The notes below the pieces were generated by a model. The model did no database searches. It was given only the letters and a program-made list of their open reading frames with translations, and was not told where the DNA came from. Positions 1 to 64,000 of a stretch of 64,000 bases of DNA are shown here, in pieces (the first letter of the stretch is position 1; each line of letters begins with the position of its first letter). The DNA comes from Terriglobales bacterium (GTDB lineage Bacteria > Acidobacteriota > Terriglobia > Terriglobales > Acidobacteriaceae), in the NCBI GenBank assembly GCA_025936825.1, contig JAICSO010000007.1:62001-126000 (forward strand). Reading direction: 5' to 3'. The translations under genes were made by a program, and so were the position numbers.

Positions 1-224
1 TGATCTGATGCCGGTCCGGCTACTACTGTGTCGCAGCGCAGGCGGCGGTTCGTATCAGGGCATGCCGAAGCAAGTTCTAAAAGAGGGCTTTAGCCCCTGA
101 GGCACTGTTTTGTGAGAAAGATTGGATACGCGGCTAAAGCCGCCGTCCTTCTAATTACGCGTTTGCGGCACGTCTGAAGACGTGTCCTGATACAAACCCT
201 ATGATCTTGCGACCGAAGCTCTCT
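1..224. repeat. Intergenic stretch with short hairpin repeats
   Basis: No gene is seen here. The stretch holds short inverted motifs of a type that recurs through the window: ggctttagcc near 88, cggctaaagccg near 132, and cacgtctgaagacgtg near 170. Each is a small perfect or near-perfect palindrome. The same cores reappear near 3456-3515, so they are dispersed intergenic repeats. A role as terminator for the DinB gene, whose 3' end is at 225, is possible but not shown. Confidence 0.5.
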
Positions 225-686
225 CTAGTTCCGTGCCCGCTTCAGGATTGCGATCTGTCCCGCATGATAGGCGGCGTGCTGCACAGCGCCGTACAGCATG
301 AAACGGACATCGTAGTCCTTGCCCGGGACGCGGTCGGTCAGCCGCGACTCCGAAAGGCCGGAAACCAGCCTGATGAGTTGCGCATGATTTTGCCGCAGTA
401 TCGCGACCGCGCTCATCCATGACTGCTCGGTCGTGCTGTCGAGGTGTCCGAAGTTCTGCGCATCGCTAAGTGTGGCAGTCTGGCCCTGCAGACGCTTCGC
501 AACCACCTGCTCCCAGCCGGCCAGGTGCACCACCAGTTCCCAGATGCAATGAGCTTTTCCGATTGGACGTTCCAGCGCAGTTTTGGCGTCGACGCCTTCA
601 AGAACTTCCATGAGCGCAGGGCCGTGCCAGGGCTCACCCTCAAAAGCGAGCTTGAGTTGGTCAACAACAAAAGAGATTTCGGACAT
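225..686 (-). CDS. DinB-like family protein
   Basis: A 153-residue protein of the DinB/YfiT-like four-helix-bundle superfamily. The three histidines that bind the metal in this fold can be placed at H54 (in HLAGWE), H137 and H141 (in HAAYHAGQ). Length fits a single DinB_2 domain. Members include thiol transferases and many stress-related proteins of unknown substrate, so only the fold is assigned. The ATG at 684-686 is preceded on the minus strand by a purine-rich aggggcga stretch. It stands alone: the next gene upstream, lpxI on the same strand, starts beyond a 119-bp gap filled by an inverted repeat. Confidence 0.8.
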   Translation of the reverse strand: MSEISFVVDQLKLAFEGEPWHGPALMEVLEGVDAKTALERPIGKAHCIWELVVHLAGWEQVVAKRLQGQTATLSDAQNFGHLDSTTEQSWMSAVAILRQNHAQLIRLVSGLSESRLTDRVPGKDYDVRFMLYGAVQHAAYHAGQIAILKRARN

Positions 687-698
687 TCCGTCGCCCCT

Positions 699-790
699 AT
701 TAAGTCATTGGATCATTGAAGTCAATGAACACCACGAGCGCACACGTTCTGAAATGATTCAATGATCCGATGACTCAGTGATTCAATTCT
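699..790. repeat. Intergenic inverted repeat
   Basis: Two arms related to aagtcattggatcattga and its complement (tcaatgatccgatgact) flank a short centre, so the gap between the DinB gene and lpxI can fold into a long imperfect hairpin. Both genes are on the minus strand, so it lies after lpxI and could act as its terminator. This is inferred from symmetry only; there is no clear T-tract. Confidence 0.5.
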
Positions 791-805
791 ACGAGATCGG
801 GCTGT

Positions 806-1678
806 TCACTCCGCAACGATCGCGACTCTCGCCTCATCCGCCGCCACGATCACTTTGTCGCCGTCCATCAGCAGGCACTTTCCAGCATCCAGCGCCAGGC
901 AGGTGGCGCCGGCATTACGCATGACTTCAATCGTCTTCACCCCGACCACGGGGACGTCGAATCTCATGTCCTGCTTCGGTTTGGCGATCTTTACAACGGT
1001 GAGGCTGCGATCGAGTGTGGCGGGGGCGCCCTCGCCCGCGGAAGTTTGGTTGTTCAGAGGCTCGCTCGAATCCACCGAGGCCATGATGTGCCCGGCGCGC
1101 TCGATGGTCGCATCGGTTCCTTCCATCGCTTCAACCGCAACACACGCGCTCTCGGCGATCACGACGGTCTGGCCGATATCGTAGTGGCCAAGTGCCTGGG
1201 CAACGCCGCGACCGTACGCGATGTTCTTGCGCTCTTGCTCGGATGGTGCACGCTTGGTCAGCACGCCAGATTTGACGAGGAGCGGTTCGAGAAGAGAGGT
1301 AGAGTTCTCCAGCGTGATGCCTTCGTCGGACAGAACCTTCGCGACCGCTCCGAGCAAAGAATCCGTGTTGCGGGTTGTCAGCGATAGCAGCAGTTTCGCC
1401 AAGCGCCAGTCGGGACGAATGCTGGAAAAAATCTGCCTGTGCTTCACTTGCCCAGCCATTACCGCGCGGGTCACACCTTCTTTTTGGAACGTCTCAATCA
1501 GCTTGGAGAGTTCGCCAAGTGAGAGCCAATGAACAGCCGCGGCGCCGTGCGATTCGATTTCGGGGGATGTCTCTTCCTTGATCGCCGCCACGACGACCTC
1601 ATATCCGTGCGCCCGCGCCGCATCGAGCACGAGGAAGGGAAAGCGTCCGTTACCGGCAATGAGACCAAGTTTGGGCAT
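806..1678 (-). CDS. lpxI: UDP-2,3-diacylglucosamine pyrophosphatase LpxI
   Basis: A 290-residue member of the LpxI (formerly DUF1009) family, which hydrolyses UDP-2,3-diacylglucosamine to lipid X plus UMP in lipid A synthesis and replaces LpxH in many phyla. The N-terminal glycine-rich strand GLIAGNGRFPFLV and the C-terminal PVVGVKTIEVM...GATCLALDAG stretch are typical, and the length matches. It lies third in the transcription order fabZ-lpxA-lpxI, which supports the assignment. The ATG is at 1676-1678. The gap to lpxA (1679-1784) is taken up by an inverted repeat, so co-transcription is plausible but the spacing is not tight. Confidence 0.9.
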   Translation of the reverse strand: MPKLGLIAGNGRFPFLVLDAARAHGYEVVVAAIKEETSPEIESHGAAAVHWLSLGELSKLIETFQKEGVTRAVMAGQVKHRQIFSSIRPDWRLAKLLLSLTTRNTDSLLGAVAKVLSDEGITLENSTSLLEPLLVKSGVLTKRAPSEQERKNIAYGRGVAQALGHYDIGQTVVIAESACVAVEAMEGTDATIERAGHIMASVDSSEPLNNQTSAGEGAPATLDRSLTVVKIAKPKQDMRFDVPVVGVKTIEVMRNAGATCLALDAGKCLLMDGDKVIVAADEARVAIVAE

Positions 1679-1683
1679 AAGGC

Positions 1684-1790
1684 TAGTGATTAGTGGCTAG
1701 TGGCCAGTTCATTTCAGGTAAATTGCGGGTTCCGCAGTTTTTCTGGCCACTGACAACTGGCCACCAGCCACTAGCCACTAGCCACTACTT
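1684..1790. repeat. Inverted repeat of the ccactagccact family
   Basis: The arm gtggctagtggccagtt (about 1690-1708) pairs with aactggccaccagccac (about 1756-1772) with one mismatch, followed by further copies of ccactagccact. A related tract occurs at about 47730-47760. It fills the lpxA-lpxI gap and could form a strong hairpin in the transcript. Confidence 0.6.
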
Positions 1791-2570
1791 AATCACTCCC
1801 CGCTCGCTGGACTCCACAAATTTGATCAGCATATCGACATCCTCGCCACGATCCGGTTCCGAACGAAGCTGCTCCAGAGCTTGCGACGTGTTCAGCTTTG
1901 ACGCCAGCAGTAGCTTGTACGCGTGATGAATTTTTCGGATGCGCTCCTTGGTGAATCCGTGGCGCTCAAGGCCAACCGAGTTTAATCCGTAGGCGTGTGT
2001 ACCCCGTTCGGCCGCGGTCTTGGAGAACGGCAGCACGTCGCGCGTGATGGTAGTGCCTCCGCCGATAAAAGCATGCGCACCGATGCGCACAAAGTGGTGC
2101 ACCGGGCACAGCGCACCCACTGTTGCATATTCCTCGACAATGACGTGGCCACCGAGCGTCGCGGCGTTGGCCATGATCACGTGATCGCCAATCACGCAGT
2201 CGTGCGCAATGTGGCAGTAGGCCATCACCAGGATGTGGCTGCCAACCGTGGTCAGCCCGCCGCCTTTGACCGTGCCACGATTGATGGTCACGAACTCGCG
2301 AATGGTGTTGTCATCGCCCATTTCCAGGCGCGTCGGCTCACCTTTATAGCTGAGGTCCTGTGGGGCTAGGCCGATCGATGAGAAGGGAAAAAACTTATTG
2401 CGCGAGCCAATCTTGGAAGGGCCCTCAATCACAACATGGGAGATCAGTTCGTTGTCATCACCCAGTTCAACATTGGCGCCAAGAACGCAGTAAGGACCAA
2501 TTCTGCAGGAGGAAGCAATTTTTGCGCTGGGATCGACAGCCGCTGTGGGATGGACGTTCATTAGCCCCAT
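1785..2570 (-). CDS. lpxA: UDP-N-acetylglucosamine acyltransferase LpxA
   Basis: A 261-residue left-handed beta-helix acyltransferase that adds the 3-O-acyl chain to UDP-GlcNAc, the first step of lipid A synthesis. Hexapeptide repeats run through the N-terminal two thirds. The motif HIAHDCVIGDH around residues 120-130 carries the equivalent (H123) of the catalytic histidine known in E. coli LpxA. The C-terminal helical part (GFTKERIRKIHHAYKLL) is present, so the protein is full length. The first ATG is used; a second in-frame ATG three codons in is equally possible. It lies between fabZ and lpxI, the usual order. Confidence 0.93.
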   Translation of the reverse strand: MGLMNVHPTAAVDPSAKIASSCRIGPYCVLGANVELGDDNELISHVVIEGPSKIGSRNKFFPFSSIGLAPQDLSYKGEPTRLEMGDDNTIREFVTINRGTVKGGGLTTVGSHILVMAYCHIAHDCVIGDHVIMANAATLGGHVIVEEYATVGALCPVHHFVRIGAHAFIGGGTTITRDVLPFSKTAAERGTHAYGLNSVGLERHGFTKERIRKIHHAYKLLLASKLNTSQALEQLRSEPDRGEDVDMLIKFVESSERGVIK

Positions 2571-2727
2571 TTTGTAATTGGGAAATTTGCTATTTGGGAA
2601 ATTGAAGACGGCCTGAGTCCTACTTGTCGCTGAGCCGCGATCCCGTTCTGATTGCCCACTGCTCGCCGCTCACTGCTCATGGCTCGCTTGCACCCAACTT
2701 CCAATTCAAAATTTCCCAATTGCCAAA
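2571..2727. repeat. lpxA-fabZ spacer with repeat-like sequence
   Basis: A 157-bp spacer carrying runs such as ctgctcgccgctcactgctcatggctcgc. Similar low-complexity text recurs at 28936-29015. No gene is seen in it. Confidence 0.4.
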
Positions 2728-3285
2728 TCACTCACCTGCACTGCTTTCCTGTCCCGCTCCCGCGCTTCCCGGCTTGGGCACGAGTTGGCAGGTCACGATC
2801 GCCTCAGCCGCTCGCTTGCCGTCAACCATCGCGGTTCCCTGCATCCGCACGGCTTTGCGTCCGCTGCCCTCACGCCAAGCTAGCACTTCAACCTCAATTC
2901 GCACCTGATCACCGGGGACCACCTGCCTCCGAAACTTGGCCTTTTCTATTCCGGTAAAGACAATCAGCTTTTCGTCGCGCTCCGGCACTTCGGTTAGCAG
3001 CAGCGCGCCGCCGGCTTGCGCGATGGCTTCCACGATCAACACTCCCGGCATGATCGGCGCACCAGGAAAATGGCCGATGAAAAACGGCTCATTAATCGTC
3101 ACGTTCTTAATTGCCACTACGCGTTTTTTTCGCTCGAGGTCGATCACCCGGTCGATGAGCAGCATCGGGTAGCGATGCGGAAGAATCCGCATGATGTCAT
3201 TGATGTCATAGTGAATATGCTCACCGGCTGGAGTCTCAGTGATTTCAGCGGTTTCGGTCATTGGTGGCGAGTTATCGGTCTCCAT
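2728..3285 (-). CDS. fabZ: 3-hydroxyacyl-[ACP] dehydratase FabZ
   Basis: A 185-residue hot-dog dehydratase that removes water from 3-hydroxyacyl-ACP in fatty acid elongation. The active-site helix [20 protein letters not shown] holds the catalytic pair H72 and E86, and [15 protein letters not shown] precedes it as expected. The first 25 or so residues are a family-atypical acidic extension, and the last 15 are also extra. The start could be the ATG at 3283-3285 or the later methionine at residue 9. It leads the fabZ-lpxA-lpxI cluster. Confidence 0.93.
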
Positions 3286-3344
3286 GGAATCGCCTCACGC
3301 GGGCTCAGATTCGCGAAGAGACATGCTGGTTTTCTTGAGCGAGC

Positions 3345-3350
3345 ATTATA
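3345..3350 (-). promoter_or_regulatory. Possible -10 box upstream of fabZ
   Basis: The minus strand reads TATAAT here, about 60 bases before the fabZ start, in an AT-rich patch. No convincing -35 box was found at the right distance, so this is a weak prediction. Confidence 0.3.
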
Positions 3351-3406
3351 CTTTATTGCTCACGGCAGCCCGGTTGAGCTGCATTTTCTTGCGAATGTAT
3401 TTCCTC

Positions 3407-3448
3407 TTAGAAGCGTGCTCTTAGAAGGGTGCTCTTGGAAGGGTGCTC
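3407..3448. repeat. Three tandem 14-bp repeats
   Basis: Three consecutive units: ttagaagcgtgctc, ttagaagggtgctc, ttggaagggtgctc. They sit between the divergent fabZ operon and the M20 peptidase gene and run into a run of G and then the hairpin repeat at 3456. Confidence 0.8.
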
Positions 3449-3455
3449 TCGGGGG

Positions 3456-3520
3456 GGCACGTCTTCAGCCGTGCCGAAAAGTGCGAACTAAGACTGCGGC
3501 TTTAGCCGCTGAGGTAAGCT
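3456..3520. repeat. Short hairpin repeats
   Basis: The motifs cacgtcttcagccgtg and gcggctttagccgc match the hairpin family at 88-185. They lie just before the M20 peptidase gene. Confidence 0.5.
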
Positions 3521-3533
3521 TTCTTATCACACG

Positions 3534-4688
3534 ATGACCGCTACTTCCCCGTCCCAGCAACTCCGTTACTTCCGCCAGCAGCGGGCCGCCATTCTCGACA
3601 CCATCGAGCAGTTGGTTACGCTCGAATCCCCCAGCGACGTGAAAGCCGCTGTGGATCGGGTCAGCACCGTGCTGTCCTCTCGCTTTGGGGAATTGGGCGG
3701 CAAGGTAACTGTCCATAAGGCCGATAAGTTCGGGAATCACCTACAGGTAGATTTATCAGGTCGATCCCATCGAAACCCTCTCCTCCTGCTCGGCCACATG
3801 GACACCGTTTATCCCGTAGGCACGATTGCGAAGATGCCGTTCCGCGTCAGCAAAGGCCGCGTGTGGGGCCCGGGCGTATTCGACATGAAGTCAGGGATCG
3901 CACTCGCACTTCATGTGATCGAAGCGCTGCATCAGTGGAACGAGGGAATGCTACCCAGGCCTATCACCGTGTTGCTCGTGTCCGACGAGGAGGTCGGCAG
4001 CGGGTCGTCGCGAGAGATCACCGAGCGACTGGCGAAGCGGTCGGAAGCCGTTCTCGTGCTCGAACCTGCGGCTGGTTCAACCGGCGCGGTGAAGACGGCT
4101 CGCAAGGGGATCGGTGAGTACACATTGCATGTGGAAGGCGTTTCAGCGCACTCCGGCCTTGACTTCGATAAAGGGCACAGCGCGGTCGTCGAACTCTCGC
4201 GTCAGATTCTTCAGTTGTGCGAAATGGTTGACCTGAAGCGCGGAACTACCATTAACGTCGGCCGAATCAGCGGTGGCGGACGTGTGAATGTCGTTCCGTC
4301 CGAAGCCGGCGCCGCGCTAGATCTGCGGGTGCGAACGAAAAAAGACGCCGATCGTATTCACCGCCAACTGATGTCACTCCGTCCCTTTGATCGCCAATGC
4401 AAGATCAAGGTGACCGGCGGCCTGAATCGTCCACCCATGGAGCGCACCGCGGCAGTTGCTGCCCTTTACAAGAAAGCCGAGCAGGTCGCACACGAACTTG
4501 GTTGGAAGCTTGAAGAAGCTGCCGTCGGAGGCGGTTCGGACGGGAACTTTACAGCCGCGCTCGGCGTGCCCACGCTGGACGGCCTGGGCGCAGTCGGAGA
4601 TGGCGCACACTCAGCTCACGAGTCCGTAATTGTTTCCGAATTGCCCAAGCGGGCAGCCTTGCTGGCGGGATTGATCAGTTCGCTATAA
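3534..4688 (+). CDS. M20 family metallopeptidase (glutamate carboxypeptidase-like)
   Basis: A 384-residue zinc-dependent exopeptidase of the M20/ArgE-DapE-CPG2 superfamily. Metal ligands are visible: H88 in GHMDTVYPVGT, D117 in WGPGVFDMKSG and the E152-E153 pair in SDEEVGSGSS. A lid/dimerisation domain with VSAHSGLDFDKGHS follows, and the C-terminal GGGSDGNFTAALGVPTLDGL carries the last active-site stretch. The HMDTVYPVG and EEVGS wording is most like glutamate carboxypeptidase, but the substrate is not certain. There is no clear signal peptide. It is separated from kbl by a repeat-bearing gap, so it may be a single-gene unit. Confidence 0.85.
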   Translation: MTATSPSQQLRYFRQQRAAILDTIEQLVTLESPSDVKAAVDRVSTVLSSRFGELGGKVTVHKADKFGNHLQVDLSGRSHRNPLLLLGHMDTVYPVGTIAKMPFRVSKGRVWGPGVFDMKSGIALALHVIEALHQWNEGMLPRPITVLLVSDEEVGSGSSREITERLAKRSEAVLVLEPAAGSTGAVKTARKGIGEYTLHVEGVSAHSGLDFDKGHSAVVELSRQILQLCEMVDLKRGTTINVGRISGGGRVNVVPSEAGAALDLRVRTKKDADRIHRQLMSLRPFDRQCKIKVTGGLNRPPMERTAAVAALYKKAEQVAHELGWKLEEAAVGGGSDGNFTAALGVPTLDGLGAVGDGAHSAHESVIVSELPKRAALLAGLISSL

Positions 4689-4729
4689 ACTTTCGCCACT
4701 TTTATTAAACTTCCACTCCCTCCTTTATG

Positions 4730-4830
4730 TCCTTCGGAGGAGCTTCAGCTCGCAGGAATCTGCTTGTTGTTCTTGGAAAGAAAACAGCAGGTTCCTCACC
4801 GCTGAAGCTTCGCAATGACATCACTTGTTG
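4730..4830. repeat. Dispersed repeat of the 'gtcatt...gcttcagcggtgaggaacctgct' family
   Basis: The segment caggttcctcaccgctgaagcttcgcaatgac is the inverted counterpart of the sequence at 51888-51925. The preceding ggagcttcagctcgcaggaatctgcttg forms the other arm of an imperfect palindrome. It is an intergenic repeat. Confidence 0.6.
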
Positions 4831-4961
4831 AAATTGATGTTCAACCAGCAGGTGTATATCTTGCCCACGGCGGCTACTGCGGAGTATTAAACTGTTCAGT
4901 TCGCCGGCCCACCTACGAAACCCGTCGTGGTAGGGCACCAGCGCTCCAGACTGGAGATCTC

Positions 4962-6176
4962 ATGCCTGCTGCAACCCGCACTGATCCTCTCTCATTTCTT
5001 TCCGATCAACTGAACGATCTAAAGTCCAAGGGCACGCATTTTCGCCTGCGGGTGCTCGACGACGAGCAGGCGCCCGTCTGCACGTTCGACGGCAAAAAGG
5101 TCATCAACCTGGCCTCGAACAATTACCTGGGCCTGACCACACATCCCAGGCTGAGAGAAGCTGCGCTCGACGCGACCCGAAAGTATGGTGTCGGATCCGG
5201 CGCGGTGCGCACGATTGCCGGCACCATGAAGATCCACATGGAACTGGAGGAGAAGATTGCCCGCTTCAAGAACGTGGAAGCATGTGTCGTGTTCCAGTCA
5301 GGCTTCACCGCAAATGCGGGGACAGTTTCGGCGATTCTCGGCAAAGAAGATTTCATCATTTCTGATCAGCTAAACCACGCTTCCATCATTGACGGCGCGC
5401 GCCTCTCCCGGGCCAAGATTCTGGTTTTTGAGCACAAGAACATCGCTGATGCGGAAGCCAAGCTGGCCAGCGTGAAAGACCAGCCGGGACGCAAACTGCT
5501 GATCACCGACGGCGTCTTTTCGATGGATGGCGACATCGGCGCGATTCCTGCGCTATGCGACCTCGCCGAGAAATACGGCGCCGTCACGATGGTTGACGAC
5601 GCCCATGCATCCGGTGTTCTCGGCCGCAACGGCCGCGGCACGATTGACCACTTCAACGTGCACGGGCGCGTGGACATCCAGGTTGGAACTCTGTCCAAAG
5701 CAATTGGCGCACTCGGCGGCTACGTCTGCGGCACGCGCGAGCTGATTGATTTCCTCTATCAGCGCGCCCGGCCGTTTTTGTTCTCGACCTCGCATCCGCC
5801 GTCCGTTGCCGCAACCTGCATCGCCGCCTTCGAAGTGCTTGAACAGGAACCGGAGCGGATCGATAAGCTGTGGGAGAATACGCGCTTCTTCAAGAAAGAA
5901 CTCGGCCTGCTCGGGTTTGATATTGGCGGTAGGAACACGCCCGCGAGCGAAACCCCTATAACTCCGATCATCATTGGCGACGGCAAACTCACCATGGATT
6001 TCTCGCGCGAGTTATTCCAGGAAGGCGTGTTTGCTACAGGAATTGCTTACCCCACCGTGCCGGAAGGCAAGGCCCGCATCCGGACTATCATGACCGCCAC
6101 GCACACAAAGGAAGAATTGGAGCAAGCGTTAGAGGTGTTGGAGAACGTCGGCCGCCGGATGGCAATTCTGGGCTAG
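4962..6176 (+). CDS. kbl: Glycine C-acetyltransferase / 2-amino-3-ketobutyrate CoA ligase-like
   Basis: A 404-residue PLP enzyme of the alpha-oxoamine synthase family, which joins an amino acid to an acyl-CoA. Seen are SNNYLGLTTHPRL near residue 52, VDDAHASGVLG (D213) and the PLP-binding lysine K246 in GTLSKAIGALGGYV. Overall wording resembles Kbl, which cleaves 2-amino-3-ketobutyrate to glycine and acetyl-CoA. BioF and serine palmitoyltransferase share the fold, and no tdh gene is adjacent, so the exact substrate is an inference. The frame stays open upstream to 4815, but that part overlaps a repeat and looks non-coding; the ATG at 4962 follows a ctggagatct stretch. Confidence 0.85.
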   Translation: MPAATRTDPLSFLSDQLNDLKSKGTHFRLRVLDDEQAPVCTFDGKKVINLASNNYLGLTTHPRLREAALDATRKYGVGSGAVRTIAGTMKIHMELEEKIARFKNVEACVVFQSGFTANAGTVSAILGKEDFIISDQLNHASIIDGARLSRAKILVFEHKNIADAEAKLASVKDQPGRKLLITDGVFSMDGDIGAIPALCDLAEKYGAVTMVDDAHASGVLGRNGRGTIDHFNVHGRVDIQVGTLSKAIGALGGYVCGTRELIDFLYQRARPFLFSTSHPPSVAATCIAAFEVLEQEPERIDKLWENTRFFKKELGLLGFDIGGRNTPASETPITPIIIGDGKLTMDFSRELFQEGVFATGIAYPTVPEGKARIRTIMTATHTKEELEQALEVLENVGRRMAILG

Positions 6177-6211
6177 ATAGCGTCGGGTACGAGGTTGAAA
6201 ACTCAATCCAC

Positions 6212-7012
6212 CTAGTGCCGTAGCCAGAGAATGATGGCCGCAGTGATCGCGGTAACCAGCAAGCTCGCGATCGTATACCCATGTGCGCTCAGCCAACTCT
6301 CTTCGGGTTCGGATGTGAAGATGGCCTTTGCCGCCAACGCGCTCTCCGGCTTTTGCTCGCATTCCACGCATAAAGATCTGTTAGGCGAGACTGGAAAGCC
6401 ACAGGCTGCGCATTTCCCAACTCCGGGAATCGATCGCTCGATAGGGCTCGTCTCAACCTGAACGTCTCCCATGAAGCGCACGTCGGTTTTCGGAATCTCC
6501 GGAGCATGCCATAAGGATGGAAGCTCCAGTTCACTCTCTTTGAATTCAAGTTGCTCCGCCCGCCGGGCAGCATCCTGGTGTTCCAGCGTGACGATCACCA
6601 ATTCGGCGATTCGCGACACCACCTCTGAGCCGTCTGCGGTGAACTCAAGGTCCGACGCCAGCTCTATGACCCCGATCGCCGCCTCGTCTCGCGTGATCGG
6701 CACTGCCATGCTGAACTTTCCCTCGCCTACGGCGCAGCGTACCGTCCACCGTTCCGCGAGGCACTCACGCAGAGGTTCTTTCTCCACTGCTGCTTGTTGG
6801 CCGGGTTCGTATTCGGAATTCCCAGAGACAGCGCGATATCTGAATTCCCCGCTCTCTTCGAGCGCAATAGCTCCTGCGAGCGCGCCGCTCACCCAGCAGG
6901 CCCGATCGAGCAGCAACTGCAGCGACGCCTGGAACTCGAGTTCCGCTACATCCAGCAACGAGTTCCCAGCTTCAGCGGGGAGGATCAAAAGCGCGGTGTT
7001 GTCCTGGGACAT
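6212..7012 (-). CDS. GAF-like, zinc-ribbon, tail-anchored protein
   Basis: A 266-residue protein of unknown role. Residues about 20-150 look like a degenerate GAF sensor domain (hydrophobic strands, then SMAVPITRDEAAIGVIELAS). A four-cysteine ribbon follows at C201, C204, C215 and C218 (CAACGFPVSPNRSLCVEC). The last 20 residues are a single hydrophobic helix ending WLRH, which would anchor the protein by its tail with the GAF part in the cytoplasm. It is convergent with kbl, whose stop is only 35 bp away. No named family was recognised for the whole chain. Confidence 0.65.
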   Translation of the reverse strand: MSQDNTALLILPAEAGNSLLDVAELEFQASLQLLLDRACWVSGALAGAIALEESGEFRYRAVSGNSEYEPGQQAAVEKEPLRECLAERWTVRCAVGEGKFSMAVPITRDEAAIGVIELASDLEFTADGSEVVSRIAELVIVTLEHQDAARRAEQLEFKESELELPSLWHAPEIPKTDVRFMGDVQVETSPIERSIPGVGKCAACGFPVSPNRSLCVECEQKPESALAAKAIFTSEPEESWLSAHGYTIASLLVTAITAAIILWLRH

Positions 7013-7147
7013 GACTACCAGAAGTGTCGCGTCTTGGATTTTGGGGTGTCAACAAAGATTCGCCTGAGCAGTAACCCAAGGTCACCTTCACTAAACAGGG
7101 GCTGCCCCACTTCTCGCGGTTTTAGAGAAGTGGTAGTGACGACGAGT

Positions 7148-8389
7148 TCACCCGAGCCAGCACAGCCACGCCCAGCCCAGCACTAGCGTTGCGACCGTGA
7201 TCGGCAGGCCCGCACGAAAATATTGCCGGAACCCTATGTGCATCACCGGCTTAGCGGTTTCAACCACGATAATGTTCGCCACACTGCCGGTTATAGTGAG
7301 ATTTCCGGCCAGAGTCGACGCCATGGCCAACATCAGCCACGCATTGTGAGCATTAGGGAACGAGGGGACGAATGATTTTAAGAGCATGACTGCTGGGACA
7401 TTGCTGACCACATTACTTAAGGCGGCAGTGGCTACGGTGAATGCTGCAGGCCGGTGCAGGTTGACATAATCCCCCGCCAGAAGAAACTTGCCAACGATTC
7501 CGGCGTTCTCCGCACCGCCCACAATCAAAAATAGCCCGATAAAGAAGACCAGTAACCCCCAATCAACTTCGCCATAGAGCTTATGTGCATCCGTAGTGCG
7601 GCTGATCAACAGGGCTGCCGCCCCGAGCGCGGCCGCCAACGCCGGCGGAGCTCCTGCCAGAAATCCGACAACTACTGCCGTCATCACGATTGCCGGCTTC
7701 CAAATACTTTTCAACTGTGCTTCCGGAAACTCGCTAACGGCGGCTGCGCTCGATTGAACCAGTTCACGTCGAAACAGCCAGTGCAGGATTCCCCAGTCCA
7801 TAAACAATCCAGCCAGCGCGACCGGCCCGAGATGTGCGAGGAAATCGCGATAGGAAATTCCCGAATACGAGCCGATCAGCATGTTCTGCGGATTGCCTGT
7901 GATTGTCGCCACGCTGCCGATGTTGGACGCCGTCGCAACCGCCAACAGGAACGGGAGCGGTGCGAGTTGCATGCGTCGCGTCAAATTCAACACGAACGGA
8001 ACCATCACCAGGCAAACGATGTCGTTGACAAGAAATGCTGAAAGAATCCCGGTTGTGAAGATGACAGCGGGCAAGAACCAGTTCTGCGGCAAATGTTTCA
8101 GTACCGCTTCCGTCGTCCACTCAAAGAACCCTGAAAGGTGAAGTCCTCCGACCACGACCATCATCGAGAACAGCAGCACAATGGTGGGGAAATCGATCTC
8201 GCGCAATGCGCCGTGCGGCGGCACGATCCGGAATGCCACCATTGCCACCGCTCCGATAATTGCTGCAGCTGGCCGATCAATCTTCAGCCCCGGGAACTTT
8301 CCAAGGGCGAAAACTACATAGCTGGAGATGAAGATGACGTAAGCCGCAACGATCGCGGCGTCCGAGAAGACGTGCGGCGGAATCTGCAT
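7148..8389 (-). CDS. SLC13/ArsB-like anion permease
   Basis: A 413-residue polytopic inner-membrane protein with about eleven hydrophobic segments, in the ion-transporter superfamily that includes SLC13, CitMHS, ArsB and NhaD. Typical features are the re-entrant stretch GILSAFLVNDIVCLVMVPF and the repeated half near ALSNVVSNVPAVMLL, each with an N-D/N-V core, and TGNPQNMLIGSYSGISY. These suggest transport of an anion or dicarboxylate; the substrate cannot be told. It is transcribed alone, divergently from the PAS gene. Confidence 0.8.
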   Translation of the reverse strand: MQIPPHVFSDAAIVAAYVIFISSYVVFALGKFPGLKIDRPAAAIIGAVAMVAFRIVPPHGALREIDFPTIVLLFSMMVVVGGLHLSGFFEWTTEAVLKHLPQNWFLPAVIFTTGILSAFLVNDIVCLVMVPFVLNLTRRMQLAPLPFLLAVATASNIGSVATITGNPQNMLIGSYSGISYRDFLAHLGPVALAGLFMDWGILHWLFRRELVQSSAAAVSEFPEAQLKSIWKPAIVMTAVVVGFLAGAPPALAAALGAAALLISRTTDAHKLYGEVDWGLLVFFIGLFLIVGGAENAGIVGKFLLAGDYVNLHRPAAFTVATAALSNVVSNVPAVMLLKSFVPSFPNAHNAWLMLAMASTLAGNLTITGSVANIIVVETAKPVMHIGFRQYFRAGLPITVATLVLGWAWLCWLG

Positions 8390-8546
8390 CCGATTGGGCT
8401 GGAACGGAGTTCATCGTAACAGACGGGACGGAAGCATCGCCGCAGAGGATCTTCCTGAATTGAGACGTTTGCAAAATTGGCACACGCACCATGACCAGCG
8501 ATTCCTTTGGTATCAGGCAAGCCAAAAGCTGAGCCGGTTGCTGCCG

Positions 8547-8897
8547 ATGTACGAATTGAGTGTGCCTATGTCTCCCGTTCTAGTGCCCTCCCTGGTCGAC
8601 AATTCCCGGCCCACCCAGATGGCCGAAGCTTTCCAAAATTTGCAGCGTGCGGTATCGCAATGTGCTGATGTCATCTTTTTCGCGGATTCCACCGGCATCA
8701 TCACGCGCGTGAATCCTGCGTTTGAAAGACTTACCGGATATTCCTCGCTGGAGATTGTTGGTAAGGACTTGAGCAGAATCACCGAAGGCGGCGCGCAGGC
8801 AAAGGCGTTTCAGGCAATCTGGCGGCGAGTATTTGAAGAAAAGCAATTCAACGGAGTCGTGAGCCTAAAAGCCGTCCGGCGAGGCGCACGCAGTTGA
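8547..8897 (+). CDS. PAS-domain sensor, N-terminal part of a frameshifted gene
   Basis: This frame encodes a PAS domain: AFQNLQRAVSQCADVIFFAD, then TGIITRVNPAFERLTGY and SSLEIVGKDLSRI. It breaks off inside the last PAS strands. The continuation (EAHAVDLTITPIHSSRGN) is encoded in the next frame before 8935. One extra A in the run at 8867-8870 would join the frames as ...VSLKKPSGEAHAVDLTITP. The PAS part and the receiver part downstream are therefore probably one gene of about 1.1 kb. The start is uncertain: ATG at 8547 or 8568; the frame upstream to 8394 looks non-coding. Confidence 0.65.
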   Translation: MYELSVPMSPVLVPSLVDNSRPTQMAEAFQNLQRAVSQCADVIFFADSTGIITRVNPAFERLTGYSSLEIVGKDLSRITEGGAQAKAFQAIWRRVFEEKQFNGVVSLKAVRRGARS

Positions 8898-8934
8898 CCT
8901 TACCATTACACCTATCCACAGCAGCCGTGGAAAT

Positions 8935-9669
8935 ATGCTCAGCCTGGTTGGAACAGGTCGGCTGACGTCCTCGTCCAAAGATCAACCGCAACAGCCGCTG
9001 GATGCCGGCACGGCAAGAATGCTCCACGATTTTAAGAACATGTTGCTCGTCGTGGTCGCCCATGCTGACCTGGCCATGGATTCCTTGCCTTCGGACCATC
9101 CCGGTCGCCGCCATGTGGAGAATTCCAAAAGCGCTGCTCAAAGTGCGGCTGCATTGCTCCATGAATTCACTTGCGGAGGACCAAACTGGACGGGTGTTCC
9201 TACGCTGAACTCAAAGCGGCCACAAGCAGCCGAACCGCCTGCTTGCGCCTCGCAGCCGCCTGCTCTCCGTCCTGGCCAACCTGCAACCATCCTGCTTGTC
9301 GAAGACGAGTCGCTCATCCTCAATTCGAACGCGGAATTCCTGAAGACGGCTGGTTACAACATCCTGTCCGCAGGAACTGGAGGCGAGGCCCTGGATTTAA
9401 TCGAAGGTTACAAAGCCCGAATCGATCTCCTGGTCACCGACATGGTGCTTCCGCAAGTCAGTGGCTCCGAACTGGCGGCTGCGATTGCTGCTTCTCATCC
9501 AGAGGCAGTGGTGCTTGCCATCTCCGGCCATCCCGAAGAGTACGTACTTCGACAGCCCGGAATCGACCATTACCTCGCCAAACCTTTTTCCCTTACGGAT
9601 CTACACGACAAAATTCTATCGATATTGCGCGAGAAAAATCCGACCTGCGGAGTCAACGCGGCAAGCTGA
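8935..9669 (+). CDS. H-box plus response-regulator receiver protein, C-terminal part of a frameshifted gene
   Basis: This half begins with the last PAS strand (MLSLVGTGR). It then has a histidine-kinase-like dimerisation helix with H31 in MLHDFKNMLLVVVAHADLAM, close to the HDFNNLL box of hybrid kinases. After a proline-rich linker comes a complete receiver domain: acidic pair ED (123-124), phospho-acceptor D169 in VTDMVLP, S197 and K216 in AKPF. The ATP-binding HATPase domain that should lie between the H-box and the receiver is absent. The protein could accept or pass phosphate but should not autophosphorylate. The frame is open upstream of 8935 back to about 8869 and continues the PAS domain. 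Confidence 0.7.
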   Translation: MLSLVGTGRLTSSSKDQPQQPLDAGTARMLHDFKNMLLVVVAHADLAMDSLPSDHPGRRHVENSKSAAQSAAALLHEFTCGGPNWTGVPTLNSKRPQAAEPPACASQPPALRPGQPATILLVEDESLILNSNAEFLKTAGYNILSAGTGGEALDLIEGYKARIDLLVTDMVLPQVSGSELAAAIAASHPEAVVLAISGHPEEYVLRQPGIDHYLAKPFSLTDLHDKILSILREKNPTCGVNAAS

Positions 9670-9683
9670 GCGGCTCTCGTATA

Positions 9684-11564
9684 ATGAGCCGCAGCATGGA
9701 TGTTTCCGAATCGCGCAGCGATGTCACCGAAAATCCGCAAAGCGCGCTGGCACAACCTTCAGCCGGCACCGTAATTCGTTATTCCTCCATCGGTCTCATT
9801 CTGTTGCTCTGGTTGGCTATTTACTTCGCGAGCAGCTTCAGTCCCGCGCTTCTGGATGATGTCGATACCGTCCACGCCGAAGCCGCGCGCGAAATGGTTC
9901 TCCGCCACGACTGGGTCACCCTTTATACCGACGGCATTCGCTATTTGGAGAAAGCGCCTTTGATGTATTGGGCTGTCGCCGCCAGCTACAAGGTTTTTGG
10001 CATCAGTGAATGGAGTACTCGCTTTCCTTTAATGCTGGGTGTGCTGGCTCTTCTTTTGGTCACCTATTATCTCGGCTCCATGGCTTACGGGGAGCGTGGT
10101 GGTCTGTACGCAGCTGTGGTTTTAGCGACATCGCTCGGTCCCTACATGTTCACGCGCTTTCAAATACCCGACGTCATCGTCGGGTTGTGGATGGCCCTGA
10201 GCGCACTCTTCTTCCTGAAATCACTGCTGCAGGAAACACCGTCGCGCTTGGTGTGCTGGGGATTTGCCACCACCTGTGCCTTGAACGTGCTGACAAAGAG
10301 CCTCATCGGACTCGTCTTTCCTTTCGGCGCAATTCTGCTGTACCTGATCCTTACCAAGAACCTTCGCCACATTCTGAAATTGCGGCTGATTTCCAGCACT
10401 GTTGTGTTTCTGGTGATTGCTGCGCCATGGCACATCCTGGCAGCGGTCCGGAATCCCACGCAGGTCACCGCCGCCGGAACCGTGAAAGGATTCTTGTGGT
10501 TCTATTTTGTTAACGAACAGTTCCTGCGTTATATCGGAAAGCGAGTCCCGCCCGGTTACGACACCGTTCCTCTGCTGATTTTCTGGGCGCTCACCATTCT
10601 TTGGGTCGCGCCGTGGATGGTTTTCCTTCTGTCCGCGCTAAAACGTGTGCCCCTTAAGTTCCGCCAATGGCGTGAACAGATGAGCCGCGAGCAGCAGATG
10701 AGCCTCTTCTTTCTCATCTGGGCAGTCGTGATTGTCGGATTTTTTACCTTCTCCACTCGCCAGGAGTACTACACCATTCCCGCTGTTCCCGCGCTTGCAC
10801 TATTGATTGGCGGATGGTTGGACAAGGAATCAGCCGCTCCTGAAGTCGAAGGGCGAGGCGGCCGAATTGCATCTTGGGTTCTATTTTCGATCGTCCTGGT
10901 CGGCTCCATTGTTGGCGCCGCGCTGCTGCTTTCCTCGAAGCCAGCTCCTGCAGGATCTGATCTGGCCGACCTGCTGAAGAAGAATCCCCAGGATTACAAC
11001 TTCTCTCTCGGGCACTTTCTCGACCTCACCCCAGAAGCTTTAGGCAAGTTCCGGCCACAATTGCTCGGAGCGATTTTGTCTCTCTTTGTTGGTGCGGGGC
11101 TGAACCTCATCCTTCGCTACAAACGCAAGCCTGCCTATGCCAATGTGATTCTCGCGGGAATGATGGTTGCTTTGCTCGCGTGCGTGCATTCCGCTTTCGT
11201 GATCTTCTCCCCGATTCTGTCGTCGAAGCCGCTTGCCGTCGCCGTCGAGAAGTACTACATGCCGGGCGATGTCATCGTTGTGGATGGCCAATATCACGAG
11301 GCCTCCACGCTCAACTTCTACCTCGAAACCCGCATCCGTGTGCTGCACGTTCCTAGCGGCAATCTCTGGTACGGCGCGAAATTCCCGGATGCCCCACACG
11401 TCTTCGAAACGCCTGAATCCTTTGCTCAACTCTGGGAAAGCCCGAGTACCGTCTTCGTCTGGACCGATCAGGACAACCCCAAAGAGCTCGTCGGATTGCC
11501 GCATTATCTGCTCGCGCGTGCTGGAGGGAAGTCGATCTTCACCAACCGGGAGCTGCGTCAGTGA
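9684..11564 (+). CDS. ArnT/PMT-type membrane glycosyltransferase
   Basis: A 626-residue polytopic glycosyltransferase of the dolichyl-phosphate-mannose/ArnT superfamily, using lipid-linked sugar donors. After the first helix (SSIGLILLLWLAIYF) comes the acidic loop LLDDVDTVHAEAAREMV, the usual catalytic region, then YLEKAPLMYW. About ten more helices follow, then a C-terminal soluble domain from about residue 500. The frame is open upstream to 9171 but there it overlaps the receiver gene; the ATG at 9684 or 9696 is preferred. A TATAAT at 9680-9685 overlaps the first of these, so a very short leader and the later start are possible. It is translationally coupled to the next gene. Confidence 0.82.
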   Translation: MSRSMDVSESRSDVTENPQSALAQPSAGTVIRYSSIGLILLLWLAIYFASSFSPALLDDVDTVHAEAAREMVLRHDWVTLYTDGIRYLEKAPLMYWAVAASYKVFGISEWSTRFPLMLGVLALLLVTYYLGSMAYGERGGLYAAVVLATSLGPYMFTRFQIPDVIVGLWMALSALFFLKSLLQETPSRLVCWGFATTCALNVLTKSLIGLVFPFGAILLYLILTKNLRHILKLRLISSTVVFLVIAAPWHILAAVRNPTQVTAAGTVKGFLWFYFVNEQFLRYIGKRVPPGYDTVPLLIFWALTILWVAPWMVFLLSALKRVPLKFRQWREQMSREQQMSLFFLIWAVVIVGFFTFSTRQEYYTIPAVPALALLIGGWLDKESAAPEVEGRGGRIASWVLFSIVLVGSIVGAALLLSSKPAPAGSDLADLLKKNPQDYNFSLGHFLDLTPEALGKFRPQLLGAILSLFVGAGLNLILRYKRKPAYANVILAGMMVALLACVHSAFVIFSPILSSKPLAVAVEKYYMPGDVIVVDGQYHEASTLNFYLETRIRVLHVPSGNLWYGAKFPDAPHVFETPESFAQLWESPSTVFVWTDQDNPKELVGLPHYLLARAGGKSIFTNRELRQ

Positions 11565-12715
11565 CGATCGTCGTCCTCGTCCTGGTCGCACTCAATCTTG
11601 GCACCATCATTTTCAGTTTTCTTGCAATCTTAGCGGCGAAGCGATATCGTGCAGCTGTTCCGGCTCCACTCAAATCAGCCGAACCAATCAGCATCCTCAA
11701 GCCCCTTGCTGGACTCGATGATTCCCTCGAATCGAACCTGCGAACCTTCTTTGAGCAGGATTATCCAGATTTCGAAATTCTTTTCGCTGTTCGGGAAGCT
11801 CATGATCCTGCTCTTGCGGTCGTGAAGAAGCTTCAGGCGGAGCATCCCCGAATTCGATCGCAGGTTTTGGTTACCGGCGAGCCGCCATATCCCAACGCGA
11901 AAGTATTCAGCCTTGACCTGATGCTGTCCAAAGCCGCCAACGATCTCGTCGTCATGAGCGACAGCGACATCCGCGTAACTCCAACTTTGTTGCGCACCGT
12001 TGCGGCCGAGTTCCAGGATCCCTCGCTCGGAGTTGCGACTTGCCCGTACCGTGCTGTTCCGGGAGCGAGCATTTGGTCGCGCCTGGAGGCCACCGGCATG
12101 AACACCGATTTCATCGCGGGAATGCTTGTGGCACGCATGCTTGAAGGTGTGAAGTTCGCTGTTGGCCCCACCATCGCTGCGCGTCGTCACGTGCTTCAGG
12201 CAATTGGCGGGTTCGATCGTCTGAAGGACTACTTAGCCGAGGACTTCATGATGGGCAAGCTCGCCGCCGAGGCCGGACACGGCGTGATCCTGTCCTCTTA
12301 CGTGATTGAGCATCACATCGGCAATTCAAATTTCCGCCAGAATTTGACTCACCGTCTGCGATGGGTGCGCAGCACTCGCCGCTCTCGACCCGCCGGATAC
12401 ATTGGCCAGTTGTTCACCATGCCGCTGCCGATCGCAGTCGCACTGCTCATCGCCAATCACCATTGGTGGCCGGTATCAGCCCTCGCGATTGTCATTCGCT
12501 TCGTTGCCGCTTCCATCATGTCGCGGAGGGTCTTGCGTCGACGACTCAACTGGCTCCTTCTTCCATGCGAGGACTTCTTTGCCTTCTTTTGTTGGATCGC
12601 CGGATTCTGGGGAAAGACGATCCATTGGCGCGGGCGCGATTACCTGTTATTCAAAGACGGCACATTCAAGCCGCTTGCGACCGCTGTTTCGACGACCGCA
12701 CCGCAGGCGCGCTGA
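11561..12715 (+). CDS. GT21 ceramide glucosyltransferase-like (HpnI-like) glycosyltransferase
   Basis: A 384-residue family 2/21 glycosyltransferase. An N-terminal membrane helix precedes the catalytic core with SILKPLAGLDDSLESNL, the DSD metal/nucleotide site at 134-136 (VMSDSDIRV), LAEDFMMG (EDF 227-229) and the RLRWVR box at 265-270. Two or three helices follow at the C-terminus. The family includes ceramide glucosyltransferases and the hopanoid-linked HpnI, which attaches N-acetylglucosamine to bacteriohopanetetrol; which lipid is used here is not shown. The GTG start overlaps the stop of the upstream ArnT-like gene (GTGA), so the two are coupled and probably work on one glycolipid. Confidence 0.8.
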   Translation: MTIVVLVLVALNLGTIIFSFLAILAAKRYRAAVPAPLKSAEPISILKPLAGLDDSLESNLRTFFEQDYPDFEILFAVREAHDPALAVVKKLQAEHPRIRSQVLVTGEPPYPNAKVFSLDLMLSKAANDLVVMSDSDIRVTPTLLRTVAAEFQDPSLGVATCPYRAVPGASIWSRLEATGMNTDFIAGMLVARMLEGVKFAVGPTIAARRHVLQAIGGFDRLKDYLAEDFMMGKLAAEAGHGVILSSYVIEHHIGNSNFRQNLTHRLRWVRSTRRSRPAGYIGQLFTMPLPIAVALLIANHHWWPVSALAIVIRFVAASIMSRRVLRRRLNWLLLPCEDFFAFFCWIAGFWGKTIHWRGRDYLLFKDGTFKPLATAVSTTAPQAR

Positions 12716-12727
12716 GCCTCGGCACAC

Positions 12728-13921
12728 TCAGACGACCCGTGTCAGGCGCCCCCGCTCTAATGTGAACTTTTCGCCGCGCCAGGTGATTTTCTTTCCCGCC
12801 CAGCCCGCCACCCACACGCCGAGCGCCACAAAGTCACGAATCGGCAGTAGCCATACGAAAGCAGGCTTCTCCTGCAAAACAAGGCGAGAGCTCACAACTG
12901 CCATTGCCATGCGTGCGACAAGTGCCGCCACAAACAGGCCCATGCTCAGTCGATTCCGCCACACACACAATTCCGCAACGGCCCACGGAAGCGTGAAAGT
13001 AAGCAGCAAACCAGCGTATCCCGAGGGCCGAGAGGCGTGGATGGTTCGTGCCCATCGCAATTGGTGGGTGATAAATCCGGCTAAGTCGTAATCCGGAAGA
13101 TGCGTCTCGACAACCGAGCGCGACAGCACTACTTTCTTGTGCTGCGCGATCCGGTGCCCGAGTTCGTAATCATCTGCAAGGTAGTCGACGATGGACTCGA
13201 ACCCGCCAATTTCCTGCAAGTCGCTTTTCCGAAACGCCAGCGTGGAACCCAGTCCGAAGTGGATGCCATTCTCGATGAGATTCGCTGTGAGCACGCCCGG
13301 CACGAAATCCGTGCTGATCCCCAGCGACTCAAGCTTCGATGCGAGGGTCCGCCCAGCAGTCCCGCGATACAGGCACGTGACCAGTCCCGTATTTGACTGC
13401 TGCAGTTCAGTTATGATCGTCCGCAGATAGTCAGGCTCTACGCGAATATCGCTGTCGTTGACGACGAGGAACTCTGCTTTGGCCGCAGCTGCCAATTGAA
13501 TCAGGCTGCTGACCTTGCCATTCGCCCCTAGCCGTTTATCGCAAAGCACCATCCGGATCTTCGCTTCCGGAAATTCACGAATGAGTCGCTCGACAACCGG
13601 AACCGCTGGGTCGTTTGCCTCCGTAACTCCACAAATCATCTCGTACTCGGGAGACTCTTGGACACAATGCGATCGCAGCGCTTCATACATTTCCGGATCG
13701 GCGCCCTTGAGTGGTTTCAGAATTGAAACGGGTGGAAAGCTGGTTGCGACTGACGAACCTGCTTTTCTTTGTCGAGCGAACCTGACGCCGGCGAAAGTCG
13801 CGAGCAAGCAGTACCCAATGCTCGCAATGGTCGCGATTGCCGGGACCGCTCGCAACGCTTCACCTGTGGAAAGGAGCACGAGCAATTTTCCATGTAGAAG
13901 CTCCACGAAAGCAAACCTCAC
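12728..13921 (-). CDS. GT21 ceramide glucosyltransferase-like glycosyltransferase, second copy
   Basis: A 397-residue paralogue of the neighbouring GT21 protein, on the opposite strand and tail-to-tail with only 12 bp between stops. It has the same layout: N-terminal helix, [20 protein letters not shown] at 156-158 ([11 protein letters not shown]), LADDYELG in place of LAEDFMMG, and [18 protein letters not shown]. The start codon is a GTG (13919-13921); no in-frame ATG lies near. Sequence identity with the other copy is moderate, so this is an old duplication or two separate functions, such as two sugars on the same or different lipids. Confidence 0.8.
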
Positions 13922-13971
13922 GAATCTCGATTCTCACGTCTTCGGTTTCCTGGCCCTGCTACCATCCAATC

Positions 13972-14760
13972 GTGCCATTGGTTGAAGTTCGCAATCTGAC
14001 CAAGGTCTTCTCCTCCACGGCGACTGCATTCTCTGCGCGCAGAGCCGAAGTCCGCGCCGTTGACGATGTCTCGCTGGAGATTCATGCAGGAGAGACGCTT
14101 GGGCTGGTGGGCGAATCCGGTTCTGGCAAGAGCACTCTCGGACGGCTGATCCTCCGCCTGATCAAACCCACCTCAGGCAGCGTTCACTTCGACGGCCGCG
14201 ACCTACTTCCCACTTCAGGGCGACAAATGCGGGCCCTTCGCCGCGACATGCAGATCATCTTTCAGGATCCTTTCGGATCGCTCGATCCCCGCATGCGGAT
14301 CGCGGACCTGATTGCCGAGCCGCTCATTATCCATGGCCAGGGCAAACGAAACGAGGTCAACGCGAGAGTCGCGGAGTTGCTCCGCATCGTTGGCCTCGAC
14401 GCGTCCGCCTCAGACCGGTATCCTCACGAATTCAGCGGAGGCCAGCGTCAACGCATCGTAATTGCGCGGGCGCTCGCACTACGGCCCAAGTTCATAGTCT
14501 GCGATGAACCGGTTTCAGCGCTCGATGTCAGCGTGGGAGCACAGATTGTTAACCTGCTCGCACAACTGCAGAGAGACTTCGGACTCACGTACCTCTTTAT
14601 CTCGCACTCGATGCCGATCGTCCGTTATCTCTCGACACGAATCGCGGTGATGTATCGCGGGAAAATTCTCGAGGTCAACTCAACAGAAGAGATCACCGCT
14701 CAGCCCCAGAACGCTTATACGAAAACCCTGTTGGGCGCCACGCCTGAGATTGTGCTGTAG
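13972..14760 (+). CDS. Oligopeptide/dipeptide-type ABC transporter ATP-binding protein
   Basis: A 262-residue ABC ATPase of the OppF/DppF type. Walker A is GESGSGKST (47-55), the Q-loop is in [15 protein letters not shown], the signature is FSGGQRQR (154-161), and Walker B is [12 protein letters not shown]. The pairing of [11 protein letters not shown] and [10 protein letters not shown] is typical of peptide and nickel importers. No permease, binding protein or OppD partner is nearby, so it is an orphan here. The frame extends to 13837 but that overlaps the divergent GT21 gene; the GTG at 13972 matches the family N-terminus ([12 protein letters not shown]). Confidence 0.82.
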
Positions 14761-14774
14761 TTGTTTGTTCAGAG

Positions 14775-14870
14775 TCGTCGGTATTCTTTGCGAACTTTGC
14801 ATACTTTGCGGTTGGAGTCTTTGGGATAAATCGCAAAGAACGCAAAGGACGCAAAGAAATACGTCGCATG
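14775..14870. repeat. Inverted repeat of the 'tttgcg...cgcaaa' family
   Basis: The arm ttctttgcgaactttgcatactttgcgg pairs with cgcaaagaacgcaaaggacgcaaagaa. A second copy of this family lies at 25575-25655. It follows the ABC ATPase gene and may act as a terminator for it or for the convergent gene ending at 14888. Confidence 0.6.
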
Positions 14871-14887
14871 AGGACTTCCAGACTGCA

Positions 14888-15565
14888 TCAGTACTCGATC
14901 AGAATGAACCTCGCCGTGTCGCGTCCCGTATTCGTCAGAGTACCTGCGTTTACGTTTGTGAAGTCCTGCGCATTAAGACTGACGTTCTGAGCCCCGGCCT
15001 GCTCCATCGTCAGGTCATTCAGCGCGACCAGGAGATGTTGCGCCCGACTTATCCGGATCGCCTCACCAGTCGCCAGCTGCACCCGCGAAAACTTCACACC
15101 ACCGGCAACGAAGGAAACTGCCCATGTCGGCTTCACTGACCCGAGGTCAGGCGGGAACATGTCCGGCGCGGAATAATCAATCATGGGATCGTAGTCCACG
15201 CCGCGCCGCAACTCGACCACCAGTTCGCGGAACGTGTTCCCCGACTCATTTCGTACCACCTGCTGCTGTGGCTGATACACGATCTGCGCTTCGGCCCCGT
15301 GCCAATCGCGGCTGAAAGTCCCTTTTCCTTCCGGGATCATGGAACTGCGGCCTTCGCCTAAAGCAATGTAGACATAAGGTCCGCCATAGCAGAACGAATC
15401 CGTGCTCGCGATGCGCGGCAACTCAAGCAGCAACACGCGTACCTGCGCCGAGTCCAACACAACCCTATGATGCGGTTCATCGGCGGCGTCTCGGCAGATT
15501 GCAGATTGCGAATAAGCGGACGGGCAAAACGTAAGTAAGAATAGTCCGAGGATAAGATTTCGCAT
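14888..15565 (-). CDS. Secreted cupin-like hypothetical protein
   Basis: A 225-residue protein with a clear signal peptide (MRNLILGLFLLTFCPSAYSQ, cleavage near residue 20). The body has strands like HHRVVLDSAQVRVLLLELP and a second half EAIRISRAQHLLVALNDLTM, suggesting two small beta-barrel (cupin-like) modules. No metal-binding histidine cluster is obvious. The longer frame up to 15697 lacks a signal peptide and is rejected. Function is unknown. Confidence 0.6.
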   Translation of the reverse strand: MRNLILGLFLLTFCPSAYSQSAICRDAADEPHHRVVLDSAQVRVLLLELPRIASTDSFCYGGPYVYIALGEGRSSMIPEGKGTFSRDWHGAEAQIVYQPQQQVVRNESGNTFRELVVELRRGVDYDPMIDYSAPDMFPPDLGSVKPTWAVSFVAGGVKFSRVQLATGEAIRISRAQHLLVALNDLTMEQAGAQNVSLNAQDFTNVNAGTLTNTGRDTARFILIEY

Positions 15566-15674
15566 ACCAACATTCTCGGCCTGCATCAACCTCGAACCAA
15601 CGTTACTTAGGTCGCCGGACTTCCTCGCGAACTCGTACCAAATACATGACGGGGTGAAGGTCGCCGAAAACGCG

Positions 15675-15850
15675 AAAATCTTCACCACGGAGGACACAGA
15701 GTCTCACGGAGGAAAACCACAGAGGAATGCAAGCCGAAATGGGAGGCCAGGCAGAGCCGAAGAGGAACAGGCAGAAGCGGTGACGCACCTGGGCTCCTCT
15801 GTGGCGTTCCTCTGTGTAGTGTTCTCTGTGGTAAAGGTTTTGTTTTTGTT
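15675..15850. repeat. Inverted repeat of the 'accacagaggacacagag' family
   Basis: ttcaccacggaggacacagagtctcacggagg and aaaaccacagagg on the left face cctctgtggcgttcctctgtgtagtgttctctgtgg on the right. Related sequence lies at 23163-23240 and 38095-38150. It precedes the EamA transporter gene and produces a spurious upstream extension of that reading frame. Confidence 0.6.
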
Positions 15851-15878
15851 CTTTCTGTTACTTTCTATTGATCCTGCC

Positions 15879-16724
15879 ATGGCCATCAGTCCCCAATTCG
15901 CGTCGGCGTCGTACGCGCTCGGCGCTGTCTGCACCTGGGGTATCAGCGACTTCCTCGGCGGATACGTCGCACGCCGCTTCCAGGCGTTTTTTCTAGCGGC
16001 GCTCGGCCACCTCAGCGGCACGATTCTGATGGTCACAATCGCGCTGTCAGCACACGAACCTTTCCCTCCGCAATCGCACCTGATCTGGGCAGCTGCGGCG
16101 GGTGTCGCCGGCGGGCTCGCCCTCGCGTTCTTTTATCGCGCACTCTCACAGGGGAACATGGGAATTGCCGCGCCAGTCGGCGCGGTTCTCAGTGCTGGCA
16201 TACCGACTGTCATTGGAATTGCGCGGGAAGGATTTCCGGGCTACGTGCCATGCGCCGGTTTCGGTCTCGCTCTGCTCGGGATCTGGCTCGTCTCCAGGCC
16301 TGAAGACTCCTCCCGTCCAAAGGGATTGATGTTGGCAGTAGCGGCCGGGATCGGCTTCGCGCTGTTTTACATCTTCATCAAGAAGACCGGCAGCGGCGAC
16401 GCATTCTGGATTGCCGCCATTGCTCGTACCGCCTCGTTCGCGATCACGGGGACCATCACTCTCGCAGGGCGCCGGTTCACTCCTTTTTATTTGGGAGGCC
16501 TCTGGCTGGGATTGCTGGCGGGCTGTGTCGACGTTTCCGGCACAGCTTTCTTCGTTCGTGCCAGCCAGACCGGACGCTTAGACACCGCCGTCGTGCTCAG
16601 TTCTCTCTATCCGGCCATTACGGTTCTCATGGCCCGAATCTTCTTGCATGAACATTTCACTCGCTGGAAGGCGGTGGGAATCCTGGCGGCGCTGGTGGCG
16701 ATACCGATGATCGCCAAGCCTTGA
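15879..16724 (+). CDS. EamA/DMT superfamily transporter
   Basis: A 281-residue inner-membrane protein with about ten helices arranged as two EamA halves, as in drug/metabolite transporters (RhaT/YdcZ/RarD-type). The first half includes YALGAVCTWGISDFLGGYVA and the second AVAAGIGFALFYIFIKK and SSLYPAITVLMARIFLHE, the last being the usual end of an EamA domain. The substrate is unknown. The ATG at 15879 starts the first helix; the open frame upstream is repeat DNA. Confidence 0.82.
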   Translation: MAISPQFASASYALGAVCTWGISDFLGGYVARRFQAFFLAALGHLSGTILMVTIALSAHEPFPPQSHLIWAAAAGVAGGLALAFFYRALSQGNMGIAAPVGAVLSAGIPTVIGIAREGFPGYVPCAGFGLALLGIWLVSRPEDSSRPKGLMLAVAAGIGFALFYIFIKKTGSGDAFWIAAIARTASFAITGTITLAGRRFTPFYLGGLWLGLLAGCVDVSGTAFFVRASQTGRLDTAVVLSSLYPAITVLMARIFLHEHFTRWKAVGILAALVAIPMIAKP

Positions 16725-16734
16725 ACCAAGCAAT

Positions 16735-17184
16735 CTATCCGACTTTGACGTGCTTCTTGGCCTCGCCGCATTCCTCGCATGGGCAGATGTCGCGCAGCCA
16801 TTGCCACGAATAAATCCCTAACTCATGGGAATCGTTCCATTGGAATTTGATTGCGTACTTGCCCACGCCTTCCGCCGCCAATGCTTTCACTGCGGGCTTG
16901 TACATGGGCAACTCGCCGGGCTTGGCAACCGCAGCATGGCCGGGTTCCCGGTGGGTTTTCGTGCGCTCCTCATCACACAGCGCGCAAGGGCAGGCATCGC
17001 GCAGGAAGGGAAAGGTGTACTTGGACAGGTGTCCGTCCTTCCATTCGATCTCGACACCCGTTCCCTCTTTCAGGTGTACCTTCACCGCCTTGGGATCCGC
17101 CGAAGCCACGGTTTTCAGTATCGCAGAATTAGAGAGAGGCTTGGGAATATCGTCAGCCTCTTGTGGTGCGCCGACTAACTTCAT
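16735..17184 (-). CDS. DUF971 (gamma-butyrobetaine hydroxylase N-terminal-like) protein
   Basis: A 149-residue protein whose body (VKVHLKEGTGVEIEWKDGHLSKYTFPFLRDACPC) matches the DUF971 fold found alone in bacteria and at the N-terminus of gamma-butyrobetaine hydroxylase, where cysteines and a histidine bind zinc. Two near-identical cysteine turns are present, RDACPCALC about one third in and RDICPCEEC near the end. Stand-alone DUF971 proteins are often near iron-sulfur maturation genes, but not here. Role unknown; the family call is firm. Confidence 0.8.
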   Translation of the reverse strand: MKLVGAPQEADDIPKPLSNSAILKTVASADPKAVKVHLKEGTGVEIEWKDGHLSKYTFPFLRDACPCALCDEERTKTHREPGHAAVAKPGELPMYKPAVKALAAEGVGKYAIKFQWNDSHELGIYSWQWLRDICPCEECGEAKKHVKVG

Positions 17185-17280
17185 TACGACGGATCAACAC
17201 GGATTCCTTTCCTGCTTCTGATGATCCCCGTTCATCCGTGTGAATCGTGGGGCTGAAGTCCCTGCCGCTGCGGTGCGCAA

Positions 17281-18162
17281 CTACGGCCTGATTCCCACCA
17301 CCGCCATCATCCGCCCGGTTTTACCTTTCTCTGCGCGGTGCGAGAAGAACAACTCCGGCTTGCAGGATGTGCACATGCCTAAATCTGAGATGTTGCGACC
17401 CAGGACGCCAGCATCCAGCAATTGCCGCCGGTTGGCCTCCGCCAGATCAAGGAATATCGTCTTGGGCAAATCGCTGTGCCCGGGAGCGCGCGCCGTCAGG
17501 AACAGCAGCGGATATCTCTCGTGGATCTCGTTCCGCTCTTTAGTTTCCCGGAACAACTCGGAGCCGTAAGCGAACTGTGCTTGAAACGTGTCTTTGACCT
17601 CTGGTCCAACCTGGTAGCAGCAGCTCCGAATTCCCGGACCAATTGCCGCCCGCAGTTGCGCCGGATCGCTTCCGAAATGCTTCCGCATCTCGCCGACGCC
17701 CTTTTCGACAATGCGTTTCACAGTTCCGCGCCACCCGGCGTGAAAAACTCCCACCGCACGATGCTTGGGATCGACCACAATCACCGGCAGGCAATCAGCT
17801 GTGAGCACCGCAAGCAGCAGGCCCGGAGTTTTGGTAATCAGGCCGTCACCCGCGAGCGGATGCTCCGAAGCCTGCGAAACGCAATGAATGAGATCAGAAT
17901 GCACCTGGCGCAGATTCGTCAGTTCCCATGCGGACTTGCTGCCCTTGGTTACCGCCGAGACCAATGCGTTTCGATTCTTCGCAACAGCCGTCCTCTCATC
18001 GTGAACAGTGAATCCGAGATTCAGACTTCCCTTGCCGTACATCCGAGAGGCCCCGCCTTGCCGCGTGCTGAATCCGTGCACCAGCCACGAAATACGCGAC
18101 AATGGCGGCGCTTGCAGAATCGTAATCTTGGGTGTTGTCTTTCGCTTGCTTGCGGCGGGCAC
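17281..18162 (-). CDS. pgeF: PgeF/YfiH family laccase-domain protein (peptidoglycan editing factor)
   Basis: A 293-residue member of the YfiH/PgeF family (Cu-oxidase_4, once called polyphenol oxidase). Seen are HGFSTRQGGAS, LRQVHSD, LTADCLPVIVVDP followed by AVGVFHAGWRGTVKRIVEKG, and GPGIRSCCYQVG, which supply the His/Cys metal site. Known members remove wrongly inserted serine from peptidoglycan precursors or act as purine nucleoside phosphorylases. The gene is on the minus strand with its start 62 bp from the divergent S10 peptidase gene. Length is somewhat above the usual 240-260 because of N-terminal and internal additions. Confidence 0.88.
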   Translation of the reverse strand: MPAASKRKTTPKITILQAPPLSRISWLVHGFSTRQGGASRMYGKGSLNLGFTVHDERTAVAKNRNALVSAVTKGSKSAWELTNLRQVHSDLIHCVSQASEHPLAGDGLITKTPGLLLAVLTADCLPVIVVDPKHRAVGVFHAGWRGTVKRIVEKGVGEMRKHFGSDPAQLRAAIGPGIRSCCYQVGPEVKDTFQAQFAYGSELFRETKERNEIHERYPLLFLTARAPGHSDLPKTIFLDLAEANRRQLLDAGVLGRNISDLGMCTSCKPELFFSHRAEKGKTGRMMAVVGIRP

Positions 18163-18183
18163 GCTTCCATCTTAGCAACATCG

Positions 18184-18189
18184 TATAAT
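18184..18189 (+). promoter_or_regulatory. Possible -10 box upstream of the S10 peptidase gene
   Basis: TATAAT lies 35 bases before the start in the short divergent region shared with pgeF. No good -35 box is seen at 16-18 bp, so the call rests on the -10 match and position. Confidence 0.3.
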
Positions 18190-18224
18190 CGGCGATTCGT
18201 GCGATTCCCAGTGCCGGAGCCAAC

Positions 18225-19898
18225 ATGCGCAGACTGATTTCCCTCCTCGCTTTGATTTCGCTCTTCGTTTTCCTCGCCGCCGCTCAGCAGAACAATCAAT
18301 CCAGTTCGCAGCCGGACCAGGCGAAGAAACAGCCCGAGCAGACTCAAAAGAAGTCGAAGAAAGAAGAGTCGCAGAAGAACGAGCCGAAGAAGCCAGAGGA
18401 AGCCACCGCCAAGAAGACCGAGCCAGCACCCTCTCAACCCGAGCCCAAGCCCGGCGACGACAAGAAAGAAGAGCACTTCGATATCACCGAAGTGCCGCCG
18501 GTCATCACTCATCATCAGGCGACCGTCAATGGCACCACGCTCAAGTACACCGCGACCGCTGGCCGCCTGCCCATTAAGCGCGGCGATGGCAAGATCGAAG
18601 CGGAAATGTTCTTTGTCGCCTACACGCTCGACGGGGCCGACTCTGCAAAACGCCCGCTCACCTTCGCTTTCAACGGAGGTCCCGGCTCTGCTTCCATTTG
18701 GCTGCACATGGGCGCTCTCGGCCCTCGGCGTGTTGTGCTGAAAGCGGACGGCTCTCTGCCCGCCGCTCCTTACCGCATCGAAGACAATGCCAACACTCTT
18801 CTCGATAAAAGCGATCTTGTATTCGTCGACGCCATCGGCACCGGCTATAGCCGCGCCGAAACCACCGAGCTGTCCAAGAAATTCTGGAGCGTGAAAGGCG
18901 ACGTCCAGGCCTTCAGCGAATTCATTCGCATGTACATCAGCCGCTACGAGCGCTGGAACTCACCATTGTTCCTGTTTGGCGAGAGCTACGGTACAACTCG
19001 CTCGGCAGGAATTGCCGGTGAACTTGCCGAGGAAGGAATTTCGTTCAACGGCATCACGCTGCTCTCGATAGCCATCGATTTCCAGACTCTCGAAGACAGC
19101 AAGACCAACGATGAACCTTACATTCTCCTGATCCCGTCGTTCACAATGATCGCCGGCTATCACCACAAGCTTCCCGCCGACTTGCAGCAGGATCCTGCCA
19201 AAGCCCGGCAGGAAGCCGAGCAATGGGCCTCCGGCGAATACGCGCAGGCTCTCGCCAAAGGTGACGCCCTTACTCCTCAGGAGCGCCAGCAGGTGATCGA
19301 TCACATGGCGCGCTACACCGGCCTGAGCAAAGATGTGCTCGACCAGGCGAACATGCGCATCGATGTTCCCAAGTTCACGCATTACCTGCTGCTGGACCAG
19401 AAAGTCCGCGTCGGGCGCCTTGACGGTCGCTTCACCGGTCCTGATCCCGACGGCCTGCTCGACACTCCTTTTTATGATCCGACCGAGGCCGATGTACTCC
19501 CGCCGTACACATCCGTGTTCAACAACTATGTGCGCAACGAGCTCGGATATAAGGTCGACATGCCCTACTACGTCTTCCCGCGCGAAGGCGGCGGCTTCAA
19601 ATGGGAGTGGGGATCGGCAGGGGAGGGCTTTCCCAGCACCGCAACCGACCTGCGCCACGCCATCGTGCGCAATCCCTTCCTGAAGATTCTTGTCATGGAG
19701 GGCTACTACGATCTGGCCACTCCCTACTACGCGGCCAACTACACCATGGAGCATCTGGACCTGCCGGAAAAGTTCCGCCCCCAGATTTCCTACGCGACCT
19801 TTGAAGCCGGCCACATGGTCTATCTGCCCGCCGATCAGTTGAAAAAGATGAGGAGTGACGAAGGCGCTTTCGTCGACAAGGCAACAAACGTTCAGTGA
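18225..19898 (+). CDS. S10 family serine carboxypeptidase-like protein, secreted
   Basis: A 557-residue exported peptidase. A signal peptide (first 20 residues, ending FLAAAQQ) is followed by about 60 residues of low-complexity Lys/Glu/Gln/Pro spacer. The alpha/beta-hydrolase domain of carboxypeptidase Y type then shows the oxyanion stretch FNGGPGSASIWLHMGALGP, the nucleophile S254 in LFGESYGTTR, an Asp in YYDLATPYY and the final His in FEAGHMVYLP. All three triad members are therefore present. Family members cleave C-terminal residues at acid pH. The next gene starts 64 bp on and may be co-transcribed. Confidence 0.88.
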   Translation: MRRLISLLALISLFVFLAAAQQNNQSSSQPDQAKKQPEQTQKKSKKEESQKNEPKKPEEATAKKTEPAPSQPEPKPGDDKKEEHFDITEVPPVITHHQATVNGTTLKYTATAGRLPIKRGDGKIEAEMFFVAYTLDGADSAKRPLTFAFNGGPGSASIWLHMGALGPRRVVLKADGSLPAAPYRIEDNANTLLDKSDLVFVDAIGTGYSRAETTELSKKFWSVKGDVQAFSEFIRMYISRYERWNSPLFLFGESYGTTRSAGIAGELAEEGISFNGITLLSIAIDFQTLEDSKTNDEPYILLIPSFTMIAGYHHKLPADLQQDPAKARQEAEQWASGEYAQALAKGDALTPQERQQVIDHMARYTGLSKDVLDQANMRIDVPKFTHYLLLDQKVRVGRLDGRFTGPDPDGLLDTPFYDPTEADVLPPYTSVFNNYVRNELGYKVDMPYYVFPREGGGFKWEWGSAGEGFPSTATDLRHAIVRNPFLKILVMEGYYDLATPYYAANYTMEHLDLPEKFRPQISYATFEAGHMVYLPADQLKKMRSDEGAFVDKATNVQ

Positions 19899-19961
19899 CC
19901 CCTAGAACCCTGGGGTTACTTGCATAGCAACCCCCGATGCGGTACAAACGGCCCAAGGCCT

Positions 19962-22900
19962 ATGTTCCGTCGCATCCTTCTCTTTTCCGTCCTAGCAGTC
20001 GTGTGCGCAGCCGCGCAAGTGCCTGCGCCACCCGCTCCGCCCATTGCATCCGCCGCTCCTGCCGCCGACCACTCGCAGGAAGCCTATGTCGTCGAAAAGT
20101 TGCGCACTTCGTTTCGCTTCGAGAACGACGGCACCGGGCGTCGCGAGTCCTACGCCCGCATCAAAATTCAAAATGAAGCTGGCGTTGAGCAGTGGGGCCA
20201 GTTGGTCATGGGATACAACTCCGCCAATGAGCGAGTTGAGATTCCCTTCGTGCGCATCCTCAACCCCGATGGCAGCACCGTCGCGGCCACTCCCGATGCT
20301 GTACAGGACCTGAGCATCCCGTTGGAGAAGGAAGCGCCCGTCTACACCGATTATCGCCAGAAGCACGTTACGGTACCCGGTATTCGCCCTGGCGTCGAAC
20401 TCGAATATGACTTCGTGACGATCACTCAAACGCCGCTCGCTCCCGGCCAGTTCTGGATGCAGCACGACTTCGCGCAGAGCGGCACCATTCTCGACGAACA
20501 ACTCAGTGTCGACGTCCCTAAAGATCGCAAGATCAAGCTCAAAACGAAGCCTGGGTACGATCCCAAAATCTCCGAGGAGAATGGCCGCCGCATTTACACC
20601 TGGTCGCGCTCTCACGTTGACAAGACCGACGAGGAAAAAAAGAAGGAAAAAGAAGCCAAAAAGAAGGCTCCTAAAGAGCCCGAATACGCGACGATTCAGC
20701 TGACCACCTTTGAAAGTTGGGACCAACTCGGCCGCTGGTACGCCGCTCTCGAAAAAGATCGCCGACAGCCGAATGCAGAAATTCGCGCCAAGGAAGCCGA
20801 ACTCGTCCAAGGCAAAGCCACCGACCTCGACAAGATTCAAGCGCTCTATGATTACGTCGCCACCAACTTTCGCTACATCAGCTTGTCATTCGGCGTGGGC
20901 CGCTTCCAGCCGCATGCTGCCAGCGACGTCCTGCACAATGAGTATGGCGATTGTAAGGACAAGCACACCCTATTCGCGTCTCTATTGGCTGCCGCCGGCT
21001 ACAATGCCGACTCAGTTCTGATCAACTCTGGCCGCAAAATTGACCCGGATGTCCCCTCGCCCGCCCAGTTCGACCACGTGTTCACCATGCTTCCGCTTGG
21101 AAAAGAAGAGGTCTGGATGGACACCACCACCGAAGTCGCGCCGTTCCGCCTGCTCGCTTCTGTGCTTCGCAAGAAGCAGGCGCTGATCGTTCCGCAGAAC
21201 GGCACCCCGCACCTCGAGGAAACTCCGGCCGATCCGCCCATGGTGAATCGGCAGCTTTCCGACATCCAGGCGAAAGTCAATGAACTCGGCAAGCTTGAGG
21301 CGCACATCCACTACGAATTCCGCGGAGACACAGAGCTCTATTTGCGTATGCTGTTCCGCCGCATCTCGCGGAACAAGTGGCCGGATTTCCTCAAGCAGAT
21401 GAGCGTCTATGGTGGCGTAACGGGCGACGTTTCCGACGTGAGCGCCAGCGATCCCGCCAAAACTCACGAGCCATTCCAACTCGACTACAAGATCGTGGCG
21501 GCCAATTATCTTGACTGGTCCAAAAAGAAGAGCGAACTAACTTTACCTTTTTCGGACATCACCATGGCCGATGCAAACGAGGACAGCCCTGATCCCGTGC
21601 AAGTTGGCTCGCCGGTGGAATACACCTACAAGCTCCGCATCGAATTCCCTGCCAAGTATGCCGAGACTGCGCCGCTGCCATTCACCATGAAGCGCGACTA
21701 TGGCCACTTTGAAGCAACGTACAAAGCCGATGGCAATGTATTCACCGCCGAACGAACCTTGGTCACCACGATGAACGAACTCCCGTCCGCACGCGCAAGT
21801 GATTACATCGCATTCCGCCGTGCGGTGCTCGCCGACGCCGAGCAGAAGATGCAGATCGACAGTTCGGCTGCGCCTACACCCACGCTGGCCGCCGATCTGA
21901 AGGGCGATGATCTCTACGACGCCGCGAAAGCCGCATTCCAACGCGGTAACTTTCCGACAGCCATCGAGCTTTTGCAGAAAGTTGTTGCTGCCGATCCTAA
22001 GCACAAGTCCGCGTGGATGGACCTGGGCCGTGCCTACATGGTGCAGCGCCAGACCGACAAGGCCGTCGAGGCATTCAAGAAGCAGGCCGAACTAAACCCC
22101 TACGATGAGTTCGCTTACAGTTCCATTGGCTGGGCCTACACCACCGATCGCAAGTACGACCTTGCCGCCGAGGCCTTCAACAAGGCGATTGAAATCAATC
22201 CGCTCAGCCAGTATGCGCACGCCGCGCTCGGCAGCATGTACCAGGAGTCGCACCAGTACGAGAAGGCTGTCCCTGAACTGGAGAAGGCGGTGTCGCTCAA
22301 GTCCGACGACGCATCACTCCAGATCAACCTTGGCGACGCTTACTTGAACCTCGGCCAAGACGACAAGGCTCTCGCCGCCTTCGACAAAGCCACACAGATC
22401 TCCGCCACGCCCGATGTCTGGAACAACATCGCGTATCAGCTTTCGCTCAAAAACGCCCACCTCGATATTGCCCAGCGCTATGCGGAGTCGGCCGTCACCG
22501 CCGTGGCGAATTCATCGCGCAATCTTTCGCTGGATCAGCTTTCTGACCGCGATTTGCTCATTCCCTCCGCGCTCGACGCGAATTGGGACACGCTCGGGTG
22601 GGTGTACTTCGCGCGCGGCAACATGGACAAGGCGCAGAAATACGTGAAGTCCGCCTGGGTGCTCGGCCAGCACGGCGAAGTGGGCGACCATCTGGCGCAG
22701 ATTTATCAGAAGGAAGGCCACAAGGACGATGCGGTGCGCATTTACGCGCAATCTCTCTCGGGACTCAGGCCCACGAACGAAACCCGCACCCGCTTGGCTT
22801 CGCTGGTTGGCGGTGAAACCAAGGTTCAGCCTGTCGTTGATCAGCATCGCGTCGAATTGCAGCAGTCGCGTACGTTGAAACTTGGAAAAATTGCACCTGT

Positions 22901-23156
22901 GACAGGGGCCGCGGACTTCTTTGTCCTGATTATGTCCGCTCCCGGAGGGGCAAAGATCGAAGCGGCGAAATTTATCAGCGGCGAAGACAAACTCAAGCCG
23001 CTAACCGACAACCTGCGCAGCGCCAAGGTGGATTTCGCATTCCCCGACGACGTGCCCGCGAAAATCCTCCGCCGCGGCACACTCACCTGCTCTAAAGAGA
23101 ACGGCCAGTGTGAGTTCGTGATGATGCTGCCGGAAGACGTTCACTCGGTGGATTAG
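19962..23156 (+). CDS. DUF3857-transglutaminase-TPR protein, secreted
   Basis: A 1064-residue exported multidomain protein. After a signal peptide (MFRRILLFSVLAVVCAAAQV) comes a DUF3857 beta domain (about residues 40-290). A transglutaminase-like domain follows, with the cysteine at 331 (YGDCKDKHTLF), a histidine in FDHVFTM and an Asp in VWMDTTT. A second beta region and, from about 650, a TPR array (AWMDLGRAYMVQRQTDKAVEAF and at least four more units) fill the rest. It contains a Lys/Glu-rich insert near 220-240. Such proteins are common in Bacteroidota and Acidobacteriota; their substrate is unknown. The ATG at 19962 gives the signal peptide and is preferred over 19920. Confidence 0.87.
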   Translation: MFRRILLFSVLAVVCAAAQVPAPPAPPIASAAPAADHSQEAYVVEKLRTSFRFENDGTGRRESYARIKIQNEAGVEQWGQLVMGYNSANERVEIPFVRILNPDGSTVAATPDAVQDLSIPLEKEAPVYTDYRQKHVTVPGIRPGVELEYDFVTITQTPLAPGQFWMQHDFAQSGTILDEQLSVDVPKDRKIKLKTKPGYDPKISEENGRRIYTWSRSHVDKTDEEKKKEKEAKKKAPKEPEYATIQLTTFESWDQLGRWYAALEKDRRQPNAEIRAKEAELVQGKATDLDKIQALYDYVATNFRYISLSFGVGRFQPHAASDVLHNEYGDCKDKHTLFASLLAAAGYNADSVLINSGRKIDPDVPSPAQFDHVFTMLPLGKEEVWMDTTTEVAPFRLLASVLRKKQALIVPQNGTPHLEETPADPPMVNRQLSDIQAKVNELGKLEAHIHYEFRGDTELYLRMLFRRISRNKWPDFLKQMSVYGGVTGDVSDVSASDPAKTHEPFQLDYKIVAANYLDWSKKKSELTLPFSDITMADANEDSPDPVQVGSPVEYTYKLRIEFPAKYAETAPLPFTMKRDYGHFEATYKADGNVFTAERTLVTTMNELPSARASDYIAFRRAVLADAEQKMQIDSSAAPTPTLAADLKGDDLYDAAKAAFQRGNFPTAIELLQKVVAADPKHKSAWMDLGRAYMVQRQTDKAVEAFKKQAELNPYDEFAYSSIGWAYTTDRKYDLAAEAFNKAIEINPLSQYAHAALGSMYQESHQYEKAVPELEKAVSLKSDDASLQINLGDAYLNLGQDDKALAAFDKATQISATPDVWNNIAYQLSLKNAHLDIAQRYAESAVTAVANSSRNLSLDQLSDRDLLIPSALDANWDTLGWVYFARGNMDKAQKYVKSAWVLGQHGEVGDHLAQIYQKEGHKDDAVRIYAQSLSGLRPTNETRTRLASLVGGETKVQPVVDQHRVELQQSRTLKLGKIAPVTGAADFFVLIMSAPGGAKIEAAKFISGEDKLKPLTDNLRSAKVDFAFPDDVPAKILRRGTLTCSKENGQCEFVMMLPEDVHSVD

Positions 23157-23159
23157 TCT

Positions 23160-23240
23160 TTCGAATTCGCCACAGCGTCACAGAGACACAGCGAAACTCC
23201 AAGCGTTCTCTCTGTGCCTCCGTGTCTCTGTGGTGAATTG
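23160..23240. repeat. Inverted repeat of the 'cacagagacac' family
   Basis: attcgccacagcgtcacagagacacag faces ctctgtgcctccgtgtctctgtggtgaatt across a short centre. It sits between convergent genes (DUF3857 protein and amidase) and could terminate both. It belongs with the repeats at 15675 and 38095. Confidence 0.65.
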
Positions 23241-23242
23241 TT

Positions 23243-24565
23243 TTAGGCACAAGCCCGCTCAAACGCCCGCGCGACCTGCAACACTCTCGCGTCGCGCCCT
23301 ATCGGTCCGATGATCTGCAGTCCTATCGGTAGGCCCTCGGAAGTCCTTCCACACGGCACCGAAATCGCAGGTGTCCCCCAAACATTCGCCGGACGCGTAT
23401 TCCGCAGCAGCACCAGTTCTGTTGGGCGCAACTGATCTATGTTGGTAGTCAAGTTTGACAGCCGTGGCGCCGGGATCGGTGTCGTCGGCGTGACCAGCAC
23501 ATCAACACTGTCAAAAATCGCGGCAATCTCTCGCCGAATATTTCCTAACTCCCGGAGCGCCGCCCGATACTGTTCGTTGGAGATGTTCTCTCCCGTCCGC
23601 ACCCGCCTCAGAGTCTCGGGATCGTACAGGTCCGCCGATGACGCGATACGTTGGCGATGTTCGGCGTACGCCTCCGCCGCTTGCAAGGTGCGGTCTGTAT
23701 CCACCCGAACATCGACATCGGCGACGACACACCCCATCAACTCCAGTTCATCGATCGCCGCTTCCACAGCGGTCGCAACCTCTGAATCCAAGTCTTCGAA
23801 AAAAAACTGCCTCGGTATGCCTACTCGCCACTTCCCATGTTCCACATCCAGCGACTCTGAATGCCGCCACTCTGTTCCAGTCAATGCATCGAGCAGGATT
23901 GCCGCATCCTGAACGCTGCGCGTGATCGGCCCCGCGTGGTCCAGAGAAGGAGACAGTGGAATGATTCCTTCCGTACTGATGAGTCCGTAGGTAGGTTTGA
24001 GCCCTACGAGTCCGCACAGCGCCGCCGGTTCCCGCACCGAACCAGCCGTGTCGGTGCCAATCGCGGCGTAGCACATGCCGCTCCCAACCGCTGCTGCCGA
24101 ACCTCCAGACGAGCCGCCCGCGATGTACTCGGAATCTATCGGGTTGCGAGGTATTCCAAAGGCGCTGATCACCGAGCTGCCGCCGTATGCGAACTCATGC
24201 AGGTTTTGCTTTCCGACCAGCACTGCTCCAGCTTCTCGCAACCTCGCTACGATTTCCGCATCGCGCACCGGCACCCGGTCTGCAAACACTCGGCTTGCCG
24301 CCGTGGTTCGCACGCCGGCGGTGTCAATCAAATCTTTCAGCCCGACTGGAATGCCATGCAGCGGTCCGCGCCACTTTCCTGCCGCGATTTCATCTTGAGC
24401 GAGAGCTGCCTCTCGCAAGGCGGACTCCGCAGTCACCGTGATGAACGCATTCAACTCAGAATTCAATGCATTGATTTTCTGCAGACACTCACGCGTGAGC
24501 TCGACAGGTGAAATCTGTCTGCTGTGGACCAACTCCGACACTTCGCTGATCGTGCGTTGCGTCAT
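23243..24565 (-). CDS. Amidase signature family protein
   Basis: A 440-residue amidase related to GatA. The Ser-cisSer-Lys triad is visible: K77 in GIPVGLKDLID, the serine pair in AGGSSGGSAAAV (152-153), and the nucleophile S176 in GTDTAGSVREPA. Length is a little under GatA. No gatB or gatC is adjacent, so it may act as a free amidase, or be the GatA of a scattered GatCAB; this cannot be told here. The frame is open to 25252 upstream, but that part runs antisense through actA; the ATG at 24563-24565 starts the family N-terminus (ISEVSELVHSRQISPVEL). Confidence 0.85.
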   Translation of the reverse strand: MTQRTISEVSELVHSRQISPVELTRECLQKINALNSELNAFITVTAESALREAALAQDEIAAGKWRGPLHGIPVGLKDLIDTAGVRTTAASRVFADRVPVRDAEIVARLREAGAVLVGKQNLHEFAYGGSSVISAFGIPRNPIDSEYIAGGSSGGSAAAVGSGMCYAAIGTDTAGSVREPAALCGLVGLKPTYGLISTEGIIPLSPSLDHAGPITRSVQDAAILLDALTGTEWRHSESLDVEHGKWRVGIPRQFFFEDLDSEVATAVEAAIDELELMGCVVADVDVRVDTDRTLQAAEAYAEHRQRIASSADLYDPETLRRVRTGENISNEQYRAALRELGNIRREIAAIFDSVDVLVTPTTPIPAPRLSNLTTNIDQLRPTELVLLRNTRPANVWGTPAISVPCGRTSEGLPIGLQIIGPIGRDARVLQVARAFERACA

Positions 24566-24675
24566 CGGCTTGACGCCTCGTTCCCAAATTGGACTGCGCG
24601 CTGCAAGTACCCTGCAACTTTCCTGGTGCACCGCAGAAATTTTTCCGCGAAAGGCATTTTCAAATCCGCTCGACC

Positions 24676-24684
24676 TGTTATAAT
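24676..24684 (+). promoter_or_regulatory. Possible extended -10 promoter for the actA-led respiratory cluster
   Basis: TGTTATAAT is a perfect TGn extended -10 element, about 100 bases before actA, in the divergent gap between the amidase and actA. A weak TTTTCA lies 16 bases upstream. An extended -10 can work with a poor -35, so this is a reasonable but unproven start point for the cluster. Confidence 0.4.
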
Positions 24685-24787
24685 TTCGAGTTTCATAAGC
24701 AGCTACACCTTTCGTGGATATCGTAGATATTCGTCTCGGTTGAACAACAACTGTTTTCCTGCAGTTTAAACAACGAAATTCTGATCG

Positions 24788-25507
24788 ATGCAGATTTTCC
24801 ACCGTAGCGCAAATGTAATTTCGCGGGCCTCGATTTATGCGGGCATCTTTACAGCCGCGTTTGTCCTCTGGGCGTGCATCCAGTTGCAGCGTTCGCCCTA
24901 TGTGACCTACGCCGGCGTGGTTCGGCCCCAGCCGGTGCCCTTCAGCCATCAGCACCACGTGGCCGCGATCGGAATTGATTGCCGTTATTGCCATACTTCG
25001 GTGGAGACCTCGGGTTTTGCCGGCATTCCGCCCACCAAGACCTGCATGAACTGCCACTCGCAGATCTGGACCAATGCAGCCATTCTTGAGCCGGTTCGCG
25101 AGAGCTTCCGCAGCGGCAAGTCGCTGGTCTGGAACCGCGTCAACGATCTGCCCGACTTCGTTTACTTCGATCACAGCATTCATATCAACAAAGGCGTTGG
25201 CTGTAACGAATGCCACGGCGCCGTAGATCGCATGCCTTTGATGTTTAATCACGCGTCGCTACAGATGGAGTGGTGCATCCAGTGCCATCGCGATCCGGCA
25301 AAGGTGCTGCGCCCGCGCGACCAGGTGTTCAATATGCGCTACCAGCCGCCGAGCGAAGATCAGCCGGTGCTGGTGAACGAAAAAGGTTTGAGCGATCCGA
25401 ACGGCAAGGCCTTTACGGATCAGTTGGCTTTAGGCAAGTACCTGGTGAGTACGTATCACGTGCGCTCGGTGATGGATATTACGAGCTGCAACACGTGTCA
25501 TCGGTAG
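24788..25507 (+). CDS. actA: Alternative complex III subunit ActA, pentaheme cytochrome c
   Basis: A 239-residue membrane-anchored multiheme cytochrome. One N-terminal helix (about 15-33, AGIFTAAFVLWACIQL) is followed by five CXXCH sites at C65, C86, C139, C163 and C234, the count known for ActA. Extra histidines (HQHH, FDHSIHI, FNH) can serve as distal ligands. In alternative complex III, ActA passes electrons from quinol oxidation toward the periplasmic acceptor. It leads the act-cox cluster, but 381 bp of repeat DNA separates it from actB. Confidence 0.92.
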   Translation: MQIFHRSANVISRASIYAGIFTAAFVLWACIQLQRSPYVTYAGVVRPQPVPFSHQHHVAAIGIDCRYCHTSVETSGFAGIPPTKTCMNCHSQIWTNAAILEPVRESFRSGKSLVWNRVNDLPDFVYFDHSIHINKGVGCNECHGAVDRMPLMFNHASLQMEWCIQCHRDPAKVLRPRDQVFNMRYQPPSEDQPVLVNEKGLSDPNGKAFTDQLALGKYLVSTYHVRSVMDITSCNTCHR

Positions 25508-25888
25508 GCTTTAAGCGTCAGCCTCCAGGCGCTAGCCAAGACTTGGAGCTGGAGGGATTTTCGGTTAGTTCTTTTGTTTGATTTTGTTCTTTGCGAACTT
25601 TGCGGTTAATTGCAAAGCCTTAAACCGCAAAGACCGCACAGGACGCAAAGAAGAACAGCCGCAAAGCGGCGCCAGAATAGAGCCCACGGCGTAAGCCGTG
25701 GGTAGCAGGGTTGGACGAGTTCAGCCCCGAAGGGGCGAAAGAGGAAAGCTGGCACGGAAATGCTGGGACAATAACGAAGCTGGGTCCGAGCCCGCAAGGG
25801 CGGCATTTAATTAGCCCAGCGCGTAAGCGCTGGGTAGGTCGGAAGAACGACCGAGTCCCGAAGGGACGGCACAACGAAGAATTTGCTG
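25508..25888. repeat. Repeat-filled gap between actA and actB
   Basis: No gene is seen. The gap starts with a tttgcg/cgcaaa inverted repeat (about 25585-25655). It continues with the phrase agccgcaaagcggcgccagaatag that recurs near 41532, then a row of small hairpins: gcccacggcgtaagccgtgggta, gccccgaaggggc, gcccgcaagggc, gcccagcgcgtaagcgctgggta and gtcccgaagggac. These may stabilise or attenuate the actA transcript; whether actB has its own promoter here is open. Confidence 0.7.
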
Positions 25889-28800
25889 ATGAATAACGAC
25901 GAACAAAACGGCAAGGCGCACCGCGAGGAAGTCTGTCCCGGCAAGAAGGACAAGCTCGACCTCGTTCGGCTGCAAGCCGAAATTGAAAAGAAGAACTCGC
26001 CCGAGATGTGGCGCAGCCTGGAAGAGCTAGCCGGCAAACCGGAAGTTCGCGAAATGATGCACCGCGAATTTCCCAAGGGCGCCTCGGAATGGATGGATTC
26101 GGTTTCGCGCCGAGGCTTCCTGAAGCTGATGAGTTCCTCGCTTGCGCTCGCCGGCATGACCGCTTGCACGCGCCAGCCGCTGGAGCCGATTGTTCCCTAT
26201 GTTCGCCAGCCAGAAGGCCTCGTCCCCGGCAAGCCGATGTCGTACGCGACCGCCTTCACGCTGGGCGGATACGCGACGCCGTTGCTCGTGACCAGCCGCG
26301 AATTCCGGCCCATCAAGATCGAAGGCAATCCCGATCATCAGGCGAGCCTCGGCGGCACGGATGTTTTTGCGCAGGCCTCGATCCTCGATCTGTATGACCC
26401 GGATCGCTCGCAGAACGTGCTCTACCTCGGCGAGATCAGCACCTGGGGCACATTCACCGGTCAGATTCGCGGGCCCTTGGCTTCGCAAAAGACTTTGCAA
26501 GGCGCGGGAATTCGCATTCTGTCGCAGGCGTTTTCGTCGCCGACGCTGCTGGATCAAATGCAGCAGTTCCAGAAGAATTTCCCGCAGGCCAAGTGGCATG
26601 TGTATGAGCCGGTCAATCGCGACAATGTGTATGCGGGCGCGCAGATGGCCTTCGGTCAGCCCGTCGAGACAACTTACAAGCTCGATGCTGCGGACGTGAT
26701 TGTGTCTCTCGACGCCGACTTCCTTTACGGCGGCTTCCCCGGCATGACGCGTTACGCGCGCGATTTCGCCAAGCGCCGCGACCCCGACTCCGAGAAGATG
26801 AGCCGCTTCTACGCCATCGAGAGCACGCCGACGGCAACGGGTGCGAAGGCGGACCATCGGTTGGCTGTGAAGGCAAGCGACATTGAGCGGCTTGCTAGGA
26901 GCTTGGTCGGTGAAGGGCATCCACTGAATGAGGCGAATGCTGAGTTTGCCTTCATGGTAGCCCTCGATAAGGAACTTCAGGGTCATAACGGTGCCAGTGT
27001 GGTGATCCCCGGCGATCATCAGCCACCCGTCGTTCACGCATTGTGCCATGCGATCAACGCAAAACTTGGCAACGTCGGTAAAACGGTTTTCTATGCCGAC
27101 CCAGTCCTCGCCACGACTCAGAACAACAACGACTCCATCAAAGAGCTCGTTGCCGACATGCGCGGCGGTAAGGTTGACCTGCTGATCATCCTCGGCGGCA
27201 ATCCGGTGTTCGACGCGCCTGCCGACCTCGGCTTCGCCGACGCGCTGAAGAACAGCAATATCCCCGTCCGCGTTCATCTCGGCCTGCACAATAACGAGAC
27301 TGCCGAGCTTTGCCACTGGCATATCAGCGAGACGCATTATCTCGAGCAGTGGGGCGACGCGCGGGCGTACGACGGCACCGTGAGCATCGTTCAGCCGCTG
27401 ATTGCGCCGCTCTACAACAGCAAGAGCATTTACGAGTTTGTTTCATTGCTGAATGGTCAGGCCGAAACGCCTGGGTACGAACTGGTTCAGAATTATTGGA
27501 AGTCGAAGCACTCCGGCGGCGACTTTGACACCTTCTGGCGCAAGTCGGTCCACGACGGGTTCGTTGCCGGCACGGCCTATCAGCCGAAACAAGTTTCGGT
27601 AAAGAGCGCCAGCTTCCCGGCTTCGAACTCGCCGGCTCCAAACGGCGCAGTCGAAATTAACTTCCGCCGCGATCCTTCCATCTACGACGGCCGCTTCGCC
27701 AACAACACCTGGCTTCAGGAACTGCCAAAGCCAATGACGAAGCTCACCTGGGACAACGCCCTGCTGCTTGGTCCCGCAATGGCGAAACGTCTAAACGTCG
27801 AAAAGATGGACATGGTGAAGCTCGAGCTCAACGGCAAGTCGCTCGAGCTGCCGGTCTGGGTTCAGGCCGGGCATCCCGACAACTCGGTCACAGTTTTCTA
27901 CGGCTATGGTCGTCGCCGCTCCGGCCGCGCAGGCAATGGCGCAGGCTTCGATCTCTACCAAGTTCGGTACAGTGCCACGCCCGACATCGCATTTGGAAGC
28001 GTGACCAAGACTTCCGGTCACTATCTGCTGGCGAGCACGCAGGGCTACCAAACGATGGATACTGGCGATCAGCATCGCCCCATCGTTCGCACCGGCAATT
28101 TCGACGATTTCAAGAACGAGAATTTCTCCGAAGAAGCACCGAAGCCTGAAGAAACGCTCTATCCACCCTACGATTACACCTCTCCCGAGCCGAACGGCGC
28201 GCCGCACTTCCGATGGGGAATGACCATCGATCACAACGCCTGCGTGGGTTGCAACAATTGCATCATTGCGTGTCAGGCGGAGAACAATATCCCGGTCGTC
28301 GGCAAGGAGCAGGTCAACAAGGGCCGCCACATGCACTGGCTGCGTGTGGACGTCTACTACCAGGGCGATCGCGACAATCCCAAGGCTTACTTCCAGCCCG
28401 TTCCCTGCATGCAGTGTGAAGACGCGCCTTGCGAAGTGGTTTGTCCAGTCGGCGCGACCACGCACTCCACCGAAGGCCTGAACGACATGATTTACAACCG
28501 CTGCGTAGGGACGCGGTACTGCTCCAACAACTGTCCCTATAAAGTGCGGCGCTTCAACTTCATGCTTTTCCAGGATTGGGACACGCCGCAGCTGAAGATG
28601 CAGCGCAATCCGGATGTATCGGTCCGCAGTCGCGGCGTGATGGAGAAGTGCACGTACTGCGTGCAGCGCATTACGCACGCGCGTATCGCATTCGAAGAGG
28701 CGACGACCGACGAGGCAAAGCAGAAGCCGATTGCGGAATTGCAGACCGCATGCCAGCAGTCGTGCCCGTCGAACGCGATTATCTTCGGCGACATGAACGA

Positions 28801-28933
28801 TCCGAATAGCAAAGTCGCGAAGTTGAAGGCGAACCATCGCAATTATGCAGTGCTGGACGATTTGAATACGCGTCCGAGAACAACGTACCTGGCCGCGATT
28901 CGCAACCCGAATCCGGAGTTGGAAGGAACATAG
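25889..28933 (+). CDS. actB: Alternative complex III subunit ActB (molybdopterin-like plus iron-sulfur)
   Basis: A 1014-residue fusion typical of ActB. Near residues 70-95 is a twin-arginine-type signal ([17 protein letters not shown]), placed unusually far from the N-terminus as in this family. Residues about 100-720 form a molybdopterin-oxidoreductase-like part that is thought to carry no cofactor in known ActB. From residue 785 there is a ferredoxin-like part with four cysteine groups ([39 protein letters not shown] and later CQQSC). It passes electrons within complex III. An upstream TTG at 25883 is also in frame; the ATG at 25889 is taken. Confidence 0.93.
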
Positions 28934-28935
28934 CG

Positions 28936-29015
28936 GTGAGCATCGAGCGGTGAGCTGTGAGTTGGCTCATTGCTCGCCACTCATCGCTCACAGCTAGGAG
29001 CTGGTAGCTAGAAGC
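28936..29015. repeat. Short inverted repeat between actB and actC
   Basis: gtgagcatcgagcggtgagctgtgag faces ctcgccactcatcgctcacagct. An 87-bp gap with no gene; the symmetry suggests a hairpin in the act transcript. Confidence 0.5.
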
Positions 29016-29020
29016 TATTC

Positions 29021-30421
29021 ATGGCGAGACCAACAGAAGTCGAAGTCGGCGAACAGAAAGCACCGGTAATTCAGCCGGGGCATACTTTCGCCAGCATTAC
29101 GGACAAGGTCGCCTCGATTGTCCTGCGCCGGCCCGTCACTAACGGTTGGCTGGTGGGGATGGTGATCTGTTTCCTCATCCTACAGTGGTTCCTGTTTGCC
29201 GTCTGCTGGCTCTTCTATAAAGGTGTCGGGGTTTGGGGTGTCAACATCCCCATCGGCTGGGGATTCGCCATCGTCAACTTCGTCTGGTGGATCGGTATCG
29301 GCCACGCCGGAACGCTGATCTCCGCCATTTTGTTGCTCCTTCGCCAGCAGTGGCGTAACTCCATCAACCGTTTCGCCGAAGCCATGACGCTGTTCGCTGT
29401 GGCTTGCGCCGGCATGTTCCCGGTCTTCCACCTTGGCCGTCCGTGGCTCGCGTACTGGCTGTTCCCGTACCCGAACACGATGTCGTACTGGCCGAACTTC
29501 CGCAGTCCGCTGGTGTGGGACGTCTTCGCAGTTTCGACCTACGGCACGATCTCGCTGGTGTTTTGGTTCGTCGGCTTGATTCCTGATCTGGCGAGCATGC
29601 GCGACACCACGCAGAACAAGGTTCTGAAATTTGTTTTCGGCGCCATGTCCATGGGTTGGCGCAATTCGGTCCGCCACTGGAACCGTTACGAAACTGCCTA
29701 CCTTCTGCTCGCAGGACTGGCAACGCCGCTGGTGCTCTCGGTGCACACCGTTGTGAGCTTCGACTTCGCCATCGGCATCGTTCCCGGATGGCACACCACC
29801 ATCTTCCCGCCCTACTTCGTCGCCGGCGCGATCTACTCCGGCTTCGCCATGGTTCTTGTGCTGGCAATTCCGATCCGCAAGTTCTACGACATCGAAGACC
29901 TGATCACCCAGCGCCACGTCGAAAACTCGGCGATGGTCATGCTCGCCACCGGCTGGATTGTGGCTTATGGGTACGGCATTGAAGCATTCGTGAACTGGTA
30001 CGGCGGCGATCCCTACGAATCGTTCCTGCGCTGGAACCGCCTGCACGGGCCATACGCCCTCTGGTACTACGCGCTCCTTTTTTTCAACCTAGTGGTGCCG
30101 CAGATTCTTTGGTTCAAGAAGGTCCGCAATAACAATTTCTTGCTGTTCCTGATCTCGCTCGACGTGCTCGTCGGCATGTGGCTGGAGCGCTTCATTATTG
30201 TCGTCGTCAGCTTGACTCGCGACTTCGTGCCGTCTTCGTTCGGTCAGTACTATCCGACGCAGTTCGACTGGGCGATTTTCATCGGCACGCTCGGATTCTT
30301 CTCGGCCTGCATGTTCCTGTTCCTACGCCTGCTGCCGGCAGTCTCCATCGCCGAATTGAAGACTCTGCTCCCGCAGGCTGAGGTCACGGTTGAGCACGAA
30401 GCGGAGGTTCATCAAGGATGA
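29021..30421 (+). CDS. actC: Alternative complex III subunit ActC, NrfD/PsrC-like membrane protein
   Basis: A 466-residue integral membrane protein of the NrfD/PsrC family with about ten helices. ActC holds one of the quinol sites of complex III. Typical stretches include FVWWIGIGHAGTLISAILLL, FHLGRPWLAYWLFPYPN and the later LVLSVHTVVSFDFAIGIVPGWHTT. The C-terminal tail is acidic and lies outside the membrane. Its TGA overlaps the ATG of actD by four bases (30418-30421), showing translational coupling. Confidence 0.93.
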   Translation: MARPTEVEVGEQKAPVIQPGHTFASITDKVASIVLRRPVTNGWLVGMVICFLILQWFLFAVCWLFYKGVGVWGVNIPIGWGFAIVNFVWWIGIGHAGTLISAILLLLRQQWRNSINRFAEAMTLFAVACAGMFPVFHLGRPWLAYWLFPYPNTMSYWPNFRSPLVWDVFAVSTYGTISLVFWFVGLIPDLASMRDTTQNKVLKFVFGAMSMGWRNSVRHWNRYETAYLLLAGLATPLVLSVHTVVSFDFAIGIVPGWHTTIFPPYFVAGAIYSGFAMVLVLAIPIRKFYDIEDLITQRHVENSAMVMLATGWIVAYGYGIEAFVNWYGGDPYESFLRWNRLHGPYALWYYALLFFNLVVPQILWFKKVRNNNFLLFLISLDVLVGMWLERFIIVVVSLTRDFVPSSFGQYYPTQFDWAIFIGTLGFFSACMFLFLRLLPAVSIAELKTLLPQAEVTVEHEAEVHQG

Positions 30422-30954
30422 AGGATCCGCGCACTTACGGTTTGATGGCTGAGTTCGACACGGTCAATGATGCGATCGAAGCCGCGCACAAGGTTTACGG
30501 CGCCGGCTATCGCAAGATCGACGCCTACGCGCCGTTCCCGGTCGAAGAACTTTCCGAAGCAATCGGTTTTCATCACAACGGTGTCGCGCTGGTCTGTCTA
30601 GTTGGTGGACTGCTGGGCGGCACTGCGGCGTACGTTCTGCAGTACTGGATTAATACCGTGGGCTACCCAGTTAACATCGGCGGACGTCCGCTGCATTCAT
30701 GGCCCGCGTTCATCATTGTTACTTTTGAAATGACCATTCTGTTCTCCGGATTGTCCGCGGTCTTCGGCATGCTCGCGCTCAATGGTTTGCCGCAGCCCTA
30801 CCATCCGGTGTTCAACGTGCCGCAGTTCGACGCGGCATCGAAAGATAAATTCTTCATCGTGATTTTTTCTTCGGACAAGAAGTACGATCCGGAAGGCACG
30901 CGCCAGTTCCTGGAAAGCCTGAACCCGACTTCAGTAGCGGAGGTCCCCAGTTAA
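30418..30954 (+). CDS. actD: Alternative complex III subunit ActD (DUF3341)
   Basis: A 178-residue small membrane subunit. The soluble N-terminus (TYGLMAEFDTVNDAIEAAHKV, then GYRKIDAYAPFPVEEL) is the DUF3341 hallmark. Two helices follow (about 57-80, VALVCLVGGLLGGTAAYVLQ, and about 98-123, FIIVTFEMTILFSGLSAVFG). It links ActC to the rest of complex III. It overlaps actC by 4 bp, and actE begins at the very next base after its stop. Confidence 0.92.
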   Translation: MKDPRTYGLMAEFDTVNDAIEAAHKVYGAGYRKIDAYAPFPVEELSEAIGFHHNGVALVCLVGGLLGGTAAYVLQYWINTVGYPVNIGGRPLHSWPAFIIVTFEMTILFSGLSAVFGMLALNGLPQPYHPVFNVPQFDAASKDKFFIVIFSSDKKYDPEGTRQFLESLNPTSVAEVPS

Positions 30955-31623
30955 ATGGTGAAGCTCCGCATAGTTTTGGGTCTTGTGGCGCTTACCATCC
31001 TGGTCGGCTGCCGCAACGACATGCACGATCAGCCGCGCTTCAAGCCGCTGGCGCAGAGCGATTTTTATGCAGACCTCCGCTCCTCCCGCGCCCCGGTGGA
31101 AGGCACGGTCGCGCGTGGCGATCTGCGCGAAGACAGCTATTTCTACACTGGCAAGATTGGCGCCAATCCTGGCGACTACATGCCGGCCGAAGTTCCGGTC
31201 AATGAAGAGACACTCGAGCGCGGACGCGAGCGCTTCAATATTTATTGTGCGCCGTGCCACTCCCGCGTAGGCGATGGCAACGGAATGCTTCCGCAACGCG
31301 GATATCGTCATCCGCCGTCGTATCACCAGGACCGCTTGCGGAAAGCGCCGCTGGGTTACTTCTTTGACGTGATCACGAACGGCTTCGGCGCGATGCCCGA
31401 CTACGCTTCGCAGATTCCGCCCGACGATCGCTGGAAGATTGTGGCTTACATCCGCGCGCTGCAGTTAAGTCAGAACGCAACCGCGGCGGATGCGGCTGGA
31501 CATCCGATTCCTTCGGCGCCGCCAAGATTCGAAGAGCCGGGCTCAGGAGCAACCTTGCCGGTGCAGTTACCTCAGACCAATGAAACAGGAGAACGCGAGA
31601 ATGTCAGCGGCGCGCACCAATAG
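30955..31623 (+). CDS. actE: Alternative complex III subunit ActE, monoheme cytochrome c lipoprotein
   Basis: A 222-residue periplasmic cytochrome c. The N-terminus (MVKLRIVLGLVALTILVGC) is a lipoprotein signal with the lipid-modified cysteine at 19. A single CAPCH heme site lies at 98-102, and GFGAMPDYASQIPPDDRW supplies the distal methionine and the usual end of a class I cytochrome c. In complex III, ActE is the likely exit point to the oxidase. It starts directly after the actD stop, and its last 23 bp overlap the start of actF. Confidence 0.92.
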   Translation: MVKLRIVLGLVALTILVGCRNDMHDQPRFKPLAQSDFYADLRSSRAPVEGTVARGDLREDSYFYTGKIGANPGDYMPAEVPVNEETLERGRERFNIYCAPCHSRVGDGNGMLPQRGYRHPPSYHQDRLRKAPLGYFFDVITNGFGAMPDYASQIPPDDRWKIVAYIRALQLSQNATAADAAGHPIPSAPPRFEEPGSGATLPVQLPQTNETGERENVSGAHQ

Positions 31624-32863
31624 TTCAAGATGGATGGCGCCCGAGATCGCGCACGTGATCTATCAGCGTGCGCTTGCAGTGGGCATTCTTTTCGGCGTTG
31701 GATCGCTGATTCTGGCAGTTTTGCCGCAGACGCGAGAGCAGTTCTTCCATTCGTATCTGCTGGGCTTCATGTTCTGGCTGGGCATCACGCTCGGCAGTAT
31801 GGCTTTCCTGATGATCCAGCACCTCACCGGTGGCGCCTGGGGCATGGTGATTCGCCGTCCGCTGGAAGCGGCCATGAGGGTTCTGCCGCTCATGGGACTC
31901 TTAGTGATCCCCGTCTTAGTGGGAATACCGTTTCTATATAGCGGCGATGCGCTCGGACATGGCTGGTTCAACGCCGTGCCCCGTGATGGCCATCTTTATC
32001 AGCTGGCGCACCAGTACATGATGCGCGGTGGCAGTCCTCAGTTCTTGTACTTAAACGGTGTCATCGGCCGCGCAATTCTGTACTTCATCATCTGGCTACT
32101 GATGGCGTGGACCCTGACGCGCTGGTCCAATGAGCAGGATGTTCCTCCAATCCAGAACCTCAGCCCGCGTTTCCGCCGCATGGCCGCGCCCGGTCTGATT
32201 ATCTACGCTTTTACGATCACCTTCGCAGCGATTGACTGGGTCATGTCGCTCGATCCGCGCTGGTTCTCGACCATCTTCGGTTTCATCATCATCGTCGGTG
32301 AATGTCTGGCGGCGATGTGCATGATGGTCATCCTGGAGACGATCCTTTCGCGCGAAGAGCCGATGGCCTCTTTGCTGAAGCCGAAAGAAGTCCACGATCA
32401 CGGCAAGCTGATGTTGACGTTCATCATGCTGCACGCCTACTTCAGCTTCTCGCAGCTGCTGATCATCTGGGCCGGCAACTTGCCTCCCGAGGCCCGTTTT
32501 TATCTGCGCCGTCTTAATAACGGCTGGGGCTGGGTCGGCCTGTTCTTAGTTTTGTTCCATTTCTCGGTGCCCTTCGCGTTGTTACTATCGCGGCCCCTCA
32601 AGCGGAATCCACATCGCCTGGTGAAACTGGCCGCGTGGCTGTTGTTCGCGCGCTTTGTGGACCTCTTCTGGTACATCGAGCCGGCATGGCACAAGAACTT
32701 CACTTGGGAATGGGGATATCTGGTCGACATCGTGGTTCCAGTGGCTATCGGCGGGCTGTGGCTCGCGTATTTCTGCCACAACCTGAGACAAAAGCCTCTG
32801 TTGCCTGAGTACGACATGCACGCGCAGGAATTCCTCGATTACGCGGGAGTTGCTCATGACTGA
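31601..32863 (+). CDS. actF: Alternative complex III subunit ActF, NrfD-like membrane protein
   Basis: A 420-residue integral membrane protein with about ten helices, paralogous to ActC and the second large membrane subunit of complex III. It begins MSAARTNSSRW, with helices from about residue 22. The motif PVLVGIPFLYSGDALGHGWF and the later HDHGKLMLTFIMLHAYFSFSQ are typical. The ATG at 31601 follows an aggagaa ribosome site inside the end of actE; the frame is open upstream to 31490, but that is actE in another frame. The stop overlaps the start of the next gene. Confidence 0.9.
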   Translation: MSAARTNSSRWMAPEIAHVIYQRALAVGILFGVGSLILAVLPQTREQFFHSYLLGFMFWLGITLGSMAFLMIQHLTGGAWGMVIRRPLEAAMRVLPLMGLLVIPVLVGIPFLYSGDALGHGWFNAVPRDGHLYQLAHQYMMRGGSPQFLYLNGVIGRAILYFIIWLLMAWTLTRWSNEQDVPPIQNLSPRFRRMAAPGLIIYAFTITFAAIDWVMSLDPRWFSTIFGFIIIVGECLAAMCMMVILETILSREEPMASLLKPKEVHDHGKLMLTFIMLHAYFSFSQLLIIWAGNLPPEARFYLRRLNNGWGWVGLFLVLFHFSVPFALLLSRPLKRNPHRLVKLAAWLLFARFVDLFWYIEPAWHKNFTWEWGYLVDIVVPVAIGGLWLAYFCHNLRQKPLLPEYDMHAQEFLDYAGVAHD

Positions 32864-33395
32864 AATTCATCACGATGAGCACAATCCGGGCACGGGTTTC
32901 GAGCGACAGGACCTTGGATCGCGCCCGATCTACGGCTTCCTGATTTCGCTCGTAATCATCGGCGTGCTGGTGTACTTCACGGTGTGGGGCATCTTCCACG
33001 TGCTGGACACATATTTCACCAAGCACGAGAACCCGCCCAGCCCTCTTGTACAGCAGGAGGCGAGCACTCCAACGCGCGCCGTTCCGGAAGGTTATCCGGA
33101 GAAGGTATTCCCCGAGCCCCGTCTTGAAACCAATGAGCGCGGCGAGATCAACGATTTTCGGCTAGGTGAAGAACAGACGCTCAACAGTTACGGTTGGGTC
33201 GATCAGAATGCCGGCGTAGCTCGCATTCCGATCACCGAAGCCATGAAGCTGATTGCGCAGCGCGGGCTTCCCACCAAACCGGCAGTGGGCGAGGTCCCGC
33301 AGTCGCCAGTGAATCTAGCGAAGGCGGCCGCCGCTGCTGCGGACACCAGCAATGCGAAACAGGCCGGCAAGCAAACAGTAAAAGGAAAAAAGTAG
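32856..33395 (+). CDS. Conserved one-helix membrane protein of the act-cox cluster, function unknown
   Basis: A 179-residue protein with one helix near residues 23-47 (IYGFLISLVIIGVLVYFTVW), then a periplasmic tail. The tail contains LNSYGWVDQNAGVARIPITE and AMKLIAQRGLP, a stretch that looks conserved and could bind a partner. The last 35 residues are Ala/Lys-rich. It overlaps actF by 8 bp and its stop overlaps the GTG of the SCO gene. That locks it into the operon between complex III and the oxidase, so a role in assembly or in joining the two complexes is a fair inference. No motif for a cofactor was found. Confidence 0.75.
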   Translation: MTEIHHDEHNPGTGFERQDLGSRPIYGFLISLVIIGVLVYFTVWGIFHVLDTYFTKHENPPSPLVQQEASTPTRAVPEGYPEKVFPEPRLETNERGEINDFRLGEEQTLNSYGWVDQNAGVARIPITEAMKLIAQRGLPTKPAVGEVPQSPVNLAKAAAAAADTSNAKQAGKQTVKGKK

Positions 33396-34276
33396 TGAGT
33401 AGTAGATTTCAAAATTCGTTGTGGACCGCGGTGGCGACGCTTCTCCTTGCCGCCTCGGCATGGTCGCAGGGTATGTACTCGGGCGCGGGTGGAATTATGG
33501 CGCCCTCGTCCAATGTGAAGCCGCCCGGATTGAAAAACGTGGGTATCGAGCAGAAGTTGAACGAGCAGCTTCCGCTGAACCTGGCATTTCGCGATGAAAC
33601 CGGGAAAGTCGTAAAGCTCGGTGACTACTTCGGCAAAAAGCCGATCATCCTCAGCCTGGTGTATTACCGCTGCCCCATGCTCTGCAGCGAGTTGCTGTCG
33701 GGGCTTGAAGGCTCGCTGAAGGCGATGAGCTTCGATGTAGGCAAAGACTTCGATGTCGTGACGGTCAGCTTCGATCCTAAGGACACGCCTGCAGACGCAA
33801 CCGAGAAGAAGGCAAGCGTTCTGAAGCACTATCAGCGGGCGAGCGCCGCGCAGGGCTGGCACTTCCTTACGGGATCGCAGGAATCGATCACCGCGCTGAC
33901 GAATGCCGTTGGTTTCAGCTACGACTACGACGCGCAGAGCGGCCAGTTTGCGCACTCGACCGCGATCATGGTGATCACGCCCGAAGGCAAAATCGCGCAG
34001 TACTACTATGGCGTGGAGTTTCCGCCGCGCGATCTGCGGCTCGGGCTCGTTCAGGCATCGCAAAACAAGATTGGCACACTTGCAGACCAGGTGCTCCTGT
34101 ACTGCTACCACTATGATCCGCAGTCAGGGAAGTACGGCGCGATCATCAGCCACATGATCCAATTGGGCGGTGGATTGACGTTGGTTTCGTTAGGAACAGT
34201 GCTGATCATCCTGTTCCGCCGCGGGTCCGATTCTGAGCACAGGGGGCAAGGCAACTCTCAGGCATATGTTCGATAA
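33395..34276 (+). CDS. SCO1/SenC-type copper chaperone protein
   Basis: A 293-residue SCO-family protein with thioredoxin fold. After a signal peptide (to about residue 25, ...AASAWSQG) come the copper-binding cysteines C93 and C97 in YYRCPMLCSEL and the third ligand H187 in GQFAHSTAIMV. A C-terminal helix (LGGGLTLVSLGTVLIILF) anchors it, which is less usual than the N-terminal anchor of typical SCO proteins. It should deliver copper to the CuA site of the CoxB encoded next. The GTG start shares its first base with the TAG stop of the preceding gene. Confidence 0.87.
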   Translation: MSSRFQNSLWTAVATLLLAASAWSQGMYSGAGGIMAPSSNVKPPGLKNVGIEQKLNEQLPLNLAFRDETGKVVKLGDYFGKKPIILSLVYYRCPMLCSELLSGLEGSLKAMSFDVGKDFDVVTVSFDPKDTPADATEKKASVLKHYQRASAAQGWHFLTGSQESITALTNAVGFSYDYDAQSGQFAHSTAIMVITPEGKIAQYYYGVEFPPRDLRLGLVQASQNKIGTLADQVLLYCYHYDPQSGKYGAIISHMIQLGGGLTLVSLGTVLIILFRRGSDSEHRGQGNSQAYVR

Positions 34277-35249
34277 TTTTCCACTTTGGCCGGCGATGGC
34301 CTCGAATCACGCGCTCCCCGTGGATTTGGTCTACATTTTTCTTGTAGTCCTCTCCGCGGTGATGACGCTCGGCATTTTCGCCACCATCGCCGTATTCGGA
34401 CTGAAATACCGCCGCCGCCATGGCCGCGAGGCCCATCAGATCGAAGGATCGCTGATCCTCGAGATCACCTGGTCGGTAATTCCACTCGGAATTTTCATGG
34501 TGCTCTTCGGCTGGGGCGCCGTCATTTACTTCCACGAGCGCACCCCACCCCGCGACTCCACCGAGATCTACGTCGTCGGAAAGCAGTGGATGTGGAAGAT
34601 TCAGCACCAGGAAGGGCAGCGCGAGATTAACGAGCTGCACATCCCGGTCGATCGCGACATCAAGCTGATCATGACCTCGCAGGACGTGATCCACAGCTTC
34701 TTCATTCCGGAGTTCCGCGTCAAGCAGGACGTAATTCCGGGCCGTTACACGACGCTGTGGTTCCGCGCAACAACGCCTGGAACATATCATCTGTTCTGTG
34801 CCCAGTTTTGCGGAACGGAGCACTCCGGCATGATTGGCCAGGTGGTCGTGATGAACCCTTCCGATTATCAGAACTGGATGTCAGGTGGGACCATCGTCGG
34901 CTCGCTGGCGCAAAACGGCCAGACGTTGTTCCAGCAACTCGGCTGTTCGACCTGCCATCGCTTTGACGTGCAGGGCCGCGGCCCCAATTTGACCGGAGTT
35001 TTCGGCAAGCCAGTGCAGCTTCAGGACGGGCGCACCGTGCTCGCCGACGAGAATTATGTTCGCGAGTCGATCCTGATACCCACCGCGAAGGTGGTTTCCG
35101 GCTTCCAGCCGATCATGCCTTCGTTCCAAGGACAGGTGAGTGAAGAACAACTGAACGCGCTGGTCGCGTATGTGAAGTCGCTGAGCCAGGCGCCTGCAGG
35201 CGCTGCCGGAACTCCGACCAACAATCCGGGACCGGCTGCAAACCAATAA
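34266..35249 (+). CDS. coxB: Cytochrome c oxidase subunit II with fused cytochrome c (caa3 type)
   Basis: A 327-residue subunit II. Two N-terminal helices (about 20-46 and 65-88) precede the cupredoxin domain with the CuA ligands H143, C178, C182, H186 and M189 (in CAQFCGTEHSGM). A cytochrome c domain is fused at the C-terminus with CSTCH at 227-231 and a likely axial Met in IMPSFQGQVSEEQLNALVAY. This fusion defines caa3 oxidases, which take electrons directly from complex III. It overlaps the SCO gene by 11 bp. Confidence 0.95.
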   Translation: MFDNFPLWPAMASNHALPVDLVYIFLVVLSAVMTLGIFATIAVFGLKYRRRHGREAHQIEGSLILEITWSVIPLGIFMVLFGWGAVIYFHERTPPRDSTEIYVVGKQWMWKIQHQEGQREINELHIPVDRDIKLIMTSQDVIHSFFIPEFRVKQDVIPGRYTTLWFRATTPGTYHLFCAQFCGTEHSGMIGQVVVMNPSDYQNWMSGGTIVGSLAQNGQTLFQQLGCSTCHRFDVQGRGPNLTGVFGKPVQLQDGRTVLADENYVRESILIPTAKVVSGFQPIMPSFQGQVSEEQLNALVAYVKSLSQAPAGAAGTPTNNPGPAANQ

Positions 35250-35261
35250 TAGGGATTAGCA

Positions 35262-36902
35262 ATGGCTACCGTCGCAGTACCCGTCGAACAGAAGAATTAC
35301 CTGAACGCCGAATACGGCATTCGCTCGTGGCTCTTCACCACCGACCACAAGCGCATCGCACTGCTCTACCTGGTGTCGATCACCGCGATGTTCTTCGTCG
35401 GGGGCTTCTTTGCGTTGCTGATTCGGCTCGAACTGCTCACTCCTGCCGGCGACCTGTTATTGGCGGATACCTACAACAAGATGTTCTCCATGCACGGCCA
35501 GGTGATGGTGTTCTTCTTCCTCATCCCATCCATTCCGGCGGTGCTCGGCAATTTCCTCATCCCCATGATGATCGGGGCGAAGGACCTGGCGTTCCCGCGA
35601 ATCAACCTGCTGAGCTGGTATATCTATATCGTCGCGGCAGGCCTGTATCTGTGGTGCATCTTCAGCGGCGGCGTCGATACCGGTTGGACCTTCTACACTC
35701 CCTACTCGAGTCTGTTCAGCAATACGCACGTGATTGAGGCCGGACTCGCGATCTTCATCGCCGGCTTTTCCTCGATTCTCACCGGCTTGAATTTCGTGGT
35801 GACCGTACACCGCATGCGCGCGCCGGGAATGACGTGGGGGCGACTGCCGCTATTCGTCTGGTCTCACTACGCCACCAGCATCATCATGCTGCTCGGGACG
35901 CCGGTCATTGCCATCACGCTGGTGCTGGTGGTTCTCGAGCGCACCCTGAACCTCGGCATCTTCGATCCCAGCCGCGGCGGCGATCCGGTGCTCTTCCAGC
36001 ACCTGTTCTGGTTCTACTCGCACCCCGCCGTCTACATCATGATTCTGCCGTCGATGGCGGTGGTCAGCGAAATAATTCCGTGTTTCTCGCGCAAGCGCGT
36101 GTTCGGCTACACCTTCGTCGCGATGTCCAGTATCGGTATCGCGGTCATCGGATTCCTGGTCTGGGCGCACCACATGTTCGTGGCGGGCATCTCGCTCTAT
36201 TCCGCCCTTGTGTTTTCGTTTCTGACGTTCCTGGTTGCCGTTCCCTCGGCCATCAAGGTCTTCAACTGGACCGCAACCATGTACAAAGGGTCGCTCTCGT
36301 TCTCGACCCCCATGCTCTACGCCATCGGCTTCATCGGTCTGTTCACCATCGGCGGGCTTACCGGCGTGTTTCTTGCGACCCTCGGCGTTGATGTCCACGT
36401 ACACGACACCTACTTCGTGATCGCGCACTTCCATTACGTGATGGTCGGCGGCGCGGTACTGGGGTTCCTTGGCGGTATGCATTTCTGGTGGCCTAAGATA
36501 ACCGGGCGCCTCTATCCCGAAGGCTGGGGACGCCTCGCCGCGGTCATCGTCTTTATCGGATTCAACTTGACGTTCTTCCCGCAATTCATCCTCGGCTACC
36601 TCGGCATGCCGCGTCGCTACTGGGATTACTCCCATATGCCTGAGTGGCAAGGCCTGAACGTCCTTTCGACCGCCGGCGCGAGCATTCTCGCAGTCGGATA
36701 CCTGCTGCCCATGGTTTACATGCTCTGGTCTCTGCGCTACGGCAAGATCGCTGGTGACAATCCCTGGCAGGCTACGGGTCTTGAGTGGAAGACTCCCTCA
36801 CCACCACCGACCTTCAACTTTGATGAGACGCCCATCGTGACCGAAGAAGCCTACGAATACGACAAAATGCCCCTGCCCGAAGAGGTGAGCCTTGAGCGAT
36901 AG
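35262..36902 (+). CDS. coxA: Cytochrome c oxidase subunit I (A2-type heme-copper oxidase)
   Basis: A 546-residue, roughly twelve-helix catalytic subunit that reduces oxygen and pumps protons. Low-spin heme ligand H78 ([10 protein letters not shown]) and H391 pair around the heme; CuB ligands are H254 ([13 protein letters not shown]), H303 and H304 (WAHHMF); H389 binds the high-spin heme (AHFHYVM). The helix VI motif reads YSHPAVY rather than HPEVY, so the usual proton-channel glutamate is replaced by the Tyr-Ser pair known from A2-type caa3 oxidases such as that of Rhodothermus. It lies 12 bp after coxB. Confidence 0.95.
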
Positions 36903-37677
36903 TCACGCGATGGAAACGCCACTGGCGGTCGAGCACGAGGCACGGCCGGAACTGCGGCACCACTTCGCCGACGAGCAGCAACAACGCAACGCCGCGTCGC
37001 TCGGCATGTGGTGGTTCCTCGGGACAGAAATCATGTTCTTCGGCGGCATGTTCTGCGGATACCTGGTTTATCGCCGCATGTACTTCACCGAATTTGCGGC
37101 CGCCAGCAGAACGCTGAACCTCCCAATCGGCGCCTTTAATACCGTCGTTTTGTTGTGCAGCAGTTTGACCGTGGCCATGGCGGTACGCTTCGCCCAGTTG
37201 GGAAATCGCAAGATGCAGGTCAGAATGCTGCTGCTTACTCTTGTGTTTGGCCTCGCCTTCCTGGGCATCAAAGGCAAGGAGTGGGGTGACAAATACAAAG
37301 AGCACCACATTCCCACCTTCAATCACTACAACGTGATTAGCGGGGAAGGTGCGCTGACCAACGTCAAAGGGAATGCCGAGCTTCTGGGCTTAGACAAGAT
37401 TACAGATCCGGTCAAGCGCCAGCAGAGAGAGGCTGAAATCCAGCAGCGCACAAAAATTTTCTACTCGCTGTATTTCGCCTTGACCGGCATGCACGCCATT
37501 CACATGATCATCGGCGTGGGCATCTTTATCGTGATTACGTGGATGGCCCACAAAGGCCGCTTTACGCCGGAATACCACACGCCGTTAGAAATCGCCGGCC
37601 TGTACTGGCACTTCGTCGATATCGTTTGGATTTACCTGTTCCCATTGCTGTACCTCATCGATCGCCGTGGAGCTTAG
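36892..37677 (+). CDS. coxC: Cytochrome c oxidase subunit III
   Basis: A 261-residue membrane protein of the CoxC family, which stabilises subunit I. Helices include [21 protein letters not shown] and, at the end, [19 protein letters not shown], the family hallmark. A hydrophilic insert (about residues 130-185, [14 protein letters not shown] through QQRTKIFYS) splits the helices, as in other caa3 subunits III of this group. The TTG at 36892 has a strong gaggtga ribosome site just upstream inside coxA; the first ATG, at 36910, has none, so the TTG is chosen. Confidence 0.93.
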
Positions 37678-37684
37678 ATAGGAA

Positions 37685-37981
37685 ATGGCTAATCATTCCG
37701 AACACGTCGCCTCTGCCCGGCTCTACTGGTTGATTTGGCTGGCGCTAATTATCTGCACGGTCCTGACTGCCTATGTCGCGACCGTCGACCTCGGAAAATT
37801 CAACACCGTGGTTGCGCTCGGAATCGCGACCTTCAAAGCGACGCTGGTGGCCCTCATCTTCATGAACGTGAAACACACCAGCGAGAAGATGACCAAGGCC
37901 ATCCTGATTTCCGCAGTGGCGTGGCTGTTGCTCCTGTTGTTCCTGAGCCTGGCCGATTACTCCTCGCGTTTGGCCGGATAA
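37685..37981 (+). CDS. coxD: Cytochrome c oxidase subunit IV
   Basis: A 98-residue protein with three helices, matching the small fourth subunit of caa3 and bo3-like oxidases. The stretch VALGIATFKATLVALIFMNVKHTSEKM is the family signature (a helix ending in FMNVKH). It lies 7 bp after coxC and closes the respiratory cluster. The N-terminus has no signal peptide. Confidence 0.9.
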   Translation: MANHSEHVASARLYWLIWLALIICTVLTAYVATVDLGKFNTVVALGIATFKATLVALIFMNVKHTSEKMTKAILISAVAWLLLLLFLSLADYSSRLAG

Positions 37982-38215
37982 ACGCACACGTGGGGCCAGC
38001 CGCCCCCGGCTGTCCAGCGGAGCAAAGCTCCGCAGTTCGCTGGATTGACAGCATTCAGCACCAGCATCCAGGCCCCACAACCCTGATACGAGCACCCTCC
38101 ATGGCGTTCCTTCGTGTACCTCCGTGTCCTCTGTGGTGAAGGGTTTTCGAACCGTACTCGGCCTCCAAGTAAATGCGTAAGAACTCCAGCCTAGGGGCCG
38201 GATGCTGAATGCTGA
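37982..38215. repeat. Post-cox gap with 'cctccgtgtcctctgtggtgaag' repeat
   Basis: The 234-bp gap after coxD contains gccgcccccggctgtcc near 37998, able to form a GC-rich hairpin that may end the operon. At about 38098-38148 is a half copy of the cacagaggacac repeat family. No gene is seen. Confidence 0.5.
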
Positions 38216-41173
38216 TTGCTCCGCCCCGAGTGCTATCTTTATTGCTTGGCTTCCACCTCTCCCGTTCGAGACAATCCGTCGCAGGCAGACTCAGCTGCTC
38301 TTCACGAAGCTCTGCGCCAGCGCGTCCACGGCGAAGTCCGTTTCGACAATTCCAGCCGCGCCCTCTATTCCAGCGACGGCTCCAACTACCGCCAAGTGCC
38401 GATCGGCGTCGTCATTCCCCGCGACAACGATGACGTAATCGCCACCATCGCCACCTGTCGCGAGCATCGAGTTCCCGTGCTCTGCCGCGGCGGTGGCACT
38501 TCACTTGCCGGCCAATGCTGCAACGTCGCTGTCGTCCTCGACTTCTCCAAGTACATGGCGAACATCCTCGAGCTCGACCCCGAGCGCAGGATCGCGCGCG
38601 TTCAGCCCGGTGTTGTACTCGACCATCTGCGCGCAGCCGCCGAAAAGCATAATCTGACCTTTGGCCCCGACCCCGCCAGCCATAGCCGCTGCACTTTGGG
38701 CGGGATGATCGGCAACAACTCCTGCGGCGTCCACTCGGTCATGGCGGGCAAGACCGACCAGAACATCGAAGAACTCGAAGTCCTTGCCTATGGCGGACTC
38801 CGGCTGCGTGTTGGGCAGACCAGCCAGGCTGACCTCGATACCATCATCGCTGCGGGTGACCGTCGCGCTAACATCTACACCGGCCTGCGCCGCATCCGTG
38901 ATCAGTACGGCGACCTCGTGCGCCAGAAGTACCCCAACATCCCCCGCCGCGTCTCGGGCTACAACCTGAACTACCTGCTTCCGGAGAATGGCTTCCACGT
39001 CGCACGGGCCTTGGTCGGCTCAGAAGGAACTTGCGTCACCACCCTCGAAGCTACGTGTCGTCTTGTAAGCAGCCCTCCGGAACGCCTGTTGCTCGTGATC
39101 GGCTGCCGTGACGTCTTCGAATGCGCCGACCTCGTGCCCGAAGTTCTTCAACACAAGCCTATCGGTCTCGAAGGCATGGATGACGTGCTCGTGGAATACA
39201 CCCGTCGCAAAGGCATCAATCCCGAAGGCGTGTCCATGCTCCCTGAAGGCCGCGGATGGTTGCTCGCCGAATTCGGCGGCTGGACCCCCGAAGAAGCGAA
39301 AGCAAAGGCCGAAGGCTTGATGCAGGCGCTCGCAAAGAGTTCGTCGCCGAAAAGCTACCGCCTATTTCCCGACAAAGCCCAGGCCCGGAAAGTCTGGGAA
39401 GTGCGAGAAGCCTCTCTGGGCGCGGTTTCCAAGGTTCCCGGTGAGCCGCCGCTGTGGGAAGGATGGGAAGATGCCGCCGTGGCTCCCGAGAAGCTCGGCG
39501 CCTATCTGCGCGACATGAAGAAGATGACCGACGACTTCGGCTATCAGTGTGTTCTCTACGGCCACTTCGGCGATGGATGCGTGCACAACCGCATCAGCTT
39601 CGACCTGCAGTCCACGGATGGGGTCGCAAAATTTCGCCGCTACATGGAAGAGGCTGCTGACCTTGTGGTTTCGTACGGCGGCTCGGTTTCCGGCGAGCAC
39701 GGTGACGGCCAGGCGCGCGCGGAACTCTATCCCAAGATGTTCGGTCCGGAACTGGTCAAGGTGTTCGAAGAATTCAAGGGTCTCTGGGACCCCGACTGGA
39801 AGATGAATCCGGGCAAGGTCGTCCTGCCCAACAAAATGGACGCCGACCTTCGCCTGGGAGCCGATTACAATCCCTGGCAACCAAAGCTCAACTTCAGCTT
39901 CCCCCAGGACCATGGCAGCCTCGCAGAGGCCACAATGCGATGCGTTGGTGTGGGGAAGTGCCGTCAGTACGAAGGCGGCGTAATGTGTCCCAGTTTCCGC
40001 GTCACACGGGAAGAGAAGCATTCCACTCGCGGACGCGCGCACCTGCTTTGGGAGATGACGCTCGGTGGAACGATAACCGGCAAGTGGAACGACGAAGATG
40101 TGAAGTCTTCACTCGACTTGTGTCTCTCCTGCAAGGGATGCAAGAGCGATTGCCCCGTCGGCGTGGACATCGCCAGCTACAAAGCTGAGTTCCTCTCGCA
40201 CTATTACGAACGCAATTCCCGCTCGCTCAACCACTCCGCATTCGGACAGATTGGGCGTTGGGCGCGGGTTGCGAGCCACGTTCCTTGGCTGGCAAATTTC
40301 TTGGGGCAAACGCCCGGCTTTCGCGAAGTTGGAAAAAGCATTCTGGGCGTTGCCCCGCAAAGACAACTCCCAAGATTTGCGGATCAGACCTTCGTGCGCT
40401 GGTTCCGAAAGCACGATGGAAAATCGAAGCTCCCGCTGTCGACGAAGTCCGTCCTGCTCTGGCCGGACACGTTCAATAATTATTTCCATCCTGAATCTGC
40501 AATCGCTGCCGTTGAGGTGCTCGAAGCCGCAGGATTTGATGTCCGCCTTCCACGTCATCACGTCTGCTGCGGCCGGCCACTCTACGATTTCGGCATGCTC
40601 GACCGCGCAAAACGGCACTTGATCAATACCATCAACATCCTCGGCGCGGAAATTGATGCGGGCATTCCTTTCGTCGTTCTTGAGCCGAGCTGCGCCTCCG
40701 TTTTCAAAGACGAGTTGCTGACTTTCTTCCCCGAAGATTCGCGGGCGCAGAAACTGTCTCAGCAAGTAGTCCTGCTGGGCGAGTTCCTACAACAACGCAA
40801 CGTCGGCCTGCCTCGACTCGAAGGATCTGCTCTACTCCATGGTCACTGCCACCAGAAATCGATTCAGAGAATGACCAGCGAAGAATTGATACTCCGCCAG
40901 ATGGGAGTTAACTTCACCGCACCGGCGCAAGGCTGCTGCGGCATGGCCGGCGCGTTCGGCTTCGAAAAAGACAAGTACGACGTCTCGCTCGCGATCGGAG
41001 AACTGGAGCTGCTCCCAGCCGTGCGCAACGCGTCTCCCGAAACACTCCTGATCGCGGACGGCTTCAGCTGCCGCGAGCAAATCGAGCAATGCACCGGCCG
41101 CAAAGCCCTGCACCTCTCGGAAGTCATACGCCTAGGTATGACCAGGGGCACCACCACAGAGCCTACGACGTAA
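38216..41173 (+). CDS. Fused FAD-binding and iron-sulfur dehydrogenase (GlcD-GlcF / D-lactate dehydrogenase-like)
   Basis: A protein of up to 985 residues joining two normally separate subunits. The N-terminal half is a VAO-type FAD domain (CRGGGTSLAGQCCN and GGMIGNNSCGVHSVM bind FAD) followed by the FAD-oxidase C-terminal domain with GHFGDGCVHNRI and GEHGDGQAR. The second half has a ferredoxin part (CVGVGKCRQYEGG, CLSCKGCKSDCPVGVD) and two CCG domains (HVCCGRPLYDFGM, GCCGMAGAFGFEKDKYD). It should oxidise a 2-hydroxy acid such as D-lactate or glycolate and reduce quinone. The start is unclear: no ATG near; TTG at 38216 or 38246 is possible. Confidence 0.88.
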   Translation: MLRPECYLYCLASTSPVRDNPSQADSAALHEALRQRVHGEVRFDNSSRALYSSDGSNYRQVPIGVVIPRDNDDVIATIATCREHRVPVLCRGGGTSLAGQCCNVAVVLDFSKYMANILELDPERRIARVQPGVVLDHLRAAAEKHNLTFGPDPASHSRCTLGGMIGNNSCGVHSVMAGKTDQNIEELEVLAYGGLRLRVGQTSQADLDTIIAAGDRRANIYTGLRRIRDQYGDLVRQKYPNIPRRVSGYNLNYLLPENGFHVARALVGSEGTCVTTLEATCRLVSSPPERLLLVIGCRDVFECADLVPEVLQHKPIGLEGMDDVLVEYTRRKGINPEGVSMLPEGRGWLLAEFGGWTPEEAKAKAEGLMQALAKSSSPKSYRLFPDKAQARKVWEVREASLGAVSKVPGEPPLWEGWEDAAVAPEKLGAYLRDMKKMTDDFGYQCVLYGHFGDGCVHNRISFDLQSTDGVAKFRRYMEEAADLVVSYGGSVSGEHGDGQARAELYPKMFGPELVKVFEEFKGLWDPDWKMNPGKVVLPNKMDADLRLGADYNPWQPKLNFSFPQDHGSLAEATMRCVGVGKCRQYEGGVMCPSFRVTREEKHSTRGRAHLLWEMTLGGTITGKWNDEDVKSSLDLCLSCKGCKSDCPVGVDIASYKAEFLSHYYERNSRSLNHSAFGQIGRWARVASHVPWLANFLGQTPGFREVGKSILGVAPQRQLPRFADQTFVRWFRKHDGKSKLPLSTKSVLLWPDTFNNYFHPESAIAAVEVLEAAGFDVRLPRHHVCCGRPLYDFGMLDRAKRHLINTINILGAEIDAGIPFVVLEPSCASVFKDELLTFFPEDSRAQKLSQQVVLLGEFLQQRNVGLPRLEGSALLHGHCHQKSIQRMTSEELILRQMGVNFTAPAQGCCGMAGAFGFEKDKYDVSLAIGELELLPAVRNASPETLLIADGFSCREQIEQCTGRKALHLSEVIRLGMTRGTTTEPTT

Positions 41174-41902
41174 AAGGGTTCGCCCCTTTGCGCTCTCGTG
41201 TGGTCCTCGCCATGAGGACTTGTACGTGGGTAGTTGTTGGTCGTGTTGCCAGCTATCCGTTTACGACACACGTGCCCTAAGTTGAGCCGCTGAAAGTGCA
41301 GCGCCTAAGTTGCTTCACGAACCTGCGGTTTAGATGAAAGTACCTGCGCCTCAGCCGCGCAGCGGCGGAACCAACGAGTGCCCGGTGCGACGTAACGATC
41401 TGTTGCAGAACTCTACTCTGGGGTGCGGTGGAACACGCCCTCGCCCGCCACGACGCGGTGGTATTCCGCTCAACAATCTGCGTGAGAACTCGACTCTGCA
41501 GATTGCATTGGAACACGCCTGGCATTTCAGAGCCGCGGAGCGGCGCCAGAATAAAGCCCAGGGCGTCAGCCCCGGGTAGAAACGCGGGGCGCAAGCTCCG
41601 GAGGAACGAAAGAAGAGCTCCACGCAGACTCGCGAGTCTAGAAAAGCGATTGATGACAGTACCTGTGTCGGGAGCCGCGCAGCGGCCGAATTTAAATAGC
41701 CCGGCACGTAAGTGCCGGGAAAGCGATGTGGAAGAGCTGAGTCCGCTTCAGCGGACGGCACCCCATCAGATCGCCTCACACTCGAAGATAGGGAGGCGCC
41801 TAGTAGCGCCTCTTCTTTCGCTCCTCCTGAGCTTTATTCTGGCGCCGCTCCGCGGCTGTGAAATGCCAGGCGTGGCGAAAAAGCCCAAGACCGCAAACCA
41901 TC
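41174..41902. repeat. Long non-coding stretch packed with hairpin repeats
   Basis: No credible gene in 729 bp. At about 41530-41580 the phrase agccgcggagcggcgccagaataaagccc, then gggcgtcagccccgggtag, repeats the text at about 25660-25715. Small hairpins follow: cggcacgtaagtgccggg near 41702 and gtccgcttcagcggac near 41741. The inverted phrase ttctggcgccgctccgcggctgtgaaatgcc at about 41834 is the mirror of 41526, so the stretch is a nested palindrome. Confidence 0.7.
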
Positions 41903-43105
41903 CTAGGAAGCCAGTCGCCCAACCAAACGCAGAATTCTGACTGCGGAATAGAGGGGAAAGAAAGCGTCTGATATTTGCATCGCTTGCCATTCCCCAACAC
42001 TTGGTGTCGCCGCAAGTCTCCAGACAAATCTCGCGCGGTCCGACATTCGCTCACGAACCTGAAGCATGAAACGAAAATACGCGGAAGATTCGGGAGGAAT
42101 CTCGCGCATTGTTGCTATTTGGTGAATGATAGCCGGCACGCATTTCCGCGCTGCGCCAATTTCATTCAGTCCGGCAAATCGCTCCGGGATGGCACAACCC
42201 ATCAGTTCGTCCCCCAGCACCAGTGAGATCAACACGATCCTCAAAATCCCCAACCGCCGCGCCTCATGCATTACCAATTCCCAATCCAAATCGAACCGGG
42301 CCAGGGCTGCGATGTCACGTACCATCCCCAGTTGTGCCCATTGATGTTTCGCCGCATGTACGCAAAGGAAAATGAATTGGTCTTCAACGCCCAGCACTCT
42401 GGCGCGACAGCCCTCGAACTCATGCTCCTGCGAACGAGCGAACAGCCCGTCAACGTCCACATCTACTGAATAGAACCTCGGCAGCAGGTTCCATTGCAGT
42501 TCGATCAGGTTACGCTCTTCACCCCGTCCGAACACATATTCATAGCCGGATCTAAGGTACGCCTTCTCCTGCCGCGGCGAGAGCTGCAAGTTCTTCTCGT
42601 ACCCGAGCTCAGTTAACGCACCAACAGCTGTGGTGACATCAGTTGGCCTGACCAATAGATCGAGATCTCCAAACTCACGCATCGCCGAGTCTCCGTAGAG
42701 CAAATGCGCGAGCGCCGGCCCCTTCTGCGCGATGACAGGTATTCCCTTAGCGTCGAGGTGCCGCAGAATTGCCGCGAGCTCTGCCGAAAACCGCATTGCG
42801 CGATGGCAATGTCGCAAATACCGCGCCCGGAGCGCCGACTGAATACTCGCCGGCACCTCTGGGCGGCCTTGCAGCGCCGAATACACCGCCGGCAGCACCC
42901 GATGGTAGGCGGCCTGCTTGAAAACCTCATCCCACTGCAGTGCCTGTGCGAGCGCCTTCGGAAGTTCTTGCCCATCTGCGCAGCAAGCACGTAGCAACTC
43001 AAATGCATCGTGACGGCGCTCTCCGGCTGTCACCAGCCGTGGCACGCCGCTCGGCGCTTCCCACTGTGAACTAACTATGTCCGCCGCTGAATTCTCTATC
43101 GGCAA
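41903..43105 (-). CDS. Nucleotidyltransferase family protein (NTP_transf_5 type)
   Basis: A 400-residue protein with the fold of the uncharacterised NTP_transf_5 nucleotidyltransferases. The active-site strand is AIAQKG-like (VIAQKGPALAHLLYG, K128), followed by the two metal aspartates D147 and D149 in REFGDLDLLV. A helical C-terminal part contains FLCVHAAKHQWAQLGMVRDIA. Proteins of this family often lie beside exopolysaccharide or lasso-peptide genes. Here it is head-to-head with an ABC transporter; the reading frames meet at 43105. The start is probably the TTG at 43103-43105; later starts are possible. Confidence 0.75.
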   Translation of the reverse strand: MPIENSAADIVSSQWEAPSGVPRLVTAGERRHDAFELLRACCADGQELPKALAQALQWDEVFKQAAYHRVLPAVYSALQGRPEVPASIQSALRARYLRHCHRAMRFSAELAAILRHLDAKGIPVIAQKGPALAHLLYGDSAMREFGDLDLLVRPTDVTTAVGALTELGYEKNLQLSPRQEKAYLRSGYEYVFGRGEERNLIELQWNLLPRFYSVDVDVDGLFARSQEHEFEGCRARVLGVEDQFIFLCVHAAKHQWAQLGMVRDIAALARFDLDWELVMHEARRLGILRIVLISLVLGDELMGCAIPERFAGLNEIGAARKCVPAIIHQIATMREIPPESSAYFRFMLQVRERMSDRARFVWRLAATPSVGEWQAMQISDAFFPLYSAVRILRLVGRLAS

Positions 43106-43182
43106 TGCTGCTTCCTCTCCCTAAAATCTTCTTACGGCAGCGTTCGCGACAGAAGTATCTGATCGTGAACCACAGGCGACCG

Positions 43183-43959
43183 ATGTACAGCATTGTCCTC
43201 GATTCCGTGCACAAGATTTTTCGCTCCGGATTTTTGGGGTCCGGACGCGTGGAAACCTATGCCCTGCGCGGCGTTTGCTTGAGCATTCTGCCCGGCGAGG
43301 TCGTGTCGCTGCTCGGCCCAAACGGTAGTGGTAAAAGCACAACGCTGCGGCTAATTTCCACAGTTTTGCTTCCGGATCGCGGCACAGTAATCGTCAATGA
43401 TTCGAACACGATTGCCGACGCGAAATCGGTTCGCAGACAAGTCGGCTTTGCTCTCGCTTCCGAGCGCTCCTTTTTCCCGCGTCTGACTGTCCGCGAGAAC
43501 CTGATGTTCTTCGCAACGCTCGAGAATGTTTCCTGGCGCGATCGCGCGATCCGCGCCGATGAAGCCCTCACCCAGGTTGGCCTCGAAATCCACGCCCATA
43601 AGCAAGTTATGAAGCTCTCTTCCGGCATGCATCAGAGGCTCGCCATCGCCCGAGCGCTCATCAAGAAACCCAGCGTGCTTTTGCTCGATGAGCCCTCCCG
43701 CAGCCTCGATCCCGCCGCTGCGAACCATTTATGGGAATCAATCCGAAATCTCGCCGCAAGAGAAATTACGATCCTGCTTGCTACCCACAACTTCGCTGAG
43801 GCAATAGCAGTCTCGGATCGAGTCACCGTTCTGCAAAAGGGCGAACTATTGGGCACATGCAACGCCAGAACTCTCAGCGTGGAACGACTGCAAGCCTACT
43901 ATCGCGAGATAACGGGCCCCGTCGTCCTGAATGACTGGCCCGAAGGAGTGCCCGCTTGA
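43183..43959 (+). CDS. ABC transporter ATP-binding protein (ABC-2 exporter)
   Basis: A 258-residue ATPase for the permease encoded next. Walker A is GPNGSGKST, the signature is LSSGMHQR, and Walker B is VLLLDEPSRSLDP, with the H-loop in ATHNFAEA. The domain resembles CcmA/NodI/DrrA-type exporters. The frame is open to 43105, but the ATG at 43183 begins the conserved domain and leaves room for a promoter between the divergent genes. The stop overlaps the permease start (TGATG). Substrate unknown. Confidence 0.85.
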   Translation: MYSIVLDSVHKIFRSGFLGSGRVETYALRGVCLSILPGEVVSLLGPNGSGKSTTLRLISTVLLPDRGTVIVNDSNTIADAKSVRRQVGFALASERSFFPRLTVRENLMFFATLENVSWRDRAIRADEALTQVGLEIHAHKQVMKLSSGMHQRLAIARALIKKPSVLLLDEPSRSLDPAAANHLWESIRNLAAREITILLATHNFAEAIAVSDRVTVLQKGELLGTCNARTLSVERLQAYYREITGPVVLNDWPEGVPA

Positions 43960-44750
43960 TGCTGGCAAAAGCTGCGGCGGTCGTGCAGAAAGATTTCCTG
44001 ACTGCAGTCCGTTACCGCAACGGCATGTTCCTGACCGCCTTTGCACCCGCAATGCAGTTGCTCTTGTCCTTCTACCTCGCGCATGCGGTTGGGACGCAGT
44101 ATCGCCCCGAGGGCTTTTCGTATTTCAACTTTCTCCTCGTCGGGACAGGCCTGTTCATGTTCCTGCAGTCTTGCATGCACGGTTTCCTCAATGTCATTCA
44201 GGAATCCCAGCAGGCCGGCACCCTCGAGGTGCTGATGACCACTTCAACTCCTCCCGTTGCGCTTCTCTGCCTGGCCGCCTTGTCAGCTGTCGGAACAGCT
44301 CTGCTCCAATTCGTGGCCTACACCGCCGTCGGTCTCTTTCTCGTTCCGACGCAGCTTCATGTCGACCCATCAGCAGCCGTCGCAGTTCTGCTGCTGTCGG
44401 TCTTGATTTCCATTGCTTTCGGCATTCTCGCCGCAGGCCTGCAACTATCCATTCAAAAGGGATCAGTTGTCCTCTGGCTTTTCAGTACAACCGCCTGGGT
44501 TTTCGCAGGAACTCTATTTCCAATAGGCTCTCTCCCCGAACCTCTCCGCGTCCTGTCGCAATGGATGCCGCTCACGCATTCCCTCAACGCAATGCGTTTA
44601 GCGATGTTTGGCGTTCCCGTCCCGGCAACACTAACTCGCGAAATCGAGGTTTTGCTCGCGTTTGCAATCTTCCTCTTGCCAACGAGTACCACATTCTTTT
44701 CCTGGACTCTGCGTCGTGCCCGCCGGCTCGGAACTTTAACTTTTTACTGA
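43959..44750 (+). CDS. ABC-2 type transporter permease
   Basis: A 263-residue membrane protein with about six helices, the permease of the two-gene exporter. An amphipathic N-terminus (AAAVVQKDFLTAVRYRNG) precedes the first helix, as in ABC-2 permeases. The last helices carry FAGTLFPIGSLPEPLRVLSQWMP, the family's conserved end motif, and PLTHSLNAMRLAMFG. The ATG at 43959 overlaps the ATPase stop by one base; a TTG one codon upstream is also in frame. It may export a lipid, polysaccharide or drug. Confidence 0.85.
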   Translation: MLAKAAAVVQKDFLTAVRYRNGMFLTAFAPAMQLLLSFYLAHAVGTQYRPEGFSYFNFLLVGTGLFMFLQSCMHGFLNVIQESQQAGTLEVLMTTSTPPVALLCLAALSAVGTALLQFVAYTAVGLFLVPTQLHVDPSAAVAVLLLSVLISIAFGILAAGLQLSIQKGSVVLWLFSTTAWVFAGTLFPIGSLPEPLRVLSQWMPLTHSLNAMRLAMFGVPVPATLTREIEVLLAFAIFLLPTSTTFFSWTLRRARRLGTLTFY

Positions 44751-44817
44751 TATCTCCATTACTTTGGTGTGTCAGCGGTTAACGTTAACGTACCCCTGCG
44801 CTGCGTTGTCTCCTAAG

Positions 44818-45177
44818 ATGGGCTGGACCGATATGACCGAACTGGTCCAGCGGCGTCATGGCACGCGAGTTCGAGCGCAGATTCCGCTGCGCGTCAGCAG
44901 CCTGGACCCGACAACCCGCTTTTCGGAACGCTGCCATACTCTGCTCGTGAACCCCTACGGCTGCGGCGTCCGCCTTCCACGTTCTTTAAAGCCGGGCATG
45001 CGAGTAAGGGTCGAAGAACTTCCCTCCGGCAAAACCGCCACTGCCACCGTCGCCAGCAACTTACGAATCTCGGAAGAAGGTAAGTACTGGCTGGTAGGCC
45101 TTGGGTTGGACACACCCGGAAATCTGTGGTGTATCTCGCCTACCCCGCCGGACTGGAACAGCACCAACAGCGTTTAG
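44818..45177 (+). CDS. PilZ-domain-like protein
   Basis: A 119-residue small beta-barrel protein. The N-terminal QRRHGTRVRAQIPLRV fits the arginine-rich c-di-GMP-binding start of PilZ domains, and HTLLVNPYGCGVRLP takes the place of the D/NxSxxG motif, with an imperfect match (NPYGCG). Binding of c-di-GMP is therefore uncertain. The ATG at 44818 or at 44833 is possible. It lies 67 bp after the ABC exporter genes, on the same strand. Confidence 0.6.
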   Translation: MGWTDMTELVQRRHGTRVRAQIPLRVSSLDPTTRFSERCHTLLVNPYGCGVRLPRSLKPGMRVRVEELPSGKTATATVASNLRISEEGKYWLVGLGLDTPGNLWCISPTPPDWNSTNSV

Positions 45178-45272
45178 CGCTCTTCAGCTACTCAGGCCTG
45201 TCAAACCGCAGCCTTAGAGCAACCCAGGTACAGCAGCAGAAATCAAATTCCCATCACGGATCCAGCGATGGT

Positions 45273-45740
45273 ATGTGGAATCAGTCTGATCGTTATCGTT
45301 CCAGATTGTGTGTTGTTTTGCTAGTTCCTGCCCTGCTTTGCATTCCAGCCTTTTGTGTCCTTGGCCAGGACGTATCGTCTGTCGCTTCTGACCAGGCGCG
45401 CATGAAAGCCTCGGTGCGCATCGTCGTTGCTAACTCCTACTCCGTTCACGAAATGCAGACTCCGACCGGCACCGCCGTGCGTCAGTTCGTCTCGCCGGCG
45501 GGCACCGTGTTTGCCGTCACCTGGCAGGGTTTTTCACCAGACCTGCAGCAACTTCTGGGCGAATATTTCGAGGAATATGTCACTGCCGCCAGCTCACAGC
45601 ACGCGCGGCGTGGACGCGGCGTGTTTATCGACACCGGCGATCTGGTGGTCGAAACTGGCGGTCACATGCGCTTCGCAGTTGGTCGCGCCTACCTCCGCAG
45701 TAAGGTGCCACAGGGAGTGGACGCAGATGCATTGCGCTAG
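45273..45740 (+). CDS. DUF2844-family secreted protein
   Basis: A 155-residue exported protein. A signal peptide (SRLCVVLLVPALLCIPAFCVLG) precedes a domain with YSVHEMQTPTGTAVRQFVSP and GTVFAVTWQGFSPDLQQLLG, which matches DUF2844, known next to DUF3443 in Burkholderia and Acidobacteriota. The next gene is a DUF3443 protein and overlaps by 14 bp, so the two form a unit. Function unknown; the ATG at 45273 gives the signal peptide. Confidence 0.72.
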   Translation: MWNQSDRYRSRLCVVLLVPALLCIPAFCVLGQDVSSVASDQARMKASVRIVVANSYSVHEMQTPTGTAVRQFVSPAGTVFAVTWQGFSPDLQQLLGEYFEEYVTAASSQHARRGRGVFIDTGDLVVETGGHMRFAVGRAYLRSKVPQGVDADALR

Positions 45741-46920
45741 GGTTATCCTTGCTGTGCTCGCGAGCCTGATGTTCGCAGTGTTCCTCTCCTGCGGAAGTGG
45801 AAGCGGAAACTCAAACCAGGCTCGTACCAAGAACTCCCAACTAATTGCGGTTACCGCCGGGCCCGACAACAATTACGCCAACGGGCTCTTCACGACCATA
45901 ACCGTATGCGCTCCAGGATCCTCAAACTGTCAAAGCATTCCCAATGTTCTTGTGGATACCGGCTCTTTCGGACTTCGACTATTGGCTTCCAGCCTTGGAA
46001 CACTGGGCGCCAGCCTTCCTAAGCAGAGTTCAGGGTCCAACGTCGTCTTCGAATGCGGTCAATTCGTCGACAGCGTACTCTGGGGACCTGTCGTGTCTGG
46101 CGATGTGACCCTCGCCAACGAGACCGCGAAATCCGTTCCGATCGAAGTGATTGATGCCAGCACTGTTCCGGTCCCCGCAGCTTGCAAGGCCATAGGTCCA
46201 TCCGAAGAAGACGTGACAAGCCTGGGCGCAAACGGAATCCTCGGGGTAGGATTCTTCATCGCCGACTGCGGAAACGCGTGTACCGCGTCATCCACGGCAA
46301 ATCCGGGCTTTTATTATGCCTGTGCCGGAACTTCATGCTCGGTGATCTCGGAGCCTGTCAATCAACAAGTTCAGAACCCCGTTGCCTTGCTTCCGAACCA
46401 CAACAATGGCGTGGTCATCCAGCTCCCCGCGATTGCCAATAGCGCTGCCACCCTCGGCGGCTCTTTGATTGTCGGAATTGGTACCGCGAAGGACAACTCA
46501 CCGGTTTCCGCGCAAGTCTTTGCCCCCGATCAGTTCGGAAACATGCTAACCACGTTCAAGAGCAATCAATACGCGGGTTTTCTCGATACTGGCTCCAACG
46601 CCTACTTCTTCCTCGACAGCAAGACCACGGGAATTGCCAATTGCTCGAGCACCGAGAAGGGGTTTTACTGCCCGTCTTCGCCCGCGAATCTGTCCGCCAC
46701 CAATACAACAGCGCAAGGCGCCAGCAGCACCGTACATTTCACGGTTGTCAGTGCCAGCCAGTTGTTTTCGAGTGGCGGCAATGCGGTTTTTCCTACTCTT
46801 GGCGGTCCCAACCCAGCCACCTTTGATTGGGGACTGCCCTTCTTTTTTGGCCGGAATGTCTTCGTCGCGATTGAGGGGCGCCAAACCCCTGTCGGTGCTG
46901 GCCCCTTCTGGGCTTACTGA
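45727..46920 (+). CDS. DUF3443-family lipoprotein
   Basis: A 397-residue predicted lipoprotein: the leader (VILAVLASLMFAVFLSCGSGSG) ends in a lipobox cysteine. The body starts with NNYANGLFTTITVCAPGSSN and NVLVDTGSFGLRLLAS, and later YAGFLDTGSNAYFFLDS. The two DTGS sequences resemble the paired catalytic motifs of pepsin-like aspartic proteases, which is interesting but not proof of activity. It is translated from within the DUF2844 gene. The longer frame from 45427 overlaps that gene and is rejected. Confidence 0.75.
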   Translation: MHCARVILAVLASLMFAVFLSCGSGSGNSNQARTKNSQLIAVTAGPDNNYANGLFTTITVCAPGSSNCQSIPNVLVDTGSFGLRLLASSLGTLGASLPKQSSGSNVVFECGQFVDSVLWGPVVSGDVTLANETAKSVPIEVIDASTVPVPAACKAIGPSEEDVTSLGANGILGVGFFIADCGNACTASSTANPGFYYACAGTSCSVISEPVNQQVQNPVALLPNHNNGVVIQLPAIANSAATLGGSLIVGIGTAKDNSPVSAQVFAPDQFGNMLTTFKSNQYAGFLDTGSNAYFFLDSKTTGIANCSSTEKGFYCPSSPANLSATNTTAQGASSTVHFTVVSASQLFSSGGNAVFPTLGGPNPATFDWGLPFFFGRNVFVAIEGRQTPVGAGPFWAY

Positions 46921-46941
46921 CCAGGAGTTCTCCAGTGAGCT

Positions 46942-47652
46942 CTAGGGGTGCGCAGGAGCACGTTCTCCGAAGATTGCCGTTCCAATCCGCACGCACGTTG
47001 AGCCCTCTTCGATTGCCACTTCGAAATCGTGCGACATCCCCATCGAAAGCGTTTCCACGGAAATCGCTGGCAATTTCCTCGCGGCAATTTGATCTCTCAA
47101 TTCGCGCATCCGCCGAAAAAAAGGCCGCGACTGTTCTGGATCCTCACTGTAAGGCGGCACCGTCATGAGCCCACGAATTGCGACGAACTCGTACTTCGGT
47201 GCGCTGGTTAGAATCTGCTCGAACTCGGCTGAATCTGCAGCCACGCCACTTTTCGCCGACTCGCCCCCAATGTTGATCTCAATGAGGACCGGGAGCTTTT
47301 TCCCAAGCTCTTCTGCGGCGCTGTTCAGTCGTTGCAGCAAACGAAGAGAATCCACCGAATCGACTCCTTGGAAAAGCTCTGCAGCGGTGCGGGACTTATT
47401 ACTTTGCAAGTGACCAATCATGTACCACTCGGCGCCGATCAGATCCGCGAGCGCCTGCGCCTTTCCCGCGAATTCCTGTACACGGTTTTCACCGAACAGC
47501 CGGATGCCAGACTCATACGCCTCACGAATCCGGTCGGGCGAAACCGTCTTTGTCACCGCCATCGTCGAGACTTCACTCGGATTGCGACCAGCCCGCTGTG
47601 TCGCGGCTTCGATCTGCTGCTGGATGCGTGCAATATTCTCGGCAATTGACAT
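46942..47652 (-). CDS. Pyridoxal phosphate homeostasis protein (YggS/PLPBP)
   Basis: A 236-residue PLP-binding TIM-barrel protein of the YggS family, which has no known catalytic reaction and keeps free PLP in balance. The PLP lysine is K35 in TMAVTKTVSPD. FGENRVQEF, WYMIGHLQSNK and the C-terminal LSMGMSHDFEVAIEEGSTCVRIG, which binds the phosphate, are all present. The ATG at 47650-47652 is chosen; two codons of the upstream frame look non-coding. It is convergent with the DUF3443 gene. Confidence 0.93.
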   Translation of the reverse strand: MSIAENIARIQQQIEAATQRAGRNPSEVSTMAVTKTVSPDRIREAYESGIRLFGENRVQEFAGKAQALADLIGAEWYMIGHLQSNKSRTAAELFQGVDSVDSLRLLQRLNSAAEELGKKLPVLIEINIGGESAKSGVAADSAEFEQILTSAPKYEFVAIRGLMTVPPYSEDPEQSRPFFRRMRELRDQIAARKLPAISVETLSMGMSHDFEVAIEEGSTCVRIGTAIFGERAPAHP

Positions 47653-47669
47653 AACCACTAAGGACACCA

Positions 47670-47763
47670 AGGTACACGAAGGAAGCCGGGTCTTGGCAGA
47701 TTCTGCGTCTTGCCTTGGATGGTTTTTTGCTAGCCACTGACCACTAGCCGCTGACCACTGCTT
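47670..47763. repeat. Short repeat tract
   Basis: About 47725-47757 reads tagccactgaccactagccgctgaccactg, a relative of the repeat at 1684-1790. It lies between the PLP homeostasis gene and the OPT gene, both on the minus strand. Confidence 0.5.
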
Positions 47764-49803
47764 CTACATCATTGCTGCGGGCGGCGGCGGTTCGTTGGGA
47801 TCTCCTGCGCTGGTCATCGGCACGAAGATCAGCAGTACCGCGAGAATGGCGAGAAATGCCATACCAAACAAGTAAATTGGATTGGCGAAAATCTGCGGTG
47901 GAGTTTTCGGCGGCGCCCATCGATACGCGCGCAGTCCCGCCCAGAGTAGGCCCATCAAGGCTTCGCCTGCGATAAACCCGGAGGCAGTCAGAATGCCCGC
48001 ATTTTCCACGCGCGCGCGTTGGCCGTCGTTGTACCCTCGCCGTTTCCCGATCCAGTCTCCGATGGCTCGGAACACCCCACCGACAAAAATTGCGCACGTA
48101 GTTTCAAACGGAAGATACGCACCGAGAGCCGCCAGCATGGGGCTTCGCACACCCATCATGATCATTGCCACTCCCAGAAACATGCCCACAATAACCAAAG
48201 GCCAAGCCACATTGTGTCCGACAATCCCACTCGCGAGTGTAGCCATTAGCCCAGCCTGTGGGGCGGGCAAATCCTTCGTTCCGAATCCGATGCCCTTCTG
48301 GAGCCAATGCAAAGGAAAGTACATTGTGAAGCTGGCGACCACGACCGCAATCAGTTCTGCCATTTGAATGCGGCTGGGAGTTCCGCCAAGGATGTAGCCA
48401 GCTTTGAAGTCTTGCAGCAGTTCTCCCGCTACCGACGACGAAACACAAGCTACCGCCGCAACTCCCAACACCGTCGCGACTCCGCTGGGACCCGATACGC
48501 CCAGAGCCACCATCAAGAGCCCGGCAATGAGTAAAGTTGAAATCGTAATTCCCGACACCGGATTGTTCGACGAGCCAATAACTCCGCAAAGGCTTCCCGA
48601 AACCGTCGCGAAGAAGAAGCCAACCACGAGCATCACCACCGCTGCCAGCAATGCAGGCCACCACAAGTGCGAGATATGAACGTACAGCGCGCACATGAAG
48701 ATGAACATGACTCCGATCAGGATGAACACTGTGCGGAAACTCATGTATCGTTCCGTCCGCGATACCTCCGGTTGCGGATCCTTCGAAGGGCGCAGGTCTG
48801 CAAATGCCTTGCTCATTCCCGCTTTCAGGCTGTCCTTCATGGTGTAGAGCGTGTAGGCAGAGCCGACCAGCATTCCTCCGACGGCAATTGGCTTCACGAT
48901 GTATCGCCACACCGAATCGGCCATGCCAATCCAGTCTGTCGGCATGTCGCCAGGAATGAATTGCTTCAATTGCGGTCCCATAAAGTACATCAGCAGTGGA
49001 ACCAGAAATCCCCAAGCGAGCACGCTTCCGGCAAATTGCAGCGCGGCGAGTCGAAGTCCGATGATGTACCCCACTCCGACTAGCGCAGGGCTGATACTTG
49101 GGGCCGCCACCGTGCTGGCCGCGCCCGTAGGAACAACGTTCGCGTTGGCGGCTGTTCCTAACCGAAGCTGTGTCCGACCCAGCTGTCCGATCCCGAAGGC
49201 GAAAGTTTTGTCGGTGCCGAAAATCCCAAGCGCACCCAGGATGTACACGATCCCGCCCACGCCGATGTTCCAGAACAGGTATTTCGCGGCCTGCGCTCCT
49301 CGACGTCCCGCCTTATGGATTTCTGACGCCGCGACCGATTCCGGAAAAGGCAACTCGGGGTCCTCAACCATTCCCTTTCGCACCAGCGAAATGAACAGCA
49401 CACCGAGGATGCTGCCAACAGCAATCATCGCTGTCGTTTTCCAGTAGGCCTCGCGAACGCCGAACGAAGTCCAGACTCCCGAAATCAAGAAAGCCGGTAT
49501 GGTGAAGATCGCGCCTGCCGCAATACCTTCGCCGATAGTCCCGGACGTACGCGCAATGTTCTCCTCGAGAACCGTCCCTTTCCATCCACGCAGAATCGCC
49601 ATGCCAACTACTGCTGCGGGGTAAGTTGCCGCAATCGTAACCCCCGCTCGCAATCCGAGATAAGCGTTGGCCGCGCCTAGCACCACCGTCATTCCCAGCC
49701 CCAACAGCACCGCCCGGAGGGTGAACTCCTTCATTTCCATGTTTTCGGGAACAAAAGGTTGGTGCTTCTTGGGAGTTTGCGTAGGGATACCGGATGTGCC
49801 CAT
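47764..49803 (-). CDS. OPT family oligopeptide transporter
   Basis: A 679-residue inner-membrane transporter with about sixteen helices. The first helices (FTLRAVLLGLGMTVVLGAANAYLGLRAG) and SGTIGEGIAAGAIFTIPAFL, then GSSNNPVSGITISTLL, fit the bacterial OPT/YSL-like family, which carries oligopeptides or metal-siderophore complexes. It ends in a short proline/alanine tail. The ATG at 49801-49803 begins the family N-terminus; the frame upstream to 49860 is not supported. It stands alone, divergent from a small zinc-ribbon gene. Confidence 0.9.
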   Translation of the reverse strand: MGTSGIPTQTPKKHQPFVPENMEMKEFTLRAVLLGLGMTVVLGAANAYLGLRAGVTIAATYPAAVVGMAILRGWKGTVLEENIARTSGTIGEGIAAGAIFTIPAFLISGVWTSFGVREAYWKTTAMIAVGSILGVLFISLVRKGMVEDPELPFPESVAASEIHKAGRRGAQAAKYLFWNIGVGGIVYILGALGIFGTDKTFAFGIGQLGRTQLRLGTAANANVVPTGAASTVAAPSISPALVGVGYIIGLRLAALQFAGSVLAWGFLVPLLMYFMGPQLKQFIPGDMPTDWIGMADSVWRYIVKPIAVGGMLVGSAYTLYTMKDSLKAGMSKAFADLRPSKDPQPEVSRTERYMSFRTVFILIGVMFIFMCALYVHISHLWWPALLAAVVMLVVGFFFATVSGSLCGVIGSSNNPVSGITISTLLIAGLLMVALGVSGPSGVATVLGVAAVACVSSSVAGELLQDFKAGYILGGTPSRIQMAELIAVVVASFTMYFPLHWLQKGIGFGTKDLPAPQAGLMATLASGIVGHNVAWPLVIVGMFLGVAMIMMGVRSPMLAALGAYLPFETTCAIFVGGVFRAIGDWIGKRRGYNDGQRARVENAGILTASGFIAGEALMGLLWAGLRAYRWAPPKTPPQIFANPIYLFGMAFLAILAVLLIFVPMTSAGDPNEPPPPAAMM

Positions 49804-49988
49804 GCGAAGGTCCTCTAAGTAACGAGAAATCCTGAATTTAGCCGCGCTGCACGTTAGCATGCCTCCCCCTTGGTTTACAAGTGCGGCACTTACTGGCGCT
49901 TCAATGCTCGGCGCGATTTGTCAGGGCTGCTAAAATCTGAGTAGCCGCTTCGTTTGGGTATCTCAGGGGACCCACGGGAGTCCAAGCG

Positions 49989-50201
49989 ATGTTCACAGAT
50001 GGCTATCGCTGCTCAGATTGCGGCTGCAATGTTGCTTTTCGTTCGCGCCGTCGCGGACTGTTCGAAAAGCTTGTTCTTCCTTTCTTGTTTCTGAAACCGG
50101 TGCGCTGCACGAACTGTTTTCGACGAAGCACCACATCTCTGTTCACCAGAACGCGCCCGCCCGAAATCCGCTCTGCCGCATCACCGCGTGCAGCAGCCTA
50201 G
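49989..50201 (+). CDS. Small zinc-ribbon-like protein
   Basis: A 70-residue protein with two cysteine knuckles, CSDCGC near the N-terminus and CTNC about thirty-five residues on, enough for a zinc ribbon. The middle is RRRGLFEKLVLPFLFLKPV, partly hydrophobic, and the end is Arg/Ser-rich. The start has a gggag ribosome site eleven bases before the ATG. No family recognised. Similar small two-knuckle proteins occur in other Acidobacteriota, but I cannot test that here. Confidence 0.5.
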   Translation: MFTDGYRCSDCGCNVAFRSRRRGLFEKLVLPFLFLKPVRCTNCFRRSTTSLFTRTRPPEIRSAASPRAAA

Positions 50202-50282
50202 TGATTGCTCGCCTCCGTGCTCCCAGCTATACTGAACTTAATTCGGTCAGCTGGAGCCTAACCAGGCGCTGGCCGAGGGAGG

Positions 50283-51177
50283 ATGAGTCTTCAGCAGTAT
50301 TGGAGACACAACTCGCGTTTCTTCCCTCCAGAACCCCGCTCGTTCTGGCCTTCTTGCGACGCATCCTCTGCTGCGCTCAGCGGTTTCTGGAGTCGGTACC
50401 CTCGCGCGGTCCTTTTTTGCCACTGTTTTCCCTGCAGATTGCCGCATTTGCAACACGCCCCTGACGAATATTTCACGTCTGCCGGTTTGCGAGACCTGCA
50501 TCTCCAACATCGCCGCGATCACTGGCCCGACCTGTGACAGCTGCGGCGAGGGACTAACGCGCACTAATCCGGTGGGGGACGTAACGCTTTGCGGAGCATG
50601 CCAAGACGAGCTTCCGCCGTATCACAAGGCGGTCGCCTATGGCGCTTACGACGCAGAACTGCGTGAGTTGATCCACCTGCTGAAATACGAACAGGTGCAT
50701 CCAGCGGCTTCCGTTCTGGGCGGAATGCTCGCGTCCGCCATTGCGAAGCTGCGTCTTCCGGACGACATTCTGGTCATGCCGGTTCCGTTGCATGCTTCTA
50801 AGCGCCGTCAGCGTGGCTTCAACCAGGCTGAGTTGATCGCGCACTGTGTGCTCAAGACCATGCACGCCGAGCGTTTTCAGCTCGTTACAAATGCTCTGGC
50901 TCGCGTGAAGCCGACTGTTTCACAGATCGGGCTAACTCGGCACCAGCGTCAAGAGAACATCCGGGGTGCCTTCAAAGTTGCGCATCTAAGTAAAGTAAGC
51001 GGGCGTGAGTTGCTGCTAGTGGACGACGTCATGACCACGGGCACAACCGCCGCTGAATGTGCACGCGTGCTGCAACGTGCCGGCGCAAAGAAGATCTGGG
51101 TGGCCACGGTCGCAAGAACGCTGAAGACCAGCAGCGGGCAAGACTTTGCGGCATTTGATGAAGCGGCGAAGCACTAA
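50283..51177 (+). CDS. ComF family phosphoribosyltransferase, frameshifted near the N-terminus
   Basis: A ComF-like protein, thought to act in DNA uptake, whose intact part starts at 50572. The four-cysteine-pair N-terminus ([28 protein letters not shown]) lies upstream in the same frame from about 50419, but that frame has no start codon. The ATG at 50283, after gagggagg, is in another frame; it reads [13 protein letters not shown] up to the T run at 50413-50418. Removing one T joins the frames as [16 protein letters not shown]. The phosphoribosyltransferase part has [19 protein letters not shown] and [17 protein letters not shown]. It ends on the ATG of the HNH gene. Confidence 0.75.
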
Positions 51178-51791
51178 TGTCAGGACACAGGCACAACTCG
51201 GCGATGCACATCCACACGGATGACGGGCGTCAGTCCGTGACCGCGGTCTTTGGCTTCCACCAGGACAGCGATCCGCATGCCCTGCACGCGCCTGTGCTGG
51301 TTCTGAATGCGTCCTATGAGCCCATCAACATCTGCGCCGCTCGCCGTGCCATTGTGCTGGTTCTGAAGGGCGTTGCCATGACCGAAGAGGAGAACGGGCA
51401 TTTCCTGCATGCCGCTCGCGTGGCCCTGCGGGTGCCCTCGGTCATTCGTCTGCTGGAGTACCGCCGAATCCCGCATCAGACGCGGGCTTTGTCGCGTAAG
51501 AACATTCTTTTGCGCGACCGCAACACTTGCCAATATTGCGGAGAAGGCCTCTCCGCCGGCGATCTCACGCTCGACCACGTTGTGCCGCGTTCACGCGGAG
51601 GTGCATCAACTTGGGAGAACCTGGTTGCCTGCTGCCACTCCTGCAATCGCCGCAAGGGAAATCAACTTCCCAACGAAGCTGGCATGAAGCTCATGCGGGA
51701 GCCGCACGCTTTCAATCTCCACACCAGCCGCCACATCATGCGCCTGATGGGCAGGTCGGATGATAAGTGGAGAAAGTATCTGTTCTACTAA
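51177..51791 (+). CDS. HNH endonuclease
   Basis: A 204-residue HNH-family nuclease. An N-terminal region ([25 protein letters not shown]) is the usual lead-in of chromosomal HNH proteins of this kind. The HNH core has NTCQYCG, then [29 protein letters not shown], giving the H-N-H residues and two zinc-binding CXXC pairs. These genes are common single-copy chromosomal genes and not a sign of a mobile element. Its ATG overlaps the ComF stop (TAATG). Confidence 0.88.
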
Positions 51792-51987
51792 GCACTCAGC
51801 ACTCAGGCGTCAGCATTCGGCCCTCAGTAATTCGCAACCAGCCCTCAGTAATTGGCGACCGGCCCTCACCGCACAACCATCCTGGTGTCATTCCGAACCG
51901 CTTCAGCGGTGAGGAACCTGCTTTACTGTCCATCACCCAGAGATGGGAATAATAAATCAAACCTTTTTTGGTTGAGTGCTCATTGCT
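51792..51987. repeat. Intergenic repeat tract
   Basis: Contains four loose copies of the text ggccctcagtaattcgc and agcactcagcactcagg. At 51888-51925 comes gtcattccgaaccgcttcagcggtgaggaacctgctt, the mirror of the repeat at about 4780-4830. No gene. Confidence 0.55.
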
Positions 51988-52827
51988 CTACTGCGGCTTC
52001 TGCTCCGGCTTCCCCTGCTGCTGTGTGCCCTTCTCAACCTCTTTGCCTTCATACGTAATCGTTGTCTGCGTGCCGAACCGTTTATAGTCCGTGTACTTCA
52101 CGATCTCGCGTATGTGAACGTCGTTCAGTTGGAAGTGCAGCGTATCGTCAGCCAGCGTGTAGGCGGGAAACCAATATTTGCCGTCTACCTGCTCGCGCCA
52201 GGTGGTGAACTTCGGGAAGAGGTTCTCATTGTTCTTTTTGCGGATGTCAGGCACCGTCTTGCCCGACGTCTTCACAATCTGCAGGTCCTGATCGTCAACC
52301 CAGATCCTGCCCTGGAAGTACCGCTTTTTCCCTACAATCTTCTTTGGCGCAATGTCGAACACGTAGCAATGCAGTTCATCTTCCTGCTGCTGCCCGACAT
52401 AAAGAATGTCGTACTCCGGAATCTCTTCCGACGTGAGAACAAATGGCAGCAGGTGCCGGATGTCCTGCAGGTCCTCCGGCGACATCATGATTCCGCTCGG
52501 ATCCTGATCCAGTGTGCTCTGCGGCGCAAATACGACGTTTTCCAAGCGCTTGTGCTGGTCGTCGTAGGTGACGTCGAACGTCTCGTGATATTCGCCCCGA
52601 ACGGTATTCCCGTCGAGCGTCTGCACCTTTACGTCCTGGCGGTAGGTGTAATTGTCTCGCGCCAGCTTGAACTCAGCTTCCTTCTCGGCAAATTTCTGGA
52701 TGATCTGCTCTGGAGTGACGCCCTTCGGCTGTTCGTTTTTGAGGGGTCCCTCCTGCGCCAAGGCAAAGCTGCTCAGCAGCAAACCCGCCACTGTTGATAG
52801 GACCCCGGTACGAATGGAATTTGTCAT
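51988..52827 (-). CDS. Exported LolA-like hypothetical protein, copy 1
   Basis: A 279-residue exported protein. A signal peptide (first 25 residues, ...GLLLSSFALAQ) is followed by KGVTPEQIIQKFAEKEAEFKLARDNYTYRQDVKVQTL. The middle carries YVGQQQEDELHCYVFDIAPK, then RYFQGRIWVDDQDLQIVK and FTTWREQVDGKYWFPAYTLA. This pattern is that of the LolA/LolB-like outer-membrane-lipoprotein-sorting fold, known from many bacterial families of unknown function. The tail is Gln/Lys-rich. A close paralogue lies 344 bp upstream on the same strand. Confidence 0.68.
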   Translation of the reverse strand: MTNSIRTGVLSTVAGLLLSSFALAQEGPLKNEQPKGVTPEQIIQKFAEKEAEFKLARDNYTYRQDVKVQTLDGNTVRGEYHETFDVTYDDQHKRLENVVFAPQSTLDQDPSGIMMSPEDLQDIRHLLPFVLTSEEIPEYDILYVGQQQEDELHCYVFDIAPKKIVGKKRYFQGRIWVDDQDLQIVKTSGKTVPDIRKKNNENLFPKFTTWREQVDGKYWFPAYTLADDTLHFQLNDVHIREIVKYTDYKRFGTQTTITYEGKEVEKGTQQQGKPEQKPQ

Positions 52828-53171
52828 GATTTTCTCTGGAGATAGGGCCGAAAACCGCCCCTTCAGAATTGGATGCTTCGAAACCCGCCAAGTTGCACCC
52901 CCAGACTAACCCTATTTGCAGCAAAATGCCTGCCCACGCGCAACTTAGCCTCGGACGGGCCCTGGTATTAGCCCGCGCTTCAGAGGCTGTTACGAACTCA
53001 CTCGCGCTTAGAGCGGTGGAGAAGGCGCGAAGATCCCCACCCCGGAGGGGCCATCGAGCCTAGCCCCGCGGTTCAGCGGTGAGAAAGTGGAAGAAGAAAT
53101 GTAAGTCCCGTCGGGACGACCGAGTTTCGCAACACCCTCTTCAGAACGGGCGACAATAGGGGGCTCCGACG
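52828..53171. repeat. Gap between the two LolA-like genes
   Basis: Nothing that looks coding in 344 bp. From about 52990 it carries repeat text: ttagagcggtggagaaggcgcgaagatc, ccccggaggggcc (a small hairpin), gcggttcagcggtgagaaag and gtcccgtcgggacgac (a hairpin like gtcccgaagggac at 25856). Confidence 0.55.
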
Positions 53172-53915
53172 CTACCATCCTGTGCACTTGATGTCCGTGG
53201 CCTTCACCGTTCCGACCAGATGCACGTCGGCGGTCGGGAAGTGCAACATATCGTCGGTCAGGGAATACGTCGGGAACCAATATTTCCCGTTGATCAGCTC
53301 GCGCCACGTGGTGAACTTGGGAAACAAGTTCGGCTGCTGCTTCTTTTTCTTCGGCAGGATGTCCGGCACCGACTTGCCCGTCATCTTCACGATCTGGAAA
53401 TCATGATCGTCCACCCAGATCGTGCCCTGGAAGTACCGCTGCTTTTCTTTGATCTCCTTGGGCTCGACGTCGAAAACATAGGTGTGCAGGTCATCTTCCT
53501 GCTGCTGACCTTTGTACGTGACCTTGTATTCCGGCAATTCGTCCGTGCTCATCGTCCAATGCAGACGGCTCTCAATGTCCATCTCGTCTTCCGGGCTGAG
53601 CGTCATCGAAGCCTGCGGGGACAGCACAATGCTCTTCACCTTGTTTCCATTGCCGTCGATTTTCACATCGGCGACCTGCCGGTATTCGCTGGTCGACTGA
53701 GTTCCATCCATCGTTTGAAATCTGACCGACTGCCGATAAGTGCAAGACTTGCGCGCGTTCTTGAATTCCTTCTCCCTCGCGGTGAATTTCTGGATGACCT
53801 GCTCCGCAGTCATCCCTTTCGGAGGATCGGTTGCGAGTGGCCCTTCTTGTCCCTTCGCCGCAGGTGCCCAAACCGCGAATGATAAGAGGAGCGAGGCGAT
53901 AATGGCAGTTTTCAT
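53172..53915 (-). CDS. Exported LolA-like hypothetical protein, copy 2
   Basis: A 247-residue paralogue of the 51988-52827 protein. It has its own signal peptide (MKTAIIASLLLSFAVWAPAA) and the same order of blocks: PKGMTAEQVIQKFTAREKEF, TYKGQQQEDDLHTYVFDVEP, RYFQGTIWVDDHDFQIVK, FTTWRELINGKYWFPTYSLT. It is shorter at the C-terminus, lacking the Gln/Lys tail. The ATG at 53913-53915 gives the signal peptide; the upstream frame to 54011 is not used. The tandem pair suggests a local duplication. Confidence 0.68.
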   Translation of the reverse strand: MKTAIIASLLLSFAVWAPAAKGQEGPLATDPPKGMTAEQVIQKFTAREKEFKNARKSCTYRQSVRFQTMDGTQSTSEYRQVADVKIDGNGNKVKSIVLSPQASMTLSPEDEMDIESRLHWTMSTDELPEYKVTYKGQQQEDDLHTYVFDVEPKEIKEKQRYFQGTIWVDDHDFQIVKMTGKSVPDILPKKKKQQPNLFPKFTTWRELINGKYWFPTYSLTDDMLHFPTADVHLVGTVKATDIKCTGW

Positions 53916-54051
53916 GTTGAACTCGTGATGTTTACAGGGTACTTGAAATGGACTGAGCGGGAAAATGGAGCTGGGCGTGTGGACCAATCGCCGTGCGCAC
54001 TGTTCATTCACCCGCCTGGAACTCCCGCCGGTGCTAAACTACTGAAAATTT

Positions 54052-54960
54052 ATGAGCGACAACGGACGTTCGCGCGTATGGCTCTGGGTATTGATTGGAG
54101 GAGGAGCGTTCTTCCTCTTTGTCCTGGCCGTGTTCACGCTGGTGTTTCTCGCCTTCCATGCAAGTGGAGAGCAGTCGAGCCTCTTCGGCGATAAGATCGG
54201 TGTCGTCGATCTCGACGGCGTCATCCTCAGCCCCACGGAAACGGTGGAACAGTTGCGCAAGTTGGCTGATGACGACTCTATCAAGGCCATCATCATCCAC
54301 GTGAACTCGCCCGGCGGTGGCGTGGCCGCGTCCGAAGAAATCTATCGCGAGGTCAAGCGCATTCGCGACCAGAAGAAGAAATACATCGTCTCGTCGATCC
54401 AGACAGTTGGCGCGAGCGGCGCTTACTACGTCTCCTCGGGAACCAACAAGATCTATGCGGATAGCGGCAGCGTGGTGGGTTCGATTGGGGTCATTGCTGA
54501 GTGGGTCAACTACGGCGACTTGATGCGCTGGGCCAAGCTCAAGCCGGAACTGCTGAAAGTCGGCAAGTTCAAGGACACCGGCGATCCCACCCGCGAGCTC
54601 ACTCCCGAAGAACGCGCGTACATGCAGGGACTGATCGACAACATGTACGGTCAGTTTGTTCAGGCGGTGGCGGATGGCCGCCACACCAAAGTCGATGATA
54701 TAAAGCCCATTGCCGATGGCCGCGTCTGGACTGGCGAGCAAGCGCTGGGAATGCACCTCATCGACGGGATTGGCGACTTCCGGACCGCCGTTCTGGAAAC
54801 CGCGAAGGCCGTGAACATCAGCGGCGAGCCAACTTTGGTTCATGCCGAGCGCCAGCGCAAGTCATTGCTCGATCTGATGTTCGGAGACGTTACCCCCTGG
54901 CTACCTACGAAAGAAAAACTGATGGATGAGCAGATTGGCTTTTACTATCTGTGGAAGTAG
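54052..54960 (+). CDS. sppA: Signal peptide peptidase SppA, S49 family
   Basis: A 302-residue membrane-bound S49 peptidase of the short, single-domain kind. One N-terminal helix (VWLWVLIGGGAFFLFVLAVF) is followed by IIIHVNSPGGGVAASEEIYREV. The nucleophile is S122 in VGASGAYYVSSG and the general base is K174 in GKFKDTGDPTREL, the known Ser-Lys dyad. It degrades cleaved signal peptides in the membrane. The ATG at 54052 leaves the helix at the right place. It is divergent from the LolA-like pair and unlinked to the HU gene 377 bp on. Confidence 0.9.
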   Translation: MSDNGRSRVWLWVLIGGGAFFLFVLAVFTLVFLAFHASGEQSSLFGDKIGVVDLDGVILSPTETVEQLRKLADDDSIKAIIIHVNSPGGGVAASEEIYREVKRIRDQKKKYIVSSIQTVGASGAYYVSSGTNKIYADSGSVVGSIGVIAEWVNYGDLMRWAKLKPELLKVGKFKDTGDPTRELTPEERAYMQGLIDNMYGQFVQAVADGRHTKVDDIKPIADGRVWTGEQALGMHLIDGIGDFRTAVLETAKAVNISGEPTLVHAERQRKSLLDLMFGDVTPWLPTKEKLMDEQIGFYYLWK

Positions 54961-55337
54961 AGAGGGCAATAACCCGGGCATACTGCCTCAGTTGAGGCGT
55001 CATCCTGAGCGAAGCCGTTTTTCGGGCGGAGCGAAGGATTTGGCGTGGAGCACGTCAGGATCTGCACGCAAGATCCTCGCCCCCCTAGTGAAAGCGCGGG
55101 GTTCCGGAATGACGCAATCAACCGGCGAGGGCCAGCCAAGGCACTAACTGGTCGGGCCTGGGTCTTGCAATAAGCCCTGATATTTGAGAAGGTTATAGGC
55201 AAACAGGGCGGCCGAACGACTTGGGGACCATCGTAAATTGCTGATTTGAGATTGCGGATTGATAGAGGCTCCCGATCAATCTGCAATCTGAAATCTTCAA
55301 TCTGAAATGGTCGACCGATGAGGGAGCGAAAGAGGCT
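54961..55337. repeat. Gap between sppA and the HU gene with repeats
   Basis: No gene in 377 bp. At about 54997-55115 is a palindromic repeat: gtcatcctgagcgaagccgtttttcgggcggagcgaaggatttgg on one side, gcaagatcctcgcccccctagtgaaagcgcggggttccggaatgacgc on the other. At about 55232-55312 lies a copy of the aatctgcaatctgaaatcttcaatctgaaat family, next seen at 55669-55838. Confidence 0.6.
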
Positions 55338-55661
55338 ATGACAAAAGCGGACTTGATCGATGAAATCTCGCGGCTGGCGGAAGTGACCCGCAAAGACAGC
55401 GAAGTGATTGTCGAAACCATTTTCGACAGCATTGTGCGTTCGCTGCGCGCCGGCGACAAGATTGAGATTCGCGGCTTCGGCAGCTTCCGCACCCGCCAGC
55501 GCAAGCCCCGCATCGGACGCAATCCCAAGACCGGCGACCGCGTCGAGGTGCCCGCTAAGAAGATTCCTTTCTTCAAGCCCAGCAAGGAGTTGAAAGACCT
55601 GGTGAACGGCGAGGCAGCCGCGGCCAGCACGCCTGCTCCGGCGGCGCCACCGGCGCAATGA
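55338..55661 (+). CDS. HU/IHF family DNA-binding protein
   Basis: A 107-residue nucleoid protein. The N-terminal helices (MTKADLIDEISRLAEVTRKD) and the DNA-binding arm FGSFRTRQRKPRIGRNP identify it. KIEIRGFG at the arm base fits IHF-alpha/HU of the Acidobacteriota type. The last 20 residues are a short Ala/Pro tail beyond the usual 90. An agagg site precedes the ATG. HU-like proteins bend DNA in recombination and replication. Confidence 0.9.
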   Translation: MTKADLIDEISRLAEVTRKDSEVIVETIFDSIVRSLRAGDKIEIRGFGSFRTRQRKPRIGRNPKTGDRVEVPAKKIPFFKPSKELKDLVNGEAAAASTPAPAAPPAQ

Positions 55662-55668
55662 GCCCATT

Positions 55669-55746
55669 GCAGATTGCTGATTTTAAAGATTTCAGATTTA
55701 AGTACCTCTCGCTCCAATCTGCAATCTAGAATCTTCAATCTGAAAT
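55669..55746 (+). repeat. 78-bp direct repeat, copy 1
   Basis: Starts gcagattgctgattttaaag and ends atcttcaatctgaaat. The unit is internally palindromic (ttgcagattg near the start, caatctgcaatct near the end). A near-identical copy follows 14 bp later. Confidence 0.8.
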
Positions 55747-55760
55747 CCTCCTGACTCACT

Positions 55761-55838
55761 GCAGATTGCTGATTTTAAAGATTTCAGATTTAAATACCTC
55801 TCGCTCCAATCTGCAATCTAAAATCTTCAATCTGAGAT
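55761..55838 (+). repeat. 78-bp direct repeat, copy 2
   Basis: Matches copy 1 apart from a few changes (aagtacctc becomes aaatacctc, ctagaatc becomes ctaaaatc, ctgaaat becomes ctgagat). It ends just before the next gene's ATG at 55843, so it may carry part of that gene's leader. Confidence 0.8.
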
Positions 55839-55842
55839 TCCC

Positions 55843-56097
55843 ATGTTTTCTCGCAAAATCCGCGTGGAGTACGAGCAGGACGGCGCGCTCCATCCCTGCC
55901 CGCTGAAGTGGCTGGACAACTTTTCCATGCGCAACTTCACCAACGCCAGCATCTTCGATGACACGCTACCCACGGCCGACGGTCAGATGGAAATCGGTAA
56001 ACGCGTCCCTCTGGATGAACTGAAAGCCGCGATGGAGGATTGGTTCAGGAGGAAGGGATATCTGCCGAAGGACTCGGGTCTGGCGGTCAATGACTGA
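55843..56097 (+). CDS. Small conserved hypothetical protein
   Basis: An 84-residue cytoplasmic protein: FSRKIRVEYEQDGALHPCPL, then WLDNFSMRNFTNASIFDD and a helical end PLDELKAAMEDWFRRKGYL. No helix in the membrane and no cysteine pairs. Codon use is like that of the main chromosome, unlike the array that follows. Its stop codon lies in the first copy of the 32-bp dispersed repeat. No family recognised. Confidence 0.6.
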   Translation: MFSRKIRVEYEQDGALHPCPLKWLDNFSMRNFTNASIFDDTLPTADGQMEIGKRVPLDELKAAMEDWFRRKGYLPKDSGLAVND

Positions 56098-56119
56098 AAT
56101 GCCAATTTATCAACAGTGA
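56089..56119 (+). repeat. 32-bp dispersed repeat, copy a
   Basis: Reads aatgactgaaatgccaattt then atcaacagtga. It is the most diverged plus-strand copy and contains the stop codon of the 84-residue protein. Confidence 0.6.
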
Positions 56120-56457
56120 TGCACGGCTTGTCGGAGCGGCTTAGAATGTTCCTGCCAAACGAACACGATGCAAAGCTGGATAGACAATCACCATAACGCG
56201 CTGTGGTTCATTATCGCCACTGTTTAGATTCAGGCATCCACCGCTACTGATTCCGTGGACAGAGGTCGAGATTACTCGCCGTAAACTTCTCTTCTTTCGC
56301 TACGTCAGGTTTGGTCTAGGGCGCGAAGTAAAGATCCCACTCTACTTGCGAGAGAGATTGGCTGAGCGCATCAAGCACACTGCGCGCAGCAGTTGGCCAG
56401 TCGAAGCCCTCTGATTCCTTTCCTTTCAGATTTAGCGCGGATCCAAGATCGATCCTC
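56120..56457. other. Stretch with no clear gene
   Basis: No convincing gene in 338 bp. A minus-strand frame (56316-56633) runs across repeat copy b and overlaps the small membrane gene at 56527; only its C-terminal half ([20 protein letters not shown] onward) has protein-like composition, so it may be a remnant cut by the repeat. Confidence 0.4.
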
Positions 56458-56490
56458 AATGAGTGAAACGGCGATTTTTCAACAACAGTT
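56458..56490 (+). repeat. 32-bp dispersed repeat, copy b
   Basis: Reads aatgagtgaaacggcgattt then ttcaacaacagtt. Good match to consensus aatgagtgtaatggcgattt plus atcgacaactga. Confidence 0.75.
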
Positions 56491-56526
56491 GCGATACGTT
56501 CGTTCACGAACGATACTGTCAATCTC

Positions 56527-56721
56527 ATGGCGAATCGACATCCGACGTGGAGAGACATCGCTTTGCCATTAGTAGTGGGGCTGGTTTCGTTGGCAATAGT
56601 CATCCGGAGACCACGATTTGCCAGCATCCACACCGTCGATGTGCTCGAACTCGTTAGCGCAGGCGTAATGTTCGGCCTAGCCCTGCGAGCGTTCGCAATG
56701 TGGATTCACGACCGCCTATAG
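56527..56721 (+). CDS. Small two-helix membrane protein
   Basis: A 64-residue protein with two likely helices: IALPLVVGLVSLAIVI (about 11-26) and VLELVSAGVMFGLALRAFAM (about 39-58), with basic ends. It lies alone between repeat copies b and c, its stop five bases before copy c. No family recognised. Small size keeps confidence low. Confidence 0.45.
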   Translation: MANRHPTWRDIALPLVVGLVSLAIVIRRPRFASIHTVDVLELVSAGVMFGLALRAFAMWIHDRL

Positions 56722-56725
56722 TCTC

Positions 56726-56754
56726 AATGAGCGATATGGCGATTTAATGCCAAC
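56726..56754 (+). repeat. 32-bp dispersed repeat, copy c
   Basis: Reads aatgagcgatatggcgattt then aatgccaac; the last third is diverged. Confidence 0.6.
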
Positions 56755-56833
56755 GGACGATGTGCCTTAGGATTAGCTCCTTCAAGAAATACTAAGATAA
56801 CGTGCTCGGGAGTGGAGGTTCAGGGAGAGGAAA

Positions 56834-57434
56834 ATGCCGGAAGGAATTTTTAGTCCGCTCCACATATTGATTTTGCTCTTGTCGGCCTTCATCGTTTTGG
56901 GGCTACCGCTTCTCATCATTCTTCTCTTACTCCGGTGGGCGAACAAACGGCAGCCACAACCGGGCACAAGAATCTCAATTTTGGGGTGTACTGGTCGGTG
57001 GCATCACGGATGTTTTTTCATCGTCGATTCTTGGGACTCCTCTAGTCATCTATGTGATGGCTAAGTTTGATGTTTCGAGCACCTCTAGCGGACACGCCGT
57101 CACGTCCATTGTTCATGCGAACCTGTGGCTGTATGGAATGCAGCTGGCAGTTGGCCTCAGCTGTTCTGCTTTCGGGGGATACGTTGCTGCTTGGATCGCA
57201 AAACGCGACGAACTGCTCAATGGCCTACTTTCGTCATTCTTATGTGTCGCCATCGGGCTGTATTCCATCTTCTTGGGCAAAGGCGACCAGTCGTTGCTCG
57301 CGCAGATATTGCTTCTGCCAACTGGCGCTGCGTTTGCTCTGCTTCGCGGATATTTGAGGCAAACACCGAAGCGCACGAGCGGTCATGAAGTACCGTTCGC
57401 GCTTGATGTCGATGGATTGACTGGTAGGGTGTGA
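56834..57434 (+). CDS. Polytopic membrane protein, frameshifted
   Basis: Two overlapping frames make one protein of about 199 residues. The first (from 56834) has a helix (HILILLLSAFIVLGLPLLII) and reads to RISILG. The second, open from before 57054, reads VLVGGITDVFSSSILGTP, then helices in ANLWLYGMQLAVGLSC, NGLLSSFLCVAIGLYSIFLG and AQILLLPTGAAFALLRGYL. Changing the gggg run at 56993-56996 to ggg joins them as ISILGVLVGGITDV. With the repair it has about five helices. The stop lies in repeat copy d. No family recognised. Confidence 0.6.
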
Positions 57435-57460
57435 GTGTAATGGGGATTTATCGCCAGCTT
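57431..57460 (+). repeat. 32-bp dispersed repeat, copy d
   Basis: Reads gtgagtgtaatggggattta then tcgccagctt. It contains the stop codon of the frameshifted membrane gene. Confidence 0.7.
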
Positions 57461-57508
57461 AAGGTTTAAAACACGTAAAATCGAGCCAAATTGAGGAAGG
57501 GGCAAACA

Positions 57509-57904
57509 GTGCGATCGTATCGGTTCCGTTATCGCGTCCTGACCGAGGTGCTGGTTGGGGTTGCGAGTACTGCCGGATTTGTGGTGGCATCCCGAAGCAG
57601 TGACTCGAACGTGACTTGGATACTGATTACCGTTTGCGGACTTCTCGTTTCGGTTGCAGTCCTTGCGGGATACTACGAGCCTTCAGCTAAGCGAGTTTGG
57701 ATTCATGCTCCCACCATCATGTCTCTAGAGCTGATCGCCCTACCGGGTGCTGCATTTACATGCAAGAGTTTTGAATGTGCCGGGGCCATCGCATTTCTGA
57801 TGATGTCGAGCCTTTTCGCCTGCGTTCTGGTTGGGTTTTCGTATATCGGGTTTGCCGTCAGGCGGAAGGCCCTGGCTTCCCGAACCGCTCCAATCTCTCA
57901 ATGA
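57509..57904 (+). CDS. Four-helix membrane protein, unknown
   Basis: A 131-residue protein with about four helices: EVLVGVASTAGFVVAS, WILITVCGLLVSVAVLAGYY, SLELIALPGAAFTC and AFLMMSSLFACVLVGFSYIG. The GTG at 57509 follows an aggaagggg ribosome site with good spacing, so it is preferred to the TTG at 57491. The stop codon (57902-57904) is within repeat copy e. It stands alone between copies d and e. No family recognised. Confidence 0.55.
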   Translation: MRSYRFRYRVLTEVLVGVASTAGFVVASRSSDSNVTWILITVCGLLVSVAVLAGYYEPSAKRVWIHAPTIMSLELIALPGAAFTCKSFECAGAIAFLMMSSLFACVLVGFSYIGFAVRRKALASRTAPISQ

Positions 57905-57932
57905 GTGTAATGGCGATTTATCGTCAGTTGAG
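57901..57932 (+). repeat. 32-bp dispersed repeat, copy e
   Basis: Reads aatgagtgtaatggcgattt then atcgtcagttga, one of the best matches. It lies between the converging 3' ends of two membrane genes. Confidence 0.85.
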
Positions 57933-57969
57933 AACTTTGGAAGAGGGATCAGATTGCGGAGGGGATTCC

Positions 57970-58647
57970 CTAAGAATGTGCCAAGTAGCGATCTTCTGTG
58001 TGTAGATAGACATCAGAACAGGCCAGAACAATGACGGCAACAGACGCTGCGATGCTCCCGAATGAGGGATGCAGTGATGCCCAAATTGCTGCTACTGCTG
58101 CCAAACAAACGACGGCGAGGAATGAACGTCTCTTAAGGTTTTCCACAAGCGTTCGGCGCGTATTCATGTCGGTTTCTAACAGGCAGAACGCAGCCACAAC
58201 GCAGAACGTTGGCACCCAACCGCCTGTCTTCCACGCAAACCACATCACGAATGTCAGCCCTGATAGCGCAAAGATAACGCGTTCAGGCTTTGCCATTGAC
58301 GTTTTCCAACCAAGCCACTTTTGCTGCTTTTGACTTACCAACGCCATTCCTGCGAACGCGAGAGCTGGCATCCAACCCACAAAATGCACGAACCAGGCTG
58401 AGGCTCCGATTATCCATAAGAAAGATAGTATCCGCCAAGGCCAGCGCACATTCTTGTCTAACGGACCTCTCACAGTATCTGAAAAGATGATGCCCAAGAA
58501 AAGGACGGACCACGTCCAGTCCCAACTTCTCAAACCATGATTCGACACTTCGAGAATGCCGACTGACACAGCAATCGCACCCAGCAAGACCTTCAGCCAG
58601 ACTGGTGCCACGCTGAATGAGGGTACCGAAGATGCTTGTTCTTCCAT
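57970..58647 (-). CDS. Polytopic membrane protein, unknown
   Basis: A 225-residue protein with about seven hydrophobic segments, among them VWLKVLLGAIAVSVGILEV, WSVLFLGIIFSDTV, ILSFLWIIGASAWFVHFVGW and SFLAVVCLAAVAAIWASL. The N-terminus is polar and should be cytoplasmic. It lies on the opposite strand to its neighbours, between repeat copies e and f. No family recognised. Confidence 0.55.
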   Translation of the reverse strand: MEEQASSVPSFSVAPVWLKVLLGAIAVSVGILEVSNHGLRSWDWTWSVLFLGIIFSDTVRGPLDKNVRWPWRILSFLWIIGASAWFVHFVGWMPALAFAGMALVSQKQQKWLGWKTSMAKPERVIFALSGLTFVMWFAWKTGGWVPTFCVVAAFCLLETDMNTRRTLVENLKRRSFLAVVCLAAVAAIWASLHPSFGSIAASVAVIVLACSDVYLHTEDRYLAHS

Positions 58648-58708
58648 TCCTAAGAAGCCTTCCCAACCCGCACACTATATTACCGCTTGCTGCTCTCGTC
58701 CCAATGTG

Positions 58709-58800
58709 AGTTGACGTTATCAGGCGATTGCACAAGTGTGCGCCTTCTGTTCGCCTATTCTGGGCATTTTGAGTGTAATGGCGATTTATCGACAACTGAC
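58709..58800 (+). repeat. Long form of the dispersed repeat, copy f (about 92 bp)
   Basis: The usual 32-bp segment lies at about 58770-58799. A left arm from 58709 (agttgacgttatcaggcgat, then tgcac) is roughly its inverted complement, matching about 17 of 25 positions. The centre holds gtgcgccttctgttcgcc. The whole is an imperfect palindrome. Left arm and centre recur in copy h. Confidence 0.85.
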
Positions 58801-58869
58801 TGCGCCAGTCGAACGAAAGCCCATCGACCAGGCGGATTCTCGTATATTCAGGGCAGTGAGAAAGAGAAG

Positions 58870-59373
58870 ATGACACCAACAAACATTCGCGTGCGACCTG
58901 GCTTGGCAACAGATGCCGAAGTGATTGCTTGTATCTACAACTACTGCATTCAGAATACTGTGATCACCTTCGAAGAAGAGCCAGTTTCAGCCCAGACGAT
59001 GGCGGCACGGCTCGCCGAAGTTCAGAACGCCTCCTTGCCTTGGCTTGTGGCGGAGCTCGATGGTGCCCTCGTTGGCTATGCCTACGCCAGCAAATGGAAG
59101 GTACGTAGTGCATATCGCTATTCTGTCGAAACCACCATTTATCTCGAACATGGGCGTGAGGGGATAGGCATTGGAAAGCGGTTGTACTCGGACCTTTTGT
59201 CTCTCCTCCGGGCCGGAGGCATACACGTTGCAATCGGCGGAGCCGCTCTTCCGAATGAGGCGAGCGCTGCTCTGCATGAAAAGCTTGGATTCGAGCGGGT
59301 CGCAAGATTTCATCAGGTAGGCTTTAAGCACAATAGATGGGTTGACGTCGCCGACTGGCAGCTGGTCTTGTGA
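58870..59373 (+). CDS. GNAT family N-acetyltransferase (phosphinothricin acetyltransferase-like)
   Basis: A 167-residue acetyltransferase. The N-terminus (IRVRPGLATDAEVIACIYNY) and TVITFEEEPVSAQTM are typical of the Pat/YwnH group. The acetyl-CoA loop is GREGIGIGKRLYSDLLSLL (Q/RxxGxG/A form), followed by ALPNEASAALHEKLGFERVA and GFKHNRWVDVADWQL. It may acetylate an amino acid or amine, such as methionine sulfone or a phosphinothricin-like compound. The ATG at 58870 is chosen; the frame upstream is repeat DNA. It is the only array gene with a clear family, and stands alone between copies f and g. Confidence 0.85.
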   Translation: MTPTNIRVRPGLATDAEVIACIYNYCIQNTVITFEEEPVSAQTMAARLAEVQNASLPWLVAELDGALVGYAYASKWKVRSAYRYSVETTIYLEHGREGIGIGKRLYSDLLSLLRAGGIHVAIGGAALPNEASAALHEKLGFERVARFHQVGFKHNRWVDVADWQLVL

Positions 59374-59431
59374 CGGGGGTTTCGGGACTGGGCCACTAAT
59401 GCAAGAAAGGCCAGCCCGTCTTCCCAGGGTG

Positions 59432-59463
59432 GATGAGTGTAATGGCGATTTATCGCTAACTGA
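59432..59463 (+). repeat. 32-bp dispersed repeat, copy g
   Basis: Reads gatgagtgtaatggcgattt then atcgctaactga. It lies between the converging 3' ends of the GNAT gene and the next minus-strand gene, whose stop codon it contains. Confidence 0.85.
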
Positions 59464-60304
59464 CATCGGTTCCATGATCGTTAGCGACAACCGCATCAAT
59501 TGGCAACGTCTCGGGGCCATACTGGCGGCGCAAACTGTGGGCAACTCGTTCCCACACTCGTTTCTTGTCTACAAACGCGGAGACACTATAGGCGATGCTG
59601 AAATAAAACGGCGCGACTATCTCCAATTGTTGGAAGACTCGGTGGGCATACGAGCCGCCAAGCTCATCGAATCTCGGCCAAGTCCCTTGAATTGCGAAAT
59701 AGTAAGAGAATCCGTGCCACGCATTGTTGTCTGTCAACACCGAGACATTAGGGTCGGAAAATGAGAGCAGCTTGTACACGATTACAACTGTTGGAAGCAG
59801 CCATGCCCACGAAGCAAATGCTGGAAACCTGCGGCACATCACATACGCTAGCGCAACCGCTGGAATGACATTAAAAAGTACAAAGTGCTCTCGGTAAAAA
59901 TCCATCGCGTGAAGCGGAACAGATGCTCCGACGAACGGCAGAATCCAATGAGTGCATGTCCCTGCAAGCCATGCGTTAAGGTATGTCGCGCCTATCGCAG
60001 CAGCACACGTGTGCAGACCGACAAGGCCGACAACTGATGGCAGGCGTGAAGCAAGACGGCTGTTCGTACCCTCCTCAGCCTCAGCTTCAGAACCACCGTT
60101 CGTTCTCAGTGCTCTTCCCCAGAGCAATGGGGCTACCGCGTACCACTGATAACCGACCGCGATTGCAGTCGTTAACTGATAAGGCCAAGCTAAAAGGGCC
60201 AAGTATTCGCGATAGAGAACAACAACCACGGCAGCAGACAGCGCAGGCAGCGTGACAAACAGGTGCCCCAGAATTGCACGCCGTTTGAAGTGCGCCATTT
60301 CCAT
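59456..60304 (-). CDS. Polytopic membrane protein, unknown
   Basis: A 282-residue protein with about seven helices, including LGHLFVTLPALSAAVVVVLY, LVGLHTCAAAIGATYLNAW, HFVLFNVIPAVALAYVMC and FYFSIAYSVSAFV. A conserved-looking loop has NNAWHGFSYYFAIQGTWPRF. A start two codons later (MAHFKRR) is possible. The last codons and stop lie in repeat copy g. Codon use and base composition look like the other array genes. No family recognised. Confidence 0.6.
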   Translation of the reverse strand: MEMAHFKRRAILGHLFVTLPALSAAVVVVLYREYLALLAWPYQLTTAIAVGYQWYAVAPLLWGRALRTNGGSEAEAEEGTNSRLASRLPSVVGLVGLHTCAAAIGATYLNAWLAGTCTHWILPFVGASVPLHAMDFYREHFVLFNVIPAVALAYVMCRRFPAFASWAWLLPTVVIVYKLLSFSDPNVSVLTDNNAWHGFSYYFAIQGTWPRFDELGGSYAHRVFQQLEIVAPFYFSIAYSVSAFVDKKRVWERVAHSLRRQYGPETLPIDAVVANDHGTDVS

Positions 60305-60357
60305 GTTTTACGCGGAGTACAGGATTGTTGCCGGTCTAATCAGTCCTGTCAATGGTC

Positions 60358-60449
60358 AATTGACGTTAACAGGCGATTGCGCAAGCTCTCGCCTTCTATT
60401 CGCCTTCTTCGAGGTCAATGAGTGTAATGGGGATTTTTCAACAACTGAT
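60358..60449 (+). repeat. Long form of the dispersed repeat, copy h (about 92 bp)
   Basis: The 32-bp segment is at 60417-60448 (aatgagtgtaatggggattt then ttcaacaactga). The left arm ttgacgttaacaggcgattg and the centre tctcgccttctattcgcc match copy f closely. It lies at the 5' side of the minus-strand membrane gene. Confidence 0.85.
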
Positions 60450-60533
60450 CCGTCCAGACTTGTGACCGAACTCTGCCCCCCGAGAATAAGGGAGAGGGAC
60501 GTGAACAGGGCAAGTCTGTTCGCAAACCCAGCA

Positions 60534-60989
60534 TTATCGATACCGGTTCACGATTTTGTTGAATTGTAATTTAGCCACAGTACTCCGGAGGTCCGACTTG
60601 AGGGTCCGAAGCGCTTTGTCATCCGATGGCACCATTACGACGCGTTCAACATTGGCGAGAGCTTGTTTCATTGCGGGCAGCATTCCTAATGCATCATGAT
60701 TCGATGTTTTTTGCGCTGGGTATCCCGATGCTCTTTTGCCCAGTTTGCTCGCTGCACGCCTTTCGAGCACGTCGTATTTTTCCAACAAGGCAATCGCCTT
60801 TGAGATGATTTTTTCAGTTTTTTCCTTGCATTCCTGAGCTCGAACACGGGCCGCTTGTAGCCGCTGTTTGGCTTGCTCAACCGTTGAAAGACGCTCAGGA
60901 GTGGGCGTAACAGCGCAATGAGATGAGCTTTGATGCCGGAGCAATCGTGGTTCCTGCCGCAATTCCTCAAGGCTTCGGCGATTCTGCAT
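60534..60989 (-). CDS. Possible basic coiled-coil protein, unknown
   Basis: If the methionine at 60989 is the start, a 151-residue basic protein results: a helical, coiled-coil-like middle (VEQAKQRLQAARVRAQECKE, then KTEKIISKAIALLEKYDVLE) and an end LRTLKSDLRSTVAKLQFNKI. The frame continues upstream to 61151 with less protein-like sequence. It lies between repeat copy h and the receiver-like gene. The helical pattern is the main reason to keep it; no family recognised. Confidence 0.4.
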   Translation of the reverse strand: MQNRRSLEELRQEPRLLRHQSSSHCAVTPTPERLSTVEQAKQRLQAARVRAQECKEKTEKIISKAIALLEKYDVLERRAASKLGKRASGYPAQKTSNHDALGMLPAMKQALANVERVVMVPSDDKALRTLKSDLRSTVAKLQFNKIVNRYR

Positions 60990-61247
60990 TGGATTGCGCC
61001 GCGCTCCTGAGGTATGCCGAACGTGGCCAACGGACGAAACGGCAAAGGCTTTTGCAAATCGGTCAGTGGCATTGTAGGAGTTCTGCTCGGCAACGAACAT
61101 ACCAGATTCTTTGTATAGACCGCTGGGTAAACAAAGAATGACGTGCAGCATCTATTTGTGGAGCCGCTAAATCCCGCTGCGGACGAGCTTTTACGCGACC
61201 CCTGCTAGGAAAAGGTTTGTACCCTGGTTAATATACTGAGAAGCACA

Positions 61248-61610
61248 ATGCCACACCGATCCCCCATCAAAGCAGTCCTAGTTGCCTCCCGTGATCCACA
61301 TCTTGCCGATGTCCGCAGGCATGTGCTCGAAAATGCCGGCTTTCGCGTAATTGCGGCGGCAAACGTGCACGAAGTGCAAAAGGCCTGCCAGGAAAAACCA
61401 ATCGCCCTAGTGTTGGTCGGATACTCTGTTCCACCCAGCGATAAGCGGCGGTTCTTTACTGAGGCTCGCAAGCACTGCAAAACGCCGGTTCTGGAGCTCT
61501 TTGAGACCGGACAGCCAGAACTCGTCGAGGAAGTTCGGACGTTTAGCCACCGGTCACACACGCCCGAGGATTTCCTGCAAAAAGTAATCTCCATCCTCTC
61601 GGAAGAATAG
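61248..61610 (+). CDS. Degenerate response-regulator receiver protein
   Basis: A 120-residue single-domain receiver. It follows the fold (KAVLVASRDPHLADVRRHVL, ENAGFRVIAAANVHEVQKAC, then TPEDFLQKVISILSE). At the phospho-acceptor position it has glycine in LVLVGYSVPP (about residue 58), so the site cannot be phosphorylated. The acidic pair is reduced to one Asp (D16), and no conserved lysine is evident. It may act as a phosphorylation-independent switch or protein-binding module. Confidence 0.7.
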   Translation: MPHRSPIKAVLVASRDPHLADVRRHVLENAGFRVIAAANVHEVQKACQEKPIALVLVGYSVPPSDKRRFFTEARKHCKTPVLELFETGQPELVEEVRTFSHRSHTPEDFLQKVISILSEE

Positions 61611-61668
61611 AACATCTCGCCTGCCGAATTGACTGGCAGTCTTTCTCTGAATTCGATCTCAAGGTTTT

Positions 61669-61690
61669 GCTAACAGGCGATTTCACTCAT
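61669..61690 (-). repeat. Dispersed repeat, inverted partial copy i
   Basis: On the minus strand this reads atgagtgaaatcgcctgtta then gc, matching about 16 of 22 consensus positions. On the plus strand the gctaacaggcgatt part also looks like the left arm of copies f and h, so it may be a collapsed long form. A further weak relative (aataggcgtttacactcaaa) is at about 61966-61985. Confidence 0.5.
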
Positions 61691-61710
61691 AGACCTAGAG
61701 CATCGGCAAG

Positions 61711-61929
61711 CTACTCTGACACTTCTGCGGAGACAATGTCCTTTGCAGCAAAGGTGTAGGCGGCGGAGCTATCGCGATACTGGTCAGGGTGAGAGGTTTT
61801 GAGGACCTCAACAATTATGTCCTCGTATTCCTCATCCACAAAAATCACTTTGACGGTTGCAATCTCGCCATTGCTCAAGCGCAGCGTTGCCCTTTTATCC
61901 GAAAGCGGCTTCATATCGCTGAGTTCCAC
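61711..61929 (-). CDS. Small conserved acidic protein, unknown
   Basis: A 72-residue protein that reads as a small beta-barrel: KRATLRLSNGEIATVKVIFV, then EEYEDIIVEVLKTSHPDQYR and AAYTFAAKDIVSAEVSE. The alternation is like SH3-type or Sm-like folds. The start may be the methionine at residue 1 or residue 6. Similar short proteins occur in Acidobacteriota as far as I recall, but no family name is claimed. Confidence 0.5.
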   Translation of the reverse strand: MELSDMKPLSDKRATLRLSNGEIATVKVIFVDEEYEDIIVEVLKTSHPDQYRDSSAAYTFAAKDIVSAEVSE

Positions 61930-62244
61930 GAGACGACATTATGCGCCACATCTTGAACTGTCGAGAATAGGCGTTTACACTCAAACCACCTTAACCAGCC
62001 CTGCACCTACTTCGGCTCACACACCGTCTCCCGCCGATCACGGGTCGCAGCACTTGAGTGCCGAGAATTCGCCGCGGAGGGATAGGTGATGAGATCTGGC
62101 TCGAGCATGCAAGTCGGCCACGCCCAAACTCAAGTCTCACCGCCGCTGCACACCTTATCGTTTATATTGCTGTTAAGTGTTGCATAATGTTTAATTGATC
62201 ACCTTTGCTGGCGCGTTCGCCCGGCGAATACAGAGAGAACCTGC
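61930..62244. other. Leader region of the LeuA-family gene
   Basis: A 315-bp gap before the GTG start. It contains a possible degenerate repeat near 61966 and AT-rich text (tttatattgctgttaagtgt, then tgcataatgtttaattgatc) at 62161-62200, where a promoter is likely. CATAAT at 62183-62188 could be the -10, but no -35 at good spacing was found. No leader peptide with leucine codons or T-box was recognised. Confidence 0.3.
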
Positions 62245-63765
62245 GTGAAGACCATCGAGGTCATGGACACAACCCTGCGTGACGGGGAACAAACCCCCGG
62301 CGTGAACTACACGCCGGAGGAAAAACTCGTCATCGCCGAAGCCTTGCTTCGGGCGGGCGTTGATGCCGTCGAAGTGGCTTCCGTGGGAATCTCCGACGGA
62401 GAGGCAGAGGCGGTCCGGCGCATCATGGAGTGGGCCCATTCCCACGATGCGGCGGAACAGATCGAAATCCTGGGCTTCGTCGACAACAAGCGATCGGTGG
62501 ACTGGATCGTCGAGAACGGCGGCCGTGTGCTCAACCTGCTCACCAAGGGTTCCGAGCATCACTGCAAAGTGCAGCTGAAAAAGTCTGTTGAGGGTCACCT
62601 TCAGGACATCGAGAAAACTGTCCGGTACGCGGTTAGCAAAGGCCTGAAGGTCAACGTGTACCTGGAAGACTGGTCGCAGGGCATCCAGAATTCCGAACCC
62701 TACGTGATGACGCTGACCAGTGGCCTCACAAAACTGCCGATTGAGCGCGTGATGTTATGTGACACGCTTGGCGTCCTGAGCCCGGAGCAATCGGAGCAGT
62801 ACGTACGCCGTATGACCGAGAGTTTTGACGCGCGCTTTGACTTTCACGGCCACAACGACTACGGACTCGCCGTCCCCAATTCCATCGCTGCCATTCGCTC
62901 CGGCGCCGGTCGCATTCACGTCACCACCAACGGACTTGGAGAGCGCGCAGGCAACACTACTTTGTCGACTTTAGTGGTCGCAGCGCGCGACCTGTACGGC
63001 TTCCAAACCCACGTCAAAGAGCAGTCTCTGGCCATGTTGAGCGATCTGGTCGCGGGCATCAGCGGCGTCGATTACGCGGCTAACTCGCCGGTCATCGGCT
63101 ACATGAGTTCGATCCAGGGCTGCGGCGTGCATGCTGACGGCGACAACAAGGGCGGCCTTTATCAGAACCGGTTGGACCCGGCGCGATTTGGACGCAAGCG
63201 CACTTATGACCTCGGCAAAACCGCCGGCATGGCCTCGATCCAACAAAACTGCAAGCAACTCGGCATTGAGATCACTCCCGAACAGCAACGCGCTCTGTTG
63301 GCGAAAGTGAAGGAACTCGGCGACCAGAAGGTCACGGTCACGCAGGCCGACATCATCCTGCTCCTGCACGAAATCCTGAGCGCCAAAGAGAAGGAGAGCG
63401 GTGTAAGGCTGCTGGATTACCAATTCACCTTGAAAAAGGGAACGCAGCCCAAAGCTACGCTGGATCTTTGCGTGAACGACCAGCGGCTCACGGCTACCGG
63501 AGTCGGCGACGGCCAGTTCGACGCGTTTATGAACGCGATGCGGAGCATCCGGCCGGATATGCCGGAGCTGGTGAACTATCACATCGGGATTTCGCGCAAA
63601 GGTACCAGCGGAGCGTTGACCGAAGTCACGATTACGTGGAGCAAGGACGGCAGCCTGTTCACCACCAGGGCCGTCAACCCCGACCAGCTTGTTGCCGCAA
63701 TGAACGCCGCAATCCGCATGCTCAACTACGTGGAACTCAGGCGGCAACTCACCCAAACTGTTTGA
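62245..63765 (+). CDS. Alpha-isopropylmalate/citramalate synthase family protein
   Basis: A 506-residue acyltransferase of the LeuA/CimA/homocitrate synthase family. The catalytic start is VMDTTLRDGEQTPGVNYTP, the metal histidines are H201 and H203 in FDFHGHNDYGLAVPN, and TNGLGERAGNTTLSTLVVA follows. After a helical linker there is a C-terminal LeuA-type allosteric domain (DYQFTLKKGTQPKATLDLCV, GVGDGQFDAFMNAMRSI). The product could be 2-isopropylmalate or citramalate; the wording differs from classic LeuA, so no symbol is given. The GTG start gives the family N-terminus directly. Confidence 0.85.
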   Translation: MKTIEVMDTTLRDGEQTPGVNYTPEEKLVIAEALLRAGVDAVEVASVGISDGEAEAVRRIMEWAHSHDAAEQIEILGFVDNKRSVDWIVENGGRVLNLLTKGSEHHCKVQLKKSVEGHLQDIEKTVRYAVSKGLKVNVYLEDWSQGIQNSEPYVMTLTSGLTKLPIERVMLCDTLGVLSPEQSEQYVRRMTESFDARFDFHGHNDYGLAVPNSIAAIRSGAGRIHVTTNGLGERAGNTTLSTLVVAARDLYGFQTHVKEQSLAMLSDLVAGISGVDYAANSPVIGYMSSIQGCGVHADGDNKGGLYQNRLDPARFGRKRTYDLGKTAGMASIQQNCKQLGIEITPEQQRALLAKVKELGDQKVTVTQADIILLLHEILSAKEKESGVRLLDYQFTLKKGTQPKATLDLCVNDQRLTATGVGDGQFDAFMNAMRSIRPDMPELVNYHIGISRKGTSGALTEVTITWSKDGSLFTTRAVNPDQLVAAMNAAIRMLNYVELRRQLTQTV

Positions 63766-64000
63766 GGGGACCTCGAATTGCGGTTGGAATCGGTTAGGAG
63801 TCGTCGCAGCTGTCCAGATCTCTTCCCGGCCGTTCTCGTTCCTGCCTAGCCCTTCGTCCTGACATTCGCCTTCTCCTGTGCTGTTCACGTTTGCACGATT
63901 TGCCGTTCTACGATGTCTCTCTCCTGAAACTCAGAAACGCCAGCAGGCACCACTCACGCGATTTCTGACTGCGAAACAGCAACGGCTTACCTCTTTTCGA
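63766..64000. other. Terminal intergenic stretch
   Basis: No gene is seen in the last 235 bp. A minus-strand frame ending at 62971 overlaps the synthase antisense and is a shadow. Confidence 0.4.

Follow-up and report, generated by a model that had tools for sequence, protein, structure and literature searches.

A one-helix protein encoded between the alternative complex III and caa3 oxidase genes of a Terriglobales bacterium is ActG, with a probable role in oxidase docking

In a 64,000-nt stretch of DNA from a Terriglobales bacterium (contig JAICSO010000007.1; the whole stretch is called the window here), genes for an alternative complex III (ACIII) and a caa3 cytochrome oxidase form one operon, actABCDEF-actG-SCO-coxBACD. 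A profile match and the place of the gene supported the identification of the small protein encoded at the junction as ActG, a one-helix accessory subunit of ACIII. We consider it probable that ActG is an ACIII subunit at the electron-acceptor side, where it would help the oxidase to dock. According to PMC5928083, many bacteria use ACIII in place of the bc1 complex, and it can deliver electrons to an oxidase with no soluble carrier in between.

As shown in Table 1, actG is closely packed between its neighbours. Its ATG lies 8 bp within actF, the stop codon of which is the TGA at 32861–32863, and the last base of the actG stop codon (TAG, 33393–33395) is also the first base of the GTG start codon of SCO (33395). 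Matches in 55 of 60 genomes of a family sample and a second copy in the same genome indicated that the reading frame was no chance ORF. This second copy (contig C85) was 44% identical to the window copy and held the same operon position. The contig carries a second complete actABCDEF-actG-SCO-coxBACD operon (2642–15238 of locus L003).

Table 1. Features of the window, and ActG–cytochrome c fusions at loci of Verrucomicrobiota (stop-to-stop frames, numbered within each locus)
Feature	Position	Strand	Remarks
actA	24788–25507	+	multihaem cytochrome c
actB	25883–28933	+	molybdopterin-oxidoreductase-like and FeS protein; start codon uncertain
actC	29021–30421	+	NrfD-like membrane subunit
actD	30418–30954	+	PF11821
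actE	30955–31623	+	monohaem cytochrome c
actF	31601–32863	+	membrane subunit, named from place and weak similarity to actC; no Pfam match; start is a reading of the larger ORF 31490–32863
actG (gene under study)	32856–33395	+	ATG start, TAG stop, 179 aa; stub at the N-terminus, single transmembrane helix, probably periplasmic tail
conserved ActG tail segment EEQTLNSYGWVDQNAGVARIPITEAMKLIAQRGLPTK	33168–33278	+	residues 105–141; residues 107–141 match 8k9e_G
SCO/SenC	33395–34276	+	GTG start, 1-bp overlap with actG stop
coxB	34266–35249	+	caa3 subunit II with cytochrome c domain
coxA	35262–36902	+	oxidase subunit I, named from sequence and place
coxC	36892–37677	+	oxidase subunit III, named from sequence and place
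coxD	37685–37981	+	oxidase subunit IV, named from sequence and place
fusion, L170	11811–12515		fused domain 66% identical to CoxB cytochrome c domain of same operon; random draw
fusion, L192	11441–12328		68% identical; chosen locus
fusion, L171	11932–13041		55% identical; random draw
fusion, L181	11875–13047		52% identical; random draw
fusion, L187	11422–13380		69% identical; chosen locus

A 32-sequence profile searched against the PDB gave one significant sequence, ActG of the Chloroflexus aurantiacus ACIII (8k9e_G, E = 1.3e-10; next match 0.3), and a broader profile matched it at 3.6e-10. By single-sequence phmmer the same chain was reached at E = 0.0071 only, and a single-sequence scan of the genome contigs gave three loci. 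The significant alignment spanned residues 107–141 only, that is the tail segment, with the helix and linker outside it. This chain is named ActG or uncharacterised in PDB entries 8k9e, 8k9f, 8x2j and 9ilt. C. aurantiacus ActG has the same C-terminal segment (LNSYG..G.v.IPI..AM.LI..RGLP), but is 112 aa long against 179 aa in the window; its genes are Caur_0627 and Caur_2139, and 8k9e_G may stand for either.

The AlphaFold model of the window protein (mean pLDDT 77.8, pTM 0.33) predicted a stub of 21 residues, a helix at 22–57, an unstructured stretch and a helix at 94–111, followed by the conserved segment around LNSYGWVDQNAGVARIPITEAMKLIAQRGLP and an Ala-/Lys-rich terminus. LNSYGWVDQNAGVARIPITE is present in the tail, C-terminal to the N-terminal helix. 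With this model Foldseek gave one unrelated match (E = 8.3), and VIA-align run on that one chain gave none. No CxxCH haem site occurred in the whole 179 aa, and no Pfam or NCBIfam family matched up to E = 0.1; 40 aligned members of the ActG family had no Pfam or NCBIfam family in common, with single-member matches only, at E 0.002 or worse. In seven annotated plasmid records the ActG gene is labelled “hypothetical protein”. An earlier note on this DNA had described an unknown protein with one helix and no cofactor motif, its gene overlapping both neighbours; the overlaps, the helix and the lack of a cofactor motif were as described, but the protein is not a new one. It matches an assigned ActG in sequence, has an act cluster directly upstream, has one helix and no cofactor, and belongs to a family found only in genomes with ACIII in the four samples given below. 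The window ActG is an ordinary member of the known ActG kind.

ActG had been named in C. aurantiacus by 2011 (PMC3150298). As that paper lists them, the photosynthetic operon is actABCDEFG (Caur_0621–0627), with no oxidase, unlike the window operon, and the respiratory operon is actB-actE-actA-actG-SCO-cytochrome c oxidase, with the same actG-SCO-oxidase order as in the window. In Rhodothermus marinus, ActG is described as a predicted one-helix, cofactor-free seventh subunit, which by this description resembles the window protein, and as the sole subunit whose gene is missing from some clusters; it was detected by mass fingerprinting, had no density, and is thought by the authors to be non-essential for catalysis (PMC5928083). 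Another account restricts ActG to C. aurantiacus and states that R. marinus lacks it (PMC9316378); the two accounts disagree on this point. In M. roseus the ACIII genes form a cluster with oxidase genes, and its authors report that a homologue of the R. marinus actG is lacking (PMC3534657). The passages of the ACIII literature considered here give ActG a name and no assigned function.

To see how ActG was distributed, the same genomes were searched for ActG and for ActD (PF11821), the latter as a marker of ACIII. The family sample of 60 genomes, which partly overlaps the own-phylum sample, contained ActG in 55, ActD in 56 and both in 55; the one genome in which ActD occurred alone (G020) has a completeness of 76%. 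The corresponding numbers were 86, 141 and 86 in 199 genomes of the phylum of the window, 53, 69 and 52 in 194 genomes of Verrucomicrobiota (the phylum of a Chthoniobacterales genome), and 95, 164 and 94 in 193 genomes of Myxococcota (the phylum of a Myxococcaceae genome). In the own phylum, 80 of 87 ActG places lay on the strand of ActD and 1.8–2.6 kb downstream of it. Two matches came from genomes where ActD was not found: the verrucomicrobial one (G257) was rejected as an unrelated LysM-like ORF, and the myxococcal one (G464) was set aside as an exception, its ActG lying beside actE and actF on a 3.3-kb contig. Within these four samples, ActG was confined to genomes with ACIII (55/55, 86/86, 52/53 and 94/95 ActG genomes had ActD, both exceptions being explained), and 57–75% of the ActD genomes of the three phylum samples carried it. 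Neither absence from most ACIII operons nor presence in ACIII-free genomes, the two findings on which the earlier note would have given up its proposal, was encountered in these samples (ActG in 86/141, 52/69 and 94/164 ActD genomes).

ActG was also considered as a subunit of the cytochrome oxidase itself. This candidate was rejected on the lack of any validated ActG match in the ACIII-free genomes of the four samples, taken regardless of their caa3 or cbb3 content; the window has a separate gene for oxidase subunit IV (coxD, Table 1).

ACIII-caa3 superoperons were already known in Acidobacteria, one of them in Terriglobus roseus KBS 63 (PMC8407424). Forty of the best 148 ActD places of the own phylum were drawn at random, two from the genome of the window being excluded, and their flanks, to a maximum of 9.5 kb in each direction, were searched on the same strand for caa3 and cbb3 only. 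Thirty ACIII loci had an adjacent caa3 operon, and in this slot 24 carried ActG and six a haem protein. This agrees with the earlier note, which took the gene to be fixed between complex III and the oxidase and proposed its conservation in other ACIII-caa3 operons as a check. Five further ACIII loci (L129, L148, L150, L160 and L163, the last with a view of 5.4 kb only) showed neither caa3 nor cbb3 within the viewed part of the same strand, and ActG occurred in none of them. The other places were three uninformative contig ends and two reduced actC-actD-actF loci with a divergent oxidase and no ActG, giving ActG in 24 of 37 informative loci; actA was out of view in L127 and L134. The difference between 24/30 and 0/5 had a P of 0.0014 by Fisher's test, with loci that are not independent by descent. 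The five oxidase-free loci may represent a diverged ACIII type, so the association of ActG with the oxidase may reflect descent.

In Verrucomicrobiota, 20 of 54 places were drawn; 12 earlier places, mostly ActG-free, had been excluded, so that this draw leans to ActG. Fourteen were ACIII-ActG-cbb3 loci, two were ACIII-ActG-caa3, three were ACIII-caa3 with a haem-domain ActG between, and one was part of a split operon. No SCO was found in the gene lists of the 14 cbb3 loci. The adjacency of ACIII and cbb3 was already known in verrucomicrobial methanotrophs and Opitutaceae (PMC8498564).

Sixteen plasmid records matched ActG, and all eight that were examined (from Methylobacterium, Azospirillum, Mesorhizobium, Bradyrhizobium, Nitrobacter, Paraburkholderia, Paludisphaera and Rhizobium) were act clusters in which the ActG gene follows actF and precedes SCO (coxB in Methylobacterium). 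These ACIII-ActG-caa3 operons (L066–L073) of rhizobia and others, some on plasmids typed as conjugative or mobilizable, constitute a portable piece of the respiratory chain.

Rearranged operons separated ActG from its usual upstream neighbour. In L108 the order was actA-actB-actE-ActG-SCO-coxBACD-actC-actD-actF, and L104 and L109 were alike as far as in view; in all three ActG was apart from actF and still directly before SCO-coxB. Their genomes belong to one bacterial family (f53) and were counted as one event. In two further genomes (G300 and G380; L106/L107 and L112/L113) the operon was split, actABCDE lying apart from actF-ActG-SCO-cox. L193, where ActG was listed before actF only through its long open frame, was excluded. 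Where the ACIII and oxidase sides of the operon were separable, actG followed the oxidase side.

These arrangements bear on a rival explanation, that ActG merely stabilises ACIII as a structural subunit, has no role towards the oxidase and lies at the junction only as the last act gene. Such a subunit would suit the Chloroflexus actG in an act operon listed without an oxidase (PMC3150298) and the presence of ActG as a chain in the four PDB entries. However, the actG of L108, and as far as can be seen that of L104 and L109, is flanked by actE and SCO and is not the last act gene, none of the five sampled oxidase-free loci has it, and the cytochrome c domain of the oxidase occurs fused to it (see below). 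We therefore regard a purely structural role as doubtful, and prefer a subunit at the acceptor side.

ActG was missing from some loci. In 55 own-phylum genomes ActD was found without an ActG match, and 15 chosen loci from these (L074–L088), beyond the random draw, were examined. Two (L076 and L077) contained a diverged ActG, five (L079–L083) had a haem protein in the slot, two were reduced, one stopped at actF, four (L084–L087) had no oxidase in the stretch viewed, which was just 2 kb in L085, and L088 had cbb3 genes and no ActG. The oxidase-linked loci L116, L118 and L119 had a slot protein that was unrecognised by the ActG profile. In L074, L075, L093, L149 and L152 a divergent cytochrome oxidase came after a reduced actC-actD-actF set without recognisable ActG. 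As actA, actB and actE were not found in those stretches either, each looks like an ACIII-like membrane module in reduced form next to an oxidase. From the literature, Nitrospirales ACIII clusters are described without ActF and ActG and mostly with a bd-like oxidase downstream (PMC12342949), and for the Flavobacterium johnsoniae ACIII, which was isolated together with its aa3 oxidase as a supercomplex, six subunits are given, ActA-F (PMC8552683). Thus, by the latter description, ActG is not necessary for every supercomplex, and the Chloroflexus operon listed without an oxidase indicates that ActG needs no oxidase.

The earlier note had suggested a linker or assembly factor dedicated to an ACIII-caa3 supercomplex. 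One part of this idea stood: ActG holds the junction place in caa3 operons, and its order beside SCO is conserved. The specificity for caa3 did not, since ActG precedes cbb3 in 14 of the 20 sampled Verrucomicrobiota loci, where SCO was not found, and is present in the Chloroflexus operon without an oxidase (PMC3150298). Its presence as a chain in solved structures points to a lasting subunit rather than a transient factor, and some oxidase-linked loci, as well as the Flavobacterium supercomplex as described (PMC8552683), do without ActG. A dedicated linker is, in our judgement, unlikely.

Haem-bearing forms were found at the same place. In five verrucomicrobial loci (L170, L192, L171, L181 and L187) the ActG frame ran on into a CxxCH cytochrome c domain resembling the cytochrome c domain of CoxB, caa3 subunit II, of the same operon (Table 1), whereas the window ActG lacks a haem site. 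When 14 short cytochrome c domains were placed in a tree, the L170 and L192 fusions grouped among the CoxB domains of L170 and L192, and the L171, L181 and L187 fusions among those of L171, L181 and L187. This grouping suggested that the CoxB domain had been copied onto ActG twice, separately, on the sequences compared; gene conversion would look alike. L184–L186, with similarly long ActG frames and a haem site lacking a CxxCH match, were left uncounted. The CoxB cytochrome c domain of L181 (13873–14934) has CMMACH (CxxxCH) replacing CxxCH.

Other slot proteins were less closely tied to ActG. In the ACIII-cbb3 loci L118 and L119 the slot protein had one helix and a cytochrome c domain, and that of L116 lacked the domain; all three were connected to ActG by place and faint likeness only. 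In the own-phylum loci L079–L083 it had one helix, a cytochrome c domain with a single haem, and a tail with a conserved IPVxxA. It may be an ActG into which a haem domain was inserted, but its likeness to ActG was weak (hhalign probability 5.6%, P = 0.0068; motif E = 4). In these five loci ActD and ActE apparently formed one frame (about 396 aa in L079–L081), and coxB was last. In L115 (11477–12619) no ActG gene was found, and CoxB has RLPIERAMQIL after its cytochrome c domain, near its end; these 11 residues gave E = 0.016 with a motif profile and 1.6e-4 with the whole-family profile, against a best value of 0.49 for shuffled ORFs.

A further reading makes ActG a reduced relative of a one-helix cytochrome with haem that served as electron carrier between ActE and the oxidase, with loss of the haem in the window form. 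This is very unlikely: cytochrome c slot proteins do occur in the own phylum (L079–L083 and the same class in six random-draw loci) and in Verrucomicrobiota (the five fusions and, less clearly, L118 and L119), but the verrucomicrobial haem domains group with the CoxB domains of their own operons and so look like gains, and the link of the L079 type to ActG is weak.

Haem c attachment takes place outside the cytoplasm, which places the tails of the fused forms in the periplasm, and by analogy the tail of the window ActG is likely to be periplasmic as well. Since the very cytochrome c domain of CoxB is fused there, ActG is the likely working place of that domain. The gene neighbourhoods suggested that ActG is located where ACIII hands electrons to the oxidase. 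As a subunit at the acceptor side, ActG would be anchored by its helix in the membrane arm of ACIII, and its periplasmic tail with the YGWVDxxxGxxxIPIxxAMxLxxxRGLP segment would reach the electron-exit side of the complex (ActE/ActA). There the tail may help to position the partner's cytochrome c domain; the partner would be caa3 CoxB here and cbb3 or another acceptor elsewhere.

A broader version of this role can be put forward tentatively, with less confidence than the acceptor-side place itself. ActG may be a general acceptor-docking tether, the IPIxxAM end of which holds an incoming cytochrome c domain at ActE, whatever the oxidase. It would then mark the hand-off point, so that lineages repeatedly made it an extra carrier by means of the cytochrome c domain of the oxidase or, as in L115, bear an ActG-like motif on CoxB.

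As far as the literature passages show, four points are new: the breadth of the ActG family, its position at junctions of ACIII with caa3 as well as with cbb3, its behaviour where operons are rearranged or split, and its fusion to the cytochrome c domain of the oxidase itself. The passages contain no mention of ActG-cytochrome fusions. If ActG does dock the acceptor, the use of caa3 as well as cbb3 oxidases by ACIII would be partly explained by a single small gene, and the haem-bearing forms that occur in nature would be ready-made test cases.
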